From: Legionella birminghamensis
GTDB lineage: Bacteria > Pseudomonadota > Gammaproteobacteria > Legionellales > Legionellaceae
Reading direction: 5' to 3'
Length of the DNA stretch: 64,000 nt
Assembly: GCF_900452515.1 (NCBI RefSeq)
Contig: NZ_UGNW01000001.1
Location: 3,369,501 to 3,433,500, forward strand
Position numbers and translations under genes: made by a program. Under the pieces are notes generated by a model that did no database searches, was not told the DNA's origin, and worked only from the letters and a program-made list of their open reading frames with translations. Shown here in pieces: positions 1 through 64,000 of this stretch. Each line of letters starts with the position of its first letter. The first letter of the stretch is position 1.

Positions 1-120
1 TTTGGCTGCTTCCGGGATAAACAAAAGACCATCCAGGCTGTCTTTACCACTGGGAATCGTAACAGCATGTTTTTTATTCCTGTCATATTTATTCATCTGG
101 CTCACATTGGCAAAGCCCAT
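1..120 (-). CDS. N-terminal fragment of an unrecognised protein, possibly an alpha/beta hydrolase
   Basis: The reverse strand is open from an ATG at 120 to the window edge, giving 40 codons that look protein-like (a charged start followed by VTIPSGKDSLDGLLFIPEA). A beta-strand followed by a 'G-L-L-x-x-P-x-x-A' turn is how many alpha/beta hydrolases and dienelactone hydrolases begin, but too little is present to assign a family. A second ATG at 96 is an alternative start. The overlapping plus-strand frame runs into repeat DNA and is not credible. Confidence 0.5.
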   Translation of the reverse strand, partial: MGFANVSQMNKYDRNKKHAVTIPSGKDSLDGLLFIPEAAK

Positions 121-199
121 ATGTTTAATTCTAGAACAACATAGGACAAAAATAGGTGAAGGGCTGAATTTAAAACCTGGGTTCCGCGGCACCGACCGC

Positions 200-367
200 C
201 GAATCCCCGCGGCACCGACCGCGGGGCCCATGCCTGTTGAAGTAGTATGGTCCTCAGACAAGTTTCAATGTTGCAAAAAAATAGGGTTTAACAAGTCGTC
301 ATTAATAAGTGTTCCTAACATTAAATGGGCTTCGTGTGGGCCCCGCGGTCGATGCCGCGGGGATTCG
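200..367. repeat. MITE-like palindromic repeat, copy A
   Basis: A 168-bp element begins CGAATCCCCGCGGC and ends GCCGCGGGGATTCG, so its ends are inverted repeats of about 30 bp. Each end also folds on itself: CCCCGCGG, a six-base loop, then CCGCGGGG. The interior is unstructured and AT-richer, and is shared with copies near 10055 and 39939. Flanking bases 368-400 (TTTTAATTCCCAGGCACTTGTGTAG in reverse sense) also match the flanks of the copies near 29300 and 39939, so the true mobile unit may be longer. A partial duplicate of the left end lies at 184-198. No gene is seen in 121-422. Confidence 0.8.
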
Positions 368-422
368 ATAGCTTTTAATTCCCAGGCACTTGTGTAGATA
401 GCTATGGGCTTGTCCGCAGGGT

Positions 423-1031
423 CTAATGATTGAGCTCATACCACTGATTCAATTGAGCAATCAATTCCTCTACTCCTTCTTTCTTAAGGCTGGAAAACGT
501 TTGTACGCTGATCAGATCAGGGAGTAAATCGTATTGCTTTTTGACTTTTAACATTGTGTTCTTGGCTTCACTTTTACTAATCTTGTCGGCTTTGGTGAGT
601 AAAATATGAACAGGAAGCCCGCGATCCAGTGACCAGTTGATCATCATTTGATCCAGCTCTTTTAAGGGATGGCGACAATCCATCAATAATATCAGGCCTC
701 GAAGGCATTGACGAACCTCCAGATAATGCGCGAGATTCTCCTGCCATTCCTGCTTAGTCTTTAACCCGACTTTGGCAAAGCCATAACCGGGCAAGTCAAC
801 CAGTCGGCGCTGTTCGTCGATGCTGAACAAATTAATCAATTGGGTTCGACCCGGCGTTTTACTAGTTCTTGCCAGCTGTCTAATGCCGGTTAAACAGTTC
901 AATGCACTGGATTTCCCGGCATTCGAGCGTCCGGCAAATGCCACTTCATAACCGATATCCTCAGGTAACTGATTTACACGTGCTGCGCTTTTCAAAAAAA
1001 CAGCCTGGTTGTATGGATTCTTAATCATCAT
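423..1031 (-). CDS. engB: EngB/YsxC ribosome-biogenesis GTPase
   Basis: This is a 202-residue protein of the usual EngB size. It carries the P-loop GRSNAGKS at residues 34-41, the G2-type segment TPGRTQ, the G3 motif DLPGYG and the G4 motif TKAD. EngB is an essential GTPase that assists assembly of the 50S ribosomal subunit in the cytoplasm. Two ATG codons stand at the start (residues 1 and 2) and either could be used. It is transcribed divergently from the cytochrome c4 gene, as is common in gammaproteobacteria. Nothing about the sequence is abnormal. Confidence 0.96.
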   Translation of the reverse strand: MMIKNPYNQAVFLKSAARVNQLPEDIGYEVAFAGRSNAGKSSALNCLTGIRQLARTSKTPGRTQLINLFSIDEQRRLVDLPGYGFAKVGLKTKQEWQENLAHYLEVRQCLRGLILLMDCRHPLKELDQMMINWSLDRGLPVHILLTKADKISKSEAKNTMLKVKKQYDLLPDLISVQTFSSLKKEGVEELIAQLNQWYELNH

Positions 1032-1158
1032 GTGAATTTCATTTTGGGATTTTTGCCGAGGCAGTGTAACATTATCCTTTGCGATAGGGAATTTGAGTTC
1101 ACTGTAAAAAATGTATGCAGCGAACTCTGAAGAGTCAGAACACTAGTCTTGGTGCAAT

Positions 1159-1767
1159 ATGAAAAAAATAGTCATTGCTGCAACTCTATTGATTTTTTCC
1201 ACAGGGTTTGCCGCCACAGAGCCCCAGCCAGCCGCCAGCCGGCCTGAAAAAATCAGCTTATGCTCCGCCTGCCATGGAGAAAACGGCAGCAGCAACAATC
1301 CCTTATGGCCTAATGTCGGCGGACAATATGCCAATTACCTGCTTAAGCAGTTGCAGGATTACAAGGCGGGAAAAACCCGCGCCGATGCCAGCATGACCGG
1401 CATTGCAGCGAGTCTGACCGAACCTGAGATGGAAATGCTCGCCAATTATTACTCCAAACAACCCATTGTGCCAGGCAAAACGCCCAAACGTTATGTGAAA
1501 CGCGGGGAAGAGTTGTATCGCGGCGGCGATTTTGACAAACACATTACCGCCTGTATTGCCTGTCATGGTCCCAAAGGGACCGGTAATGGGCAAGCGGGCT
1601 TCCCTGTGCTGTCGGGACAGCATGCCCCTTATACCATTGCGCAGTTAAAGGCATTCAAAGATAAAAAACGCAGCAATGATCTTAACCACATTATGCAGGA
1701 TATCAGCCGGCGCATGAGTGATGAAGATATGGAGGCAGTAGCTTATTATATTCAGGGCCTGCATTGA
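1159..1767 (+). CDS. Di-haem cytochrome c4
   Basis: A 202-residue secreted protein with a clear Sec signal peptide (MKKIVIAATLLIFSTGFA) and two covalent haem sites, CSACH at residues 35-39 and CIACH at 132-136. Two tandem class I cytochrome c domains of about 90 residues match cytochrome c4, a periplasmic or membrane-attached electron carrier that feeds terminal oxidases. It is followed after about 75 bp by a DsbA-type oxidoreductase gene, an order often seen in gammaproteobacteria, consistent with cytochrome maturation needing thiol redox control. Both haem motifs and the domain repeat are intact. Confidence 0.94.
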   Translation: MKKIVIAATLLIFSTGFAATEPQPAASRPEKISLCSACHGENGSSNNPLWPNVGGQYANYLLKQLQDYKAGKTRADASMTGIAASLTEPEMEMLANYYSKQPIVPGKTPKRYVKRGEELYRGGDFDKHITACIACHGPKGTGNGQAGFPVLSGQHAPYTIAQLKAFKDKKRSNDLNHIMQDISRRMSDEDMEAVAYYIQGLH

Positions 1768-1841
1768 AATTGCTGCATCAGCGGATTTCAGAGTACAATT
1801 GGAATCTGCTATCTTTTTTTGATTAAATGCGAGAATTTATT

Positions 1842-2465
1842 ATGTTTAAAGCGCTTTTATTATCGATTTTGTTAGTTCCCGTACTCTGCTTTGCAGAAGA
1901 TTTCACTGCCGGCAAGGATTTTGAAGTTCTGGATTCCTCAGCTAAAACAGCAACAAACCAGATAAAAGTAACTGAATTCTTCAGCTATGGCTGCCCCTGG
2001 TGCTATCGCCTGGAACCGAATCTGGAAAAATGGGTTGCACAGCAGGGTAGCGCGATAAAATTTAACCGTGTTCCTGTTGTATTCAAGCCGGATTGGGGAT
2101 TTTATGCCAAAGCCTATTACGCAAGCCATTTGCTGGGCTTGGGTGACAAACTTAATCCTGTTTTATTCAAAGCCATTCAACTGGACAAAACACCGCTCAA
2201 CTCCAATGAAGCAATGGTTAATTTTTTCATTGCCCAGGGCGTGGACAAGGATATTGCTGAAAGTGCATTTACCCACTCCACTACAATTGATATGAAGGTG
2301 GGAGAAAGCAATGGGCTAATGGCAAAATACCGCGTTAATGCAGTCCCTGCCCTCATAGTTAATGGCAAATATAAAATTGATTTGCAAATGGCAAAAACCG
2401 AAGATCGCCTGTTTAAAATCCTGGATTATCTGGTTGCCCAGAGCAAGGCAGGAAAAGCAGCATAG
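1842..2465 (+). CDS. dsbA: DsbA-family thiol:disulfide oxidoreductase
   Basis: A periplasmic thioredoxin-fold protein with a signal peptide (MFKALLLSILLVPVLCFA) and the active site CPWC at residues 51-54. The cis-proline loop is seen as AVPALIV near residue 175. It should introduce disulfide bonds into secreted proteins. I prefer the ATG at 1842: the ATG at 1827 has no ribosome-binding site and would put charged residues before the signal peptide. The active-site dipeptide is PW, not the PH of classical E. coli DsbA, which would alter redox potential, so it may be one of several Dsb-like paralogues. Confidence 0.88.
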   Translation: MFKALLLSILLVPVLCFAEDFTAGKDFEVLDSSAKTATNQIKVTEFFSYGCPWCYRLEPNLEKWVAQQGSAIKFNRVPVVFKPDWGFYAKAYYASHLLGLGDKLNPVLFKAIQLDKTPLNSNEAMVNFFIAQGVDKDIAESAFTHSTTIDMKVGESNGLMAKYRVNAVPALIVNGKYKIDLQMAKTEDRLFKILDYLVAQSKAGKAA

Positions 2466-2470
2466 TACCA

Positions 2471-2490
2471 GCTGGGCTGTAAAGCCCGGC
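2471..2490. repeat. Short REP-like palindrome
   Basis: GCTGGGCTGTAAAGCCCGGC is an imperfect palindrome between the dsbA stop and aroE. It belongs to a dispersed family (GCTGGGCT...AGCCCAGC) found also at 8746, 30688, 31625 and 31934. It can form a hairpin and may slow or end transcription, but no T-run follows. Confidence 0.6.
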
Positions 2491-2506
2491 AATCCAGGAA
2501 ATGAAT

Positions 2507-3301
2507 ATGTCCCTCTTGCGATTTGCAGTTATTGGAAACCCCATTCAGCATAGTCTTTCACCTGAAATACATCAGTCGTTTGCAGAGCAGATCGGAATTG
2601 AACTGGAATACCAGCGGATACTGGGAGAGCCCCTGCATTTTAAGCAGCAGGTTACTGATTTTTTCCAACAGGGCAAAGGCATGAATGTTACGCTGCCTTT
2701 TAAGGGGGAGGCGTTTCAGCTGGCAGACATTGCCACTGAGCGCTGCCGCCAAGCAAAAGCTGCCAATACCTTATGGCAGAATCAAACCAAGCTGTATGCC
2801 GATAACACTGACGGTATCGGCTTAATTAATGACTTAAAGAGACACACTTCCCTTCACAATAAGACTGTTCTGATTCTCGGCGCAGGCGGTGCCGCACGCG
2901 GCATTATTTATCCATTATTGGAACAAGGGATAAAACAGCTGGCAGTTTATAATCGAAGTACCGAGCGTTTGCAGATTTTAGCCAGGGATTTCCCGGATAT
3001 TGCCCCTGTTCAGTACAATCAGCTCTCCCGCCCCTTTGACATTCTTATTAATGCCACGTCGATCAGCACCACCCGGCAATCCATAGAACTTCCTGATGTA
3101 CTATGGTCAGCACAACCCTTCTGCTATGATTTGGCTTACCAAAGAAATGGACTCACTTCTTTTGTAGCCGAAGCCCAATTGAAGGCATGCCAGGCTTTGG
3201 ATGGATTGGGAATGCTGGTGGAGCAGGCAGCGGAAGCCTTTGCGATATGGCATGGAGTGAAGCCCAGGACTCAACCGGTACTGGAGATGCTGCGTAGATA
3301 G
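2507..3301 (+). CDS. aroE: Shikimate dehydrogenase
   Basis: A protein of about 264 residues that reduces 3-dehydroshikimate to shikimate with NADPH in aromatic amino acid synthesis. The substrate-binding start FAVIGNPIQHSLSPEIH is classical, the catalytic Lys lies in MNVTLPFKGEA, and NTDGIGL and the Rossmann turn GAGGAARG (near residue 125) are intact. The ATG at 2507 is chosen over 2501 because AGGAA at 2496-2500 is then correctly spaced. It follows dsbA by 41 bp containing a REP-like palindrome. Confidence 0.95.
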   Translation: MSLLRFAVIGNPIQHSLSPEIHQSFAEQIGIELEYQRILGEPLHFKQQVTDFFQQGKGMNVTLPFKGEAFQLADIATERCRQAKAANTLWQNQTKLYADNTDGIGLINDLKRHTSLHNKTVLILGAGGAARGIIYPLLEQGIKQLAVYNRSTERLQILARDFPDIAPVQYNQLSRPFDILINATSISTTRQSIELPDVLWSAQPFCYDLAYQRNGLTSFVAEAQLKACQALDGLGMLVEQAAEAFAIWHGVKPRTQPVLEMLRR

Positions 3302-3389
3302 TTAAGGAATCTAACCCATGCCAGGCAAGAACTCCTATCTGGATTGCTCCGCCATTAGCTCGCAAAAACGGTAAGACTACCAGAGTGGT

Positions 3390-3542
3390 CGAATCCCCGC
3401 GGCAACGACCGCGGGGCCCACATGATGCCTATTCAGGGTATCAGTCTTGTGCTTTTTTAGTCTCTTTTTGGCAACATTGCAAACTTAAAGAGCATTTTCG
3501 GCCACCAGACATGGGCCCCGCGGTCGTTGCCGCGGGGATTCG
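3390..3542. repeat. MITE-like palindromic repeat, copy B
   Basis: A 153-bp copy with the same ends (CGAATCCCCGCGG ... CCGCGGGGATTCG). Its interior is diverged and shorter than in copies A and C. The loops of the two end hairpins are exact reverse complements (CAACGA and TCGTTG). It fills most of the gap between aroE and the convergent patatin gene. The short open frame across it (3385-3588) is not a gene. Confidence 0.8.
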
Positions 3543-3552
3543 GAGACCAGAG

Positions 3553-4662
3553 TTAATCTTCAAAAAACTCCAAAACAATTTCCTTTGAAGCGAAAGTATC
3601 TTCATAGCCCATTTTCAAAAGCTCGCGCGTAAAAGGGCTTTCGAACAGCAGAAAGCTTAGCAAATCCCCTGAGTGGCTTTTCGCACCCAGCATGTTTAAT
3701 AGCAGACGCAGTAAAGAAGGCATACTGTTATATTGGGCTTGCGCTACCGCGCCAATATCTGTACTCGGACGCAGATGCAGCGTTTGTACTGGCCGCCAGG
3801 GCGCATTTCTCTTTTTCCACAGCGAAAGAAGCTTGGATATCTCATTCATTCGATTAACCATTTCAATATCGCGATCCAGATTATCCAGAAAAAGTCCATT
3901 TAGCATGCTGCCGAGAATTCTGGCAAAGCCAATTTCGCCATTATGCAATTTTTCATGATGGAAGACAGGCAGCTGGCGTGTACCCAGAACTAAGATTTTC
4001 TCAGCCTTGAAACGAATCGCTCCGCGCAAAGGCGAAACCAAACCCATACTGCCATCACCGTAATGAAAATTCTCGATTCGAGTGGTCGGAAAAAACAAGG
4101 GGAGTGCACTGGACGCCAGAATATGCTCCATTTCAAGCGTTGCCGGCTGGCTTGTATGACGCGGATAATGCCAATCTTCAAAACCGTCTGCATGGGCTTG
4201 GTAAAAAGAAATCGTTTGCTGGGCATCATAGCAATAAGTAATGACCTCCATTGTCCCCAGCTGCGCATTCAGGATGTTTTCTTTTAAAACTTCAAAATCA
4301 ATATTACTGCTGATGAATTCGCGCAACGGACTGGTATCGAGCAGATGTCCGGATTGTCTTTGCTTGATGACTAGATTGCTAACATTGCGAAAAACCGATT
4401 TACTCAACGCATAATTACTGGCATTAAAGATCTGCTGGCAGCAAATATTACTCCATAAATACTCCAGCTTTTCTGCGCCTTCAAGGAAATTACCTGCGTT
4501 TTCAGCCAGCACCGCGGCATTGATACTGCCTACGCTGACGCCGCTAATCATTGCGAAGGGCAATTCCCTCACATTCAAAATTTCTGCGATTGCTTTGATA
4601 ACACCGGCTTGATACGCGCCACGGGCTCCGCCGCCGGCCAGATAAAGGGCTACTTTTGCCAT
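3553..4662 (-). CDS. Patatin-like phospholipase
   Basis: This 369-residue protein opens with the patatin oxyanion motif GGGARG (residues 10-15), has the nucleophile elbow GVSVG with Ser43, and the second catalytic residue in YGDGS with Asp203. That is the complete Ser-Asp dyad of bacterial patatin lipases, which cut acyl chains from phospholipids. Legionella species encode many patatin paralogues, some of them exported by the Dot/Icm system (ExoU/VipD-like). There is no signal peptide, so it acts either in the bacterial cytoplasm or as a translocated effector. The final residues (EIVLEFFED) are acidic, which would suit export but does not prove it. Confidence 0.9.
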   Translation of the reverse strand: MAKVALYLAGGGARGAYQAGVIKAIAEILNVRELPFAMISGVSVGSINAAVLAENAGNFLEGAEKLEYLWSNICCQQIFNASNYALSKSVFRNVSNLVIKQRQSGHLLDTSPLREFISSNIDFEVLKENILNAQLGTMEVITYCYDAQQTISFYQAHADGFEDWHYPRHTSQPATLEMEHILASSALPLFFPTTRIENFHYGDGSMGLVSPLRGAIRFKAEKILVLGTRQLPVFHHEKLHNGEIGFARILGSMLNGLFLDNLDRDIEMVNRMNEISKLLSLWKKRNAPWRPVQTLHLRPSTDIGAVAQAQYNSMPSLLRLLLNMLGAKSHSGDLLSFLLFESPFTRELLKMGYEDTFASKEIVLEFFED

Positions 4663-4814
4663 ATTCTTATTATTTATTAGATCCTGCTAGGAATATAGAG
4701 GAGAGCATGCAATGATGGCAAGTAAGAACGTATAAATTTATATACATTGAATATTAACTTCATTTTTTGTTAATGATTACTTGCTATATTAAAAACAATA
4801 ACGGGTAATTAATT

Positions 4815-6413
4815 ATGACGCATAAAGAATCAGAATTACTGGCATCAACTTCCTATCAGCAAGCACTGAAGAGGCTTAAGCAGATAAGGGAGCCGCTTGG
4901 TCCCCCCGAGCCGCCCAACAAAAAAGCCCTTTTGTTAGCGCTGCTTAAACGAATCCCATTACTCTCTGGGTTTCTTCACAGCATAGACGGTGCCGGGAAT
5001 GCCCTCAGTAAACTGGCGATGGCCCAGGGTAATTTTTCAAGTGCGGTTCAAAACGCCAGCCGCGGTTTCCAGATTGGCGGTGCCGTTTTAGCAGGGATTG
5101 ATTTTGTCCGCATCCCGCTTATTTATTTGGCTGCCTATATGTTGGGCGAAAAACTGCCTTTCAGCCTTTCAAAAAATGCCCGCCTGATATACTCAGCCGT
5201 ATTACTTGGCATCGCCATTACCGCAGTGGCTTTTCCACCCGTTGCCCCGATTATGGCAATGACTGCCGCTGTATTGGGTCTGGGCCTTAGCCTGGTGACC
5301 TTAGGCAAACACCTGCATTCAATCTATCAGGCTAAAAAAGAGCTCAAATCCATTAATCTGGCAATTAAACTGGAAGAAACAAATCTGGAGAATTTGCAAG
5401 AACAGGCCACAATTTTTGAAAGACAACTAACAGCGGCCATCCAGTCCGACAATCAGGAAGAGGCCAGCCATCTGTCCACACAGATAGACAAATTGAGCGA
5501 GGACTTTGAAAAGCTCAAGCAGGCAATGCATAATTTGCAAAATCGTCGAATTTCCCGCGAAGATAAGCTTAAACGGCTAGGAGGGATGGGTATCACCGAT
5601 AAACTCGTGGGTATTGCTGTATCATCCCTGGCATTGGCCGGCATTGTCCTAAGCCTGTTTTTTCCTCCGGCAGGGCTTGCCCTGATTGCAGCCAGCGCTG
5701 TAGCCGGCGGGTTATATGTGCTTGGACGCGTCGGTTTTCCCCTTCTCAAACAAGCCTGGAATAGTCTATTGGGAAAAGGAAAAGCAACAGGGGTAAAGAT
5801 CGAAGCACAGGATGATGACAATACTGAAAACGAGCAAAAAGAACTGCTTGAGGAGAGCAAGCAAATTTCACCGGAACCAACGCCCGAGCCAAGCCATGAT
5901 CTGAAGAGCGGCATGCCCTCCCACAGCTCAACCCTGCAAGCCGAATTGAATCTTGAGGGACCAGAATCCCCCAGTATTCTCAGACGTAAACTGGATCATC
6001 TCCATTGGGTAGATAACACCGAGCGAGAACTGGATAATGCGATTGAACACTCTGATCAACGGGCCATTCTGAGAACGTTCAATCAGATTGCTATTCACTT
6101 TCAAAACGACCAGCATAACGTAAATCAGAATACGATAGAGGATCTCCTTGAAGAATTTGAGTGCACCGATGCAGCCCTTGCTTTGCTAAAACAGGCAAAA
6201 CAGGCTGTTATCGATCACCAACTGGATATATCCCCGACAGAGATTAATGCACTGCTGGATTCTGAACCGCTAAGGGTTGCCCTGCAAAAACGGCAAATCC
6301 ATTTCCAGCCGCTGATCGATGCGCTTGCAAAGCAGGGTTCAGGAGAAAACGAGGGGGATGGCGATGCTGAGCGGGAGGGAATAAAAGAAAAGGTTAGCAA
6401 TGGATTTCCCTAG
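4815..6413 (+). CDS. Putative Dot/Icm effector: membrane and coiled-coil protein
   Basis: I do not recognise a family for this 532-residue protein. Hydrophobic hairpins lie at about 85-112, 126-165 and 262-310. A strongly helical, charged coiled coil at about 170-255 separates the second and third. A Glu/Pro-rich linker follows at about 330-375 (PEPTPEPS), then a helical C-terminal domain and a Gly/Glu-rich tail (GSGENEGDGDAEREG). There is no signal peptide. This build, with an acidic tail close to the C-terminus, is typical of Dot/Icm substrates that insert in host membranes, so effector status is inferred. It is divergent from the patatin gene, with an AT-rich 150-bp gap that should hold both promoters. 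Confidence 0.7.
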   Translation: MTHKESELLASTSYQQALKRLKQIREPLGPPEPPNKKALLLALLKRIPLLSGFLHSIDGAGNALSKLAMAQGNFSSAVQNASRGFQIGGAVLAGIDFVRIPLIYLAAYMLGEKLPFSLSKNARLIYSAVLLGIAITAVAFPPVAPIMAMTAAVLGLGLSLVTLGKHLHSIYQAKKELKSINLAIKLEETNLENLQEQATIFERQLTAAIQSDNQEEASHLSTQIDKLSEDFEKLKQAMHNLQNRRISREDKLKRLGGMGITDKLVGIAVSSLALAGIVLSLFFPPAGLALIAASAVAGGLYVLGRVGFPLLKQAWNSLLGKGKATGVKIEAQDDDNTENEQKELLEESKQISPEPTPEPSHDLKSGMPSHSSTLQAELNLEGPESPSILRRKLDHLHWVDNTERELDNAIEHSDQRAILRTFNQIAIHFQNDQHNVNQNTIEDLLEEFECTDAALALLKQAKQAVIDHQLDISPTEINALLDSEPLRVALQKRQIHFQPLIDALAKQGSGENEGDGDAEREGIKEKVSNGFP

Positions 6414-6563
6414 CATCCTGCTTTTTGTCACAGCCTTGTTTTTTCACAATTATTTCATTGCAAACTTATTTAAACTCGTATAGGTTAAATAGATGTGCGT
6501 TCATTTGGCGATATTCGGAATATCGAACCCACTCACATTAATAATCGCAAAGGACTGATAAAC

Positions 6564-8072
6564 ATGCTGAAACTGTTTCGGAAGCAACCCCGGGCTTTTC
6601 ATATGATTTTCATGCTGGAGATTTGGGAGCGTTTTGGTTACTACACTGTTCAGGGAATTTTAACGCTTTATTTTATTCGCTTTCTGGGTTTTAACGATAC
6701 TGATTCATATTATACTTTTGGCGCGTTTTCTGCTCTGGTTTATGGAATGGTTGCTTTTGGCGGCTACCTGGGCGACAAGGTGTTGGGCACTAAACGGACT
6801 ATTATTCTGGGGCTTATCACCCTTGCTCTCGGCTATTTGTCATTAGCCCTTGCCGATACCAATACTGTTTTTCTGGCTCTTGGCCTTGTCTGTGTTGGGA
6901 ATGGACTTTTTAAGGCGAACCCTTCCAGCTTGCTGGCAAAATGTTATGCAGAGAATGATCCGCGTTTACACGGTGCATTCACTTTGTACTACATGTCAAT
7001 CAACCTGGGTTCCACAGTGGCCTTATTCATTGGTCCAATATTTGCCAGCCGCTATGGTTATTCTTATGCTTATTTCGCCAGCTTTATTGGCCTGATGCTG
7101 GGTTTGGCAAATTATTTTTTTCAAAGAAAATTTGTAGAACACATCAATACACCGGCCGACTTAAAACAAATTCCCCTCTGGCTATGGATGGGAATAGTAG
7201 CCGGCATAGCTGCTATAACTTTGCTTTCCTCCTATCTTTTGCAGCATGTCAATATTGCCAAGGACCTGGTCTGGGTTGTGACTGCTTTCGTCGTGGGGGT
7301 TTACTTTATCTATATGCGCCGCGAGCACCAAGCCAGCTTCATGCGCATGCTGGTCGCATTTATTCTGATGCTGGAAGCAATAGTCTTCTTTACTTTATAC
7401 CAGCAAATGCCCACTTCCTTAAATCTGTTCGCTGTAAATAATGTCAATCCCATTTTATTGGGATTCGCTATCGATCCGCAAAGCTTTCAAGCCTTGAATC
7501 CAATCTGGATTATTGCCATGAGCCCAGTATTGGCAATTTTTTATGGCAAATTGCACCATCATGGTATTTCGTTCTCAATTCCTTACAAGTTCGCAGTGGG
7601 AATGCTGTGCTGCGGCCTCGGTTTTGGACTCCTGTATTTCACCCGTTTCATGCATGATGGCAATGGGGTGGTTTCATCCTGGTGGTTGATTGCCAGCTAT
7701 TTTTTCCAAAGTACAGGGGAACTCCTGGTTTCAGCGTTAGGAGTTGCGATGGTTGCCGAACTTGTTCCTGCCGGGATTGCCGGTTTCGTAATGGGCATGT
7801 GGTTTCTCACCTCTTCAGTAGCTGGATTTATCGGTGCATCAGTAGCATCCCTCACTGCCCTGCCAGCCCATATTAAACCCGGGATAGCCTCACTGGAGAT
7901 TTACAGCAATGTGTTTGCTGGCATCGGTCTGGTGACGCTGGTTATCGGAGCCGTCATGTGGCTGCTTGCAGGCAAACTGAATCAGTTTATTCAGACAGCC
8001 CCTGGCAAGACCTGCTCGGAATCCGAGTCTGAAATAAGCAAACAAAATTTAAAACTTTTACAAACGTCCTGA
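6564..8072 (+). CDS. POT/PTR family proton-dependent oligopeptide transporter
   Basis: A polytopic protein of about 502 residues. It has the POT signature near the N-terminus (EIWERFGYYTVQGILTLYF, the ExxERFxYY element) and the loop GGYLGDKVLGTKRTI. These transporters import di- and tripeptides with protons across the inner membrane, which suits a bacterium that lives on amino acids. The ATG at 6564 is preferred because AAAGGA at 6549-6554 is well placed and the upstream in-frame extension (from 6495) is hydrophilic and unlike the family. It is single-gene in context, flanked by an effector-like gene and a DUF4142 lipoprotein. Confidence 0.9.
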   Translation: MLKLFRKQPRAFHMIFMLEIWERFGYYTVQGILTLYFIRFLGFNDTDSYYTFGAFSALVYGMVAFGGYLGDKVLGTKRTIILGLITLALGYLSLALADTNTVFLALGLVCVGNGLFKANPSSLLAKCYAENDPRLHGAFTLYYMSINLGSTVALFIGPIFASRYGYSYAYFASFIGLMLGLANYFFQRKFVEHINTPADLKQIPLWLWMGIVAGIAAITLLSSYLLQHVNIAKDLVWVVTAFVVGVYFIYMRREHQASFMRMLVAFILMLEAIVFFTLYQQMPTSLNLFAVNNVNPILLGFAIDPQSFQALNPIWIIAMSPVLAIFYGKLHHHGISFSIPYKFAVGMLCCGLGFGLLYFTRFMHDGNGVVSSWWLIASYFFQSTGELLVSALGVAMVAELVPAGIAGFVMGMWFLTSSVAGFIGASVASLTALPAHIKPGIASLEIYSNVFAGIGLVTLVIGAVMWLLAGKLNQFIQTAPGKTCSESESEISKQNLKLLQTS

Positions 8073-8166
8073 TTGCATACAGGGCAATAGTGAATTGCCC
8101 TAGTATTTTTTTGTTGAATAATCAGGTAGCTTTAGAGGGTGTTTCAATCTTCTCCAAGGAAAAAAC

Positions 8167-8733
8167 ATGCATAATTTTATTAAATTCTCGTTGCTCAGTA
8201 GCGCCATTCTCTTTGCTTCAGCCTGTGGCATGAATTCACCCGATTATCTGGATACCCCTTCTACACCCATGACAGCCGCACAAAAAGCGATTGATGGAAG
8301 AATTATTGGCGGTCTCATTGCTTTAAATCAAAATGAAATTGCAGCGGGGCAGCTTGCAGAAGCGAAAGCGGTTAGTCCTTCTGTTAAAAATTTTGGTCAG
8401 ATGATGGTTAGAGAGCATGGCGCTAATCTGTCCACCACTGAAATGGTTGCTCAGCGGACTGGAATTACGCCGATCAATGGACCAGTTGCTGCAACGCTAA
8501 AGTATAAAGGGAAAATGGAGCTTGCCAAACTGAAGCGTTTAAATGGTCCTGCTTTTGACAAAGCTTATATCGCTGCGATGGTGAAAGGCCATGCAGAAGC
8601 ATTAAAATTGATTGATACCAAGTTAATGCAACAAGCGGTTAATCCCATGCTGCGTGCGCATCTTGAAAAAACGCGCGCTCATGTAAGCCAGCATTTACAG
8701 GAAGCACAGGCGATTCAACAGTCCATTATGTAA
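8167..8733 (+). CDS. DUF4142 lipoprotein
   Basis: A 188-residue protein with a lipoprotein signal peptide (lipobox FASAC, Cys near residue 20). It is followed by a four-helix DUF4142 domain recognisable from AAGQLAEAKAVSPSVKNFGQ and MMVREH. DUF4142 proteins are exported, ferritin-like helical bundles of unknown biochemical role, often linked to stress. A second member of this family is encoded at 38666-39217 on the other strand. The ribosome-binding site CAAGGA lies just upstream of the ATG. Confidence 0.85.
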   Translation: MHNFIKFSLLSSAILFASACGMNSPDYLDTPSTPMTAAQKAIDGRIIGGLIALNQNEIAAGQLAEAKAVSPSVKNFGQMMVREHGANLSTTEMVAQRTGITPINGPVAATLKYKGKMELAKLKRLNGPAFDKAYIAAMVKGHAEALKLIDTKLMQQAVNPMLRAHLEKTRAHVSQHLQEAQAIQQSIM

Positions 8734-8745
8734 ACCCCCTTTTTT

Positions 8746-8770
8746 GCTGGGCTTTACAGCCCAGCCTACC
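8746..8770. repeat. Short REP-like palindrome
   Basis: GCTGGGCTTTACAGCCCAGC followed by CTACC is the cleanest member of the dispersed palindrome family. It stands 12 bp after the DUF4142 stop codon and is preceded by a T-run, so it may serve as a bidirectional terminator or mRNA-stabilising hairpin. Confidence 0.65.
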
Positions 8771-8849
8771 TCTCCAATTTTTCCCTTTCTATCGATTTTC
8801 TGGTTCAAAATGAGTACAATGCTGACTTTTCCAATGGAATTGATCATCA

Positions 8850-10046
8850 ATGCATACCCTGCAAACAACCTGGCAGAAACTGTCAGCTTATAATCTTGCC
8901 CCTCTTTGCCTGATTGTTTTATTTTTTGTCGAACCTTTAAGCTCTACCGCAAAGAGCATATTTCTGGGACTGTCGGTACTCGCTATTATTTTCACTCCCC
9001 ATTACCGGGAAAACCTCTCTGCAGTATTTCGCAAGCCATGGAGTTTGCTGGCCACCGCCTTGTTTTTTCTCGCTTTGCTGGCAAGCTTCTGGAGTCCGGC
9101 CAGTATGGGAGAGAAATGGCTGGTTATTGAGAAATACAGCAAATTTGTATACCTGCCCTTGCTAACACTAGGGTTTACCGAAGCTGATACACGCAGAAAG
9201 GCAATACACGCGTTTCTGGCCGGTATGCTCCTAACCGGCATACTCTCCATTCTGCAATCGAAAAATATCATTCCCGGGGGCCAGGTGAATGCTGATGCCG
9301 TTTTTCGAAATCATATTATGACCGGCATCATGATGTCTTTTGCTGCTTATTTATCGGCTTTTTACTTTTTCCAAAGCAAAACAGCGAGCCGCTATGCGTA
9401 TGCATTAATTTATTTGCTGTGCAGCTATCAGGTTCTTTTTATCAGCACCGGACGCACTGGCTATGTAATTTATCTCTTATTAATGGTTACCTTGTCTTGT
9501 CAGCTTTTCAGCAGGAAACAGGCCCTCATAGCAATTGCCCTGATTCTGGCATGCTTTGCAGTCTGTTATAAATTAAGCCCGGCTATGAATTTTGGCATTC
9601 ATCAGGTGAAAGCGGAGCTTGATTATTATCATGCCTATAAGGACACCTCTGTGGGTTATCGTTTGCAGTTCCATAATTTTGCCAAACAACTATTCAAACA
9701 ACACCCCTTATTCGGCAACGGAACTGCAGGGTTTACTTATTCCTTTAAACTGCATAAACCTGTACCTTCCTGGGATCGACGGCTTCTGGAACCGCATAGC
9801 CAGTATTGGCTGATTGCGGTGGAATTCGGGGTGGCTGGTATTCTTTTATTTGGCGCCTTTTACTTAAGCTTGATTAGTGTAGCCAATCGATTGAAAGAAT
9901 ACCGTTTCACAGCATTAGCTTTGCTGTTGGTTTTTGCAGTGGGGAATATTTCTGATTCCTTGTTATTTTACTCAGGCTCGGGTTATTTCTTTATTGCCTT
10001 CATGGCATTGTGCCTTGGTGAGTCCATGGAGAATCGGCGGGGGTAG
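8850..10046 (+). CDS. O-antigen ligase / Wzy-type polymerase family membrane protein
   Basis: A 398-residue, multi-spanning inner-membrane protein with the Wzy_C/O-antigen ligase pattern: many hydrophobic segments, the conserved STGRTGYVIYLLL stretch near residue 200, and one large periplasmic loop (about 240-320) with charged and aromatic residues. Such proteins join O-antigen to lipid A core (WaaL) or polymerise surface polysaccharide; which of the two cannot be told from sequence. No other LPS gene is adjacent, a common situation for orphan ligases. Its stop codon lies 8 bp before repeat copy C. Confidence 0.82.
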   Translation: MHTLQTTWQKLSAYNLAPLCLIVLFFVEPLSSTAKSIFLGLSVLAIIFTPHYRENLSAVFRKPWSLLATALFFLALLASFWSPASMGEKWLVIEKYSKFVYLPLLTLGFTEADTRRKAIHAFLAGMLLTGILSILQSKNIIPGGQVNADAVFRNHIMTGIMMSFAAYLSAFYFFQSKTASRYAYALIYLLCSYQVLFISTGRTGYVIYLLLMVTLSCQLFSRKQALIAIALILACFAVCYKLSPAMNFGIHQVKAELDYYHAYKDTSVGYRLQFHNFAKQLFKQHPLFGNGTAGFTYSFKLHKPVPSWDRRLLEPHSQYWLIAVEFGVAGILLFGAFYLSLISVANRLKEYRFTALALLLVFAVGNISDSLLFYSGSGYFFIAFMALCLGESMENRRG

Positions 10047-10054
10047 CTCCATAT

Positions 10055-10222
10055 CGAATCCCCGCGGCAGCGACCGCGGGGCCCATGCCTGTTGGAGTAG
10101 CATGGTTCTCAGACAAGTTTCAATGTTGCCAAAAAATAGGATTTAACAGATAGTCATAAACTAGTGTTCTTAGCATTAAGTTGGCTTCGCGTGGGCCCCG
10201 CGGTCGAAGCCGCGGGGATTCG
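10055..10222. repeat. MITE-like palindromic repeat, copy C
   Basis: A 168-bp copy highly similar to copy A in ends and interior (GTTTCAATGTTGC, AAAAAATAGG, TTAACA in common). Its right end is the first unit of a tandem array (see 10209-10297). Confidence 0.85.
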
Positions 10223-10297
10223 GTTTCGCCTACGCCCCAGGGATTCGGTTTCGCCTACGCCGCGGGGATTCGGTTTCGCCTACGCCTCAGGGATTCG
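10209..10297. repeat. 25-bp tandem repeat grown from the MITE end
   Basis: Three full units and a partial one of GCCGCGGGGATTCGG plus TTTCGCCTAC follow one another (10209-10233, 10234-10258, 10259-10283, partial from 10284). Units 2 and 4 share a variant start (GCCCCAG / GCCTCAG), so a two-unit block may itself have duplicated. The last unit runs into the 3' end of the minus-strand gene and supplies its stop codon and last codons. Confidence 0.85.
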
Positions 10298-12494
10298 ATG
10301 GGTCTGCACCGTGGGAATGCGATTCATCCGACTCCTGGGCTTCCGTAGCCTCCAGAATAGCCTTCTTTTCATTAAATAGCATATCTCGTGTGGTTTTCGA
10401 GAAATCCACCGCTGCTTGCTGCGTTTTACTAAAGAAAAGTCCACGCCCGCTCACACCTCCGCCAACAGCGCCTGCACTACCGAAGAGAAAGGCTGCAACG
10501 CCCATGGCTATAACTGTTCCGAAACCAGCGCCTTTAACTGCACCGATGACACTGCCTGCACCGGCTCCGACAACAGCTCCACCCGCATGGCCGAGAATAG
10601 AACCAACGGTCACCCCTACTATAAGCCCAACAGCAGCGCCAATAATCGCTCCTAATAAACTGCCCGCAAAAATGCTGGCTGCTATCGCAAACTGTTGCAT
10701 GGCACTGGGCTTTATTGCTTCTTCCTCAAAGGTTTTTACTGCGTCCATGAAAGAATCAATTGCTGCCAGCCTTTCTTCAGCAGGCAATTTGGGATCAACG
10801 ACTTTCTGATAATGTTCACTGAATGCCTGCATCAACTCCCTGCTTTCGACAAGGATTTCGCCAATTCTTTTGGTTTCGCTCTCTAAATTACCCTTAAAAT
10901 AAGCATTGCATAAACGGCTGTGCAATACTGATTTAAATCGGTTGAGACTCGCACCCACAGGCAGTAAAGGATTTTCACCCTGTGAATTTTTTAGATCGTG
11001 ATAGGACTGCGAAATATTAGGCAGTAGCAACGCATCTATTTCTTTCAAGGTATTGAACAATTCATTGTTCTCTGCACGAAGCTGCTGATAGAACTTCTGT
11101 AAGTATTGCTGCTTGGGTGTCGGGCTGCTGATATCTGCATGCAGATTATTGAGTAGGTTATTCTGCTCAGAACGCGGTAAGCGGCAGAAATGATTCAGGA
11201 ACAGCGTTTTTGCATGCTGTTGCTTGGAAAGCATATTATTGGTAATAAATTCTTTCAGCGATGCGCCCAATGCATTAAGATTGTTTTTGGCATCATGCGG
11301 GATGGGTGCGCCAACCCGCTTGGCAAATCGAATTAAAACCTCCGGTTTGTTTCTGTAAGTCTCTATTGCTGTGTCTATTTCCTCTTCTATTTTAGCAGCT
11401 AATTTATCCTGGCTAATCATTGAAAATCGCGCTAAAACATGAAAAAACTCGTTCCCTTCCATTAAGGCCGCTGGTAATTTTTTATGATAAGCCGGAGGGC
11501 CGCTCGAAGAAGGTCTATAACGAATTAAATCCAATAACTTGTTTACATGGATTTTTCCATCCAGATGGCGGTTAAAGAGGCGGAAATCACCTAAAGAACC
11601 GCCAAAATCAATATGTGCAGCCCGTGTATTATTCCTGGCTGGGATAATATACGATTTGCCTTCAACTTCTACACAATACTCAATGACATTATCGGAAATA
11701 ATTTCATAATCACTCATGCCTGAAACCGATTTTAACAAATTAGTTTCAGTATCATATTCATGCACTTTTTGTTTATAATAAATCTTTGAACCAATTTCCA
11801 TTCGTTCAAAGGGCTGCCCGTTATGAGGCTCCTCTGTCCAAAGCACAAATCCCTGATAGCTGCCATTACTGATAAGGGGGAGATAATTTTTTGGCCCGGA
11901 GCGCTTTATTGGAACTGCACCAATGTTTTCATAATGCAAGTCAGGATCATCGGGAATTGCCCTTAAGGCCAGACCTACCGTCAGATCCTGATATCGGCCT
12001 GTGCGGATCATCACATCAATGGCAGGATCATGCTGTAAATAGGAAGGGCGATGCTGAGGTAAGACCTTCCAGTTAGGTACCGTGTCTTTTAAAGGCTCTT
12101 CGGTGGGCAGATGGTAAGCCAAATGAGCGTCTACAAATAAATCTCGGTATCCATCAAACACTTCTGAGGCAATATATACGCCGTCACTCGCAGTAGGAAC
12201 ATAACTTACATTAGCAATAACATCAGGATTTTCGCCAGTTTCACTGGCAATGAAGCGCATTAACTGACTGGAGAATACTTCGCAGATATTTTTATCTTCC
12301 TGCGGGTCTTTTTTTAAATAGGCCAGTACCGGTTCTTGATTATCTGCAAAATTAACCTGGTATAAACCGCCATGCAATCCCGCATCATTTGCACCGCCCG
12401 TTTTTCCTCTTAAAAAACGCCAGTTCTGCAACCGATATGCAGCGCTCGACTTTTCTTTATCATATCCATCAAAAGCGGTCAGTTTGGAGGGCAT
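10287..12494 (-). CDS. Putative Dot/Icm effector with PI3/4-kinase-like catalytic motifs
   Basis: This 735-residue protein has a kinase-like N-terminal half. A lysine pair at 61-62 sits in a strand (VLAYLKK), a possible helix-C Glu is at 72, a catalytic-loop match D185-L-H187-Y-E-N190 reads DxHxxN as in phosphoinositide kinases, and HIDFGG at 294-299 matches their HIDFG metal-binding motif. A helical middle (about 330-600) follows. A Gly/Ala-rich zipper membrane segment at about 610-695 and an acidic tail (EATEAQESDESHSHG) come last. There is no signal peptide. Membrane targeting plus a PI-kinase-like fold suggests an effector that modifies host lipids or proteins; export and activity are inferred. 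The stop codon and final residues come from a tandem repeat. Confidence 0.75.
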   Translation of the reverse strand: MPSKLTAFDGYDKEKSSAAYRLQNWRFLRGKTGGANDAGLHGGLYQVNFADNQEPVLAYLKKDPQEDKNICEVFSSQLMRFIASETGENPDVIANVSYVPTASDGVYIASEVFDGYRDLFVDAHLAYHLPTEEPLKDTVPNWKVLPQHRPSYLQHDPAIDVMIRTGRYQDLTVGLALRAIPDDPDLHYENIGAVPIKRSGPKNYLPLISNGSYQGFVLWTEEPHNGQPFERMEIGSKIYYKQKVHEYDTETNLLKSVSGMSDYEIISDNVIEYCVEVEGKSYIIPARNNTRAAHIDFGGSLGDFRLFNRHLDGKIHVNKLLDLIRYRPSSSGPPAYHKKLPAALMEGNEFFHVLARFSMISQDKLAAKIEEEIDTAIETYRNKPEVLIRFAKRVGAPIPHDAKNNLNALGASLKEFITNNMLSKQQHAKTLFLNHFCRLPRSEQNNLLNNLHADISSPTPKQQYLQKFYQQLRAENNELFNTLKEIDALLLPNISQSYHDLKNSQGENPLLPVGASLNRFKSVLHSRLCNAYFKGNLESETKRIGEILVESRELMQAFSEHYQKVVDPKLPAEERLAAIDSFMDAVKTFEEEAIKPSAMQQFAIAASIFAGSLLGAIIGAAVGLIVGVTVGSILGHAGGAVVGAGAGSVIGAVKGAGFGTVIAMGVAAFLFGSAGAVGGGVSGRGLFFSKTQQAAVDFSKTTRDMLFNEKKAILEATEAQESDESHSHGADPSNP

Positions 12495-12590
12495 AATCAG
12501 TGCATCACAATTGAATATTACACTAATTATAGAAACACTAGCTTAAGAAATTATTAGCAATATCCGCTTTTGTAATAAAAACGAAATATT

Positions 12591-13358
12591 TTAGAAAATA
12601 TAGCTCTGACCTCTTGCGACGAAGCCAAGAAACCCATCTGCCTGGGCATCCGGCAATTTGCAGGGGTTATAGTGATATAACCACATTTTCTTTTTCAATT
12701 CAGCAGGAATAGTAACCAATTCTTTATAGTGTGCATGTACACCACTCGGGAATGTCTGCGTTTCACAATCATGGAAAATTAGGTCGGCCTCTTTGTAAAA
12801 ATGCATCATTTGATCAGGTACATACTGAGTATCGGCGGTAAAGAAAATTTTTGTGGAATTATATTCAAACATTAAACCAAAACAAGGCATTAATGAATAA
12901 TCATTAAATACGTGAATCATTTGCACTAACTTGAAAGTAATTCCCTCCCATTCAAAGGTGCCGTATTTATTAATGGAATGTACATTAAAATAGGTCTGCA
13001 AACTGGCTCTTTGATGAGGCAAGGTACTTAAACCTCCCGCCAGGGATTTTGACCATAAATCACCAATAATCGCCTCTGAAGCAAACAGCCTTGGTTTTCC
13101 CTTATAGCGATCATCAAAAAAAGTACTTAATGCAAACCACTCCAGTCCTCCGATGTGATCACTATGCAAATGACTGATGTAGACGCTTCGAATGTCATGG
13201 TAGTCAATTTTTAAATCATATAAGGCAAAACGAACGTCGGAACCCGCATCGATTAAAAGACTTTCCCCATTCAACTGCAGTAATACATTGGACTGGAAAT
13301 TATTATGTCCCACCGTAAATGCAGAGCCTGTTCCTAGAAAAGTCATTTTAAGTGACAT
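12591..13358 (-). CDS. Metallo-beta-lactamase-fold hydrolase, RNase Z-like
   Basis: A 255-residue protein with the MBL metal motif HLHSDH (His63, His65, Asp67, His68) after the start MTFLGTGSAFT, and further metal ligands in FFTADTQYV and the FHDCET segment. The fold and length resemble RNase Z/ElaC-type and phosphodiesterase-like MBL proteins. Family members cut phosphodiesters, including cyclic nucleotides (class II cAMP phosphodiesterases) and tRNA 3' trailers. It is the last gene of a string that also encodes a nucleotide cyclase and a cNMP-binding protein, so cyclic-nucleotide turnover is a reasonable but unproven role. Confidence 0.82.
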   Translation of the reverse strand: MSLKMTFLGTGSAFTVGHNNFQSNVLLQLNGESLLIDAGSDVRFALYDLKIDYHDIRSVYISHLHSDHIGGLEWFALSTFFDDRYKGKPRLFASEAIIGDLWSKSLAGGLSTLPHQRASLQTYFNVHSINKYGTFEWEGITFKLVQMIHVFNDYSLMPCFGLMFEYNSTKIFFTADTQYVPDQMMHFYKEADLIFHDCETQTFPSGVHAHYKELVTIPAELKKKMWLYHYNPCKLPDAQADGFLGFVARGQSYIF

Positions 13359-13386
13359 ATTTGCTTACCTTATGGATCTAACTACA

Positions 13387-14433
13387 TTACTGGGTCGAAG
13401 GAAAATCTGCTCCATTTGCAGCCAGGGTATTAGCCGGCTGCCCCTTCGTACTCCATTGATACACTTCATAATCATCTACCGTTTTGCCGTTACTTACAAA
13501 ACCGCTGGTATCCTCTGACGGTTTTATGGAGGTCTTTGATATGGCAATGGTACCCGGCTCCGCATGTTTTTGCATATGCCCCGCTATATCGATAACCTGA
13601 TCAGTAATTTCTTCCAAAGGTAAACGTTCGTCATAATAAATTACACCTGCATGAATACCGCAGCGAATGGCGAAATCCCTTGAAATCTGCTTGATCTTTT
13701 TATTAAAGTCCTCTAACTGAATTATAGAAGCCTGCGCGGCATTCACGGCATTATCTACGGTATTAAAACAAGCCATTACCCCGTCAGGTGTCCAGGCTGC
13801 CTTTACGCAGCCATTTTCATCCAGATTTTTCTGAACCATTCTTTTAAATCTTAGAAAATCCAGTTGGATAAGGGAGCGATCTTCCTTTGTTTTCATGCCG
13901 GTTGAGTCAACCACATCAATGGACAAAAAAGCAAAGTATCTTGACATCGCCTCCAGCTTCTTTTTAAGAATCATAAACTCCTGATACAGCTTTTTTGAAA
14001 CCCTTTTGTTCTTAGTCGTATTAATCTGCTCGAGTTTTTCTTCCAATGCAAGATATAAGCTGTTATTTCGTGCAATTTTGTTTTGATTACGCCATGCCAG
14101 CAACTGTTTTTTCTGATTAAGGTAATAGGCATACCTTCTGATACGCTTATGAAGGTATTTAACATTCGATGACAAAATCAAAAAAACGATAATTTTAATC
14201 AAGCCGGTCAAATCATGTTCTTTGTTAGGAGGAACTATTGACATAATCACTGCGTCGATTGGTTTTGAAACAGGCTGCTCAATTTTTTCAAGTGCAGAAA
14301 TGTATTGGTTATTCCCCCACTCCGGCTTCCATTGCTTCAAATAGGGAATCAGGAATAATAATATTGCAGCAAATAATGCAATGCGTACTAAAAGTAAAAG
14401 CAGAGATACTGTTCTTAATAAGAAAACAATCAT
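13387..14433 (-). CDS. Membrane-bound class III adenylate/guanylate cyclase
   Basis: A 348-residue protein with two N-terminal membrane segments (about 2-31 and 77-90), a charged coiled linker (95-165) and a C-terminal class III cyclase homology domain. The first metal Asp is in FLSIDVVDSTG (Asp173) and the second in TPDG (Asp217), at normal spacing. The later part has a conserved RCGIHAG motif and the IDIAGHMQKHAEPG segment. It should make cAMP or cGMP at the inner face of the membrane. It lies 26 bp after the amidotransferase gene and 28 bp before the MBL gene, in the same operon as a double cNMP-binding protein. Confidence 0.88.
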   Translation of the reverse strand: MIVFLLRTVSLLLLLVRIALFAAILLFLIPYLKQWKPEWGNNQYISALEKIEQPVSKPIDAVIMSIVPPNKEHDLTGLIKIIVFLILSSNVKYLHKRIRRYAYYLNQKKQLLAWRNQNKIARNNSLYLALEEKLEQINTTKNKRVSKKLYQEFMILKKKLEAMSRYFAFLSIDVVDSTGMKTKEDRSLIQLDFLRFKRMVQKNLDENGCVKAAWTPDGVMACFNTVDNAVNAAQASIIQLEDFNKKIKQISRDFAIRCGIHAGVIYYDERLPLEEITDQVIDIAGHMQKHAEPGTIAISKTSIKPSEDTSGFVSNGKTVDDYEVYQWSTKGQPANTLAANGADFPSTQ

Positions 14434-14459
14434 TCTGTTCCCCTTAAAATCACTCCAAT

Positions 14460-15377
14460 TTAAACAATTAAATCATGCGTTCTGAAAATCACTTCTCCCT
14501 CTTCAATCCATGCTTTGGTAATGGAATATTCCGGCAGCTCAATCCAGGTTGTCCTGTCATTGGTTAATGGCTCCGAGGCAAACAAAATATTGTTTCGTCT
14601 ATCGAAACCATGCATTTTATATACGCCGTCATAAACCCCATATTGCTCACCGAAAGTAACCCAGAGACTATGATACTCCAGGAAGGCTTTCTGCACCTTG
14701 CTGGTATTACGGCCAAAATCGTACACAAAGCGCGTAACAATAAGGTATTTGCCATTCGTAACAAAAAGATTGACCGGTGAAGCCAATTCAATACCGCAGT
14801 GCTGACGCACTTCACGGATAATTCTCAAGGTCTCAATTAATGCATCCCAGGCTTCATCAAGCGGAATGTCACGGGTGTAATCCTGCAGCTGCGACAGGTA
14901 TAAAGCATACATCCACTCGCTATCGGTTGTTCCCCTAATTTGCGAAAAAATCTCTGGTTTGATGCGGTTCGCCAGCGGTTGCTGCATTAATGATAAATGC
15001 TCAAGTGTGCCATTATGGGCAAATGCAAGCTGAGTATTTTCCAGCTTGAAAGGATGTACATTTTGTTCGGAGACGGTTTCGCTAGTGCTATATCCCACCC
15101 CCCTTACATGCCCAAGAAAGCAACTTGCCGATATTTTTTTTGATAAGCGGTGCAGGTTTTTATCAAAGAAAGGGAGTTGAGTGGTTTTATAATAGAAAGG
15201 CTCGTCTGGACTATAGGAGCTTTGAGACCAGGCGCAAAAGCCAAGGCCAGCCAGATTCTGGATATGGTGCATCAGCTGGGGAGCATAGCTTTGATGGGCG
15301 AGAGAGTTGTCTGGACCATAAAGCAAATCATAAATGGGGGTTTCCTGCTGTCCCAGATATATCAGTACCCTGCACAT
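14460..15377 (-). CDS. Class II glutamine amidotransferase, YafJ-like
   Basis: An N-terminal-nucleophile amidotransferase of about 305 residues. The start is placed at the ATG at 15377 so that Cys2 becomes the N-terminal nucleophile (MCRVLIYLG). A GTG at 15389 is also open but would bury the Cys, and the GAGGA site fits the ATG. GATase_6/YafJ-type motifs include AFAHNGTLEHL and the G-T-TDSEW stretch. Proteins of this class release ammonia from glutamine for a partner; the partner is unknown. It starts 8 bp after the stop of the cNMP-binding gene and is clearly co-transcribed. Confidence 0.85.
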   Translation of the reverse strand: MCRVLIYLGQQETPIYDLLYGPDNSLAHQSYAPQLMHHIQNLAGLGFCAWSQSSYSPDEPFYYKTTQLPFFDKNLHRLSKKISASCFLGHVRGVGYSTSETVSEQNVHPFKLENTQLAFAHNGTLEHLSLMQQPLANRIKPEIFSQIRGTTDSEWMYALYLSQLQDYTRDIPLDEAWDALIETLRIIREVRQHCGIELASPVNLFVTNGKYLIVTRFVYDFGRNTSKVQKAFLEYHSLWVTFGEQYGVYDGVYKMHGFDRRNNILFASEPLTNDRTTWIELPEYSITKAWIEEGEVIFRTHDLIV

Positions 15378-15385
15378 ATATTTCC

Positions 15386-16393
15386 TCACTTTAACAAATC
15401 GTGGTATTCGCTATCAATTCGAATAAATTGACGGTTTACTATATAAACCGAACGGGCAATGCCACGATGAATATACTGACTAATTAAATAGAAAAGTTCC
15501 GGCCGCGCTTGCTGTAATTGGAAATACGCCTCATCGTCCAACTCCAGGACGATACTTTTTTCACAAGTCACATAATTAGCATGTTTTCTGAATTCAGCCA
15601 GAAAAAAATTCTCCATAAATAGTTCACCCACTCCAAATACTGCAATTGCTTTTTGCAATTTGCCGTTTTCTTTAAAGAAAAGCATTACCGCGCCAGAGTA
15701 AATTAAGGCAAGGCGGCGATTATCAGAGTTATCGGTTACAAAACGATAACCTCGATCATAGCAACAGATGGACATGCGTTTAAGCAAATACATCAGTTGC
15801 TCTCTGTCCATTTCGCGAAAAAAACTTAAACGCGCCAAATGCTCCAGATCCAAACCTTCTATGCTTAATGTTTCCCCTCTGGCTTGGGGATTTGGCAAAT
15901 GACGTGCATGGGCACTCACCCAGTATTCTTCTGGCAATTGCCGGAATAATTGGGTCATGTGATTAAAATTGGCAACAATTTTTTCTGCTGTCTGAGCAGC
16001 GATTGCCTTTTCTATCTTATAAGCGATTTGCGGCGCAGCGACCCGCAGCATCAGCAAAACATCCTGCGTCAGCACAAAGCAAAAAGTATCGACTTCGGCA
16101 ATGATATTTGCTGTAAAAGGGGCATGCGCCAGAAAAGCGACTTCCCCAAAAAACTGCCCCGGTTGCAAAGTAGTCGCTTCCTTGGTGTAATCGCCAGGCA
16201 AGGCAATCCATACAGAGACCAAACCATCTCTGATTAAATATAAATCACCGCCTATCCTCCCCTGACGAAGAATCGTTTTCCCCTGGGGAAATAATTGCTC
16301 CTTAATGTAGTCAGAAAGGAATAACAGCTCATCCTGGGTAAGCTGTTCAAAGAAAACCATTCTGGATAATGCCTCAAATTTATTCTTGTCCAT
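15386..16393 (-). CDS. Double cyclic-nucleotide-binding-domain protein
   Basis: About 335 residues containing two Crp-type cNMP-binding beta-barrels. The first (about 10-125) has the phosphate-binding cassette PGQFFGEVAFL with the Ala/Thr-rich continuation HAPFTAN. The second (about 195-315) has a weaker cassette (FGVGELFMENFFLAEFRKHAN) that lacks the usual Arg-Ser/Thr pair and may not bind nucleotide. No helix-turn-helix is seen, so it is a sensor or scaffold and not a transcription factor. The start is taken at the ATG at 16393; a TTG at 16456 would add 21 untypical residues. It heads the minus-strand signalling operon. Confidence 0.85.
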   Translation of the reverse strand: MDKNKFEALSRMVFFEQLTQDELLFLSDYIKEQLFPQGKTILRQGRIGGDLYLIRDGLVSVWIALPGDYTKEATTLQPGQFFGEVAFLAHAPFTANIIAEVDTFCFVLTQDVLLMLRVAAPQIAYKIEKAIAAQTAEKIVANFNHMTQLFRQLPEEYWVSAHARHLPNPQARGETLSIEGLDLEHLARLSFFREMDREQLMYLLKRMSICCYDRGYRFVTDNSDNRRLALIYSGAVMLFFKENGKLQKAIAVFGVGELFMENFFLAEFRKHANYVTCEKSIVLELDDEAYFQLQQARPELFYLISQYIHRGIARSVYIVNRQFIRIDSEYHDLLK

Positions 16394-16531
16394 GATTGCT
16401 GTTAATAGACCCTTAAGTGCAAGTATAGACCAGTGCGGATAACTGTTTAAAATCAATATGGTTTCCGCGTCATTTCCAGCAGAGTACTTGCAGTGTAATA
16501 TGTTGCCAAAAATGATTTAGAGGGGTGTATA

Positions 16532-17755
16532 GTGAAACGATTCCTGGATTCTTACCTGTTTTCTCTGATTCTAATCCTGGCGCTTCTCCTGGGCGGGCTG
16601 TTTGCCTATTTTTTTAAGCAGCAGGTCATTTACCTTAAACCTGCAGGCGACATTTTTCTTAACTTATTATTCACTTCAATCGTTCCCCTGGTTTTCTTTA
16701 GCATTACCTCGGCTATAGCACGCCTGGGCTCACTGGAACGCCTGAAAAAGATAATGTGTAACATGGTAGTGGTATTTTTATGCACCAGTGCTCTGGCTGC
16801 CTTATATGCTTTGATGGTCGTGAAATTATTTCCTCTGGATGCTTTGCCCAATTTAGTGTTAAACACTACGCAACCGTCTGAACCAGTCAATTTAAGCCAG
16901 CAAATTGTCAGTATTTTCACGGTACCTGAATTTTTCCAATTGCTTTCTCATCAGCATTTGCTATCGCTCATCCTTTTCTCTCTGCTAGTCGGCATTGCCG
17001 CGGCGGAGACCAAAGAAAAATCCGGGCATTTTATTTCATTTTTACAGACAGGAGAGACTCTGTTTATGCGGGTCTTTTCGTTGATTATGTATTTTGCCCC
17101 CCTGGGCTTTTTTGCCTATTCTGCTTCCTTAGTCGGCGAGCTCGGGCCACAAATTTTTGAAACTTATTTTCATATTGCGCTTACTTATTACATTGCCGCC
17201 GCGCTTTATTTTTTTGTTTTCTTTAGTCTTTATGCCTATCTTGCAGGGGGGAAGGGCGGATTGACGATTTATTGGCAAAATATCTTTCTGCCGGCAATCA
17301 CCAGCCTGGCCACCTGCAGTAGCGCTGCCAGTATTCCCGCAAATCTGGCGGCAACACGGAAAATGAATGTGCCGCTCGAAATTTCCGAAACGGTCATTCC
17401 CCTGGGCTCGCTTATTCACAAGGACGGTTCAGTTATTGGCGGCATGTTTAAGATTGCATTTCTGTTTAGCCTTTTTCAGCTTGATTTTAATTCGGGCTCA
17501 GCGCTGATCATTGCTTTTAGTGTTTCACTATTGGTGGGGACAGTCATGGGGGCCATTCCCAGCGGCGGAATGCTGGGGGAGCTGCTTATCTTGAATATTT
17601 ATGGTTTCCCACCCTCGGTGTTAATTGCGATTGCAGCCATCAGTATTATCATAGATCCGCCGGCAACACTGCTGAATGTTACCGGAAATAGTGTCAGCAG
17701 CATGCTGGTGGCAAGATTAAGTAATGGGAAGCGATGGCTGTTGACGGGGGAATGA
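16532..17755 (+). CDS. Dicarboxylate/amino acid:cation symporter (DAACS family)
   Basis: A 407-residue polytopic protein of the glutamate/C4-dicarboxylate symporter family. Recognisable points are the Ser/Ala-rich re-entrant loop TCSSAASIPANL, the following VIPLGSLIHKDGS, and the second hairpin with AIPSGG. The final helices contain the substrate-site stretch IIDPPATLLNVTGNS. It should import glutamate, aspartate or a dicarboxylate with sodium or protons. Translation starts at GTG 16532 behind GAGGGG. It converges with rlmB, with only 2 bp between the stop codons. Confidence 0.88.
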   Translation: MKRFLDSYLFSLILILALLLGGLFAYFFKQQVIYLKPAGDIFLNLLFTSIVPLVFFSITSAIARLGSLERLKKIMCNMVVVFLCTSALAALYALMVVKLFPLDALPNLVLNTTQPSEPVNLSQQIVSIFTVPEFFQLLSHQHLLSLILFSLLVGIAAAETKEKSGHFISFLQTGETLFMRVFSLIMYFAPLGFFAYSASLVGELGPQIFETYFHIALTYYIAAALYFFVFFSLYAYLAGGKGGLTIYWQNIFLPAITSLATCSSAASIPANLAATRKMNVPLEISETVIPLGSLIHKDGSVIGGMFKIAFLFSLFQLDFNSGSALIIAFSVSLLVGTVMGAIPSGGMLGELLILNIYGFPPSVLIAIAAISIIIDPPATLLNVTGNSVSSMLVARLSNGKRWLLTGE

Positions 17756-17757
17756 AA

Positions 17758-18498
17758 TTAACCCAGTCTTTGGCGAACAGCTTCATATAAGGAAATTGCT
17801 GCAGCGACTGAAACATTCAGGCTTTCAACACTGCCTAGCATGGGTATGCCAAAAAGACCATCGCAATGCTCGCGGGTCAGGCGGCGCAAGCCGCTGCCTT
17901 CTGCCCCCATCACCAGCGCAACAGAAGCTTTTAAGTCGAGCTGATAAATACTTTCCTGCACTTCGCCGGCAGCCCCATATAGCCAGACACCTTCCTGTTT
18001 GATTATTTCCATTGATCGAGCCAGATTAGTGACTTTAACTACCGGGATGGATTCAGCGGCGCCACAAGCCACTTTACTGACCACGGGCGTGATGCCGGCA
18101 CTTTTATCCTTGGGAATAATAACAAAATCAACCCCGGCCGCATCAGCAGTACGCAGACATGCGCCGAGATTATGGGGATCAGTCACACTGTCAAGGATTA
18201 GAATTAAGGGCGGCTTTTTACAGGCCGCCACCAAATGCACCAGATCACTCTCGCCAAACTCTGGTAATCTGCCAGTTATTGCCAGAACGCCCTGATGGGA
18301 CAAGTCAGGATATTGCTGCTTCATTTTCTGCGCTGAAACAAATTCCATTGGAATACCGGCATGTTCCGCCAGCTTTACCAGCTGCTGTATACGGTTATCC
18401 TGGCGTTCCTGGCTTAACAACAGCCTGTGGACAGGACGATGCGGGTGTTTTAACAGTGCAGTTACCGCATGCAGTCCATAAACCAATTGATCAGCCAT
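17758..18498 (-). CDS. rlmB: 23S rRNA (guanosine-2251-2'-O)-methyltransferase RlmB
   Basis: A SPOUT-class rRNA methyltransferase of about 246 residues. The N-terminal substrate-binding domain begins MADQLVYGLHAVTALL. The SpoU motifs are present: LDSVTDPHNLGACLRTADA, VMGAEGSGL near residue 196 and SLNVSVAAAISLYE at the C-terminal knot. It methylates G2251 in the peptidyl-transferase P loop. The start is the ATG at 18498, which overlaps the end of rnr by 8 bp; the longer frame from 18561 only re-reads rnr codons. The rnr-rlmB pair is a classic gammaproteobacterial operon. Confidence 0.95.
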   Translation of the reverse strand: MADQLVYGLHAVTALLKHPHRPVHRLLLSQERQDNRIQQLVKLAEHAGIPMEFVSAQKMKQQYPDLSHQGVLAITGRLPEFGESDLVHLVAACKKPPLILILDSVTDPHNLGACLRTADAAGVDFVIIPKDKSAGITPVVSKVACGAAESIPVVKVTNLARSMEIIKQEGVWLYGAAGEVQESIYQLDLKASVALVMGAEGSGLRRLTREHCDGLFGIPMLGSVESLNVSVAAAISLYEAVRQRLG

Positions 18499-20671
18499 GA
18501 TTCTTTTCCTCTTCGGCAGGCTCAAAATCAATCTTTCTTTCATCCAGATCAACCCGCGCAACCAATACCGTCATCTTGTCTCCCAATCGGTAAGTCTGCC
18601 CTGTCCGCTCTCCAACCAGACGATGTTTTACCGCATCAAAGGAGTAATAATCATTGCGAAGTGAGGTGACATGGACCAGGCCTTCGACGTATATTTCATC
18701 CAGCTCAACAAAAATTCCAAAGCCAGTTACCGCAGAGATTGTTCCATGGAAAATCTGACCCAGTTTGTCCTGCATGTACTCGCATTTTAACCAGGAAACT
18801 ACTTCTCGCGTCGCTTCATCGGCTCTTCGTTCGGTCATTGAACAATGCTTGCCTAACTTACTCATCTCATCATGCGAATAGCTGAATGATTCAGGGTCCT
18901 GCTTGTCTAGCAAATGACCAATAGCGCGATGAATGAGTAAATCGGGATAGCGGCGTATTGGCGAAGTAAAATGAGTATAGGCAGGGTAAGCCAAACCAAA
19001 ATGCCCCTCATTCTCTTCATGATATTGTGCCTGCTTTAAGGAACGCAGCATAACGGTTTCAATCAGATGTCTTTCATGCTTGTCATGAATCATGGACAGC
19101 GTTTTTTGGAAGTCCTTGGGACTGGGTTTCTTCCCGCCTTCAAGACGTAACCCCAGCTCGCCGAGAAACTGCCTCAGCGCAGCAATTTTATCTTCATCTG
19201 GCGCAGCATGTACCCGATACAGACTGGGAATTTCAGATTTTTCAAGAAAACGGGCTGTGGCCACATTCGCTGCCAGCATACACTCCTCGATTAAACGATG
19301 AGCATCATTGCGAACAACAGGTACGATTTTTTCTATCTTGCGCTTGGCATCGAATTCAATTTTGGTTTCGGTGGTTTCAAAATCCATCGCACCCCGTAAT
19401 TTTCTCGCCTTAAGCAAAAGCAAATAAAGCTCCTGCAGGTTATCGAGCATGGGCCAGAGAGCCTGATGCGCTTCATCGGTATAACCCTGATTAAGCCAGG
19501 TACCTACCTGGTTATAAGTCAATCTGGCATTAGAGTGAAAAACTGCTCGATAAAATCGGGAACGAACAATTTTACCCTCAACACTAATTGACATTTCAGC
19601 GACCATGCACAAACGATCCTGATGCGGATTTAACGAACAAATGCCATTCGATAGCGCTTCGGGCAGCATGGGCACCACTTTACCGGGAAAATAAACGGAA
19701 TTACCCCGTTTGCTTGCTTCCTGATCCAGTGCCGAGCCTGTTTTGACATAATGGCTGACGTCAGCAATAGCCACATAGAGCTGAAAACCGCCTTTCGGCT
19801 TTTTATAGCAATACACGGCATCATCAAAATCTTTGGCATCCTCACCATCAATCGTGACAAAGGGAAGATGTCTTAAATCAGTCCTCCCCCTGATTTGCTC
19901 CTCGGTAACACTCTGGGAAACACGGGTCATTTCTGCCTGGACTTCTTCAGGCCAGTCAGCCGGAATGCCATGCGCATGAATGGCTACTTCGATTTCCATC
20001 CCCGGGGCCATATGATCCCCAAGGATATGAACAATCTTCCCAATGGCCTGATTTCGCTTGGAAGGAAAAGCGATAATTTCAGCCAGAACCATTTGACCAT
20101 TTTTTGCATCGGCAGAAAATCCCAGTGGAATCGCTATGTCCTGGGTAAGCCGCTTGTTATCGGGAATAACAAATCCTACGCCATGCTCGGTAAAAAATTT
20201 ACCGACCACGCTTAGATTGACATGCTCAATCACTTCATGAATTTGCCCCTCAGGGCGGCCGCGCCGATCGAAACCGGATTGATAAGCCAAGACAATATCG
20301 CCATGCATAACCCCACGCATCTCAGTGGCGGACAATACAAAATCATCGCCTCCATCATCGGGTATAAAAAACCCGAAACCATCGGGGTGCCCCTGGACGG
20401 TTCCACGCTGAAGATTAATGCGTTTCAATAAACAGAAACGATTACGGCGGTCTTGCATAATCTGACCATCACGCAGCATCGCCTTAAGTCGATAGCCTAG
20501 AACCTCCTGCTCACCTTCCTCTTCAACCGCAAGGCGGGTTAGGAGTTGCTGACGCGTCATTGGACGTCCGTATTCTTCCAGAACCTGCATAATATACTCG
20601 CGGCTGGGAATAGGGACTTCATATTTTTCTTTTTCCCTTTTAAAGTAGGGATCTTTTGATTTCTTACTCAC
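18491..20671 (-). CDS. rnr: Ribonuclease R
   Basis: A 726-residue RNase II-family 3'-5' exoribonuclease. It has an N-terminal helix-turn-helix region, two cold-shock domains (about 70-230), a central RNB catalytic domain (the Asp cluster TIDGEDAKDFDDAVYC near residue 280; HFTSPIRRYPDL near 575) and a C-terminal S1 domain (FHGTISAVTGFGIFVEL). RNase R degrades structured RNA, including defective rRNA and tmRNA-tagged messages. It overlaps rlmB, so the two are translationally coupled. All catalytic Asp residues and the length are normal. Confidence 0.96.
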   Translation of the reverse strand: MSKKSKDPYFKREKEKYEVPIPSREYIMQVLEEYGRPMTRQQLLTRLAVEEEGEQEVLGYRLKAMLRDGQIMQDRRNRFCLLKRINLQRGTVQGHPDGFGFFIPDDGGDDFVLSATEMRGVMHGDIVLAYQSGFDRRGRPEGQIHEVIEHVNLSVVGKFFTEHGVGFVIPDNKRLTQDIAIPLGFSADAKNGQMVLAEIIAFPSKRNQAIGKIVHILGDHMAPGMEIEVAIHAHGIPADWPEEVQAEMTRVSQSVTEEQIRGRTDLRHLPFVTIDGEDAKDFDDAVYCYKKPKGGFQLYVAIADVSHYVKTGSALDQEASKRGNSVYFPGKVVPMLPEALSNGICSLNPHQDRLCMVAEMSISVEGKIVRSRFYRAVFHSNARLTYNQVGTWLNQGYTDEAHQALWPMLDNLQELYLLLLKARKLRGAMDFETTETKIEFDAKRKIEKIVPVVRNDAHRLIEECMLAANVATARFLEKSEIPSLYRVHAAPDEDKIAALRQFLGELGLRLEGGKKPSPKDFQKTLSMIHDKHERHLIETVMLRSLKQAQYHEENEGHFGLAYPAYTHFTSPIRRYPDLLIHRAIGHLLDKQDPESFSYSHDEMSKLGKHCSMTERRADEATREVVSWLKCEYMQDKLGQIFHGTISAVTGFGIFVELDEIYVEGLVHVTSLRNDYYSFDAVKHRLVGERTGQTYRLGDKMTVLVARVDLDERKIDFEPAEEEKNHG

Positions 20672-20711
20672 AATTTTTTCAATTTAATCAACATTATTCT
20701 CAGTCTATCAT

Positions 20712-21179
20712 TTATTGAGACTGATCAGGTAATTTAAATCCTCGACCACCCAGGCTAGCAGACAGGGAAGCAAGGCTCATATTTTCAGCAGCCCAGAAGG
20801 TGCCAGTATTTTTCTCCGGGGCTTTAACACCAGTCCAGCTACACACAGCAATCGTTCCTTCACAAGGAATCTGCTGTTCATGGCCGGGTCTGGATTCGAT
20901 ACAACTTAATTCGAATTTCTTTTTATCCAGGCTTAAGGCAGACCAATTGCCGGCAGTGAGGCGGCTGCTCCAACCCGCACTGGCATCAGGTTCTGAAACC
21001 GGATGGGTTATCCATAAATCCGACTCAGATAAATTATGAATCAGAATAACTACCGGCTGTTTGTTTTTCAGGATAACGGTTTCCCCCTGCACCGCAACAG
21101 GCTGGCAAGTCGCCGGGAAATTCTCCGCTCGACTGATCAAAGAAGGCAATAAAAGCAACGCAGCGACAATTAATCTCAT
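20712..21179 (-). CDS. Exported protein of unknown function
   Basis: A 155-residue protein with a Sec signal peptide (MRLIVAALLLLPSLISRA) and four cysteines in the mature part, which suggests disulfide bonds in the periplasm. The central region is beta-rich (VILKNKQPVVILIHNLSES, then WITHP). No enzymatic motif is visible. It resembles, in size and style, small secreted proteins of Legionella called enhanced-entry (Enh) proteins, but I cannot confirm that. It sits upstream of rnr by 40 bp on the same strand and might share its transcript. Confidence 0.65.
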   Translation of the reverse strand: MRLIVAALLLLPSLISRAENFPATCQPVAVQGETVILKNKQPVVILIHNLSESDLWITHPVSEPDASAGWSSRLTAGNWSALSLDKKKFELSCIESRPGHEQQIPCEGTIAVCSWTGVKAPEKNTGTFWAAENMSLASLSASLGGRGFKLPDQSQ

Positions 21180-21379
21180 TACTCATCTCCTGATTTTTGC
21201 GTCTTGGTGAGAAAGGACTTCTGGTCCCGGCTAAATTGACATTGAAGCAGACATTTAATGTCAACAGACCTCAATAGTATCATAAATTTTTAGACTATAC
21301 CTCTTGCTTTAGCTAAGCTATAGTGACTAAAAAAATTCACCCGTTTTTATTTATCAGCGCTCGCTCACTAAGGTTAACA

Positions 21380-22105
21380 ATGAAAAAATTCGCACTGGCG
21401 ATTCTACTCCTGTTCAGCAGCGTTTTGCAGGCAGAAACACTAACTGTTGCCACACTTCCCTATGCGCCCCCTTTCGAAATGGCCGCCGATAAATCCGATC
21501 ATTTTTTTGGATTTGATATCGATATCATGGAGGAAATCTGCCGCCGTATTCAGGCATACTGCAAATTTATGCCCATGACCTTTGAACAATTAATGGTTAG
21601 GACATACACCGGAAATGTCAATCTCGCTATCGCAGCGATTACAATTACTGATGATCGTAAGGAAAGCTATTTGTTCAGTTTACCTTATCTTCCCAGTAGC
21701 GGTCAACTTTTAACCAGCTCTAACTCACCTATCCAGAACCTCAATGATTTGGCAGGCAAGCAAATTGGTTCCGAAAAGGGAACAATCTTTAAAGGTCTTT
21801 TACTGGAAAAATTTAATAATAATATCCAGATCAAAGAATACAGCACGCAGCCTGAAATATTTCAGGCTTTGGGCAATAACGAAATCGACGCATTGATTCT
21901 GGATGAAGGCTCTTCCAAATATTGGAGCGCGAATGGCGATTTCAAGTTAATAGGTCCGGAAATGAAAATCGGTATTGGTTACGGGATTATGGCGAACAAA
22001 AGGGAACAGGCCCTGATTGACCGTATCAATAAAGCATTGCTAAGCATGGAAAATGACGGGACTTATGTAAAAATTTACTCCAAGTATTTTGATCAGGCTT
22101 TGTAA
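21380..22105 (+). CDS. Periplasmic amino acid-binding protein (ABC-type, SBP family 3)
   Basis: About 241 residues with a signal peptide (MKKFALAILLLFSSVLQA) and the type 3 solute-binding fold: LTVATLPYAPPFEM at the mature start, FGFDIDIMEEICRR, the ligand-clamp stretch AIAAITITDDRKESYLFS, and the hinge segment GKQIGSEKGT. This family binds polar amino acids such as arginine or glutamine for an ABC importer. No permease or ATPase gene is adjacent, so it is an orphan receptor. The ATG at 21380 is chosen because AAGG lies 7 bp upstream and the signal peptide then starts correctly; the longer frame from 21323 is rejected. Confidence 0.9.
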   Translation: MKKFALAILLLFSSVLQAETLTVATLPYAPPFEMAADKSDHFFGFDIDIMEEICRRIQAYCKFMPMTFEQLMVRTYTGNVNLAIAAITITDDRKESYLFSLPYLPSSGQLLTSSNSPIQNLNDLAGKQIGSEKGTIFKGLLLEKFNNNIQIKEYSTQPEIFQALGNNEIDALILDEGSSKYWSANGDFKLIGPEMKIGIGYGIMANKREQALIDRINKALLSMENDGTYVKIYSKYFDQAL

Positions 22106-22132
22106 CCCTCAGTACATAGGTCAAGTCCCCTT

Positions 22133-22323
22133 CGAATCCCCGCTGCATCGACAGCAGGGCCCATGTCTGGTGCCGAAAATGCTCTCAGAGGAATCCAACA
22201 TTGGCGAAAATAGCAATTAAAAGCCGTCAGGAACAAGTCTTTCAAACATTATCCTTCAATTAGCAAAACCGGTATTCTAAATAGGCTTCGTGTGGGCCCC
22301 GCGGTCGTTGCCGCGGGGATTCG
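22133..22323. repeat. MITE-like palindromic repeat, copy D
   Basis: A 191-bp copy. The right end is canonical (GGGCCCCGCGGTCGTTGCC...GGATTCG). The left end is decayed (CGAATCCCCGCTGCATCGAC, then AGCAGGGCCCATG), and the interior has drifted. Further end-like fragments (TGGTCGTTGCCGAGGGTCGG) continue to about 22365. The remaining bases up to 22498 show no gene. Confidence 0.75.
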
Positions 22324-22498
22324 GATGGTCGTTGCCGAGGGTCGGCTGGTCGCGGCCGCGTGATCCATGTCTGAGTGATCCTCACAAATTTTAAACAGCC
22401 AAACTTCAGCTTTTATCAACCCGCAAAACAAGGCCAGACTACACATTTCTACCATACATGCTACACTAGACCCTTTTTTACGTTCCAGGTTTTGACAT

Positions 22499-23083
22499 AT
22501 GACTATTGATCTCGATGCGCTTTTTGCCCTGCATGGGGAGTCCATTGAGCGTTGGAAAAAAGAATCGCTTCATTTAATTCATCAGGGATTTTTTGCTCTG
22601 GCGGAAGAAAATCATGCCTTTAACTTCCAACTGTGGAATGCTGAAGATCGCGCCCGCCGCGATGATCAGGGCTATCAATATGTCTATGAGGCAAAGAGGG
22701 AAATTGACGGGTTCAATCAGCAGAGAAATAATCGAATGGAAGCCATGGATGAATGGTTGTTTACCCATTTGTCACCAAGTAATGCCACTAACTGTCCTGT
22801 GCATTCCGAGACACCCGGCATGATTATCGATCGCTTGTCTATTCTGGCTTTAAAAACCTATCACATGGCCTTGCAAACAAGACGTGAGGACGCTGGCGAG
22901 GCGCACCGCCTGTTATGCCAGCGAAAACTGGATACATTGTGTCTGCAGCAAAAGCAATTGCAGGAATGTTTGCGGCAATTAATCCATGAAGTGAAAACAG
23001 GAGTACGTACATTCAGGGTTTATCACCAGTTTAAAATGTACAATGATCCTACATTAAACCCATGCCTGTATGAGCAGAATTAA
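22499..23083 (+). CDS. DUF4254 family protein
   Basis: A 194-residue soluble, helical protein matching the DUF4254 pattern: an N-terminal FNFQLWNAEDRARR segment and the central TPGMIIDRLSILALKTYHM stretch. In many bacteria DUF4254 genes lie near lipopolysaccharide glycosyltransferase genes, but the reaction is unknown. Here the neighbours give no pathway. Its last 35 bp overlap the 3' end of the convergent gene, so both C-termini are coded on opposite strands of the same DNA. Confidence 0.8.
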   Translation: MTIDLDALFALHGESIERWKKESLHLIHQGFFALAEENHAFNFQLWNAEDRARRDDQGYQYVYEAKREIDGFNQQRNNRMEAMDEWLFTHLSPSNATNCPVHSETPGMIIDRLSILALKTYHMALQTRREDAGEAHRLLCQRKLDTLCLQQKQLQECLRQLIHEVKTGVRTFRVYHQFKMYNDPTLNPCLYEQN

Positions 23084-25217
23084 GCGAGGTGCTGGGAAAA
23101 TTGCTAGGCGGATTGACAGGTTTTTTGAATATTGTGGGCGACATAGGTGAGTTTAGTGCTTTTTTGGAAATGTCATCGTTTGGAGTGGGAAAGGCTAACA
23201 TGGACGCTGAACGACGATGCAAATTACTCTTAGGGGAGTCAGAAGGTCGTTCGGCACCCCGTTCTGATCCCTGCTCCGATCCGGGGCTAGGCTCTTCCTC
23301 TTTATTATAAGCTTCATCTTCTTCATATTCTTGTGCGGGCGGATAATTTTTCGACTGCATCTCCTGCAGTTCGACATCTGCACCCTCTTTTTTAGCGATT
23401 TTGTCAATTGAATCACGGCCAAATCCGCGAGCCAGGGCTCTGGCCCCAAGAATCACCGAGTGGATAGCCGAGCTTATCACACCACAAACAAGCATAACCG
23501 GTGTATCGTGATAATGGCCATTTTCATCAGCATCCTGCAAAGGATTCAATGTAAAATCAGTTGCTTTAAGCCCTTTGTTAAATGAACAGCAGGAGCGTAC
23601 AAACTCAAACCAACTCTGTATGGGATCCTGGGGTGACTCATAAAGAAGCAGTTCATCCTCAAAAACGGCTGATACATCCTCATCTTCTCCCAGTTTCTTT
23701 GGGTTCTGTAATTCGACGCATTCTTTCAGAAAATCGGAAAGCCGTAAATAAGGATCACGCTTCTCTGGGGTCTGCTCAGTACGGTACTTATGATTTTTAT
23801 AGATGGCGTAAGCTGCGAATCCGATTAGAAGGGCTATCCCTGAAGACACGAAAGCGATCATCAGAAAGGGCGGAAATGCGATTGAGCCCAGCGTAAGGAA
23901 GGTCGCAACAGAGAAAACCATGCTTGCCAGCGCACCATAGGCTGCCAGGCCCTGTTTTAAACCTGCCAGAAATGCGGAGGAATTGGAAAGTAATACTAAA
24001 TTCTGAAGGTATTGGCGCCGCTTGCTAAATCCATTCAGTATTTCATAGATTTCCTCTGTCAATTCCTGTTGTTTTGCTTTCCATTTTTCATATTTTTCCA
24101 GGTGATCCTTTTCCAGGGAGGATAAAGGTTCAAACTCCATCTCACCTGACACATGATTCATGCGTTCGACAAGACCGCCGTAATAAGCTGAGTTTCGCTT
24201 GGAGAGTTTCAGGGTCAAGGCCTCAATCTCGGCAAACTTCTGAGTCAAGAGATCGCGGTATTCCTGGGTGTAAAGCGCCAATTCTATCTGAGCCTGCTTG
24301 ATAACCAGCCTTTGCTGAAAATCATATTCTTCATACATGCGGGTAACAACACAGGTCACACAGTAAATGGCACTAAATACCGTCATAATGACGAAAGAGG
24401 GAATGGATAAGGGGCATAAACTCATCACCCCCAAGTAAAGATAGAGGCTATCAATAACGCCGCCATAAGTGGCAGACAAAAGAGCCATAATCCGCACCTG
24501 GGTTGTCTGCCTTCTGACTGCTTTGCGAAACTCTTCAATTTCGTTGGCAGCCAAATCTTTTCTCTCCTGAATCATTGCCAGATATTTGGCATTCAGGCGC
24601 ATCGACTCCTTGCGGATGCTAAGCATATACCGGTACCAAAGCCGGTTTATGGAAGCCAAAATTCCAAACGTTAGCCCTAAGGGCAATATCAGGGGGTTAA
24701 AAGCCTTGCTATGATCAAAGGCATTCGCGACCTGCATTAGGCTGCGTATTCCCTTATAGGCGTTCTTTAAGGCTTTCATCACATCGCGCATGTAAGGCCA
24801 AAGGGTGGCAACACTGCTTTTCAGCCAGTTTTTGTCATTTTCATCAAAGCAATTACCCATGACAGAGAGGGCAACAAGACCAACTGATTGGGTGACGGCA
24901 ATAGAGATCCCTGCTGGTGTGAGCAGCCAATCATGCATTGCATCGGCGGAATTTTGGCTGGAGTTGGTATACGCCAGATCAAAGACTAACTTGTCATTAC
25001 TGATGGAAAGGTTCAGGGCATCAATCACTGCGAAAGCAGTATAGACATTGCCTGAATCGTGAAGTTTTTTGGCCAGCGACCGAGCCTGCGCATCTAGTCT
25101 GCCGGGGATTGCAAGCATGAAGGCGATAGCTTGCGAAAACCCTTTTTCATATAGCTCTTCAGCATCAGGTTTTGACTCTTCTTTAACTTTTTTAAAGCTT
25201 TCAGACTTCAACTTCAT
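23049..25217 (-). CDS. Large membrane and coiled-coil protein, putative Dot/Icm effector
   Basis: An unrecognised protein of about 722 residues. Several hydrophobic stretches (about 98-115, 175-190, 255-305, 435-490 and 585-610) alternate with charged helical coiled coils (about 205-245, 315-360 and 375-425). The last 110 residues are a disordered, acidic and then Pro/Ser-rich tail (EYEEDEAYNKEEEPSPGSE). No signal peptide is present. The arrangement recalls Legionella effectors that integrate into host organelle membranes; this is inference. The ATG at 25217 is used; the frame is open to a TTG at 25232. The 3' end overlaps the DUF4254 gene by 35 bp in antisense. Confidence 0.7.
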   Translation of the reverse strand: MKLKSESFKKVKEESKPDAEELYEKGFSQAIAFMLAIPGRLDAQARSLAKKLHDSGNVYTAFAVIDALNLSISNDKLVFDLAYTNSSQNSADAMHDWLLTPAGISIAVTQSVGLVALSVMGNCFDENDKNWLKSSVATLWPYMRDVMKALKNAYKGIRSLMQVANAFDHSKAFNPLILPLGLTFGILASINRLWYRYMLSIRKESMRLNAKYLAMIQERKDLAANEIEEFRKAVRRQTTQVRIMALLSATYGGVIDSLYLYLGVMSLCPLSIPSFVIMTVFSAIYCVTCVVTRMYEEYDFQQRLVIKQAQIELALYTQEYRDLLTQKFAEIEALTLKLSKRNSAYYGGLVERMNHVSGEMEFEPLSSLEKDHLEKYEKWKAKQQELTEEIYEILNGFSKRRQYLQNLVLLSNSSAFLAGLKQGLAAYGALASMVFSVATFLTLGSIAFPPFLMIAFVSSGIALLIGFAAYAIYKNHKYRTEQTPEKRDPYLRLSDFLKECVELQNPKKLGEDEDVSAVFEDELLLYESPQDPIQSWFEFVRSCCSFNKGLKATDFTLNPLQDADENGHYHDTPVMLVCGVISSAIHSVILGARALARGFGRDSIDKIAKKEGADVELQEMQSKNYPPAQEYEEDEAYNKEEEPSPGSEQGSERGAERPSDSPKSNLHRRSASMLAFPTPNDDISKKALNSPMSPTIFKKPVNPPSNFPSTSLNSAHTGMGLM

Positions 25218-25232
25218 GCTCGTTAAATGCAA

Positions 25233-25473
25233 CGGCGACGATGCTGCGCATTCTACCTAATTAGAGGGATAATGGCAAGAATATTTTCACATTGACTGCA
25301 AAAGATACAAAAAGGAGGGACAATTGACAATTCTATCACATTATATTTTTTTTACAAACTATTAAACTATTCAAATTGTACTGTTTTTGATTTTCGAATT
25401 AAAAAAAATTTCAAAATCTTTATAATGACGAAACAATAGCCATTTTTTAAAAAAAGTCAATACAAACAGTATA
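25233..25473. other. AT-rich intergenic promoter region
   Basis: This 240-bp gap lies upstream of the large minus-strand membrane protein gene and downstream of the phosphate transporter gene. It is very AT-rich with long A and T runs (25345-25360, 25400-25415, 25446-25456). Such curved DNA is common upstream of effector genes, but I cannot place a single convincing promoter. No repeat and no open frame of note are seen. Confidence 0.4.
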
Positions 25474-26472
25474 TTACATTCGCAATAACCGCATAATCCC
25501 TGCTGCGGCCAGCGCTGATGCGGGAACAGTTAATAACCAGGCGCTGAAGATCCGTCTTATAGTCGCCCACTCTGTGCCCGATACGCCTTGTGACTCTATT
25601 AAGCCTACACCGGCGATAGCACCTGTCACTGTATGGGTGGTGGATACTGGAACGCCATATTCCGTTGCTATAAAAATGGTAATTGCAGAACCCGTTTCTG
25701 CCGCACTGCCTTTCAGTGTGTTTAGACGGGTTATTTTATGCCCCATCGTGCGAACAATACGCCATCCACCGGCAAGCGTTCCCAGGGCAATCACCAAATG
25801 GCAGGAAATAACAACCCAGAACGGAATATAAAAAGTTTCACCCAACCAGGAAGCTGAAAACAATAGCACCGCTATAATTCCCATGGTTTTCTGCGCATCG
25901 TTACCTCCATGCGTCAGGCTAAGAAAAGCAGAAGACGTTAATTGCAGCCATTTGAAAGCCTTGTGCGTCTGTTCTGGATGCTGATCTCCTGCAGCCAGCT
26001 TGTAAATACTGGTAAACAAAACACCGAGCAGCATACCTGCAACAGGGGAAATAAAGATACCGGCGAAAACCTTGATAAAACCTGGTGGTATGAGCGCTGT
26101 AAAGCCGGCTTTTGCTACAGCCGCTCCCGCCAACCCGCCAACCAAAGCGTGAGACGAACTGGAGGGCAAACCATAGTACCAGGTCAGCAAATTCCAGGAG
26201 ATGGCGCCGATTAAAGCCGAAAAGATTAATTTTGCATCCACAATAGAAGTATCAATCAGGCCGCTGCCGATTGTTTTGGCCACCATTAAGTTAAATACCA
26301 GAAATGCAATAAAATTGAAAAAAGCGGCCCAGCATACCGCCTGACGAGGGCTCAGAACGCCAGTCGCCACAATGGTGGCAATCGAGTTGGCCGCATCATG
26401 AAAGCCATTGGTAAAATCAAAAACAAAAGCAATTATAATCACCAGAATTATAAACCAGGCTGCAGAATCCAT
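25474..26472 (-). CDS. Low-affinity inorganic phosphate transporter, Pit family
   Basis: A 332-residue polytopic inner-membrane protein. The Pit/PHO-4 signature occurs in both halves: FTNGFHDAANSIATIVATGVL near residue 20, and LTHGGNDAQKTMGI near residue 185. The paired GFHDAAN/GGNDAQ motifs are typical of H+ (or Na+) and metal-phosphate symporters. The shorter-than-E. coli length (332 versus about 500) matches the compact Pit type found in many bacteria. No PhoU-like (DUF47) gene, the frequent partner of Pit genes, is next to it. Confidence 0.92.
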   Translation of the reverse strand: MDSAAWFIILVIIIAFVFDFTNGFHDAANSIATIVATGVLSPRQAVCWAAFFNFIAFLVFNLMVAKTIGSGLIDTSIVDAKLIFSALIGAISWNLLTWYYGLPSSSSHALVGGLAGAAVAKAGFTALIPPGFIKVFAGIFISPVAGMLLGVLFTSIYKLAAGDQHPEQTHKAFKWLQLTSSAFLSLTHGGNDAQKTMGIIAVLLFSASWLGETFYIPFWVVISCHLVIALGTLAGGWRIVRTMGHKITRLNTLKGSAAETGSAITIFIATEYGVPVSTTHTVTGAIAGVGLIESQGVSGTEWATIRRIFSAWLLTVPASALAAAGIMRLLRM

Positions 26473-26553
26473 ATTATTTCCTAGTCAGTGAACTTGTTTG
26501 CATCTATTTGTTGGGGCTTCACAGCCAACCTACTCCTGCATCTCTTTTGTGAA

Positions 26554-27882
26554 TTAAACCTCATTCTCTTTAGCAATCGGTGTAATCCTGACTTTGGCGA
26601 TTCGCGCCCCTTGCATCTGCTCGATCCTCGCAACAAAATCGGCAAAGACAATGGTTTCACCGTCGGTCGGAACCGAGCCCAGCTGATGTAAAATCAAACC
26701 GGCAATCGTGGCCGCCTCTTCTTCCTGCTCTTCCGTCAAGGTTAATTCCTTGTGTAAAGCACGCTCTATGGTGTAGAGGGGACAATCCCCTTTTACTGTA
26801 AACGAACCATCTTTTTGTTCCACCCAGGCATCCTGGGTTTTGTGGAATTCATCTTTAATCACCCCGAGAACCAGGTGCAAGAGATTATCAAGGGTAATAA
26901 ATCCAATAATTCCCCCCTGACGACTGACAATGAGGGCAAAGTGCGGCATTCCTTCCTGGAATCTGCGAAGTAAAACCAATGCGGGCATGCGATAGGATAC
27001 TCTGGGTATAGGTCTCACCAACTTCTGCAGATTGAGCATTGGGCCTTCTTCAGTAGTGTGCAGTAAGAGTTGCAAATCTTTGACATGTAAAAGACCAATA
27101 ATCTTTTTGGTTTTTTGATCAAACACAGGATAACGACTGTAACGATAACGATTCAAAATCTCCAGAAGGCTGGTTTTCTCAATAGGATTAGGCAATTTAA
27201 TCATATCATTAGAGGATTGCATGACATCGTCTGCCCGCAGATCAGCCAGCTCTAAAGTCTGCGCCAGAATATTGCTTTCCTGGGAGCTGAGTTCGCCATG
27301 CTGCTGGCTGGAACGCAGGATCAGTTTGATTTCCTCACTCGAATGCGATTGTTCACCAGGATGGACGACATCCAGCCCGAGCAGTCTCAGAAAAAGATTA
27401 GAAGAATAATTCAAGGCCCAGATGATCGGAAACATGAGCCAGTAAAAATAATATAAAGGGGCTGCAGTCCATAAGGAAATCTGCTCACTCTGCCGAATAG
27501 CCAGGGATTTTGGCATTAGCTCGCCCACCACAATGTGCAAAAAAGAGAGCAGGGAAAAGGCAAATATAAAACTGACAAACTCAATCAAACCCTGGCTTTC
27601 AATACCCAGCTGATGCAAGACAGGGGCGATTAGTTCAGAAAAAGCCGGCTCCCCAATCCATCCAAGACCAAGTGATGCCAAGGTAATCCCCAGCTGACAG
27701 GCCGAAAGATAAGCATCGAGCTGGCTGTGGACCTTGGCCAGTATACGTCCGCGCCATGGGTATTCTTCCGCAATAATTGCAGCACGCGTTGTTCTCAAAC
27801 GAACCATACCAAACTCAGCCGCGACAAAAAACGCGTTCAGCAGAACCAGAAGAAAGGCAGCAGCAATTAACAGTATGGTCAT
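26554..27882 (-). CDS. HlyC/CorC-type membrane protein (DUF21-CBS-CorC)
   Basis: A 442-residue protein with the full CNNM/CorC layout. The N-terminal DUF21 domain with three to four membrane helices comes first (about 1-190, including AEFGMVRLRTTRA and LGWIGEPAFSELI). A pair of CBS domains follows (about 205-330, with the internal YRYSRYPVF segment), then the small C-terminal CorC_HlyC domain (about 345-435). Family members transport or sense magnesium/cobalt or affect membrane integrity; the old name hemolysin is misleading. The stop of coq7 at 27888 is only 5 bp upstream of this gene's start, so the two are co-transcribed as coq7 then this gene. Confidence 0.9.
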   Translation of the reverse strand: MTILLIAAAFLLVLLNAFFVAAEFGMVRLRTTRAAIIAEEYPWRGRILAKVHSQLDAYLSACQLGITLASLGLGWIGEPAFSELIAPVLHQLGIESQGLIEFVSFIFAFSLLSFLHIVVGELMPKSLAIRQSEQISLWTAAPLYYFYWLMFPIIWALNYSSNLFLRLLGLDVVHPGEQSHSSEEIKLILRSSQQHGELSSQESNILAQTLELADLRADDVMQSSNDMIKLPNPIEKTSLLEILNRYRYSRYPVFDQKTKKIIGLLHVKDLQLLLHTTEEGPMLNLQKLVRPIPRVSYRMPALVLLRRFQEGMPHFALIVSRQGGIIGFITLDNLLHLVLGVIKDEFHKTQDAWVEQKDGSFTVKGDCPLYTIERALHKELTLTEEQEEEAATIAGLILHQLGSVPTDGETIVFADFVARIEQMQGARIAKVRITPIAKENEV

Positions 27883-27887
27883 GATTA

Positions 27888-28529
27888 TTAAATATAATAA
27901 GCGGTTTTAGTCATTAGTTCAGAGACCATGGACATTATTCTTTTAACTGGCAGGGGTAGATCCATGGCCCCGGCTTCAAGTGCCTCATGGGCATGATTCG
28001 CTTCATCGCGCTCCATCTCTTCAATAATGACCCGGCTTTTATTGTCTTGAGGCGGCAATCGTTTTAAATGACTTTTGAGATGTGCAGAAACCTGATTTTC
28101 TGTTTCAGCCAGGAATCCCAGACTCACTTTATCACCCGCGAAACCCGCGAGAGCCCCTAACATCAGCGAACCCAGATACCAGAAAGGATTTAAAAGGCTG
28201 GGCTCGCTTCCCAGTTCTTTTAAACGCTGTTCACACCAGGCTAGATGATCTACTTCCTCGCTGGCCGCCTGCTTCATTTGTTCGCGAACATGGGCCAGAT
28301 TGGCTGTTAATGCCTGCCCCTGGTATAAGGCCTGGGCACACACTTCCCCTGCATGATTCACCCGCATCAACCCGGCCACATGTTTTCTTTCCTGCATGTT
28401 TAAATGCGGCTCCATCAAGTCTTGTGCCGGCGAAGCCCTTGCTGCTTCGCGTTTTTCCGGAGGCAAGAGAGTTCGAATTGCCGTATCAATCTGAGTAAGG
28501 CATTGATCAAGCAAGTTGAAATACCGCAT
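27888..28529 (-). CDS. coq7: Demethoxyubiquinone hydroxylase Coq7
   Basis: A 213-residue ferritin-like di-iron hydroxylase that performs one of the last ring hydroxylations in ubiquinone synthesis at the inner membrane. The iron ligands are complete: NHAGEVCAQALYQGQ (Glu), the EEVDHLAWCEQRL box (Glu-x-x-His) and EMERDEANHAHEAL (Glu and Glu-x-x-His) near the C-terminus. A hydrophobic segment (about 115-130) suits membrane attachment. It precedes the CorC-like gene by 5 bp. Confidence 0.95.
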   Translation of the reverse strand: MRYFNLLDQCLTQIDTAIRTLLPPEKREAARASPAQDLMEPHLNMQERKHVAGLMRVNHAGEVCAQALYQGQALTANLAHVREQMKQAASEEVDHLAWCEQRLKELGSEPSLLNPFWYLGSLMLGALAGFAGDKVSLGFLAETENQVSAHLKSHLKRLPPQDNKSRVIIEEMERDEANHAHEALEAGAMDLPLPVKRIMSMVSELMTKTAYYI

Positions 28530-28685
28530 GATATTGTCCAGTTGATAGTTCGATTATGTATTATGTTAGCCTTTTTACCGCTGTAATACGAGTCCAAAAA
28601 AGCTTGATCCATAAAGCGCACCAAGCATTCTACAGAAAAAATACTGGGCTAAACTATATGAATAGCCCCACTTCTAAATATGACC

Positions 28686-28877
28686 ATGGATACCGACGCA
28701 CTTAAGAAGCTGAAAGAAAAAAGAGGAAACTCCTCCGGGGAACAGGATATTGATGCCCTGTTCAGACAGACTAATGAATTGCAGGATCAGGAACTTGCAA
28801 AGAAAGAAGAGCAGCGCGAGAAATACAATCCCTTTGCCGAAGATGAATTTGAAAGCTTTAACCCCGATGAAAATTAG
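28686..28877 (+). CDS. Small charged protein of unknown function
   Basis: A short (about 63 residues) very hydrophilic protein, rich in Lys, Glu, Gln and Asp, predicted to be helical or disordered (KKLKEKRG at the start, EDEFESFNPDEN at the end). It has no cysteine and no membrane segment. An ATG at 28680, two codons earlier, is equally possible. It is followed by a DUF1328 gene about 85 bp downstream. I do not recognise a family. Confidence 0.6.
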   Translation: MDTDALKKLKEKRGNSSGEQDIDALFRQTNELQDQELAKKEEQREKYNPFAEDEFESFNPDEN

Positions 28878-28963
28878 TGAATTTTACTAGTTGGAATTAT
28901 TTGACTATCATTTAAATGTAGGGGCATTCATTGAATGCCAGAACTTAAGATAGGGAGATCTCT

Positions 28964-29146
28964 ATGTTAGGATGGGCTCTTATTTTTCTGGTGATTGCGA
29001 TTATCGCAGGCGCCTTTGGATTTGGTGGAATTGCATCAACAGCAACCAGTATCGCTAAAATTTTATTTTTCCTGTTCCTGGTTATTTTCGTTGTATTACT
29101 GATTTTGAACCTGTTTGGCGGCGGCGGAGCGCCTCCTCCGGTTTAA
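28964..29146 (+). CDS. DUF1328 small inner-membrane protein (YtjA-like)
   Basis: A 60-residue protein made almost entirely of two membrane helices: [20 protein letters not shown], then a [17 protein letters not shown] segment, ending in a Gly/Pro tail. The pattern is that of DUF1328/YtjA, small membrane proteins often found with stress-related genes. Function is unknown. It has a good ribosome-binding site (AGGGAG at 28952-28957) and is followed at once by a strong terminator, so it ends its transcript. Confidence 0.88.
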
Positions 29147-29157
29147 TAGCACACCCA

Positions 29158-29183
29158 AAAGACACCTTCGGGTGTCTTTTTTT
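29158..29183 (+). terminator. Rho-independent terminator
   Basis: GACACC, a TTCG tetraloop and GGTGTC (29161-29176) form a stable hairpin. A-tract AAA precedes and TTTTTTT (29177-29183) follows, so it is canonical for the DUF1328 transcript and, because of the flanking A-run, may act weakly in the other direction. Confidence 0.9.
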
Positions 29184-29237
29184 ATTCAGTTATGAACTCC
29201 CGCACACGCAACTCGTATCCGCGGCCTGGCCTCATGC

Positions 29238-29346
29238 CTACACAAATGCATTAGAAATATCGAATACCCGCGGTTAATGCCCATAGCTATCTACACAAGT
29301 GCATGAGAATTAAAAGCTATCGAATCCACGCAGCCGCGGGGATTCG
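29238..29346. repeat. Degenerate MITE-like repeats, copy E
   Basis: Two broken end fragments stand in tandem: CTACACAAATGCA followed by CGAATACCCGCGG (29238-29273), and CTACACAAGTGCATGAG followed by CGAATCCACGCAGCC...GGATTCG (29290-29346). The second shows that the conserved outer flank CTACACAAGTGCATGAG plus AATTAAAAGCTAT belongs to the element, since it is shared with copies A and F. The remainder of 29184-29421 has no gene. Confidence 0.7.
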
Positions 29347-29421
29347 GGCGGGGAAAACATTTGTGTAGGGGTCGTTGCGCGAGTTTAGTAGGCCTGCACG
29401 GGGAAACCTTAGCGAAGCTGA

Positions 29422-30123
29422 TCAAGCATTAAAAAGCATTTGCAGCTGAGCCGTTAACTGCCCATACCCCGCCTCGATATTAATGTAATTTTCCCTACCG
29501 AGAAAATAGGAAAGAGAACCATCGTCCTGCGCTTTATCCGATTGTAATGCGACATTAAACGCCAGACGTTTCAGCCGGGCAAATTCCTCTTCCCGGGTCA
29601 CAAAGAAAAAATTGCGAAAATTGGAATTGCGCAGGTAGTTTAAGGCCTTTGCATCCAGAGCCAGTGGGTGTTTGGGAAAATACTCGCGGATGGAATAGCC
29701 CTGATTATTATGAACAGCAATCACTTTACCTGGAGGAATTAACTCAAGAATCGTTTTGGCAAAACGTTTAACTTCCTGGTGTGCAGCCAGTGAATATTTC
29801 CCATATTGTGATAAGGTCTTCTTTATACCCGTATCAGTAAATATACGGTTGGGATCAAATTCATAGCGGTCTTTTTTGATGTAAAAAACAATGTTGCGCT
29901 TCCCTGAATGACGCAGGGTAATTAAAGTACCTCCATTGGAATCGACATAGAGCTTGGCCGCCTGCAGCGCAGTATTTTCATTTTCATGCAGATGCACCAG
30001 TGTTTTCCCTTGACCTGCCTGCTTGATAATTTGAATTTTAGTTACATCACCAATTGTGAACGTATGAATTTCGGTATGAAAAATTCCAGTAAACAAAAAA
30101 TAAAGATAGCTGAAATAAATCAT
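29422..30123 (-). CDS. Protein of unknown function with a metallopeptidase-like HxxE pattern
   Basis: A 233-residue protein with a hydrophobic start (MIYFSYLYFLFTGIF) that may be a signal peptide or anchor. Three spaced motifs stand out: VHLHENENTA near residue 45, VIAVHNN near residue 137 and YINIEAGYG near residue 216. A His-x-x-Glu, a later His and a C-terminal Glu are how M14-type and related zinc carboxypeptidases are arranged, so a zinc hydrolase is possible. I cannot name the family. It is divergent from a Fur-box-preceded gene and could share that regulation. Confidence 0.6.
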   Translation of the reverse strand: MIYFSYLYFLFTGIFHTEIHTFTIGDVTKIQIIKQAGQGKTLVHLHENENTALQAAKLYVDSNGGTLITLRHSGKRNIVFYIKKDRYEFDPNRIFTDTGIKKTLSQYGKYSLAAHQEVKRFAKTILELIPPGKVIAVHNNQGYSIREYFPKHPLALDAKALNYLRNSNFRNFFFVTREEEFARLKRLAFNVALQSDKAQDDGSLSYFLGRENYINIEAGYGQLTAQLQMLFNA

Positions 30124-30206
30124 GATAGGTCCATTAATTTCCCAATGGGCAAATTTTATACTTTTCCTCGTAAAAAAGCATTAGGAAAATGATGAAAAAT
30201 TCAATT

Positions 30207-30225
30207 GCAAATGATTATCATTCCT
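30207..30225. promoter_or_regulatory. Candidate Fur box
   Basis: GCAAATGATTATCATTCCT contains the palindromic core AATGATTATCATT, a close match to the gammaproteobacterial Fur site (GATAATGATTATCATTATC). It lies between two divergent genes, about 37 bp before the ATG at 30262 and about 84 bp before the start at 30123, in a position where bound Fur would block transcription when iron is plentiful. Confidence 0.7.
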
Positions 30226-30261
30226 GTATGATTAGTGATTTTTCATTTAAATGGATTTAAC

Positions 30262-30684
30262 ATGAGTTTGCCTGGCATCTGCCTGCTGGCCCTGTGTACA
30301 TCCTCTTTCGCTTTTTCACCCCATTGTGGAGTCCACACCTGGCATGACATCCGTGCCTTCGAAGGCAATTGGAAAATTAGCTTACGAATGATTAGCCAGG
30401 AGGGAGCGCTGGTCGATTCATCCTGTCAGCCGGTTAATGAATTCAAAATTAACCCCGCCCAGGGATTACGATATGGATTTGGCTTTTCAGGCGATGCAAG
30501 TTTTGATATTGCCTACACCATTACAGCCATTAAGGAAAAGCCCGGTTTTGAATCACAAACCTGCGTTTTTGTAGTAACCGCAAATGGTCCAGCCCAACCG
30601 GACATTCACGCACTGGCTTATCATGGGGCGCACTGCGACTGGAAAGTGGTGCCTGGAATCGGCGAAGATTTTACGGTAAGTTAG
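30262..30684 (+). CDS. Exported protein of unknown function behind a Fur box
   Basis: About 140 residues with a signal peptide (MSLPGICLLALCTSSFAF) and four cysteines in the mature part. The body is beta-rich (NWKISLRMIS; AYTITAIKEK). No metal or catalytic motif is clear. The ATG at 30262 is preferred to the GTG at 30235 because the signal peptide then begins properly. The Fur-like palindrome just upstream suggests expression under iron limitation, so a role in iron handling is a fair guess but only that. Confidence 0.65.
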   Translation: MSLPGICLLALCTSSFAFSPHCGVHTWHDIRAFEGNWKISLRMISQEGALVDSSCQPVNEFKINPAQGLRYGFGFSGDASFDIAYTITAIKEKPGFESQTCVFVVTANGPAQPDIHALAYHGAHCDWKVVPGIGEDFTVS

Positions 30685-30687
30685 GCT

Positions 30688-30711
30688 GTAGGCTGGGCTA
30701 CGCAGCCTGGC
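30688..30711. repeat. Short REP-like palindrome
   Basis: GTAGGCTGGGCTACGCAGCC followed by TGGC is a diverged member of the GCTGGGCT...AGCCCAGC family, sitting 3 bp after the stop codon of the preceding gene. It may act as a transcript-end hairpin. Confidence 0.55.
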
Positions 30712-30741
30712 AGTCAGTTTTAATTTAAAACAGGAGAGAAT

Positions 30742-31704
30742 ATGTCTCTACTGAAATCAGGATTTGCCGGTATCGGTACTGCATCAGGAGTTGCCTGGCC
30801 ATTTTTTGGCCTTATCGTCTCTATTTTCGTCCTGACAACGGGAGGAGGTTTTGCGCTGGCTTTAGGGGCTGTAAGCGCTGTACTTTTTGTCTTGGTCTCC
30901 ATCCCTGTGTTCTATTGGACTTATCAGCATTTTAAAAAAAAAGAAGATAAGCTGGCGGAGCGATTTATAAAATATTCCCAGGAGTTTTCCGATCAACTCT
31001 CCCAGCTGATTGCTCATGCGCAACTTGCCTATCAAAAACAGTGTGAAACTGAGCCTGAATTTAATCAGGACTTTTATAGTTTTCTCAAAAGAAGGCTGAA
31101 AGAAAAAGCCTGCCAGCCGGAGAGGGATTGCACCTTCATCCTTGAATTCATGGCTTATCTAAAACAGGATAAGCAGCAATGGTTGCGCATATTGACCCTT
31201 CGCGGTGATGAAGGTAAAAAGGCTCTGAAAAAGAATCTTGATGAGTACCTGCTGCTTGTGTTTTATTCACAGCAGGCAAAGGTTTTAAGTGCCAGTTCAA
31301 AAACAGAGGTCGCATTTACTGTATTCACCGGTGCTTTTGGTTCTGTGGCGGGCTTTTGCTCGGGATTTTCAGGCCTGCTATACAGCATGGGCTTATTTGC
31401 CGGATTTGGCAGTTTTCCGGTTCTCGGGCTGGGCATTCTGGTTTTTGCCATTGGTGTTGCTATTTCTGCCGCCTCTCTGGCAGTGGCGGTGGCTGACGGG
31501 CAGGAGCGAACAAAATGGTTATATAAAACACTGAAGACCTCTGGCCGGGATTTACAAGAATTGCAGGATGAGCCACTGTATTCTTTTGAAAAATCAGAGC
31601 AGCAACAAGAGCCCCCCCACTATCGCAGGCTAGGCTGCAAAGCCCAGCCGCACAGGCCTCCAGAAGAACACAGCGCTGGGTTTTACAGCCCAGCCTACAA
31701 CTAA
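30742..31704 (+). CDS. Four-helix membrane protein of unknown function
   Basis: A 320-residue protein with two hydrophobic hairpins, at about 12-62 and 190-255, separated by a charged helical domain (about 65-185). The design resembles the effector-like membrane proteins elsewhere in the window, but it lacks a clear acidic tail. Its last 28 residues (from [11 protein letters not shown] to GFYSPAYN) are coded by two copies of the dispersed REP-like palindrome, so the original C-terminus has been replaced or extended. yacG begins 11 bp downstream. No family is recognised. Confidence 0.7.
31625..31700. repeat. Double REP-like palindrome inside a coding sequence
   Basis: Two family copies lie head to tail: GCAGGCTAGGCTGCAAAGCC followed by CAGC (31625-31648), and GCGCTGGGTTTTACAGCCCA followed by GCCTAC (31673-31698). 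They make up the 3' end of the preceding reading frame, a rare case of this repeat being translated. Confidence 0.65.
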
Positions 31705-31715
31705 GGTACAATATT

Positions 31716-31904
31716 ATGCAAAACCAGCAAAAAATTACCTGCCCAACCTGCGGCAAAGCAAATACCTGGACCCTGGACAATACCTATCGCCCTTTTTGCT
31801 CTGATCGCTGTAAATTAATCGACCTGGGCGAATGGGCAGCAGAAACGCGCAAAATTCCTGGGACGCCGGTTTATCCGCAGCCGCAAGATGAGAACGATGA
31901 CTGA
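31716..31904 (+). CDS. yacG: DNA gyrase inhibitor YacG
   Basis: A 62-residue zinc protein with the YacG four-cysteine site: CPTCG (Cys9, Cys12) and FCSDRCK (Cys28, Cys32), then the conserved [10 protein letters not shown]. YacG binds GyrB and blocks DNA gyrase activity in E. coli. In many gammaproteobacteria it lies by coaE and the type IV pilus gene pilD; here it is isolated behind a lineage-specific membrane gene, so its usual context has been lost. Confidence 0.93.
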
Positions 31905-31933
31905 TTAATACCCGGGGCTTTATAAACATCTCA

Positions 31934-31956
31934 AGCTGGGCTAAAGCCCAGCCTAC
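31934..31956. repeat. Short REP-like palindrome
   Basis: AGCTGGGCTAAAGCCCAGCC followed by TAC forms a perfect hairpin with a 3-base loop between the convergent yacG and SulP transporter genes. It could end transcription from both sides. Confidence 0.6.
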
Positions 31957-31975
31957 AACTGACGGTTAACCGGCC

Positions 31976-33610
31976 TTATTTCACCGCAGCAATTGCCTTA
32001 GCAATATCTGGCAGTATATTTGCAGCTCCAATTAAATGTTCAACACCAGCCTTTTCCAGCTTGGGTTTTACCCTGTTATTGGCACCGGACAGAATTACCT
32101 TAACCCCACGTCGGTGAAGATTATGAATTGCTTCTTTCAAGGTCTGCAGACCGGTAATGTCAATGAATGGCACCCAGCGCAGATGAATAATGAGCACCTT
32201 CGGATCCGTATGGGTGGCCGCCAGGGCGTGCTCAAAGTTTTCCACAGCCGCAAAAAAGAAGGGACCTTCGACAGTGTAAACCTGAATTCCCGCCGGCAAT
32301 TTATCAATGCCATTTTCCTGTAACTCCTGCTGTATATCTTTTTCATCCGCTTCGCGGACTTCGACGCTTGCAGCCATTCGGCGAACAAAATGCAGCACCG
32401 CCAATATCACGCCGATATTTACCGCAATCACCAGATCGGCAAATACTGTCAATGCGAAAGTAACTAACAAAATAACAATATCAGCACGAGGCGCCTGCTT
32501 TAGCATCTTAATAAAATGACGTGCCTCACTCATATTCCAGGAAACTACAAACAGGATAGCAGCAAGAACTGCCAGAGGCACATTCACTGCCAAAGGCGCC
32601 AGCACCAGAATTATTAATACCAGCATTAAGGCATGAACTATCCCGGATAAAGGGCTATTTCCACCATTGCGAATATTGGTGGCGGTTCGGGCGATAGCGC
32701 CAGTTGCAGCGAACCCTCCGAGAAAAGGCGCAACCACGTTGGCTATTCCCTGTCCCATCAACTCCTGGTTGGAATTATGTTTGGTTCCCGCCATTCCGTC
32801 AGCTACGACCGCAGAAAGCAGGGACTCTATCGCACCCAGCATGGCAATCGTAAATGCCGGGCCGATCAATTCTATAATTCTGGCACTGGTGATTGGCGGA
32901 AAATTCAATGAAGGCAGCCCCTGGGGAATACCGCCAAATGCTTTGCCAATCGTATTAACGCCGTCAAACTGGAAGATAGCCTGCAAAGTGGTCGCAATCA
33001 CTAAAGCAATTAATGGTGCGGGAACCCGTTTCAGGAAAGATATCCGCGGTGCCACAATAAGGACTACTAATGAAAATACGGCAAGCACTGTGGTGGTCAA
33101 ATGCAACTGTGGCAGAGCCTGGATTAGCTGCCATAGCTTTTGATGAAAATGTTCGCCCGAAATAGCCGGCAAACCAAAGAAGTCCTTCCATTGCCCCACC
33201 CAGATGATGACTGCGATCCCGGCGGTAAAGCCGACAATCACCGGATCTGGGATAAATTTGATGATAACCCCCAGACGGGCAAGCCCGAGAAAGAAAAGCA
33301 TAACGCCGGCCATGATCGTGGCTATTTGCAGCCCGTCAATACCATATTTTGCAGTGATACCGGAAAGAATGACAATGAAAGCGCCGGTTGGCCCGGCAAT
33401 TTGCAAACGGCTGCCGCCAAATACTGAAACGAGAAAGCCGGCAACGATAGCAGTATAAATTCCCTGCTCCGGTTTGGCGCCGGAAGCAATGGCAAAGGCC
33501 ATCGCCAATGGGAGGGCAACTACACCGACAATAGAGCCTGAAATAATATTGGACAACCAGAACTTCCGGTTTAATAACCCGGCACGGTACGCTTCAAGAA
33601 TGGCAATCAT
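31976..33610 (-). CDS. SulP family anion transporter with STAS domain
   Basis: A 544-residue protein with about 11-14 hydrophobic helices. The SulP sequence marks are near the start (IVGVALPLAMAFAIASGAKP, then EQGIYTAIVAGF and the GPTGAF motif). A cytosolic STAS domain follows at about 435-540 (the PFIDITGLQTLKEAI segment is the classic STAS loop). Bacterial SulP proteins carry bicarbonate, sulfate or C4-dicarboxylates with sodium or protons; the substrate cannot be read from the sequence. Both halves are intact. Confidence 0.92.
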   Translation of the reverse strand: MIAILEAYRAGLLNRKFWLSNIISGSIVGVVALPLAMAFAIASGAKPEQGIYTAIVAGFLVSVFGGSRLQIAGPTGAFIVILSGITAKYGIDGLQIATIMAGVMLFFLGLARLGVIIKFIPDPVIVGFTAGIAVIIWVGQWKDFFGLPAISGEHFHQKLWQLIQALPQLHLTTTVLAVFSLVVLIVAPRISFLKRVPAPLIALVIATTLQAIFQFDGVNTIGKAFGGIPQGLPSLNFPPITSARIIELIGPAFTIAMLGAIESLLSAVVADGMAGTKHNSNQELMGQGIANVVAPFLGGFAATGAIARTATNIRNGGNSPLSGIVHALMLVLIILVLAPLAVNVPLAVLAAILFVVSWNMSEARHFIKMLKQAPRADIVILLVTFALTVFADLVIAVNIGVILAVLHFVRRMAASVEVREADEKDIQQELQENGIDKLPAGIQVYTVEGPFFFAAVENFEHALAATHTDPKVLIIHLRWVPFIDITGLQTLKEAIHNLHRRGVKVILSGANNRVKPKLEKAGVEHLIGAANILPDIAKAIAAVK

Positions 33611-33685
33611 GAATCACTCACTGGAATATAATTGTCCACAATTATATCCCATTGAAGAGATTCAGAACAGCGGCTTAACAAGAGA

Positions 33686-34825
33686 TTATGCCGGGAGTGA
33701 AATTTTCTGGTGAATTTTACCTCTTGTCTCCTGATAAACAGCGAGGCAAAGTCCGCAGAATAGCATATAACTGACGGCATATAAGAGGGATCCAAGCGGT
33801 GGAGAAAAGCTGCCAAACATGGACTGGGTCAGGTAATTTTTGGCATTTAGGCTTTGGCCTTCTCTTTCAAAGTGAATTAAAACCTGCAGCTTAAGCCCAA
33901 TGATGTGAAACATATACAGGGCAAGCGCATTCGCGCCAAAAAATTTAAACGCTCGACACCAGTTCTGTTTTTTCAGTATATCGATCAACCAGTAACATAA
34001 ACTGAAGGCAAAAATAGCCAGGCCTCCTGTCCATAAGACAAATGAGCTGGACCAGAGACTTTTGTTAATGGGAAATATAAATCCCCAGCCCCAACCGATA
34101 AGGCTGAGTATCAGGGCAAGGAAAAAAAGGGACTTCAGCCTGCTTTCCTCTTTGGCAGCTAGCAAAATGTGGGCCGTTATACAGCCAAGCAAGGTGGTGC
34201 CGATTGCCGGCAGGGTCGACAAAACGCCTTCAGGATCATAAAGCGGCTGGTATAAATGGGCCGCGGGAATCAGCAGCCTGTCGACATAGGCGGCAAGATT
34301 GGCTTGCGGGCTGAGATTACCAGCCCCGAATCCTGGAACTGGAAAATAACACATGAAAAGCCAGTAAGCGATTAAGATAACGCTGCCTATAAAAATCTGC
34401 AAACGGACGCTGGTTGAAATCTCTAAAAGGGCGGCAACCAGATAGCAAACGGCAATCCGCTGTAATACCCCTGAAATTCTCAAAGTCTCCCAGGCAAAAT
34501 GATTCGGGAAAACATTTAAAAACAAGCCGCATAAAAACAGGATAATACTGCGTTTAAACACCCTATACAGCAGCTGAGCTGATGTTAATCTTCCTTTACT
34601 GGCAGAGAGGGCAAATACTGTTGATACCCCCACCATAAACAGGAAAAATGGAAAAACCAGATCAGCCAGGCTGCAACCATTCCAAGGAGAATGGTTAAGA
34701 AATGCATAACTTTCTGCGTTGCCGGGGCAATTAACGATGATCATCAGCGCGACTGTTATTCCGCGAAACACATCCAGGGATAACAGCCGTACACGATTTT
34801 CGGCAGGGAGGGTCGAAACGGTCAA
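33686..34825 (-). CDS. NagX/HGSNAT-like membrane acyltransferase family (DUF5009)
   Basis: A 379-residue protein with about ten membrane helices. The family start is clear: RLLSLDVFRGITVALMIIVN with the conserved Asp-Val-Phe-Arg-Gly, then HSPWNGCSLADLVFPFFLF with the conserved W-x-G and DLVFPFF. Human HGSNAT transfers acetyl from cytosolic acetyl-CoA to glucosamine across the lysosomal membrane; bacterial NagX-type members are linked to amino-sugar use. Its start lies 1 bp after the nagZ stop, so it is translated from the nagZ message, which supports a role in peptidoglycan or amino-sugar recycling. Confidence 0.88.
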   Translation of the reverse strand: MTVSTLPAENRVRLLSLDVFRGITVALMIIVNCPGNAESYAFLNHSPWNGCSLADLVFPFFLFMVGVSTVFALSASKGRLTSAQLLYRVFKRSIILFLCGLFLNVFPNHFAWETLRISGVLQRIAVCYLVAALLEISTSVRLQIFIGSVILIAYWLFMCYFPVPGFGAGNLSPQANLAAYVDRLLIPAAHLYQPLYDPEGVLSTLPAIGTTLLGCITAHILLAAKEESRLKSLFFLALILSLIGWGWGFIFPINKSLWSSSFVLWTGGLAIFAFSLCYWLIDILKKQNWCRAFKFFGANALALYMFHIIGLKLQVLIHFEREGQSLNAKNYLTQSMFGSFSPPLGSLLYAVSYMLFCGLCLAVYQETRGKIHQKISLPA

Positions 34826-34826
34826 T

Positions 34827-35972
34827 CTATTTATCCTTTTGGATGAGGCTTTGCTTGAATTTGACTATATGTGCATAGGCCTCGTCAATGCGCGATTCCT
34901 TAATTTCCCCAGATTTTACTTTAGATTCAATGATATCAATAACCTGCTTAGGATCCTGTGCCCTATTTGTAATCTGGTTACCAAAAATAAACATATCCAC
35001 ACCAGCATTAATCGCCAGGGGTAGAGAGTCCTCCAGGCGATAGTGTTCGCTGACAGCTTTCATTTGCATGTCATCGGTAATAATTACGCCATTAAACTGC
35101 AGTTGCTTGCGCAAAATACCGGTTAATATTTTATAGGATAATGTCGCAGGCAAACCGCTTTCATCCAACTGCCTGTTAACAATATGAGCCGTCATAATCA
35201 TTCCACAGGCGGAGCCTCTGTTAAGCAAATCACGATAAGGCGATAACTCATAGGCCTGCCAGGTCTGTGTCACATCGACAAATCCCAGGTGAGAATCTGC
35301 CGTTGAACTTCCATGCCCGGGAAAATGCTTGTAGGCACATTGGACACCTTTCGTTAAAAAATTGTCGCCCATAATATTGGCATAGTAACTGACCTGGGCA
35401 GGGTCCGCTGAGAAGCTGCGGTTCAGTTGGCCAATTATTGGGTTTTGTGGATTAACATTCACATCCAGAATAGGCGCAAAATCAAGATTGAAACCCGCTT
35501 TTTGCAAGATGTCTGCCATTGTTTCTGCCGCCTGGTTAGCCTGGATTTCATTCATTTGCCCGATATCAGCAGCTGGAAAGGTTTGGGGGAAACCGTAGGT
35601 CTCTTTTAAACGATCGACATAGCCCCCTTCATAATCGACTGAAATAATCAGGGGTAGCTGCGGACGCTTCTGTTTTTGGTTGGCTGTCTTGGTAAACGCT
35701 TGTAAATCAGAATTTAGTTTTTTAACTTGAGCCGGGCTTTCGATATTTTTATCAAATGCCTGGGTTTTATAGTTGTAATCAAAAAGGATCACCCCCCCCA
35801 GATTGTAGCGCTCAATGGCTTTTACAATAGGTGAATTGCTATCTACAGTTTTGCCTTCGAAGCCCACAATCAACATTTGCCCAATTTTATCGCGCAATGA
35901 AATTTCATCTGCAAAAATGGGTGAGCCCAGCAACGCGCTGAATAAAATGAGGATGGACAGTTTAAATTTCAC
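34827..35972 (-). CDS. nagZ: Beta-N-acetylhexosaminidase, GH3 family (NagZ-like)
   Basis: About 381 residues. The glycoside hydrolase family 3 fold is marked by SVDYEGGYVDRL, by KHFPGHGSSTADSH (the NagZ His/Asp catalytic loop) and by IITDDMQMKA with the nucleophile Asp. It cleaves GlcNAc from muropeptides. Unlike cytosolic E. coli NagZ it has a signal peptide (KFKLSILILFSALLGSPIFA), so it acts in the periplasm or outside the cell. I take the GTG at 35972, which has GGGAG at the proper distance; the frame to 36011 is open but lacks a site. Confidence 0.9.
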   Translation of the reverse strand: MKFKLSILILFSALLGSPIFADEISLRDKIGQMLIVGFEGKTVDSNSPIVKAIERYNLGGVILFDYNYKTQAFDKNIESPAQVKKLNSDLQAFTKTANQKQKRPQLPLIISVDYEGGYVDRLKETYGFPQTFPAADIGQMNEIQANQAAETMADILQKAGFNLDFAPILDVNVNPQNPIIGQLNRSFSADPAQVSYYANIMGDNFLTKGVQCAYKHFPGHGSSTADSHLGFVDVTQTWQAYELSPYRDLLNRGSACGMIMTAHIVNRQLDESGLPATLSYKILTGILRKQLQFNGVIITDDMQMKAVSEHYRLEDSLPLAINAGVDMFIFGNQITNRAQDPKQVIDIIESKVKSGEIKESRIDEAYAHIVKFKQSLIQKDK

Positions 35973-36122
35973 ACTTAACTCCCAGTCAAGAAATGGCAAA
36001 AATGCGAGCAAATTATATCAACAGGAACAAAAAAATACAATTAACACCCACTTGAATACATATTTTAACCATACAGATAATATATTATACTTATAGGGCG
36101 TAAACCAACCACTCCGCAAATT

Positions 36123-37484
36123 ATGCCCAGGAAAAAAGATACGCCAGACAAAAAAATCCGCCAGGTAGTTATTGCACCGGCAGCGCAATTGTCTGCTGAA
36201 GAACAAGCCAGGCTTCAACAATTAATGAATGAACGGCAAGCGTTAAGCGACCAACTGGCAGTGATTAGCAGCGAAGCATTCAACATAGCACCCAGGCTTT
36301 ATGAAGCAAGCAGCTCCCTAAACGAATTTAATACCATTCTTTCCAACTCAGCAAAAAATAACAAGCGCCTCCAGTTGCAAATGGAACGGCTTGAGTCAAA
36401 CCAACTAACCGGAGAAGATCAGGCGGAGTTTATCAGCCTGATTGAAAAACAACAGCAACAGCTGTTAAGTGACAAATCAGCTTTACTGGATCAATTTCAA
36501 ACCAGGCCTGAGACGCTTGATAAGGAGGGTGTCGCCTCTTTCGAAGAAAAAATTTCCTTCCTGGAGCAAACTATTATTTCTGTCAGGAATAATACGGTGA
36601 GCACCCAACAGCGACAGCAAATTGCGCTCCTCTTATTTCCCATTCAAAATAGGCTGTTGCAACAGGCCATTTCCGACATCCAGCCTCCCTTTAATCATTT
36701 AAAATCACTGGAAAAAATACCCGCTACTGTAATTATAAGAACTGCCCATGAGTTATATGCCCAGGTGAAAACCCATATTGAACAATTGCGAAATCGCGTT
36801 GGCGAATCAACAGCTTCCAGCGACTTGAAACGAACTATCCAGGAAACAGACAATGCCATACTACAGTTCGAACAGGCAATGACCCAATTTCTGAAAGCAC
36901 AGGAACGGATACAAACCTCGGAAAAGGCGGGAAATGACGATCATATCAGGCTTGCGAATATCCATTGGCAATTACAGCAGAAAAGTTTTGAGATTCGTCA
37001 AGGGATTAAGCTGATTGATGACAAGTTGATTTTGGAAAACAAGGATGCCGCTATCAGCAAGGCACAAGGGCTAGCCAATACTAAACAACGGCAACTGAGA
37101 CAAACGCTCAATATTATCCAATTATATCCAATCCGATCCCAATTTATTCAGGAGATTAAGCACTTATTGGCTAATTTTGAAAACAGCGAAGAGATAATCA
37201 CTTTAGATGTTCAGCTAACCAGCTCAGATGAATTGCAATGGCATAATCGAAGTGAATTAGTACCTGGACTATTAATCCAACGGGACACTCAATTAACAGT
37301 GTTGCAGCAACAGCTCGAGAAATTTGATCAAGCACTTAGTAACGTAGCACAGGCTATTGAAACTGAGAAACAACGCCTGCTCCCTTTTCAAAACCACTTC
37401 ACCAGAGCGCTGCAAAACAAGCTTTGCTCGTCCAGTTGGGTATACTCAAGGAACGAAAAAGTCTGTTGCGCAGCTTTAATTTAA
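36123..37484 (+). CDS. N-terminal part of a frameshifted coiled-coil protein
   Basis: This 453-residue frame codes a nearly continuous coiled coil (for example EEQARLQQLMNERQALSDQL), rich in Gln, Glu and Leu, with no membrane segment or signal peptide. The end (CSSSWVYSRNEKVCCAALI) is out of character. Reading on in the -1 frame from about 37400 restores coiled-coil sequence that continues to 38659. One gene of about 840 codons thus appears to have lost one base. The intact form resembles large cytosolic coiled-coil effector candidates; function unknown. Its promoter region (36012-36122) is shared with the divergent nagZ. Confidence 0.6.
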   Translation: MPRKKDTPDKKIRQVVIAPAAQLSAEEQARLQQLMNERQALSDQLAVISSEAFNIAPRLYEASSSLNEFNTILSNSAKNNKRLQLQMERLESNQLTGEDQAEFISLIEKQQQQLLSDKSALLDQFQTRPETLDKEGVASFEEKISFLEQTIISVRNNTVSTQQRQQIALLLFPIQNRLLQQAISDIQPPFNHLKSLEKIPATVIIRTAHELYAQVKTHIEQLRNRVGESTASSDLKRTIQETDNAILQFEQAMTQFLKAQERIQTSEKAGNDDHIRLANIHWQLQQKSFEIRQGIKLIDDKLILENKDAAISKAQGLANTKQRQLRQTLNIIQLYPIRSQFIQEIKHLLANFENSEEIITLDVQLTSSDELQWHNRSELVPGLLIQRDTQLTVLQQQLEKFDQALSNVAQAIETEKQRLLPFQNHFTRALQNKLCSSSWVYSRNEKVCCAALI

Positions 37485-38659
37485 TATTAAGCCTTGACTA
37501 CCTCAACCTGCCCCCTGAACATCTGGTAACCAGCCTTTCGGATATCACTAACCTGTATCGATGGGGGGATCCTCTGTCTGAAATCAATAAATTTATCAAC
37601 AGAATGGAGGCTGAGACAGCTGCGGCCCGGCAGAATTTTATAAATAATTACCCAGAATTTAATTCCGGCAGTGATTTCCTGGAATACAGGGGAAAACGCT
37701 ATAACCGGGAAGAGATGATTTCACTGCTAATCAAACATAGTGATTTTCTGAAAAGGCTGCCTCCCTTTAAAACGGCCAATTCAGATATTAAAGGCCTGAT
37801 CGCCACAGGTGATACAGGAGAGTTGCGTAATTACATCGATGTGCATTGCCGTGATTATCTGGATGCCTATACACGATTATCGACAGCATTTCAAAATGGG
37901 GCCAATGAACAAATTGATTATCCATCTCTCCTACAAGCACTCAGTAAAATCAAACCGGCATTGGATTCCATTACTGAATTAGCAGATAAAGCACAGGAGC
38001 ATGAACGAATCATTATACAACGAGAGAAAGAAGCCGCAGCAGCCAGGGAAGCGGAGCAGGAACGGCAAAGGCAAAGGCAATTATCTATCCAACATACCGT
38101 AGAGATGCTGTCTGCACAGTTAAAGAGGCAGTTGTATAAAAATATGACGCTCGCCCAACAGGTGAAAGAAATTATATATAAGCTCGAAGGCAAGGAGCAA
38201 CGGGTCGGCCAAGACAAGGATGATCCCCGTATTACAACATTGCGAGCTATATCACAGGAAATTTTTCTTCCTTTTGAAATTAAGCTGCAAGCACTTAATC
38301 AATTAATAGTGCGCTCTTCTGAACATCTGACTGTGGACACTATGGAAGAAACCAAGGCCGATTTACTAAGATATGTTCAGGAGACTAATCAATTAGTCAG
38401 TTCCATACCCAGACAAATGACTGAGCAGTTAAGCGATAAAAACCTCGAAGCACTTTCTCTCAAAAAGCAGAATGCCTTCCTTCGGTTTATCGATCAATGG
38501 CTAATCCGCCCTTTTTTATCCAAGCGCTCTGACAGTTTTTTTGCTACAAAAATGGAAAAGAATTTACATGGCTTTCGCGAGATGTTTCTACCGCAAAACC
38601 AGATTGATCCAACTCCGGAAGGCGAAATAGAGGATATTAAAATCCCGCAGCGAAACTGA
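37424..38659 (+). CDS. C-terminal part of the same frameshifted coiled-coil protein
   Basis: The frame is open from 37367 and contains no ATG with a ribosome-binding site before about 37603; the first possible start is a TTG at 37424. The content continues the style of the upstream frame: LLVQLGILKERKSLLRSFNL, a helical middle, and a long Glu/Arg/Gln helix at about 185-225. The C-terminus is basic and then acidic (TPEGEIEDIKIPQRN). It is most simply the second half of the gene starting at 36123. No canonical X-XXY-YYZ slippery site is seen at the junction, so a programmed frameshift is unlikely. Confidence 0.6.
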   Translation: MLVQLGILKERKSLLRSFNLILSLDYLNLPPEHLVTSLSDITNLYRWGDPLSEINKFINRMEAETAAARQNFINNYPEFNSGSDFLEYRGKRYNREEMISLLIKHSDFLKRLPPFKTANSDIKGLIATGDTGELRNYIDVHCRDYLDAYTRLSTAFQNGANEQIDYPSLLQALSKIKPALDSITELADKAQEHERIIIQREKEAAAAREAEQERQRQRQLSIQHTVEMLSAQLKRQLYKNMTLAQQVKEIIYKLEGKEQRVGQDKDDPRITTLRAISQEIFLPFEIKLQALNQLIVRSSEHLTVDTMEETKADLLRYVQETNQLVSSIPRQMTEQLSDKNLEALSLKKQNAFLRFIDQWLIRPFLSKRSDSFFATKMEKNLHGFREMFLPQNQIDPTPEGEIEDIKIPQRN

Positions 38660-38665
38660 AACAGG

Positions 38666-39217
38666 TTATTGCGTCTCCAATGCCTTCTCGATTAACCCAG
38701 CCTGTTTTATATTCTCGGAATAAAGCGCTTTAGAGCTTTCAAGATAATTTTTTAAAGCCGGATGCGAAGCAAGCGGTTGAAAATCATGCGCAATAAGTCT
38801 CAGCGCGCTTCTTGAATTAGTAATGACCAATTGGATATACATCCTGTCCACTTCTACCCCATCCATCTCAGAGAGCTTTTTTACTTGCGCTTTACCGACA
38901 TTACGCAGCTTTAAAGCGGTTGCTGCGTCAATGGTTGAAATCCCCGTTGTTGTGCCCAAATGATAAATTGCTTTTAAGTTATGCCTGGCCTGCTGATCCA
39001 ATTGCAGGGCAAATTTCTGGATCATCGTATTGGTGGATTTCTTATAGGCTGATTGAGCTAATAAGCTCTGATTCTCGTTGAGAACCAATAAGTTGGCCAT
39101 TACGGCGCCATCCTGTTGTTGAAGCAGTGGTCCTAAAGCCGGGTTGTTCTGGCTTACAGCTGCTATTTGCAAAAGCCCCAGCAGAAGCAGGAAAAACAGA
39201 GCGATTTTTGATTTCAT
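38666..39217 (-). CDS. DUF4142 exported protein
   Basis: A 183-residue protein with a signal peptide (MKSKIALFFLLLLGLLQIAA) and a helical DUF4142 domain, seen in MANLLVLNENQSLLAQSA and IQKFALQLDQQARHNLKA. It is a paralogue of the lipoprotein at 8167-8733 but has no lipobox, so it would be free in the periplasm. It converges on the frameshifted coiled-coil gene with 6 bp between. Function of the family is unknown. Confidence 0.82.
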   Translation of the reverse strand: MKSKIALFFLLLLGLLQIAAVSQNNPALGPLLQQQDGAVMANLLVLNENQSLLAQSAYKKSTNTMIQKFALQLDQQARHNLKAIYHLGTTTGISTIDAATALKLRNVGKAQVKKLSEMDGVEVDRMYIQLVITNSRSALRLIAHDFQPLASHPALKNYLESSKALYSENIKQAGLIEKALETQ

Positions 39218-39331
39218 GTTCTAATCCCAGCGACTATTCACAAAGACTCAGCCTAATTGTAATTATAGCCGGCAGCATTGATCGCACTGCAATCGCTTCA
39301 GCGATGATCTCTTCAAGCCGGCGCATCATCT

Positions 39332-39715
39332 CTATTGTGCTTTTACGGGCGTTTTCACTGATTCCAGAACCTTTATATCATCAGCAAAGCATTTGGTTTC
39401 GCCGCTCCAGGGTAAAACAAATTGATCACAATGGTATTTAACCATTACGTGCCGGTTATTTTCCATGGCTGCAATCGCTTCATCCACCAGATCGGATTTG
39501 AATTGCCCCAGGGTAAAGTTAAATTCCCGGCCTGTCGCGCCACTGGCATTATCCAGCCCGCCCCGAATTAACTCCCCTTCCCATGTCCCCCAATAACGTC
39601 CTTCTTTGGCTACCTTAACAATAATGCCTGATTTCTGACCGGACTGAACCGTCCAGCATCCGGTCAGCATGGGGATAGTTGCCAGAAGTACTCCGAACAA
39701 CATCTGTTTACTCAT
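39332..39715 (-). CDS. Small lipoprotein of unknown function
   Basis: About 127 residues with a lipoprotein signal peptide (MSKQMLFGVLLATIPMLTGC; lipobox LTGC). The mature region is beta-rich and holds two more cysteines (YHCDQF, TKCFAD) likely to pair. The ATG at 39715 is chosen because GGAGAAGAGG lies directly upstream; the TTG at 39727 is then unnecessary. No family is recognised. The gap to 39218 (about 114 bp) shows nothing notable. Confidence 0.7.
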   Translation of the reverse strand: MSKQMLFGVLLATIPMLTGCWTVQSGQKSGIIVKVAKEGRYWGTWEGELIRGGLDNASGATGREFNFTLGQFKSDLVDEAIAAMENNRHVMVKYHCDQFVLPWSGETKCFADDIKVLESVKTPVKAQ

Positions 39716-39830
39716 CCTCTTCTCCAAGATTTTGTAATGGTTATTTGCTAAGTATAGAAAATTTCTATGAATTTCTGATAGTGTATTTAATAAAAATACC
39801 TAACTGCGTTAGGACCGTTCGGCCTGAGGC

Positions 39831-39906
39831 CTGAGGAATCCCCTCATTTTTTCATTCAAAAAATACGTACCTTATCAGGTCAAAATGACTTTAAACAGTG
39901 TCGTTT
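39831..39906 (+). repeat. 76-bp direct repeat, left copy
   Basis: CTGAGGAATCCCCTCATTTT starts a 76-bp unit that recurs with about five mismatches at 40144-40219. The two copies flank MITE copy F in the same orientation. Confidence 0.8.
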
Positions 39907-39938
39907 ATCTACACAAGCGCATGAGAATTAAAAGCTAT

Positions 39939-40106
39939 CGAATCCCCGCGGCTTTGACCGCGGGGCCCACACGAAGCCAATTGAATGTTAAGCACACTTG
40001 TTTATCACTACCTGTTAAACCCTATTTTTTGACAACATTGAAACTTGTCTGAGGACCATGCTACTTCAACAGGCATGGGCCCCGCGGTCAAAGCCGCGGG
40101 GATTCG
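39939..40106. repeat. MITE-like palindromic repeat, copy F (inverted)
   Basis: A 168-bp copy in the opposite orientation to A and C: the interior reads as their reverse complement (AACCCTATTTTTT, ATTGAAACTTG). The loops of the two end hairpins match exactly (CTTTGA and TCAAAG). Its left flank (39908-39938, CTACACAAGCGCATGAG plus AATTAAAAGCTAT) matches the flanks of copies A and E. Confidence 0.85.
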
Positions 40107-40143
40107 AGTGCATTTGTGTATACCTATAGGCCGGCACCGGGGG

Positions 40144-40219
40144 CTGAGTAATCCCCTCATTTTTTCATTCAAAAAATACGTACCTTATTAGGTCAAAATG
40201 ACTATAAATAGTGTCGTTT
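40144..40219 (+). repeat. 76-bp direct repeat, right copy
   Basis: Second copy of the 76-bp unit starting CTGAGTAATCCCCTCATTTT. Its first 20 bp also recur in inverted form at 40349-40368, where they form the 3' end of the flavin monooxygenase gene. No gene is seen between 39728 and 40341; the stretch is entirely repeat sequence. Confidence 0.8.
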
Positions 40220-40221
40220 CG

Positions 40222-40289
40222 GCGTAGGCGGAAATCCATCTTGCAAACAAAGTTAGGAATTATCTTGAGAAATAGATTTCCGCCTACGC
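40222..40289. repeat. 68-bp element with 15-bp perfect inverted ends
   Basis: GCGTAGGCGGAAATC (40222-40236) and GATTTCCGCCTACGC (40275-40289) are perfect inverted repeats around a 38-bp AT-rich centre. The motif CGCCTACGC also occurs in the tandem array at 10209-10297, so this may be a second, smaller mobile repeat. Confidence 0.75.
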
Positions 40290-40341
40290 GGAAATGATTC
40301 GATAATAGATCTGTTTGAGCCATTGTTAAGTCATACGCTGC

Positions 40342-41799
40342 CTATATAAAAATGAGGGGGTTCCTCAGACCCAAGGGATTCAGATAAAACGTTGTGAGTG
40401 ACTCACAGGATTCAATATAAGAATCGGGTCTTACCAGAATGATCTGGTTTGAATAGATTTGACTATTTGTCCAATAAGCCAGTTGATTCGGCGCCGAATG
40501 AATTTGAATCATTTTTACATACTCAGGCAAATTAAGCGGTACTTCAGACTCTCCGAAGATTAGTAAGCTATATTTCGTATAATCCAGAAGGGAGTAGAGC
40601 CGTGTACGATGGCAACCTTTGAACACTTCAAAATCAAATAAACGTGAGCCGTTAATACCTGCTTCTCCATAACGGATCCCCATTCCAGTAATATTTCCTG
40701 CTCTTTTTTCGACAATTGTTACGTAATCCCGGGCATGGTTACCATTTACAGAATATTTGGTTGAACGAACCAGTTCACCTGAGGTCTCAATGACGCTTTC
40801 TGCAACCGGCTTGCGCTCATCCTCATAGCTTTGTAAAAGCGCGGCAGGGAAATTTAAATTAACCACCATGTTTAATTTCCACATGAGATTGAAGGCATCC
40901 CCAAGACCTGTATTGAGTCCCTGCCCGCCATTAACGGAATGAATGTGGCAGGCGTCGCCGGCAAGAAAGATGCGATCATGGATGAAAAAGCTTCCCGCCA
41001 CTGATTCTTTGACAGAAAATTGAGAAAACCAGACGATCTCTTTAAAACTTAATGCATGCGGCTTTAGTGCCAGGTTAATCTTGTCAATCGCCTCTTCCAG
41101 GCTGAAATCCCTGGTATCCATTCTCACATAAAAGCGATCGAGATTTCCTTCTCTGGGAATCCAGGCAACATCCGAGGTTTCCGCCTGAAAGACAATTATT
41201 TCAGGCACCTTGGGAAAATCGCTGTCGATAATACCGTCAATAACTGCCCATACCAACTGAGGCCGTATAATTTCAAAAGGGATATTAAAATGCTCACGCA
41301 CAAACGATCGCGAACCATCCGCGCCAATGAGATAAGCGGCCTGAATTCGCTGGCCATTGGAGAGTTTCGTAAGACAACCCTGCTCATTGATCTCAATGCT
41401 TTCAACAGTGGTTGTACGTTTTACTGCCGCTGCTGTATTGAGAAGCCTGGTATCCAGCAACTTTTCCAGATAGGCCTGTCCAAGCATAAGAAAATGCTTA
41501 TGCAGACAGCCTTCAAGCTCATCCCACCAGCTTGACTGGCGCGAAATAAATTCGCCATCTGCCCATACCGAACTGGTATTGCATGGCTTTCCCAAAGGAT
41601 ACAGTTTGTCAAATAAACCGATTAACTCAAGAAGCTGCAAACTGCGGGCATTCAACGCATCCGCCCGTCCTACTTGCAAAGGCCCGTCTGATTTATCAAC
41701 GATCGCTATTCTCATTCCGCAAAGCTGTCCCAAATAGGCGCACAGAAGTCCCACTGGTCCTGCGCCCACGATCAGGACGTCAACAGTTTGTACACTCAT
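40342..41799 (-). CDS. Class A FAD-dependent aromatic monooxygenase
   Basis: A 485-residue flavoprotein with the FAD-binding start VLIVGAGPVGLLCAYLG, an ADGS motif (GADGSRSFVR) and the second flavin site FLAGDACHIHSVNGGQGLN. It belongs to the phenol hydroxylase/MhpA-type group, which hydroxylate aromatic rings using NAD(P)H and oxygen. It overlaps the Fe/2OG oxygenase gene by 4 bp (ATGA), so it is the third enzyme of the isocyanide operon and likely acts on its aromatic intermediate. The last residues (LGLRNPLIFI) are coded by an inverted copy of the 76-bp repeat end, so the native C-terminus is lost; relatives are often longer. Confidence 0.88.
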   Translation of the reverse strand: MSVQTVDVLIVGAGPVGLLCAYLGQLCGMRIAIVDKSDGPLQVGRADALNARSLQLLELIGLFDKLYPLGKPCNTSSVWADGEFISRQSSWWDELEGCLHKHFLMLGQAYLEKLLDTRLLNTAAAVKRTTTVESIEINEQGCLTKLSNGQRIQAAYLIGADGSRSFVREHFNIPFEIIRPQLVWAVIDGIIDSDFPKVPEIIVFQAETSDVAWIPREGNLDRFYVRMDTRDFSLEEAIDKINLALKPHALSFKEIVWFSQFSVKESVAGSFFIHDRIFLAGDACHIHSVNGGQGLNTGLGDAFNLMWKLNMVVNLNFPAALLQSYEDERKPVAESVIETSGELVRSTKYSVNGNHARDYVTIVEKRAGNITGMGIRYGEAGINGSRLFDFEVFKGCHRTRLYSLLDYTKYSLLIFGESEVPLNLPEYVKMIQIHSAPNQLAYWTNSQIYSNQIILVRPDSYIESCESLTTFYLNPLGLRNPLIFI

Positions 41800-42632
41800 T
41801 GATGAAACTCCAGGCCGGGATTAGTAAAGGGGGGGTTACTTAAAACATGCACCCGCTGAAGATGCCGCGGGGATTGGGAAATAAATGCTTCCCGTCCATG
41901 CAGCAAGGAAAAATTATCCGCAATAACCACATCCCCTGTTTGCCATGCATGCGCATAAAAATGATCTGGCGCATAAAGGGCTTTCCTCATACTCCGATGA
42001 AATTCTACCAACTCTTTTGATTCAAGCCCGGAAAACTCAAGCTGCGGAGGGTTCACAAAACGGCCTCTCCCAGCCGAGGGAGGTTCATTATAACGAATCA
42101 CAGAATAGTCTTTATAGGGGTGCTTGCTAATAATTGGCGATATTGTTTTACTGTTATAAAATTCCATTTTTCTTTGATATAAGCCGGTCACTTTCTCCCA
42201 AAGATTTTTCGTTTTAGACGGTGTATTTTTCAAGGCCAGGATGGTATTGGAAAAAGTGGTTCGCCCCCCTTGTCCCGCCAAGGGTGCTTTTACACAATGG
42301 AACATCTGATATTCAGGGACTTGCGGTCGATACATCCCGTCCCAATGCATAGGTACATAACTATGATCAAAGATATGATCTGCTGGATTGTCCTGCTCAA
42401 TCAACTCGAGCACTTTCCCAAAGGGCCAGACACTAATCTCCCCCCAAGACTCACAATAGCCGGCAAAATCCGCAGCGCTTTTGAACGCTGAAAAACCTCT
42501 GAGCAAAACGAGTTGTTCCCCCTGAAATAACTCGCGCAGATGCGAGACATCCAGATCTTCCACACGGAAATTCTTATGTATCGGTTCAAGTAAAATCCCA
42601 AAGGGTTTAAGCCTCGTCATTTTACAATTCAT
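41796..42632 (-). CDS. pvcB: PvcB/IsnB-type Fe(II)/2-oxoglutarate oxygenase (TauD family)
   Basis: A 278-residue TauD-fold enzyme. The iron facial triad is visible: His96 and Asp98 in PMHWDGMYRP and the distal His245 in SLLHGREAF, with an Arg for 2-oxoglutarate in RHLQRVHV. PvcB/IsnB enzymes act on the isocyanide amino acid made by PvcA, causing desaturation and decarboxylation to an isocyanovinyl aromatic. The direct neighbour is a PvcA synthase, which supports that role. The ATG at 42632 follows AAGGAGGG and overlaps the pvcA stop by 11 bp, so translation is coupled. Confidence 0.88.
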   Translation of the reverse strand: MNCKMTRLKPFGILLEPIHKNFRVEDLDVSHLRELFQGEQLVLLRGFSAFKSAADFAGYCESWGEISVWPFGKVLELIEQDNPADHIFDHSYVPMHWDGMYRPQVPEYQMFHCVKAPLAGQGGRTTFSNTILALKNTPSKTKNLWEKVTGLYQRKMEFYNSKTISPIISKHPYKDYSVIRYNEPPSAGRGRFVNPPQLEFSGLESKELVEFHRSMRKALYAPDHFYAHAWQTGDVVIADNFSLLHGREAFISQSPRHLQRVHVLSNPPFTNPGLEFHQ

Positions 42633-43674
42633 GAACCCTCCTTGACGCGGTCAACAACTGATAATGGCTGGGATGGCCATCCAATGAATAAATTAGTTTT
42701 GCACCTAAAGCCTCAGCTTTTGAGCGCCTGAGCAATACATATCCATCTTTTGTTTCAAGAGCGACCCCATGCCATGGCGTCATCCAGCTTTCATTGCCGA
42801 TCAGGCGAATCCCCAACTTAGCCGCCCCGCAGCTTTGAGGGTGAATCGACAACCGTACAGCATCAGGGAAATACTCTGCAATTAATTCACTCCATGCATT
42901 ACTCCTTCGAATCACCTCATAGGCTTTGAGGCGCGATTCTTTCTGAATAGCCGTACGGCTTTTTGTTTGTCCGGCATATATTGAATCTTCAAACAAGAAC
43001 CGTGTTATCCCGCGATACATACGATTGGCTTCTTGATCATCGGCGTTAACGACAGAATGGGCACCGCTTTGGATCTTTTTCTTCAGAAAATCCAGGGAAT
43101 TGCCATAACGTTCCATTAGCTTGCCGCGCATTTCGCTAAAATTGAGCGCTTGATAGAAATGATCCAGATTGAAAGTAGATATATCACGAAGAGACATCTC
43201 ATTAATGAGCCGTTCCAGCCCATGCTGATAAGCTGTTACATTGGTTTCCCTCATTCCTACCACATCACTAAATACTCTTCCATCGGAACAGAGGATTATT
43301 TTAATACCCGGCGAATAATAAGTTTTTATCCGCTGGCAAAGATTGCCAAGAAAAGCCAAAGAAAGCCGTTCGGCCTGATCAGGCAGGGGCCCCAGCACTT
43401 TTTCAGGGTTTGGCGATTTGCCAGGAAATGCCGGTAACACAAAACGAACCGGTTTATTGGCTTTGATAGCGGCAATAATGCGGGGTAAATAAATAGGCGA
43501 ACACTTTTGGCAATCAATATCCAGACATGATTTGCCGGACTCAGGGACACGGCGAAATTTCATGATGTCTGCCAGAATTTTTCTGGCGATAAGGGTTGCA
43601 GATAACCTGGGTAACTCAAAATTTTTAATGGGAGGGTTTTGGGTTATGATGGAACTGCGGGCTGTATTTTTCAT
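42622..43674 (-). CDS. pvcA: PvcA/IsnA isocyanide synthase (DIT1_PvcA family)
   Basis: A 350-residue protein with the marks of the pyoverdine/dityrosine biosynthesis family: LPAFPGKSPNPEKVLGPLPD (residues 80-99), LCSDGRVFSDVVG (128-140), a later SIHPQSCGAAKLGIRL and WMTPWHGVALE. PvcA-type enzymes change the amino group of tyrosine or tryptophan into an isonitrile with ribulose-5-phosphate as carbon source. It is first in a three-gene operon behind a strong site (AGGAGA) and diverges from a LysR gene. The product of this version cannot be predicted, as the tyrosine or tryptophan preference is not legible by eye. Confidence 0.93.
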   Translation of the reverse strand: MKNTARSSIITQNPPIKNFELPRLSATLIARKILADIMKFRRVPESGKSCLDIDCQKCSPIYLPRIIAAIKANKPVRFVLPAFPGKSPNPEKVLGPLPDQAERLSLAFLGNLCQRIKTYYSPGIKIILCSDGRVFSDVVGMRETNVTAYQHGLERLINEMSLRDISTFNLDHFYQALNFSEMRGKLMERYGNSLDFLKKKIQSGAHSVVNADDQEANRMYRGITRFLFEDSIYAGQTKSRTAIQKESRLKAYEVIRRSNAWSELIAEYFPDAVRLSIHPQSCGAAKLGIRLIGNESWMTPWHGVALETKDGYVLLRRSKAEALGAKLIYSLDGHPSHYQLLTASRRVHEL

Positions 43675-43758
43675 TTTAATCTCCTGATTACAAAAAAATA
43701 CAGACTTTCAACACATAAATAAAATAACTGGTTCCAATCGTTGTGATAAGGATTATTT

Positions 43759-44598
43759 ATGTCACTGATAATGGATGATATAAAGTATTTCATAACCGTT
43801 AGTGAAACACTCAACATAACACGTGCTTCCGAGATTATTGGTATTTCTCAGCCAGCATTAAGCTATGCCGTGAAAAGACTAGAGAATGAACTGGGTGGAC
43901 AGCTGATTATCAGACTTAAAAATGGAATTCAGTTAACCAAGCTGGGGGAAGAGTTTATACAGCACTCCCGCCGTCTCTTGTATGAATGGGAGCAGGTTCA
44001 AAATTTGGCCAAGGCCGAGCTCGGCCTGGTGCAGGGCAGCTATACCATTGCAGCCCACCCCTCAGTAGCCCTTTATACCTTTGAACATTTTATGCCTAAA
44101 TTGCTGGCTGATTTTCCAAAACTGAATTTTAATTTTATTCACGGTCTTTCAAGGGAAATGACCGAAAAAGTGATTAGCTGGGAAGCTGATTTTGGAATTG
44201 TAGTAAACCCGATCAAGCATCCTGATCTGGTCATTAGTCGGCTTAGTAGCGATGAAGTCACTATTTTCCATGTTGAGGGCGCAGCAAATAAACTAATCTA
44301 TGATCAGAATCTTGCCCAATCTCAATACATCCTAAAAAAACTTGGCCAGAAAAACCGTTTTGACGGTGTGCTAAACTCGGCAAACCTTGAGATCGTAGCC
44401 AAGTTAACTTCCCTGGGACTCGGCTACGGATTCCTGCCAACCCGGGTAGCTTCACAATACAAGCAACTTCAAAAATTAAAAGATGCCCCTTTATTTAAAG
44501 ATGAGATTTGCCTGATATACCGCCCGGAAAAACATAGAACCCTGGTGAGTAAAAAAATTATTCAGATTATTAAGCTATCACTGAGCCAGACCTCCTAG
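43759..44598 (+). CDS. LysR-family regulator of the isocyanide operon
   Basis: A 279-residue regulator with a typical N-terminal winged helix-turn-helix (LNITRASEIIGISQPALSYA; about 18-37) and a shorter than usual type 2 periplasmic-binding effector domain. It is divergent from pvcA with 84 bp between the starts, the classic arrangement for a LysR protein that controls the neighbouring operon (as PtxR and PvcR do for the Pseudomonas pvc genes). The intergene contains ATAAATAA at 43715 and TTATTTAT at 43753 as inverted repeats, a weak candidate binding site. Its 3' end overlaps the FAH gene by 4 bp. Confidence 0.88.
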   Translation: MSLIMDDIKYFITVSETLNITRASEIIGISQPALSYAVKRLENELGGQLIIRLKNGIQLTKLGEEFIQHSRRLLYEWEQVQNLAKAELGLVQGSYTIAAHPSVALYTFEHFMPKLLADFPKLNFNFIHGLSREMTEKVISWEADFGIVVNPIKHPDLVISRLSSDEVTIFHVEGAANKLIYDQNLAQSQYILKKLGQKNRFDGVLNSANLEIVAKLTSLGLGYGFLPTRVASQYKQLQKLKDAPLFKDEICLIYRPEKHRTLVSKKIIQIIKLSLSQTS

Positions 44599-45227
44599 AT
44601 CCAGTTCACCTGATAGGAATACTTTCCCCAGCTTAATTCGCCTCGGGTGTTCCGCGATATTGAAGTCACCCCGGCTGGAGTACCGGTGAAAATAATATCG
44701 CCTGCTTTTAAAGGAAAGAAATGGCTGATATAAACCAGCAAATCCTCAGGCTGCATCATCATATCGCTTCCTTTTGCAGCTTGACGAAGATTGCCGTCGA
44801 GTGACAATTGAAATTCCGTCTCCATATAGTCTGGAAATTGGCAGTAAGGAATCCAGGGGCCAAGAATCGCAGCATCCTTAAACACCTTCGCAGTAGTCCA
44901 GGGATGCCCTTGTTTCTTTAGCGCGGATTGGCGCGCCCTTAATGTCATATCAAGGCCGAGGCTAAGATCTGAGATAGCATTCACTGCATCCTCGCGGTTC
45001 ATGCGATAAGCATCGCAAGCAAGGCGAAGCACAATCTCGCATTCAGGTTGCACGGCAGTGTCCTCCGCTGGAAAATCAGCAACGATTTGCTCACCCCAGG
45101 CACTAGCCTGTTTCAAGACGCTGGCCGGTTTTAAAAACAGCACAGGCTTTTCTGGCAGCGCTTCGCCAAGTTCTTTGGCATGCTCAAGATAATTTTTTCC
45201 CACGCAAACTATTTTATCAATAGACAT
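44595..45227 (-). CDS. Fumarylacetoacetate hydrolase-family protein (FAHD1/YcgM type)
   Basis: A 210-residue metal-dependent enzyme with the FAH fold. The N-terminal IVCVGKNYLEHAKELG, the metal-binding PECEIVLRL (Glu-x-Glu) and the closing FTGTPAGVTSI are clear. This short group includes acylpyruvases and oxaloacetate decarboxylases. It converges with the LysR gene and ends inside it by 4 bp. It may be unrelated to the isocyanide genes; its substrates would be ring-cleavage products or oxaloacetate. Confidence 0.88.
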   Translation of the reverse strand: MSIDKIVCVGKNYLEHAKELGEALPEKPVLFLKPASVLKQASAWGEQIVADFPAEDTAVQPECEIVLRLACDAYRMNREDAVNAISDLSLGLDMTLRARQSALKKQGHPWTTAKVFKDAAILGPWIPYCQFPDYMETEFQLSLDGNLRQAAKGSDMMMQPEDLLVYISHFFPLKAGDIIFTGTPAGVTSISRNTRGELSWGKYSYQVNWI

Positions 45228-45244
45228 CGAGTGTTCCTTTAAGC

Positions 45245-46177
45245 TTACCCCATCTGATAAGCATTATTATCAATCAGTATTTCAAGACTATCTAATTTTT
45301 CAGCGGAGTCCGTTTTATTGAAAAACAGGCCTCCATTAATGGCGACTGCAATCCCATACAGAAGGCCAAACCCTAAAATGGCAAGCCCGAAATTGCCCAA
45401 CACCCGCTTCCAGCCTCTATGCTTGTCCAACTCCTCATGACCCTTTTGAATAGCCTTCTTCGATTCCCTTCTAAAGGTGATATAAGCTTCCTCGCTTGGA
45501 TGGGAAAAATAGGTTTCTGAGAGATCAGTGAGACTTCGATGAAGCGCATCAGCCGCATCAGCCGCAGTTATATGCTTATCCTTTCGCAATTTTTGTGCTT
45601 TTTGTGAAATAATCTGCAACTGCTCAGTAAACGCTTCTCGCTTTTTTTCCAGGTTTACTGAAAACAATATGCCTTTCTTAATCTCAAGGACTTCTTTATC
45701 TACCACAGCCTTGAGTAATCGATCAGGGCTTGAAACCTTTGCAATCTCCCGGCTCTTTGCAAGCTGTTCAGTAATCGCTTTGCTGAGCGGAGACTCCTCA
45801 TGGCCGATAGAAACCAGCGTGACGGGTGAATCTTTTTTCTTGATTTCGGAGAGAAGTTTCTTGATCAGCTCTTCTTTCTTTGGGCAGGATACATCATACA
45901 TAATCACAAATTGGGCGTTAGAACTTTCATTTAGAGCGAGAAGGGCAAGAATGTTTTCTAAACCCTCAGCAGAACACGAACCAGAAGTTGGGGCGCTGGA
46001 ATGACCAGAGTCGTTATAAGTCCAGTCCTCGTCTACTTGATAAAATTTAAACTTTTCATCCTCTGCATCAATTAAAATCCCAGTTACATTAATTTCTTTT
46101 TTAGGCACGGACTTCTCCAGCACAGCTAGTTTTGGCCAATAATAACGCAGGTCTGATAATTGGTAAACCAGAATCAA
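45245..46177 (-). CDS. Legionella-type protein with C-terminal membrane anchor
   Basis: A protein of about 310 residues of unknown function. The soluble body contains a possible alpha/beta region (INVTGILIDAEDEKF; AQFVIMYDVSCPKKEELI). The C-terminus has RGWKRVLGNFGLAILGFGLL, a single membrane helix, then FFNKTDSAEKLDSLEILID. I associate this anchor-and-tail with a set of Legionella proteins and possible effectors. The start is uncertain: only TTG (46177) lies in frame, without a ribosome-binding site, yet the frame is open upstream and reads a further hydrophobic segment (RYLETVIPLLLILVY). A CTG at 46210 overlapping the upstream stop codon could be the true start. Confidence 0.62.
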   Translation of the reverse strand: MILVYQLSDLRYYWPKLAVLEKSVPKKEINVTGILIDAEDEKFKFYQVDEDWTYNDSGHSSAPTSGSCSAEGLENILALLALNESSNAQFVIMYDVSCPKKEELIKKLLSEIKKKDSPVTLVSIGHEESPLSKAITEQLAKSREIAKVSSPDRLLKAVVDKEVLEIKKGILFSVNLEKKREAFTEQLQIISQKAQKLRKDKHITAADAADALHRSLTDLSETYFSHPSEEAYITFRRESKKAIQKGHEELDKHRGWKRVLGNFGLAILGFGLLYGIAVAINGGLFFNKTDSAEKLDSLEILIDNNAYQMG

Positions 46178-46206
46178 TAGTAATGGAATTACTGTCTCAA
46201 GATATC

Positions 46207-47436
46207 TCAGGATAAAACCACTAATTTCGCTTCCATACTCCGAATTTTTTTATAGTCTGAGAAAATCAAATCACGCTCGCCGGACAAGGCCACAATTCCA
46301 ATGCTGCTTAAGTAATCAACAGTATGAGGTACGCGATCCCCGTTCTTAAACCAAATGTATTTATCCAACAGAGTGGGTAATTCAGAAACCCCAGCAATCG
46401 CTTCAACATTGGATATTATTCCCTCAGCGGGTGACTTCAGAAAAACAGGGATTACCGATTTTTTGAACTGATACTCTTTGGTCAGAACATCGCCATTGAC
46501 ATAGGCTTCAACTAATTTATCAGCCTGACTGCTACCGGTCGCTTCGCGAGCGAATCGAACAGTCGGCCCGCCACATATTCTTGCGCCTGATTCAATAAGC
46601 CGTGGTCCATTTGCCGTTAGCATAATTTCAGTGTGTGCAGCACCCCAACGAACTCCTAAAGCGTCCAGGACCTGTTGAGTATAGGCAAATAACTCCTTAT
46701 GCCTTTGATCGCAGTAAGGTAGAAATTCTACATAATCGAAAACTGTTTTACGTCCATGAAACGATGTTTTATTGTACTGTATCAAATGTGCCAAATAATG
46801 CTTTCCATTGGCGCTCACAGTACCGACCGCAAACTCTGTACCCATTGCCTGTTCTTGCACAACAACCGTTTCACTCTTTTTACCCGTCGTTTTAGAGGGC
46901 TCCTGCAACACTTTTTTAAAAGCCTCTTTCCAATCCTGGTTTACGTTAATATGAAACACCTTGTCGCTGCCAGCAGACAGGGGCGGCTTAACTATTAATG
47001 GGGAATGTTGCAGTCCATTTTCCCTGATCCATAATTCCACTTCTTTTTCTGACGCAGTGTTGATTGTCTTGAGGTGCGGCACCCCAGCTTCCTCCAGAGC
47101 AGTTTGCATGTAGGCCTTATGTATCCTATGCAGCGATCTTCTAGGATCATTTGAAAGATGGGGCGTTAATGCCTGGGTCAATTGTTCCGCTAGAGCTACA
47201 CCTCGTTCGTCGCCTGGAATAATAGCAAGGGGATTATAGTCTCTAAGGATTCCTACAAGATTCGGCTGATCAGGAATAATGGAAATGAAATCGGAGGTTT
47301 GAACTTCCAGGCCAAAACCTATCTCCTCGAGCGATTTAAAGGTAACCGCAACAGAAGGTATGCCCCTGGATCTAAATGCCGGCGCTAAATCTATTCCCGA
47401 TGATAATGGATCAACAATGACGACCGGTCTATTCAT
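46207..47436 (-). CDS. ATP-grasp ligase, amino acid ligase type
   Basis: A 409-residue ATP-grasp enzyme. It has an N-terminal Rossmann-like domain (VVIVDPLSSGIDLAPAFRSR), the central ATP-grasp fold (PLIVKPPLSAGSDKVF; VVVQEQAMGTEFAVG; the metal-site run GAAHTEIMLTANGPRLIESG with ARICGG) and a C-terminal extra domain. It looks like L-amino acid ligases such as BacD, which join amino acids or similar small acids via an acyl-phosphate. It is 4 kb from the isocyanide operon and co-directional with 45245-46177, so it could belong to a peptide natural-product pathway; that is inference. Confidence 0.85.
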   Translation of the reverse strand: MNRPVVIVDPLSSGIDLAPAFRSRGIPSVAVTFKSLEEIGFGLEVQTSDFISIIPDQPNLVGILRDYNPLAIIPGDERGVALAEQLTQALTPHLSNDPRRSLHRIHKAYMQTALEEAGVPHLKTINTASEKEVELWIRENGLQHSPLIVKPPLSAGSDKVFHINVNQDWKEAFKKVLQEPSKTTGKKSETVVVQEQAMGTEFAVGTVSANGKHYLAHLIQYNKTSFHGRKTVFDYVEFLPYCDQRHKELFAYTQQVLDALGVRWGAAHTEIMLTANGPRLIESGARICGGPTVRFAREATGSSQADKLVEAYVNGDVLTKEYQFKKSVIPVFLKSPAEGIISNVEAIAGVSELPTLLDKYIWFKNGDRVPHTVDYLSSIGIVALSGERDLIFSDYKKIRSMEAKLVVLS

Positions 47437-47544
47437 GTATTGTATTCCTTTATTCTGATGAACAATCGCCAGGATTTAGTAAAATTCCTGAAGAGTTATT
47501 GCGTCTTAATTAAACGAGTTGGGGTAATGTCATTCGCTTCTAAG

Positions 47545-47592
47545 TTACCCTCAAGTGCGGGTAAAATCAATTATACCCGCACTTGAGGGTAA
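47545..47592. promoter_or_regulatory. 19-bp perfect inverted repeat between divergent genes
   Basis: TTACCCTCAAGTGCGGGTA (47545-47563) and TACCCGCACTTGAGGGTAA (47574-47592) are perfect inverted repeats with a 10-bp AT spacer. They stand between the start of the ATP-grasp gene and that of the SDR gene. Such a palindrome is most likely an operator, or else a terminator-type hairpin without a T-run. The rest of 47437-47700 holds no gene. Confidence 0.7.
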
Positions 47593-47700
47593 ACCGCTTA
47601 TAGATAAGTTTTGGGCAGTGTTATTCGAACTATCAAGGGATTTTATTTCAAATAATTGTGTGAGATGCTCTGTACCGAATACAATTGAAGCAAACCGATT

Positions 47701-48534
47701 ATGATGAGCACCATGCAAACATTTCAAAATAAGACAGTTGTAGTTACAGCAGGTAACCGTGGAGGCGGTCTGGCTATTTCCAAAAAATATGCGGCGAATG
47801 GTGCAAATGTTGTGATGATTGCTGAAAAATCTGATTTGATCACACCCCAAGTTGAGCTTTCGGATAGTACAAGGTTAATTGCGGTTGATTTTGACGATGA
47901 GCAGCAAATAATTGATGCTGTTAAGACCATTATTGCTGAATTTGGTTCCTTAGATGTTCTTATCAATAACTTCAGTATTTTTAATTTCAAGAAGATGCAG
48001 GATACCACTGCTGAAATGTTTCATAGTGTGATGAAAAATGTATTTGCTACATTCTTCTTTTCAAAGGCTTGTGTTCCTTATTTAAAAGAATCATCCAATC
48101 CACATATTATAAATATTTCACCCCCCATTAACATGGAGGCGGCCAAGGAAGCTTGTGAGCACCATTTATTATTTTCAATTTCTAAATATGGGATGAGTTT
48201 TTCCACTCTGGGAATGTCCGAAGAACTCAAGCCCTTGGGTATTGCAGTCAATTCTTTATGGCAAGAACGACCCATTGCCACAAACACATTGATGGAAAAT
48301 TTTGCTAATACGGTTGTCCAGGGTAGTAACCGTCCTGAAGTTTACGCAGAAGCTGCTTACATAATGTCACTTAAAAAGGCCTCGGAATTTACCGGAAATT
48401 ATTGTATTGATGAAGAAATCCTTCGCGAAGCAAACCTTGATCCCTCAATCTACGCCATAAATCCCAGCGCAACACCGATAAAGGATATTTTTCTTCCAGG
48501 TGTTGATTATACGTTACTGCAAGAGATATTGTAA
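47701..48534 (+). CDS. SDR-family protein lacking the catalytic tyrosine
   Basis: A 277-residue Rossmann protein. Most short-chain dehydrogenase landmarks are present: VVVTAGNRGGGLAISKKYAA for NAD(P) binding, LDVLINNFSIF, INISPP with Ser140. The sequence around 155-168 resembles the HSDL2-like SDR group. But the Tyr-x-x-x-Lys site reads Phe158-Ser-Ile-Ser-Lys162, so the proton-donating Tyr is Phe, and the Gly motif is altered (GNRGGG, where TGxxxGIG is usual). It may be a binding or sensory protein, or an enzyme with another mechanism. The start may be any of three Met codons (residues 1, 2 and 5). Confidence 0.82.
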   Translation: MMSTMQTFQNKTVVVTAGNRGGGLAISKKYAANGANVVMIAEKSDLITPQVELSDSTRLIAVDFDDEQQIIDAVKTIIAEFGSLDVLINNFSIFNFKKMQDTTAEMFHSVMKNVFATFFFSKACVPYLKESSNPHIINISPPINMEAAKEACEHHLLFSISKYGMSFSTLGMSEELKPLGIAVNSLWQERPIATNTLMENFANTVVQGSNRPEVYAEAAYIMSLKKASEFTGNYCIDEEILREANLDPSIYAINPSATPIKDIFLPGVDYTLLQEIL

Positions 48535-48617
48535 TTATAAGTTTGTGTAGACAAAGCCGATGAGTAGCTAAATTGTTATAATACCCATATAAACCAGAAA
48601 GTGAGGCCTAGGGACAA

Positions 48618-49313
48618 ATGGAAAATTTATGCTATTTATATGATTTATTAGATAAATTTAATTATTGGCATTTTCTTAAAGAAACTGTTTGTAAGAACAA
48701 CTTTCGAAAGGCTATGTTTCTTATAAGTTGGATTTTCATAATCTTATTGGGTTATTTATCTTTAACAGTTAATGAAGCGATTTTCCTATTATTAGGACTA
48801 GCAATGTTTTTCCAGATCTATACTGTTTTCCATACAATGGACAGAGATTATGCATCATTAATTCCACTTAAAAATCACAAATTATTAAACCACCATTATC
48901 GCAGCTTAAGGTTATATTCAATTAAAAAAATTTTACAGCAAGATAGAGTCTATGAAAAAAATTTTCTAAATAAATCCTTAGCAGAATGCGAAGCCTTTTT
49001 GCTTTTAGAAGCTAACAGTAGTGCATCTTATTATAAGAACCCAATAGCAGGGGTTATCCTGGTTATTGCTACTATTATACTTGGTAATGCCATTTGGGAA
49101 TCAATAAATAAAATGCATATTTTATTTTTCTATTTTCTAACCCCAATGTATTTACTTATATGGGTTTTACCCACGTTTGAAAGTCGCTACCAGAAGGTAC
49201 GTACAATTAAGTTTTTTTTATATATATTTAACAGTGAATTAGAATACAAAGAGATTGATTCAATCGGAAGAAGCATCCCTAATTGCAAGGAGCCAGCCCA
49301 CAACTCTAATTGA
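48618..49313 (+). CDS. Membrane protein of unknown function
   Basis: A 231-residue AT-rich gene with four hydrophobic segments in two pairs (about 33-50, 54-70 and 143-160, 168-185). A charged middle contains KNHKLLNHHYRSLRLYSIKK and an Asp/Glu-rich helix. No family is recognised. It stands alone between the SDR gene and an AbiE pair. Base use is clearly more AT-rich than in the core genes, which suggests recent acquisition together with the downstream toxin-antitoxin genes. Confidence 0.6.
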   Translation: MENLCYLYDLLDKFNYWHFLKETVCKNNFRKAMFLISWIFIILLGYLSLTVNEAIFLLLGLAMFFQIYTVFHTMDRDYASLIPLKNHKLLNHHYRSLRLYSIKKILQQDRVYEKNFLNKSLAECEAFLLLEANSSASYYKNPIAGVILVIATIILGNAIWESINKMHILFFYFLTPMYLLIWVLPTFESRYQKVRTIKFFLYIFNSELEYKEIDSIGRSIPNCKEPAHNSN

Positions 49314-49443
49314 CTGATTTTATTATTCTGATCAGTAAAGAGTAATCCATGAATTTGGTGCGCCTGATTTATATTAAATAATATATTTTACAAACATAGC
49401 TGGATATGAGAGCTTTCTTTACATGAAATTTTAATAAAATTTT

Positions 49444-49470
49444 TTGCAATAAAGTCAGTGATTGCAATAA
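49444..49470 (+). promoter_or_regulatory. Direct repeats upstream of an AbiEi antitoxin gene
   Basis: TTGCAATAA occurs twice (49444-49452 and 49462-49470) within 35 bp of the antitoxin ATG. AbiEi-type antitoxins repress their own promoters through repeated sites, so these are candidate operators. Confidence 0.4.
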
Positions 49471-49477
49471 TATAACC

Positions 49478-50059
49478 ATGAATACATTAAAACGCGACAA
49501 CCTATACTCCCATATGAAAGTCGGCCTCGTTTACCGGAGAGAGGACTTGTTGCCTTTTTCAAGCAATTTGGATAGGGACCTCAATGCCTTAGTAAAAGCA
49601 AACAAGCTCAAAAAGCCAGCAACCGGTTTATATTACAAACCAAAGCATTCCCGTTTTGGATTACTACCACCGACTGATGAGGCACTTGTTAAAGGTTTTC
49701 TAAATAAACCCTTTCTTATGTATTCATGGAATGATTACAATAAATTGGGCTTAGGCCTAACACAGCTTTATAACCAAGTAGTTGTTTATAACAGTGAACG
49801 CCATGGGGATAAAAGGCTTGGAAATCGAGTTTTCTCTTTTAAACGCCCAAATAATGGTTTCCCAACTAAGCTGACTAAAGAATTTTTATTGGTGGACTTA
49901 TTAAATAATGCTAAGTATTTAACGGAAGATGTAAGCCAATTGCAATTAAAAATTGCTAAAAACCTCGATCAGTTTGATAAAGTCCAGTTGATAAAACTAT
50001 CTGCCAAGTATGGCAAAGTTGCCACCAGAAAATATTTACATACCCTCCTCGGAAACTAA
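49478..50059 (+). CDS. AbiEi-like antitoxin (type IV toxin-antitoxin)
   Basis: A 193-residue protein with the winged-helix start of the AbiEi/DUF6088 class: VYRREDLLPFSSNLDRDLNA, then LKKPATGLYYKPK. The C-terminal domain has the pattern that antagonises the paired toxin. It is followed after 1 bp by an AbiEii nucleotidyltransferase gene, the usual order. AbiE systems act in phage abortive infection and plasmid or island stabilisation. The antitoxin frame itself is intact even though the toxin is broken. Confidence 0.82.
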   Translation: MNTLKRDNLYSHMKVGLVYRREDLLPFSSNLDRDLNALVKANKLKKPATGLYYKPKHSRFGLLPPTDEALVKGFLNKPFLMYSWNDYNKLGLGLTQLYNQVVVYNSERHGDKRLGNRVFSFKRPNNGFPTKLTKEFLLVDLLNNAKYLTEDVSQLQLKIAKNLDQFDKVQLIKLSAKYGKVATRKYLHTLLGN

Positions 50060-50060
50060 T

Positions 50061-50996
50061 ATGTTTTTACACGAATTACCTGATGCAAAAGATTTATTCA
50101 TGGTTATTTCCGAAGAGAGAGGCATAAGCCCCAGTATTGTTGAGAAGGATTATTGGGTTATGCATGCCTTGTGGGGATTGCAATAACAGCACGAGTTTGA
50201 GTTAAAAGGAGGAACGTCATTATCTAAAGGTTTTAATCTCATCAATCGATTTTCTGAGGATATTGATGTTCAAGTACACCCCGAACCAGAACTCAACCTG
50301 AAGATTGGCAAGAACCATGACAGGACAAGTCACATAGAAGCAAGAAGCACATTTTTCGATGATGTATCTGACAATTTGGCAATACAAGACCTATCTTTTA
50401 GCCGTGATCACGAATTTGATGATAAAAAAATGAGAAGTGCCGGAATCAGGGGTCACTACCTCTCTCATTTTGAGCCTCTTAAAGCCTTAAAGGAAGGTAT
50501 TTTATTTGAAATGGGATTTGATAGAACAACGCCATATGAAGAAAAAGATATTAGCTCCTGGGCTTATGACAAGGTAATAATGTCCGGCATTAAAGTCTTT
50601 GACAACAGGGCATTAAAAGTAAAATGTTATTGCCCGGAATATACTTTTGTAGAAAAGCTACAAACCATCTCCACAAAGTATCGTAGACATAAATCTGAGA
50701 AGATCAACTCACCGGTTAATTTTATTCGACACTATTATGATGTCTATATGTTACTACAAAATGAAAGGATACTTAACTTTATCAGTACGAAGGATTACAA
50801 ATCATACAAGGCTGAAAAATTTGGTCGAGATGATGAATTAAATCTATGCAGAAATCCTGCTTTCTTATTATCAGAAGCTGGCGAGCTGGAAACCTTTTCC
50901 AAACTTTACGATCAAAAATCTGAAATATATTTTGGCAATCACCCTCAATTCAGTGAAATTCTTGAACTGATCAAACAGTACATCACTAAAATATAG
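50061..50996 (+). pseudogene. AbiEii-like nucleotidyltransferase toxin with premature stop
   Basis: The frame begins ATG at 50061 and would code 311 residues, but TAA at 50184-50186 (codon 42) interrupts it, in the context CAA-TAA-CAG. A single C-to-T change from CAA would create it. The catalytic marks come after the stop: LKGGTSLSKGF and FSEDIDV, the GS-x10-D-x-D-type nucleotidyltransferase site. No ATG restores them in front, so the toxin is probably inactive unless the stop is read through. The rest of the frame to 50996 is undisturbed, so the loss looks recent. Confidence 0.85.
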
Positions 50997-51364
50997 GGAG
51001 CGAAGTACACGCCAGATCGCCGTGCAGAGGCACTTGACTCGAGTGAATATGAAAATATTCAGCATGATAATGATTCAGTTCAAACATGATATGAAGGAAA
51101 ACTGTATAGTTTAAATAAAAACAAGATTATTAGCATATACTGTACACATATAGGAGAAATCATGGCCGAAATTATGTGGCATATAACTCGAAGCTGATGG
51201 GCTTAAAAGTAAACTATTGAGCGAGGGTGTAAATAGCAGTTCCCATTAAGGATATAAAGCAGAAAATAGCTCTAACATCTAAAGTTGGTGACTAGATTAT
51301 TTTTCAAGATAAATGGAAATCGAAAAAGACCCAGTTTATTTGGCCATAAAAGCCTTATGGAGTG
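50997..51364. other. Non-coding junction before the element
   Basis: This 368-bp stretch has no credible gene. A promoter-like patch with an AGGAGA site (51152-51157) leads into a frame of only 11 codons (MAEIMWHITRS from 51163), possibly a remnant of a ParE-like toxin gene. The 72-codon frame at 51285-51503 runs through the tRNA fragment and is spurious. Confidence 0.4.
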
Positions 51365-51410
51365 TGGCTCCCCGGACAGGACTCGAACCTGTGACCTAAT
51401 GATTAACAGT
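51365..51410. repeat. Left attachment-site copy (tRNA-Asn 3' fragment)
   Basis: Begins TGGCTCCCCGGACAGGACTC and is identical for 46 bp to the intact tRNA's 3' part, diverging at 51411. The anticodon arm's 5' side and the acceptor partner are absent, so it is not a functional tRNA. Confidence 0.92.
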
Positions 51411-51530
51411 TATAAAATTACGGCTTTTAAGGTCTTTTACCAGATTTTAAATTCTTCTAACATCCCTTTGTTTACGAGGGCTTTTGCCATTTTTTTGGTA
51501 TAAGCTCTTTTATTATGTTTTAATTAATTC

Positions 51531-51551
51531 TTCGACACATGTTCGACACGT
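51531..51551 (+). promoter_or_regulatory. Candidate integrase-binding (arm) site, left
   Basis: TTCGACACATGTTCGACACG followed by T is a tandem TTCGACACN doublet. It matches 60138-60158 at 20 of 21 bases. Position just inside both attachment sites suggests an integrase or excisionase arm site. Confidence 0.65.
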
Positions 51552-51570
51552 TTTAGAAAAGCATAAATTG

Positions 51571-52813
51571 GAAGTCAATATTAGAATCACAAAATCAGCC
51601 CTTGATAAATTACCCAAACCTGTTTCAACCACTCCCGGAAGAACGGCACAAAAGTGATATTATGATGATTCCATGAAGGGGTTTGGCGTTAGGATCACTT
51701 CTGGTGGAACAAAAGCCTTTTTTGTTGAAAAACTGATAAAGAATAAACTTTCTCGCATTACACTAGGTCGCTACCCAGATCTCACGGTTGAAATGGCGAG
51801 AAAAGAAGCGCAAAAATTACTCGGGCAAATTGCAACAGGTTTGGATCCAGTTGCCGAAAAGCGCGCTGAAAAAATGCGGGAACTATCATTAAATGATGTA
51901 TTTATTGATTACGTAAAAGTGCGTAAATCACTAAAACACAATACGCTCTATAACTATAAAAAAGTCTTAGGAACTGCTTTTGCCAATTGGGATAATAAGC
52001 CGTTCCTTGCCATTACAAAAGACAAGGTCGCAAAACACCATCAAAAGTTAGGCCAAGAACGTGGAGAAGCCTATGCCAATTTAGCCATGCGCCTACTGCG
52101 AGCACTTTTTAATTTTGCTGCCGGTCAATATGAAGATAGCAAAGGCCGATCGTTAATTACCGAAAATCCTGTGAAACGTTTATCCCAGACTCGAGCCTGG
52201 TATCGAGTTGAGAGACGCCAAAGTGTTATTAAGGCACATGAACTAGCACCTTGGTATGTTGGTATACAACAACTTGATAATGAGATTGTCAGGGATTACC
52301 TATTATTAATTTTATTTACTGGCTTACGTCGTCAGGAAGCAGCCACTTTACGCTGGGCTCAAGTCGATTTAAAACTAAAACACTGACGGTTCTCGATACT
52401 AAAAACCATGAACCACATACCCTCCCGCTTTCCAACTACTTGTTCGATCTGCTCTTGGCACGCAGTCATAACAAAATCAATGATTACGTTTTCCCGGGCA
52501 ATGGTGCTGGAGGTTATATCATCGAACCTCGAAAGCAAATGGCACATGTTATTAAATCATCTGGTATTCATTTTACTGTACACGATCTAAGACGCACCTT
52601 TATTACCATTGCTGAAGGAATTGATATTTCAGCTTATGCCTTAAAACGCTTAATGAACCATAAAATGAATGGGGATATTACAGCAGGATCGTGACTGATG
52701 TGGAGCGTTTAAGAAAACCCATGCAACAAATTACAGATTATTTCTTAAAATGTATGGGCATTCAACCATCCGCCACAATATTAGCAATCCAGCCATCACA
52801 GAACGAGATATAA
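51571..52813 (+). pseudogene. Degraded P4-type tyrosine integrase
   Basis: The reading can be followed from about 51568 (TTG) with the DUF4102 start VNIRITKSALDKLPKPVSTT. An in-frame TGA interrupts at 51655-51657. The body runs intact from 51673 through the SAM-like domain and the catalytic Arg in LFTGLRRQEAATLRW. The frame is then lost near 52375 by one base, resumes (TLTVLDTKNHEPHTLPLSNY; VHDLRRTF; LMNHKMNGDITAG) and is lost again near 52690. A missing 4-base step there (GCAGGATCGTG, where GCAGGATATATCGTG is expected) removes the nucleophile Tyr. The tail (IVTDVERLRKPMQQI) ends at 52813. The enzyme is surely inactive. Confidence 0.9.
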
Positions 52814-52820
52814 CAGATTT

Positions 52821-52943
52821 GTGTTAAAACTTATTTAATATATCGATTTTCATTATATTGTAAAAGTTTTAACACAGGTAAATAAAATCATGGTGTTCAT
52901 TTTTTTATGTTGTTCATATTTATTGAACACAATAAATATGAAC
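52821..52943. repeat. Two perfect hairpins in the integrase-antitoxin gap
   Basis: GTGTTAAAACTT (52821-52832) pairs with AAGTTTTAACAC (52864-52875), 12 bp. GTTCATATTTATT (52912-52924) pairs with AATAAATATGAAC (52931-52943), 13 bp with a 6-base loop. They could be replication, transfer or regulatory sites. The gap 52814-53144 also holds GGGACATCAGGGACAAGTGG (from 52961), whose near inverse occurs at 57959-57990; no gene is seen. Confidence 0.6.
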
Positions 52944-53144
52944 ATGTGAAAAAAATTGCAGGGACATCAGGGACAAGTGGGGCACCCACGCCATTACTGG
53001 TTTGGAGCAGTCCCTCTCCCATTTTTCATTGGTGGGATGCATGGGCCATTGTATGTCCAATGATAAAAGTATTGATAAATTGAGAGATAAAGAGCTTAAA
53101 ACTTGTTATTCTCTAGCGCGATCGTCACATTAAATCAATTTATT

Positions 53145-53174
53145 TGTCACAAATAATGGTATATAATTGTGACA
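53145..53174. promoter_or_regulatory. Candidate AbiEi operator overlapping a promoter
   Basis: TGTCAC (53145-53150) and GTGACA (53169-53174) form an inverted repeat around TATATAAT (a -10-like box), and another GTCAC is at 53124-53128. AbiEi antitoxins repress their own operons by binding such repeats. Confidence 0.5.
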
Positions 53175-53188
53175 TGAGTGGAGGGGAT

Positions 53189-53794
53189 ATGCCAAATTTT
53201 CTTGCGGAAAAGATAAAAAAGCGCATTCATGACAAAGGTGACGGGTGGTGTTTTACCCCTGCTGATTTTTCTGATATTGCCAATAATGATGTCGTGAGAC
53301 AAACATTATCACGCTTAAATAAAGTTGGTTTTATTGACCGACTAGCACATGGTGTTTATTACTTACCTAAGTATCATGATTCTCTAGGTAAGCTACCACC
53401 GAAAATGGAGGCTATTATCGACGCCATACAAAATGCTTATCATATAAAATGCCAACCTACAGGCGCTTATGCAGCTAATCTGCTAGGCTTGAGTGAACAG
53501 GTACCTACCAATATAGTGCTCTTAACTAATGGGCCTTCAAAAAAAATTCAAATTGGAAATAAGAAACTTATTTTCAAAAGAACAACCCCCAAAAATATGG
53601 AAACAGCTGGAACAATTACGGGTTTAGTTATTCAGGCAATGAAATATATTGGAAAAGAGCATATTGATACAAAGTATCTAAATCAGATTAGAAGTCGTTT
53701 ATCTGAAGAGCAACTAAAACGCATAAACCGAGAAATACATTTGGCTCCAGCATGGATTGCCAAACTGATAAAGTCTGAAGTGATTGGAGAATAA
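53189..53794 (+). CDS. AbiEi-like antitoxin (DUF6088), intact pair
   Basis: About 201 residues. An N-terminal winged helix-turn-helix (FTPADFSDIANNDVVRQTL; then RLAHGVYYLPKY) is followed by a C-terminal domain ending IHLAPAWIAKLIKSEV, matching DUF6088/AbiEi antitoxins. The ATG at 53189 has GGAGGGG immediately upstream and lies clear of the operator repeat; the earlier in-frame start at 53144 lies within that repeat. The toxin gene follows at 1 bp. Both members of this second pair are intact, in contrast to the pair at 49478-50996. Confidence 0.85.
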   Translation: MPNFLAEKIKKRIHDKGDGWCFTPADFSDIANNDVVRQTLSRLNKVGFIDRLAHGVYYLPKYHDSLGKLPPKMEAIIDAIQNAYHIKCQPTGAYAANLLGLSEQVPTNIVLLTNGPSKKIQIGNKKLIFKRTTPKNMETAGTITGLVIQAMKYIGKEHIDTKYLNQIRSRLSEEQLKRINREIHLAPAWIAKLIKSEVIGE

Positions 53795-53795
53795 A

Positions 53796-54821
53796 TTGAA
53801 TAATTTTGCAAATTTACCTGAAAGTGAGAAGCAAGCATATTATGAATTTACCGCTGATAAAAAGGGGTTGCCAGAATATATTATTGAAAAAGACTTTTGG
53901 GTTTGTTGGAGTTTAAAACAATTATTTTTATTATCCGATATTGGCGAAAATCTCATATTTAAAGGCGGAACCTCTCTCTCAAAAGCGTATCAATTAATTG
54001 AACGTTTTTCAGAAGATATTGATATTTCAATTGATAAAAAATATTTAGGGTTTATCGAAGAACGAGATCCTGAACAAGTGTCTTCCAAAAAGAAACAACA
54101 AGCACTCATTAAGGAACTAGCTGTTGAATGCTCTGAGTTCGTGCAAAACAAATTAAAAAATGAGATTGTTTCTCAATTTTCTAAGGAACTTAAATCCGTA
54201 GATGTTAATTGGTATATTGAAATTGATCCTTCAGATGTTGATAGGCAAACACTATTATTTTATTACCCAACATTATCTAAGCCCACAACTGACTCATATA
54301 TTCGCCCGGCTGTAAAGATAGAATTAGGTGCAAGAGGTGCGGGCAACCCATTTAATATATGCAATATTTCACCTTTCATTAAGGAAGATATTACAGATGC
54401 AAATTTAACTTCAAGCATAGAAATTAAAACATTATCAGCCGAAAGGACATTTTGGGAAAAAGCTACCATATTACATATGTATGCAAATTGGCCTGAAAAT
54501 AAACCATTGCCATTAAGACAGTCCAGGCATTTTTTTGATTTTTATAAACTTATTAAATCTAATATAAAACAAATAGCGGCGCGAGATTTAAGTTTGCTTG
54601 AAAATGTTGTTGAACATAAAAAAATTTACTTTCGGGCTGGATGGGCAAATTATGATGATGCTAGAAAAGGCTCTCTAAATCTTATTCCTTCAAGTGAAAT
54701 GTTAAAAGCTTTTGAAAATGACTATAGACTGATGAAAGAAATGTTTTATGGTGAGCCCGTAAGTTGGGATGAAATTATTTCTCAAATAAAGAACTTTGAA
54801 ACTGAATTCAACATCTTATAA
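53796..54821 (+). CDS. AbiEii-like nucleotidyltransferase toxin
   Basis: About 341 residues. The nucleotidyltransferase site is complete: IFKGGTSLSKAYQ and, 12 residues later, FSEDIDIS with the two metal Asp residues. A later Lys/Glu-rich region contains TLSAERTFWEKATILH, a motif of this DUF1814 family. AbiEii-like toxins add nucleotides to tRNA or other substrates and stop growth when the antitoxin is lost. The start is taken as TTG at 53796, correctly spaced from GGAGA; another TTG at 53784 overlaps the antitoxin. The pair likely stabilises the element and may block phage. Confidence 0.87.
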   Translation: MNNFANLPESEKQAYYEFTADKKGLPEYIIEKDFWVCWSLKQLFLLSDIGENLIFKGGTSLSKAYQLIERFSEDIDISIDKKYLGFIEERDPEQVSSKKKQQALIKELAVECSEFVQNKLKNEIVSQFSKELKSVDVNWYIEIDPSDVDRQTLLFYYPTLSKPTTDSYIRPAVKIELGARGAGNPFNICNISPFIKEDITDANLTSSIEIKTLSAERTFWEKATILHMYANWPENKPLPLRQSRHFFDFYKLIKSNIKQIAARDLSLLENVVEHKKIYFRAGWANYDDARKGSLNLIPSSEMLKAFENDYRLMKEMFYGEPVSWDEIISQIKNFETEFNIL

Positions 54822-55072
54822 AAAACATCATTAGGCAAAGATCAAACGATATCATTCAATAACAGTTCTTTGAATTCGAACTTTTTCCCTTGACAATCTT
54901 TGAAGGAATACGCAATATTTTTTCCAAGCTTGAATTATAAGCTTTCATAGCCAACAAAGGCTAATGAATATCAATGGCTTGTCCAAGTATAGACGGATAG
55001 GCATTTGAGTTCATACACAGGGACGTGCAGGTCGGCATTATGCCGAATGAATAATCAATTGCGGAGATCCCT

Positions 55073-55348
55073 ATGTCTGCTCAAAAATTATCCCGTTTAC
55101 ATCTATTAAACGAATTTGAATCTGCGCCACATTCTGCGCTTTTTAATCAACAAACAATCGCTGCGGTATTAAGCTGTTCCACCCAATTACTTGAACGTAA
55201 CCGTTGGTCGGGTGGTGGTGTTCCTTATTTGAAAATCGGTCGTAAGGTATTGTACCGAAAAAGTAATGTGTTGAATTTTCTCCAACAACAAAAAATTTAT
55301 TACTCAACTAGTGACGAGGGTCAGTTACAGCTCGTTGAGAACGCATAA
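55073..55348 (+). CDS. Excisionase/AlpA-like helix-turn-helix protein
   Basis: A 91-residue DNA-binding protein. The middle part (IAAVLSCSTQLLERNRWSGG, then GVPYLKIGRKVLYRKSNVLNFL) is the winged helix of the HTH_17/excisionase family: a helix-turn-helix followed by a wing with a conserved Arg and Tyr-Arg. In P4-like and integrative elements such genes (AlpA, Xis) control excision or integrase expression. It lies between the AbiE pair and the DUF927 gene. The site GGAGAT is well placed. The gap 54822-55072 holds no gene. Confidence 0.8.
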   Translation: MSAQKLSRLHLLNEFESAPHSALFNQQTIAAVLSCSTQLLERNRWSGGGVPYLKIGRKVLYRKSNVLNFLQQQKIYYSTSDEGQLQLVENA

Positions 55349-55414
55349 ATTTAAAATTCGTCAGAATGAATTTGCTTCATTCCGATGGTTTGACTGTTGT
55401 TTGGAGAATAATGT

Positions 55415-57164
55415 ATGTCACAAAATCATGTTATTGAATTACCCAATACACCGAGGCTGCGCCCAGTTTTTTGCGACTATGCTGGCGGTCGCTTTCGATT
55501 AACTGCTGAGGGATTAACCTTTATTGGTATTGATAAGGACGGCAATCCACTACCACCTCGGTGGATATGCGCGCCATTGTATGTCGTTGCGAAAACACGC
55601 GATGCCCAAAGTGGCGAATGGGGTCGTCTTTTGGATGGAAGGATGATGACGGAATCACTCACCAATGGGCAATGCCCCTGGCTTTGTTACAAGGCGATGC
55701 GTCTGATGTGAGGCGAGAATTGGCAAGATTAGGATTGAGTATTTCACCTAATAGAACTGCTCGCGATTTATTAGCCTCCTATTTACAAGTCTTTCCAGTA
55801 GACGCACGTGCACGATGTGTTGATAAACTTGGTTGGCATGGCGATGTCTTTGTAACAGCATCCCAATGCATCGGGCAATCAACTGAGAAGATTGTTTTCC
55901 AGAAACCAATGCCATTGAGCCAGCTGTGTCTATCAATGGTAGCGTTGAAGAATGGCGCGACTCAATAGGTCGGTTGGCATCAGGCAACTCAAGATTGGTG
56001 TTTGCCATATCTGTAGCATTAGCCCCTGTACTGGCAAAAATTGTTGGCGAAGACTCAGGCGGTTTTCATTTCAGAGGTGCGTCTTCATCAGGCAAAAGCA
56101 CTGCATTGAGTCTGGCTGCCTCTGTTTGGGGAAACCCACAATCCTATTGCCGTTTATGGCGCAGCACCACCAATGGCCTTGAAGGCTTAGCATCATTACA
56201 CAATGATGGATTATTGATTCTTGATGAACTCAGTCAAATGGATCCCAGCGAAGCAGGAGAAGCAGCTTATTTGCTAGCTAATGGTCAGGGAAAAACACGT
56301 GCTTCTCGTACAGGTACAGTCAGGCAATCATCCCGATGGTCTTTATTTTTCTTATCTGCTGGTGAAGAGTCTTTGACAGCACTCATGGCAAAATCAGGGC
56401 AACGCATTAACGCTGGTCAGGAAATCAGGCTTGCTGATATTGAAGCGGATGCAGGTTACGGTATGGGGATCTTTGAAACAATTCATGATCAACTAAGCCC
56501 TGCCAGCATGGCATTATCGCTAAAGAAATACAGCAGCCGATATCATGGCGCAATCGGTATGGCGTGGCTGAATCAAGTAGTTTCCAATCGACAAACAATC
56601 AGCCGATATATCACCGATACCATTCAAACCTTTGTTGATGTAGTCATTCAGCCTGATGCAACAGGTCAGATAATCCGTGTTGCCAGACGCTTTGCATTAG
56701 TTGCTGCTGCCGGAGAACTGGCCAGTCAATTTGGTCTGACAGGATGGCAAAAAGGCGAATCTATTCATGCTGCGAAGACTTGCTTCATTGCATGGCAAGA
56801 AGCTTTTGGGGTTGATGGTCACCGCGAAGATCGCGCCATTATGGCGCAAGTACGTGCCTTCTTCGAATCTCATGGTGCCAGCCGCTTTGATAATGCCAAC
56901 TCACCTAACAACGACAAGATTCTCAACCGAGCAGGATTTTATCAAACAGATGATGAAGGGTTTCGAATCTACATGGTGTTAACCGAGGCGTACAAGAATG
57001 AGCTGTGCAAAGGCTTTGATCAACGCACCGTGACAAGGGTTTTATTGCAAGCCGGCTGGCTGAAACCCGCTCCGGATGGTAAAGCCTCACATAAGCCAAG
57101 GATCAAAGGAGTTGGCACCCCAAGATTGTATGTATTTACCGGTAAAATTTGGGGAGGTGAATAA
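55415..57164 (+). pseudogene. DUF927-domain helicase, frameshifted twice
   Basis: The 1,750-bp gene begins ATG 55415 behind GGAGA, in a frame that reads LYVVAKTRDAQSGEWGRLL. It then slips near 55637 (TTGGATGG, where TTGGAATGG is expected), continues as WKDDDGITHQWAMPLALLQG, slips again near 55900, and finishes in the long frame with the Walker A FRGASSSGKST, Walker B-like LLILDELSQMD and a C-terminal helical domain. Each slip fits loss of one base. DUF927 proteins are AAA+ helicase/primase-associated proteins of integrative elements and phage satellites and drive replication. As read, only the ATPase part (55926-57164, from a GTG) could be made. Confidence 0.85.
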
Positions 57165-57218
57165 AATTGCCTATACCACCGGTTTTTATGTTGAGCACCG
57201 AAGGTGCGAATAAGGCTT

Positions 57219-57440
57219 GTGAAGTTTGGTAACCAGCCTGCTGGTTAGCTAACTTCACCTATCTTGCCCTGCATTTTGAAATTTATTTTGGAACCGTCTT
57301 TTGGTAATTATGCGTTATATAACGATTAGTAACGAAGATAATCAAGAATAAACAGAAATAAATAATAAATTACCGAAAGTTACCAAAAAGGGCTTGCCAG
57401 TGACTGAAAAAGTCATAAATAAATAGAAATAAACGATAAA
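57219..57440. other. Hairpin and repeated AT tract: possible origin or transfer site
   Basis: GTGAAGTTTGGTAACCAGC (57219-57237) pairs with GCTGGTTAGCTAACTTCAC (57240-57258), a 19-bp stem with two mismatches and a 2-base loop. Downstream, AATAAACAGAAATAAATAAT plus AAA (57347-57369) recurs with three mismatches at 57418-57440. The stretch lies between the helicase gene and the TraK-like gene and holds no open frame. Such structure is common in origins of replication or transfer; it is a candidate only. Confidence 0.5.
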
Positions 57441-57479
57441 ACTCAAAGGATTGATTAGCCATTTTACAGAGAGTAGATC

Positions 57480-57842
57480 ATGAAAAAATCCTTAACAGAA
57501 AACTTAACGACTTCTAAACAAGGTCAACAAAAAACGAACTCCAGGAAAAATAAAGTGGAGTTTCTTGCGTTACGCGAAGATATTTCCGAAGCCTTGGAAA
57601 AAGGATGGTCGATTACCATCATATGGGAAACTCTTAGGGATGAGGGAAGCTTCACTGCAACTTACAATACGTTCCGGTTGTACGTATTGAAATACCTTAA
57701 TGGTCAAAAGCCAGGGTATTCGCAAAATAAATCTGTTGAAGTTCGAGCTAAGAAGTCAGTTGGGAGTTCCAGTAAGACAAAGGATACCTCTACCCCCTCA
57801 TTTAAATATAATCCTATTCCAAATATAAAAGATTTATTGTGA
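57480..57842 (+). CDS. TraK-family mobilisation protein
   Basis: A 120-residue basic protein. The central part (KVEFLALREDISEALEKGWS, then ITIIWETLRDEGSFTATYNTF) matches a conserved TraK-family pattern (x-FLA-R-x-D-I-x-x-A-L-x-x-G-x-x-x-x-x-IW), a short helix-turn-helix-like domain. The C-terminus is Lys/Ser-rich. In IncP plasmids TraK binds the transfer origin; in integrative elements similar proteins mark mobilisable units. It lies next to hairpin and repeat DNA that could be its target. No relaxase gene is present, so transfer would depend on another element. Confidence 0.72.
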   Translation: MKKSLTENLTTSKQGQQKTNSRKNKVEFLALREDISEALEKGWSITIIWETLRDEGSFTATYNTFRLYVLKYLNGQKPGYSQNKSVEVRAKKSVGSSSKTKDTSTPSFKYNPIPNIKDLL

Positions 57843-58174
57843 TCGTTTAATTTTGTGCGACAAGAACAGTGCTTTTGTTAATATACCGAAACAATTATTT
57901 GTCCCTTATGCCCCACCTTCAACATATAAGGTGGGAATGCATTTAGCCCTTTATTTATGCGGGTGCCCCAGTTGTCCCGATTGTCCCGTGTATTTTTTAT
58001 ATGTCTGCGAATCAATTATTATTTTGTTTAGGAATGATAGTTTGATTTCCTCGTTTGCAAGCAAACGGCCTACTTGCTGATCAATTTAGAGAATATGCTA
58101 TATTTGAACTATATTCGATAAATTTGTATATACAATTACCTTTTATTATTCATCAGTTAAGGGATTAATATTTT
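57843..58174. other. Non-coding gap with relic sequence
   Basis: The 332 bases hold a 75-codon frame (57853-58080) that I judge spurious: it is Cys-rich and has no ribosome-binding site. GGGTGCCCCAGTTGTCCCGA TTGTCCCGTG (57961-57990) is an inverted, imperfect match to GGGACATCAGGGACAAGTGG GGCACCCAC at 52961-52989, perhaps relics of a shared coding or transfer region. Confidence 0.4.
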
Positions 58175-58417
58175 ATGAGTAAGCATCATTATATCCCACA
58201 ATTTTACTTGAAAAGGCGGCTAAATCCTAACGGGTATATTCATTGTTACAATTATATTTCAGATGAGTTGGTTAGTTTTCAAAAAAAATCTGTAACAGAT
58301 ATTGGCCAAGTGAAAAATTTATATAAAGACTTAGAAGTTAATCATTATGCCACATTGGATGGAGAAGCTGACAATGTAATAAAAATTATAGATGAGGTGT
58401 TAAGGAGAATGCTATGA
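58175..58417 (+). CDS. DUF4238-like protein, truncated
   Basis: The first 80 residues of what is normally a protein of about 250-300 residues. The start MSKHHYIPQFYLKRRLNPNG is the strongly conserved DUF4238 opening (HHYxPQFYLKxF). The rest of the domain is missing: the frame stops at TGA 58415-58417, overlapping the next ATG by 4 bp. DUF4238 proteins are of unknown function and often lie in variable islands near defence genes. The end could be truncated by deletion, or this is a short variant that works with the next gene. Confidence 0.7.
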   Translation: MSKHHYIPQFYLKRRLNPNGYIHCYNYISDELVSFQKKSVTDIGQVKNLYKDLEVNHYATLDGEADNVIKIIDEVLRRML

Positions 58418-58761
58418 GCAATGATTTTTATATCGCCAGAAAAGAATCTTTTGATCTATCAAACTTACAAAAAAGTGAAAATTTATTAATTGTTTCTTTT
58501 AACATCAAAGTATTAGATAAATTTAGCAGTAACCCAGATTATTCTATTAATCTTAATAACGATGTAGGCGTTTTGAGTTCACAAACAGAAGGATGGAGCT
58601 TACAAATTGATGTTAATTATGATTGTGGTTATTTGTCTACTTGGTTATATAAATTAAGCAATCTTCCTGATATTCAAAAAAAACATTTTGAAACTCACAA
58701 TATTTATGCCCGTGAATTGAGTCCTACAGCATATAGAAGATGGGTGGAGGGCAAACCCTAA
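58414..58761 (+). CDS. Small protein of unknown function coupled to the DUF4238 gene
   Basis: A 115-residue protein whose ATG overlaps the stop of the preceding gene (ATGA), so the two are translated together. Mostly beta-like with aromatic residues (GWSLQIDVNYDCGYLSTW) and a basic tail (SPTAYRRWVEGKP). It has no signal peptide or membrane helix. Size and coupling would suit a toxin or antitoxin partner, but I recognise no family. Confidence 0.55.
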   Translation: MSNDFYIARKESFDLSNLQKSENLLIVSFNIKVLDKFSSNPDYSINLNNDVGVLSSQTEGWSLQIDVNYDCGYLSTWLYKLSNLPDIQKKHFETHNIYARELSPTAYRRWVEGKP

Positions 58762-59041
58762 CATGGGTAGATCGAATACTATCGACGTTGTTTGGGTGCA
58801 TGACAAATTTATGATGAATACTCAGGAAATATTAAGTTATGTGGCTATTAGCTTGATTATGGCCTTTACTTATTAAGGATGATGCGAGACAAAATGTTGA
58901 ATCAATAAAACTAGCACTAGATGACAGAGATAAAATACACCTAGCAATCGGAGATACTGTCTTTAAAAGCAAGCCAAATTTTCATTAAAAGACAGTATGC
59001 ATCAAAACAATTTAATTTGAATAATCGCTGGATTTAACTAT
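58762..59041. other. Gap upstream of the SIR2-like gene
   Basis: A 37-codon frame (58763-58876, MGRSNTIDVVWVHDKFMMNT...) starts 1 bp after the preceding stop but has no support. Downstream bases read in one frame as an Asp/Lys-rich fragment (58890-58985), perhaps a gene relic. The stretch is AT-rich and must hold the promoter of the SIR2-like gene if it is not read from upstream. Confidence 0.35.
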
Positions 59042-60118
59042 ATGAATAAGGAAATAGAAAATGGCATCATTTTTTTAATAGAAAACTTTTTTAGAAAGAA
59101 TTCATTGTATTTAGTTGGGTCAGGAATATCTATTAAATATGCTAAAACCATCTCTGCTACAAAGTCCGCTATAAAAACAAGTATTTTTAATAGTGGCTCG
59201 TTCCCAGTAGAAATAAATAAAAATCCTAGCGATTTGCAAAAAAGTCTAATAGAACAACCATCTTTTGCTGAAATCCAAGAAACGATACCATGGCTTTATT
59301 TTAATTGCACTCCAAATGCCAGATTTGAAAACGAGTACTTAAAACACATACTCCCGACAATTCCTGAAAAATGTCCAGAATATGAAATTTTTAATTTTTG
59401 CCAATCTGGTGATATTTTTGATTTTAATCATGATGGATTAAGTTGTCGGTTTATAAAAAATAAAAATATTTTAATCCAACATCCTCATGGAAAGTTTCCT
59501 TGCCATGCTGCAGATTTTCTAAATTCTTTAGATGATTTAAGCCTAGATTATGACTTAAAATTATTTGAGCATTGGGAAATACATCCCCCCTTAAAAGAAA
59601 AGGAAAGTATATTATTTAGCCACCCATATAATTATTTAAGAAATAATTTCAACCAATATGACAATATTTTTATTATGGGCTATTCATTTTGTGATGATGG
59701 AAATGATATGAATGACATGTTCTATTTTCACTTAATTTCGGAATTAGCCTCACGGTATCAGAAAAGATTGTATATTATTAATCCTAGTTACGAACAGTTA
59801 GCAGAGAGACTAACCTCAGAAATTGAAGAAATATATTGTTGCCCTATTAAATGGAATATATTTGCAAATGTTTTTCTAAATGAAATTGGATGTTACCCTT
59901 TTATTAATTTTATAAAATCTATAGGGATTGCAAATCGTTTGCTAAGGGATGAAGAAGAAACACCCTTAAGTTTAGAATTAGCCAAATTAAAATTGTTGAA
60001 TCCATCTCTCTGGAAGTTATATTACAAGCAAGCCTGGAAGCAACATAAAGAAAAAAGGGATTCCTTTTCTATTATTAATCTTATTAAAAATTACTATTCT
60101 TTAGATGAGCAAGAATAA
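59042..60118 (+). CDS. SIR2-like NAD-binding protein, candidate anti-phage defence cargo
   Basis: A 358-residue protein with a diverged SIR2 fold. LYLVGSGIS at residues 23-30 replaces the GAGIS nucleotide-binding loop, FNFCQSGD at 117-124 holds the Asn that in SIR2 domains faces the ribose, QHPHGK at 146-151 has the catalytic-type His, and FIMGYSFCDDGND (210-222) is the GYS-x-x-D motif of defence-type SIR2_2 proteins. LYIINPS follows. SIR2 domains in prokaryotic immunity (for example Thoeris, DSR and SIR2-APAZ) destroy NAD on phage infection. It lies at the island end next to the attachment site, a usual cargo position. Nothing resembling a known second subunit is adjacent. The function is inferred. 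Confidence 0.8.
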   Translation: MNKEIENGIIFLIENFFRKNSLYLVGSGISIKYAKTISATKSAIKTSIFNSGSFPVEINKNPSDLQKSLIEQPSFAEIQETIPWLYFNCTPNARFENEYLKHILPTIPEKCPEYEIFNFCQSGDIFDFNHDGLSCRFIKNKNILIQHPHGKFPCHAADFLNSLDDLSLDYDLKLFEHWEIHPPLKEKESILFSHPYNYLRNNFNQYDNIFIMGYSFCDDGNDMNDMFYFHLISELASRYQKRLYIINPSYEQLAERLTSEIEEIYCCPIKWNIFANVFLNEIGCYPFINFIKSIGIANRLLRDEEETPLSLELAKLKLLNPSLWKLYYKQAWKQHKEKRDSFSIINLIKNYYSLDEQE

Positions 60119-60137
60119 TTTTAGCCATGCTTCAAAC

Positions 60138-60158
60138 TTCGACACATATTCGACACGT
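60138..60158 (+). promoter_or_regulatory. Candidate integrase-binding (arm) site, right
   Basis: TTCGACACATATTCGACACG followed by T matches 51531-51551 at 20 of 21 bases and lies 45 bp inside the right attachment site. Confidence 0.65.
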
Positions 60159-60203
60159 AAAATTTAAGGTGTGATTGATTTTCGCCAAAACCTAGACTGG
60201 AAT

Positions 60204-60249
60204 TGGCTCCCCGGACAGGACTCGAACCTGTGACCTAATGATTAACAGT
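60204..60249. repeat. Right attachment-site copy, within tRNA-Asn
   Basis: The 3'-terminal 46 bases of the intact tRNA gene, repeated at 51365-51410. They run from the CCA end into the anticodon loop. Confidence 0.92.
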
Positions 60250-60279
60250 CATCCGCTCTACCGACTGAGCTACCAGGGA
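60204..60279 (-). tRNA. tRNA-Asn (GTT)
   Basis: On the reverse strand the 76-base sequence begins TCCCTGGTAGCTCAGTCGGT and ends GGGGAGCCA with an encoded CCA. The D-arm, the anticodon stem-loop with CTGTTAA (anticodon GTT), and the T-arm GGTTCGAGTCC are complete; the TCCCTGG start pairs with the CCGGGGA side with one odd pair. It is the integration target of the adjacent element, and integration has restored its 3' end. Confidence 0.95.
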
Positions 60280-60336
60280 ATAAGGCGGAATCATAAAGAG
60301 ATCCCGCTTAAGAGTCAAGGGTTTTTATTCGCTTTT

Positions 60337-61518
60337 TTATTTTTTACAAAAACGGCTTAGGCGATCAAGAGCGCTGCTTAGATTATCCATGCTGGTGGCA
60401 AAGGATAAGCGTATGCAGCCTTCGGTGCCAAATGCAGAACCGGGGACTAGCGCCAGGCCTTCTTCCAAAAGCAAATGCTCGGCAAACTCCACGTCATTGG
60501 CATAGCCTCTTTTCTCAATTATCGCCTGGACATTGGGGAAACTGTAGAAAGTCCCATCCGCCGGGATGACCTCAATCCCCTGCATGGTCTGCATGCGATC
60601 GACCAGATAATCATGGCGCTGATGAAACGCTTTAACCATACGGTGAACCGTTTCATCGCCGCCCGTTAATGCAGCAACGGCCGCTTTTTGCGCGATGGAA
60701 CAAGGGTTTGATGTGGATTGCGATTGCACAGTTTTCATGGCATTAATTAATGCAGACGGGCCTGCAGCATAGCCAATGCGCCAACCAGTCATTGAATAGG
60801 CTTTGGAAACGCCGTTTAATACAATCGTCCGCTCGTATAATTCAGGGCAGGCATTGAGTATATTGCAAAAGGGCTGTGACCAAATTATATGTTCATACAT
60901 GTCATCTGTTGCAATCAAAACCTGGGGATGTCTTTTCAGCACTTCAGCCAGGGCTTTTAATTCATCCAGGCTATAGGCCACTCCGGAAGGGTTGGAGGGA
61001 CTGTTTAAAATAAACAAGCGGGTTTTAGGGGTGATCGCCTGTTCTAGCTGGGAAGAAGTAATTTTGTAGCGCATTGCCGGGGTCGTTGGAATAATTACCG
61101 GAACGGCATCCGCCAGTAATACCATATCCGGATAGGATACCCAGTACGGTGCCGGAATTAATACTTCATCGCCTTCATTAAGCAGCGCCTGGCAAAGGTT
61201 ATAACAGCTTTGCTTTCCACCGACGGAGACAAGGATCTGATTTAACTGGTAGGCAAGCCCATTGTCCCGATTAAACTTCTCCCGAATGGCCTCTTTTAAT
61301 TCGCTGATACCATCCACTGGCGTGTACTTGGTAAAACCCGCATTAATAGCCGCAATGGCAGCATCCTTGATATGCTGGGGGGTATCAAAATCAGGCTCGC
61401 CGGTGCCAAGATTAATAATATCCATGCCCTGGGCCTGCATTTGCGACGCTTTGGCAGCTACTGCAAGCGTTGGCGAAGGCTTTACCTGCTTTACTCGATT
61501 AGCCAGTGTAATTTGCAT
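60337..61518 (-). CDS. aspC: Class I PLP aminotransferase, aspartate type
   Basis: About 393 residues. It has the aminotransferase class I features: NLGTGEPDFDTP near residue 38, APYWVSYPDM, the LNSPSNPSG loop, and the PLP lysine in NGVSKAYSMTGWRIGYAAG near residue 236. The sequence is close to the Thermus/Rhizobium-type (Igamma/Ib) aspartate/prephenate aminotransferases that are common in Legionella relatives. It makes aspartate from oxaloacetate with glutamate. The ATG at 61518 follows AGGAG at 6 bases; the TTG one codon upstream is not needed. Confidence 0.93.
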   Translation of the reverse strand: MQITLANRVKQVKPSPTLAVAAKASQMQAQGMDIINLGTGEPDFDTPQHIKDAAIAAINAGFTKYTPVDGISELKEAIREKFNRDNGLAYQLNQILVSVGGKQSCYNLCQALLNEGDEVLIPAPYWVSYPDMVLLADAVPVIIPTTPAMRYKITSSQLEQAITPKTRLFILNSPSNPSGVAYSLDELKALAEVLKRHPQVLIATDDMYEHIIWSQPFCNILNACPELYERTIVLNGVSKAYSMTGWRIGYAAGPSALINAMKTVQSQSTSNPCSIAQKAAVAALTGGDETVHRMVKAFHQRHDYLVDRMQTMQGIEVIPADGTFYSFPNVQAIIEKRGYANDVEFAEHLLLEEGLALVPGSAFGTEGCIRLSFATSMDNLSSALDRLSRFCKK

Positions 61519-61686
61519 CAATCACTCCTATTTAAAAATTACCGCAAATTGGGATAACTTATCCGCGACGTGTTCACGGAATCCATAGACTCTGCGAACA
61601 AGCCGCAGAGCGTAGGCAGACTGTTCGTCTCTTCTCTACGTATATCCGTCAAACGGCAGTGACGGTTTAGTCAAGTTGTAAAAAAC

Positions 61687-61714
61687 TTGCATCTTTTTCC
61701 ACAAAATGTATAGT
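61687..61714 (+). promoter_or_regulatory. Candidate sigma-70 promoter for uvrB
   Basis: TTGCAT (-35 type) and TATAGT (-10 type) are separated by 16 bp. The expected RNA start is just before the uvrB ATG at 61722, giving a very short or no leader, which fits the missing ribosome-binding site. A hairpin CTCTGCG...CGCAGAG lies further up (61589-61611). No LexA-like box is obvious. Confidence 0.45.
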
Positions 61715-61721
61715 TCTTATT

Positions 61722-63710
61722 ATGAAAAATATATTTAAAATTTACTCAAATTTTCAGCCCGCAGGGGATCAACCCACGGCCATTTCCTCATTAATTGATG
61801 GCATTGAATCCGGGTTGGCCAGACAGATTCTTCTTGGAGTTACCGGTTCAGGTAAAACCTTCACGATCGCCCATGTTATTGAAGCAATGAAACGCCCTAC
61901 CTTAATTATGGCACCTAACAAAACATTGGCCGCACAGCTCTATGGGGAATTCAAAGCTTTTTTTCCTGATAATGCTGTTGAATATTTTGTATCCTATTAT
62001 GATTATTATCAGCCGGAAGCCTATGTCCCTGCCTCTGATACTTTCATTGAAAAAGACGCATCGATTAACGAACATATCGAACAAATGCGCCTCTCTGCGA
62101 CCAAGGCTTTAATCGAGCGTAAAGATGCGATTATTGTTGCCACGGTTTCTGCCATTTATGGATTGGGCGATCCGGATTCCTATCTGCGTATGGTATTACA
62201 TCTTTCACGCGGAGAACAATGCGACCAGCGTAAAATTTTGCGCCGTCTGGCAGAAATGCAATACACCCGCAATAATCAGTCACTGGATAGGGGGCAATTC
62301 CGGGTTACTGGCGATGTAATTGATGTTTTTCCGGCCGACTCGGAGAAGGAAGCCGTCCGTATCGAATTATTCGATGATGAAGTAGAACGCATTATGCGAT
62401 TTGACCCGCTAACAGGCGACATTATCCAGCATCTCCCGCGCGTTACCATTTTTCCAAAAACACACTATGTAACGCCGCGGGAAAGGCTTCTTGAAACCAT
62501 CGAACAAGCCAAGGAAGAATTAAGGATAAGGGTGGATGAGTTCACCCGGGAGGGCAAACTGCTGGAAGCGCAGCGTTTGCAGCAACGCACCTGTTTTGAT
62601 ATCGAAATGATGTTAGAGCTGGGCTATTGCTCGGGCATTGAAAACTATTCCCGTTATTTATCCGGGCGAAACGAGGGTGAGCCGCCGCCTACCTTGTTTG
62701 ATTATTTACCGCCAGAAGCCTTGCTGATAATTGATGAATCCCATGTCACCGTACCGCAAATCGGCGGCATGTATCGCGGCGACCGCGCCCGTAAAGAAAC
62801 ATTAGTTAATTACGGTTTCAGGCTGCCTTCCGCACTGGATAACCGCCCGCTTCGTTTTGAAGAATTCGATAGCCGCTCACCGCAGACTATTTATGTGTCG
62901 GCCACTCCTGGCCCTTTTGAAAAGGAACAGGCCGATAATATCGCGGAGCAGGTCGTTCGTCCAACCGGCCTTGTCGATCCGCAGGTCATTGTAAGGCCTG
63001 TGAGGAATCAGGTCGATGACCTGCTCTCTGAAATCCGCCAGGTTCAGGCTCAAGGCGAGCGGATCCTTGTCACCACCTTAACCAAGCGGATGGCAGAGGA
63101 TTTAACCGACTACCTCCAGGATCAAGGTGTTCGCGTCCGCTATTTGCATGCAGATATCGATACCGTTGAGCGGGTCGAGATCATCCGTGATTTAAGGCTG
63201 GGCGAATTCGATGTGCTGGTGGGAATCAATCTATTGCGTGAAGGCTTGGATATGCCCGAAGTCGCCCTGGTTGCCATTCTTGATGCGGATAAGGAAGGCT
63301 TCCTCCGTTCCGACCGTTCGCTGATTCAAACGATAGGCCGAGCCGCCAGAAATCTGAACGGCCGGGCCATTTTATATGCCGATCGCATGACGGGCTCCAT
63401 GCAGCGGGCGCTTGATGAAACGGAGCGTCGGCGTAACAAACAATTAGCTTACAATGAAGCGCATGGTATAACGCCCAAAGGCATTAAAAAATCAATTGAA
63501 GATATCATGGAAGGTGCTTACAGTAATAAACGGAAAAATCAGATTGCTGAGCGCCAGCCAAAATACGAGCTTCTGCCGCCGGAACAGCTTGCCAAACGAA
63601 TTAAGCAACTTGAAAAACAAATGCATACTCACGCCCAGAATATGGAATTTGAAATAGCCGCAAAAGTGCGTGATGAACTTCTGGCCCTTAAAGATCAATT
63701 AAAAGCATAA
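61722..63710 (+). CDS. uvrB: UvrABC excision nuclease subunit B
   Basis: A 662-residue helicase-like protein. The Walker A is GVTGSGKT at residues 39-46. The UvrB beta-hairpin region follows with [31 protein letters not shown] marks motif II, and TIGRAARN and the C-terminal UVR domain ([20 protein letters not shown]) are intact. UvrB is loaded on damaged DNA by UvrA and recruits UvrC for the double incision. Length and motifs are normal. Confidence 0.97.
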
Positions 63711-63734
63711 GTGACGAAGTAAGGAGGTATAACA

Positions 63735-64000
63735 ATGACGATCAGCCTGGGTGACTTGAAAAAAATTCTTGATGAATTTTCAAAACAATGCTCAGAATTT
63801 GAAGCAGATAGTGAATCTGAGCGTCTTTCTGCGTCCCTTGCTTCCTTAACTCGACATATCGATACTGAAAAAGAAAAGCCAGTGGAAGCTTCCCTAAAAA
63901 ATGAAGTTATCCTGAGGATTGATCAGTTTTGGCATTGGGCAACCAATAATATTGTTGACGAAAAGTGGCGCGAGAATACACAGGTTGGCAGCTGGATTGA
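63735..64000 (+). CDS. N-terminal part of a protein of unknown function
   Basis: Starts with ATG at 63735 behind a perfect ribosome-binding site (AAGGAGGT, 63721-63728), 24 bp after uvrB, and runs off the window after 88 codons. The part seen is soluble, charged and helical (MTISLGDLKKILDEFSKQC; then IDQFWHWATNNIVDEKWREN). The family is not recognised from this part. Confidence 0.75.
   Translation, partial: MTISLGDLKKILDEFSKQCSEFEADSESERLSASLASLTRHIDTEKEKPVEASLKNEVILRIDQFWHWATNNIVDEKWRENTQVGSWI

What the first reader, a model, noticed from the sequence alone, without database searches (positions are those of the whole stretch)
59042..60118. SIR2-like protein as cargo at the attachment-site end of a tRNA-Asn element: candidate new defence gene
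The gene has the nucleotide loop GSGIS, a Q-H-P-H-G motif and G-Y-S-x-x-D as in SIR2 proteins of phage defence, and it is the last gene before attR. No usual partner (pAgo/APAZ, TIR, HerA, DSAD-type) is adjacent, and the C-terminal third (residues 230-358) shows no known domain. Its immediate upstream genes are a shortened DUF4238 protein and a 4-bp-coupled partner, so a stand-alone SIR2 or a DUF4238-X-SIR2 module are both possible. Standard knowledge: SIR2 domains in bacterial immunity deplete NAD.
Basis: partly seen in the sequence, partly recalled or inferred. Interest (0 to 1): 0.72.

Follow-up and report, generated by a model that had tools for sequence, protein, structure and literature searches.

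The report
Stand-alone SIR2-like gene on Legionella island
A small mobile DNA element in a Legionella-family bacterium carries a gene for a lone enzyme that resembles those which destroy the cell's NAD during phage attack; it is a distant, separate branch of a known defence enzyme class, so perhaps a new one-gene phage defence, still untested.

Summary
Window 59042-60118 encodes 358 aa with GSGIS (26), N-x-D (129), HG (149) and GYSF (213), the last gene before attR in tRNA-Asn (element 51365-60203, 8.8 kb, Legionellaceae).

Pfam finds no SIR2 in any of five family rows; PADLOC Aga_SIR2 hits two, weakly (1.3e-4, 6e-5), a level unrelated controls also reach. But profile-profile comparison (score 88.4; 60 shuffles, maximum 20.0) and alignment with 20 SIR2 proteins (N129, D131, H149, G150, G213 invariant) make it SIR2-like, without a zinc module.

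Five of 143 Legionellaceae genomes hold the family (four lineages), a separate branch (99/99) with a CPEYxxFN signature. The lineages share no neighbour gene, so a DUF4238-X-SIR2 module is not supported. All four lie near PADLOC-type genes (AbiE, PDC-S13/S15/S41, type IIG R-M), but so do two SIR2-free copies of the same tRNA site, so this is weak support.

Best reading: a stand-alone NAD-cleaving abortive-infection effector, a new variant of the SIR2_2 class. Catalysis, trigger and protection are inferred. The structure model failed (pLDDT 34). Bench tests are referred.

The parts
59042..60118 (+). SIR2-like protein, 358 aa; G-loop 26-30, CPEYEIFN 111-118, N-x-D 129-131, HG 149-150, GYSF 213-216; SIR2 core to about residue 275, then an ~80-aa tail
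   Evidence: core limit inferred from conservation
60204..60279 (-). tRNA-Asn (gtt); its 3' 49 bp (60204-60252) is attR
51365..51413 (+). attL: 49-bp copy of the tRNA-Asn 3' end, 98% identical
51530..51551 (+). 22-bp inner direct repeat (TTCGACAC twice), probable integrase arm site, left end
   Evidence: role inferred
60137..60158 (+). 22-bp inner direct repeat, right end, just after the SIR2 stop
   Evidence: role inferred
51673..52386 (+). tyrosine integrase, N-terminal part (Arm-DNA-bind_3, Phage_int_SAM_1); reading frame interrupted, a C-terminal-like piece lies at 52440-52694
   Evidence: C-terminal piece by eye, no Pfam hit
53144..53794 (+). AbiEi-type antitoxin (DUF6088)
53784..54821 (+). 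AbiEii nucleotidyltransferase toxin
55073..55348 (+). weak HTH_17 match (below cut-off), excisionase-like by eye
55415..57164 (+). DUF927 protein split over ORFs 55415-55711 and 55926-57164
57480..57842 (+). DUF5338 small protein
58175..58417 (+). DUF4238 fragment (profile 1-81 of 281), remnant
58414..58761 (+). 115-aa protein without family; relative in G111 lacks SIR2
58954..58998 (.). 19-bp imperfect inverted repeat, 7-nt gap, between the 115-aa gene and SIR2; terminator or operator (inferred)

Best explanation
The gene encodes a stand-alone SIR2_2-type enzyme carried as cargo by a small, now partly decayed, integrative element in tRNA-Asn of a Legionellaceae chromosome. Most likely it cleaves NAD+ with the conserved Asn129/His149 pair when a phage (or rival mobile element) signal relieves its inhibition, so the infected cell stops growing before phage release. 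SHOWN: gene, element ends, SIR2 motifs and catalytic residues, a separate branch, no CxxC zinc module, transfer between two genera at the same site, no shared neighbour gene, PADLOC-type genes near all four lineages. INFERRED: the Rossmann/SIR2 fold, NAD hydrolysis, phage triggering, the sensing site (perhaps the CPEY segment and the ~80-aa C-terminal tail), abortive infection.
For: Profile-profile comparison of the 5-row family (A2) with 25 pooled SIR2 ORFs: probability 97.5, score 88.4; 60 column shuffles mean 12.1, maximum 20.0; the part before the GYS segment alone scores 51.1. Plain MAFFT with 20 SIR2 proteins: N129, D131, H149, G150, G213, D225 invariant in 25 of 25 rows. The ordered pattern hit 26 of 321 ORFs, none outside SIR2 loci and this family. 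N and H correspond by motif to the residues whose loss abolishes Nezha immunity (N168/H227, PMC11559045 section 8) and that make the DSR2 catalytic mutant (N133A/H171A, PMC10973363 passage). No CxxC anywhere in the protein, as in SIR2_2 proteins that lack the zinc module (PMC12700824 passages). Block 57687-60319 is 96.8% identical to L. wadsworthii, against 72.3% for the flanking chromosomal genes, so it moved horizontally; G+C is 28.9% for the gene, 47.6% for the flank. The ORF has no indel and 9 substitutions in 1074 nt, while the 284 alignment columns before it have 10 mismatches and 6 gaps. PADLOC hits among the neighbours that I scanned: AbiE pair (window, G008), PDC-S15 and PDC-S41 (G008), type IIG R-M (G140), PDC-S13 abutting the gene (G134).
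Against: No phage or NAD measurement. The AlphaFold model with 3 rows failed (pLDDT 34.4); the better job never started. Pfam shows no SIR2 family in 5 of 5 rows; NCBIfam none for the window protein; PDB sequences only at chance level. None of the 25 SIR2 ORFs is among the 40 best ORFs ranked by the family's plain HMM. PADLOC Aga_SIR2 hits (19.4 and 20.5 bits) are no stronger than chance-like hits of 2 of 10 control proteins, and 3 of 5 rows have none. Defence genes also lie at the tRNA-Asn site without SIR2: an AbiE pair in G004 (1.4e-91, 1.1e-98) and PDC-M04A in G010 (3.7e-86), so the neighbourhood argument is weak. The SIR2 domain cut out of DSR2 is inactive (PMC10973363), and this protein has little room for a sensor. 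6 of 9 substitutions against L. wadsworthii change the residue (ratio 0.46, too few to prove constraint), and the stop codon differs, adding 2 residues there. The G134 copy has a premature stop.
Confidence: 0.62

Rival explanations
1. DUF4238-X-SIR2 is one module: the DUF4238 and 115-aa proteins sense or restrain the SIR2 enzyme.
For: Same order in the window and in L. wadsworthii; the ATGA overlap of DUF4238 and the 115-aa ORF.
Against: Both copies are one recently shared block. DUF4238 is a remnant. No match to either ORF was found around the G008, G140 and G134 relatives, and the G111 relative of the 115-aa gene has no SIR2. 280 bp separate the 115-aa gene from SIR2.
Confidence: 0.08
2. A SIR2 enzyme with a job for the element rather than phage defence: addiction, element exclusion, or ADP-ribosylation of a host or element protein.
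For: Integrase- or phage-like genes lie near the window, G008 and G140 copies, and a phage-antirepressor-like ORF beside the G134 copy, the last three partly by eye. SIR2-type SirTM enzymes ADP-ribosylate proteins (PMC12700824 passage). Defence-type genes occur at the site without SIR2.
Against: No antitoxin-like partner is shared by the lineages; no zinc module, which deacetylation needs according to PMC12700824.
Confidence: 0.18
3. A decaying remnant with no present function, kept by chance beside the tRNA.
For: Integrase and DUF927 frames are interrupted; the G134 relative has a stop; 6 of 9 substitutions are non-synonymous; the family is sparse, 5 of 143 genomes.
Against: Open frame and all catalytic residues kept in G000, G149 and G008; no indel where the spacer before it has several.
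Confidence: 0.12

Closest known systems
SIR2_2 / SIRim class (PF13289; ThsA, DSR1, DSR2, FAM118)
   Same: G-loop, N-x-D, HG, GYS in the same order; no zinc module
   Different: Below detection by PF13289; separate branch 99/99 with CPEYxxFN
PADLOC Aga_SIR2 (argonaute-associated SIR2; meaning of the name recalled)
   Same: Only library hit, 1.3e-4 and 6e-5; L062 and L063 share the NHD form of N-x-D
   Different: Hit strength within control noise; no pAgo or APAZ recognised beside the gene
Short SIR2_2 proteins of other Legionellaceae (e.g. L075, L079, L083)
   Same: Similar length (open frames 342-355 aa), N-x-D, HG and GYS in register, same bacterial family
   Different: Match PF13289; other branches of the tree; no CPEY
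DSR1/DSR2 single-gene SIR2 defence
   Same: One-gene design, N/H active site
   Different: Lacks the large C-terminal sensor that DSR2 needs; 358 aa in all
Nezha (SIR2-HerA)
   Same: Conserved Asn/His essential for immunity there
   Different: No HerA-like helicase recognised beside it

Membership tests
SIR2-like (SIR2_2) domain | Ordered G-loop, N-x-D, HG, GYS motifs | tested here: met
SIR2_2 (PF13289) | Pfam match over the gathering score | tested here: not met
   no SIR2 family in 5 of 5 rows; G000 has no match
SIR2-like (SIR2_2) domain | Profile-profile similarity above shuffled controls | tested here: met
   against single SIR2 groups only 3.9-63.7%
SIR2-like (SIR2_2) domain | Rossmann fold with NAD pocket | tested here: inconclusive
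   pLDDT 34.4; second job never accepted
Canonical deacetylase sirtuin | Zinc module with CxxC pairs after the HG motif | tested here: not met
   no CxxC in P0001, none between N-x-D and GYS in 5 of 5 rows
Short pAgo SIR2 (SPARSA) | Adjacent pAgo and APAZ domain | tested here: not met
   none among the 13 ORFs scanned in 49.4-60.2 kb
Nezha (SIR2-HerA) | Adjacent HerA helicase | tested here: not met
Thoeris | SLOG or macro domain and TIR partner ThsB | tested here: not met
DSR2 | Large C-terminal sensor domain | tested here: not met
   358 aa
Anti-phage NADase | NAD hydrolysis and phage protection | not testable with these tools
   no assay available

The most novel reading that the evidence does not exclude
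A minimal one-gene NADase defence, so far seen only in Legionellaceae, in which a ~350-residue SIR2 protein senses infection by itself through its CPEY segment and short C-terminal tail, without the large sensor or partner protein of the characterised SIR2 systems compared here (ThsA, DSR2, Nezha, SIR2-APAZ/pAgo).
Probability: 0.32. Interest if true: 0.62.

Novelty: new variant of a known kind. Interest (0 to 1): 0.42.

Why it matters
The characterised SIR2 immune enzymes compared here rely on a partner or a large sensor domain. A compact branch without a visible partner, which Pfam misses in 5 of 5 rows and PADLOC in 3 of 5, would show that current scans undercount such enzymes, and would offer a small protein in which to ask how a bare SIR2 enzyme is held off and switched on. 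None of the 10 papers listed for the terms Legionella, DefenseFinder, PADLOC and SIR2 (at least three of the four) holds the word Legionella, so the candidate may fall in a little-studied host.

Tried and rejected
AlphaFold with the 3-row alignment gave pLDDT 34; I ran no fold search on it because such a model is meaningless.

PDB sequence searches: only chance-level hits or none. tblastn with three family members in plasmids and phages: no match. Viral contigs, 4 scans: none. Genome contigs, one scan with 6 short peptides, which finds close relatives only: L. wadsworthii alone. Class (369 genomes, A1) and phylum (398 genomes, A2) draws: only the window's own genome at E up to 0.001. The phylum search also listed 29 other genomes at 0.006-0.095, 27 of them in one family and mostly with ORFs of about 1240 aa; I took them as chance and did not identify them. 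PHROGs: nothing below 0.03. The search named 'order' returned the same 143-genome number as the family.

The plain DNA search listed 7 of 143 genomes: G000, G149, a 68-bp match inside the G134 family member, and four more (G006, G051, G114, G143; 37-74 bp), which I rejected as chance. A1/A2 hits at E 0.003-0.33 in G044, G114, G115, G032, G168, G175, G116 and G129 were not counted as members. G134's piece has one Pfam hit below cut-off, a glycosyltransferase model (0.007), taken as chance.

SIR2 comparison set: of 31 loci L062-L092 I kept 25 ORFs. Dropped: L068 (the window's own) and L070, L086, L087, L090, L091, taken as near copies from equal or nearly equal lengths. Sequences were trimmed by rule. 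For A3 I used 20 of the 25; left out: L071, L073, L074 (near L072), L078 and L089 (motifs incomplete). L078 and L089 were still in the pooled hhalign target. In one search the HG column did not line up in two of three trial alignments; I had anchored on H147 instead of H149.

Controls for PADLOC: 10 of the ORFs listed, then 9 more while checking this report, picked by eye and not at random. The second set was against my reading (AbiE in G004, PDC-M04A in G010); I lowered the main odds from 0.66 to 0.62 and the novel case from 0.35 to 0.32 for it, and raised two rivals.

Eukaryote-directed effector: considered and dropped; nothing in the sequence pointed to it, and no secretion-signal test was run.

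Full report
WHERE IT LIES. The host is therefore Legionellaceae, species unknown.

THE GENE. 59042-60118 is a complete 358-aa ORF. Pfam and NCBIfam give no family even at E up to 10. PADLOC gives Aga_SIR2 at 1.3e-4 over residues 197-308 and SIR2 at 0.035 over 12-31; the L. wadsworthii protein gives Aga_SIR2 at 6e-5; the other three rows give none (E up to 10 for G008; up to 0.01 for G140 and the G134 piece). Ten control proteins from beside the same tRNA in other genomes gave PADLOC hits of similar strength (down to 1.4e-5) for 2 of 10. The library hit alone is therefore not evidence; the case rests on the relatives.

THE FAMILY. Single-protein and profile searches of 143 Legionellaceae genomes found five members: G000 (window), G149 (L. 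wadsworthii, 98% identical), G008, G140 and G134. G140 and G134 were found only with the profile. The G134 copy has an in-frame stop near the N-terminus, and the G140 frame has no ATG, GTG or TTG before the G-loop. Identity to the window protein is 98 (G149), 27 (G008), 21 (G140) and 26% (G134 piece). Invariant in the rows are, among others, CPEY (111-114), F117, N118, N129-H130-D131, L133, H149-G150, G213-Y214-S215-F216, D225, W271, F274 and Y327; the G134 row starts after the G-loop. No member was found in plasmids, phages or viral contigs, nor in 369 class or 398 phylum genomes beyond the window's own at E up to 0.001 (these draws overlap). The collections may omit near relatives of the window, as the tools state.

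IS IT SIR2? Three tests. (a) Alignment: with 20 SIR2 proteins fetched by PF13289 or PADLOC Aga_SIR2 profiles, MAFFT without guidance placed the motifs in register; N129, D131, H149, G150, G213 and D225 are invariant in 25 of 25 rows; two rows start after the G-loop and one has a degenerate one. (b) Profile-profile: A2 against the pooled 25 SIR2 ORFs scores 88.4 (probability 97.5) on the GYS segment; 60 column-shuffled copies average 12.1, maximum 20.0, the reversed copy 16.4; the N-terminal part alone scores 51.1 on the G-loop. Against smaller SIR2 groups the result is weaker: 63.7% for Aga_SIR2, 50.3% for one group and 3.9-10.9% for three others. (c) Motif control: the ordered pattern hits 26 of 321 distinct ORFs, 22 in loci fetched as SIR2 and 4 of this family, none elsewhere. 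On the other side, none of the 25 SIR2 ORFs is among the 40 best ORFs ranked by the plain HMM of A2, no PDB sequence matches the 5-row profile at E up to 10, and the AlphaFold job with three rows failed (pLDDT 34.4), so the fold is inferred from sequence. A tree splits the five members from the 20 other SIR2 rows with 99/99 support; it is rooted at the midpoint and has long branches, so the place among them is unsure.

CATALYTIC RESIDUES. N129 and H149 match, by motif, the Asn/His pairs that are essential in Nezha (N168/H227; PMC11559045, outline and section 8 read) and that make the catalytic mutant of DSR2 (N133A/H171A; PMC10973363, passages seen). No CxxC occurs; PMC12700824 (passages seen) says that SIR2_2 proteins lack the zinc module that deacetylation requires. 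The N-to-H distance is 17-20 residues in the five rows.

THE ELEMENT. attL (51365-51413) and attR (60204-60252, inside tRNA-Asn) are 98% identical over 49 bp, 8,839 bp apart; an inner 22-bp repeat, probably integrase arm sites, lies at 51530-51551 and 60137-60158. Between them: an interrupted tyrosine integrase, an open AbiEi/AbiEii pair, a DUF927 gene split over two ORFs, DUF5338, the DUF4238 remnant, the 115-aa gene and SIR2. Mobility and replication genes are broken while the AbiE pair and SIR2 are open. In L. wadsworthii the last 2.6 kb (57687-60319) is present at the same tRNA-Asn with 96.8% identity, against 72.3% for the chromosomal genes beside it; no left att copy was found in the 17 kb held. 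The SIR2 ORF differs at 9 of 1074 positions with no indel (3 synonymous, 6 not; ratio 0.46), and its stop differs, adding 2 residues in L. wadsworthii; the spacer before it differs by 10 mismatches and 6 gaps in 284 columns. G+C: element 36.6%, gene 28.9%, flank 47.6%. All 11 genomes of the genus have this tRNA-Asn locus. In the 8 kb read in 10 of them, G006 has an integrase gene and G001 has, by eye, recombinase-like and DUF927-like ORFs; both have a second 49-bp tRNA copy (82-84%). So the site receives various elements.

PARTNERS. ORFs of 35 aa or more around the four distinct family loci and the G111 locus were compared; across the four SIR2 lineages only the SIR2 ORFs match one another, and the 115-aa gene matches only G111, which has no family SIR2. 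This argues for a stand-alone gene. The settings share a theme among the neighbours that I picked for scanning: G008 lies in an island with an integrase-like gene, an AbiE pair, PDC-S15 and PDC-S41, near tRNA-Pro; G140 near a type IIG restriction enzyme (1961 bits) and, downstream, an integrase-like end by eye; G134 abuts a PDC-S13 gene; the window has AbiE 4.2 kb away. So 4 of 4 lineages lie near a PADLOC gene. But a check at the tRNA-Asn site of SIR2-free genomes and of G008's own site found an AbiE pair in G004 (1.4e-91 and 1.1e-98) and PDC-M04A in G010 (3.7e-86); of the 19 proteins scanned from such sites, these 3 gave strong hits and 3 gave weak ones. Defence-type genes are thus common in this neighbourhood, no proper background rate was measured, and the association is weak support.

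HOW IT MOST LIKELY WORKS. As in the published SIR2 systems, infection would relieve inhibition of a NAD-cleaving SIR2 domain and the cell would stop before phage release. Here the trigger is unknown. DSR2 needs its C-terminal domain (SIR2 alone is inactive), whereas this protein has only ~80 residues after the core, helical in a low-confidence model. Either the CPEY segment and the tail sense directly, or a host or phage factor does. Confidence: SIR2-like domain about 0.9; NAD-cleaving phage defence about 0.62.

NOVELTY. A new, sparse branch of a known enzyme class, missed by standard models; not a new kind of system. Short SIR2_2 proteins are not rare in the family: PF13289 matches 21 of 134 Legionellaceae genomes, many in open frames of 340-390 aa, so small size alone is not new. 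Searches of the paper library (listings only, apart from the three papers named) showed no description of this gene; most subscription papers are not held.

Noticed in passing
window 49478-50996: A second AbiE module just outside attL: AbiEi open (193 aa), AbiEii apparently missing its N-terminal part (Pfam stretch 72-210 of 238).
   Followed up: partly
window 40342-47436: A run of genes that looks by eye like a small isocyanide (PvcA/PvcB-type) biosynthesis cluster with FAD monooxygenase and ATP-grasp genes; names recalled, not searched.
   Followed up: no
L003 4607-4656 and window 57898-57947: A 50-bp stretch of the element recurs about 2.3 kb further left in L. wadsworthii (86%), a possible dispersed repeat.
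   Followed up: no
Legionellaceae genomes, loci L069-L092: SIR2_2 (PF13289) matches in 21 of 134 Legionellaceae genomes (16 over the cut-off), many in open frames of 340-390 aa and so with little room for a sensor domain.
   Followed up: partly
L031 8047-9531 (G140): The 494-aa ORF upstream of the SIR2 copy matches PADLOC pAgo and Aga_SIR2-PNTD profiles over part of its length (4.7e-13); by eye an AlbA_2-type protein.
   Followed up: no
L030 8520-9362 (G134): A PDC-S13 candidate defence gene ends directly where the convergent, interrupted SIR2 copy ends.
   Followed up: partly
L110 4215-5689 (G004) and L114 5978-6709 (G010): An AbiE pair and a PDC-M04A gene within 8 kb of the same tRNA-Asn in genomes without this SIR2: the site looks like a general landing place for such cargo.
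   Followed up: partly
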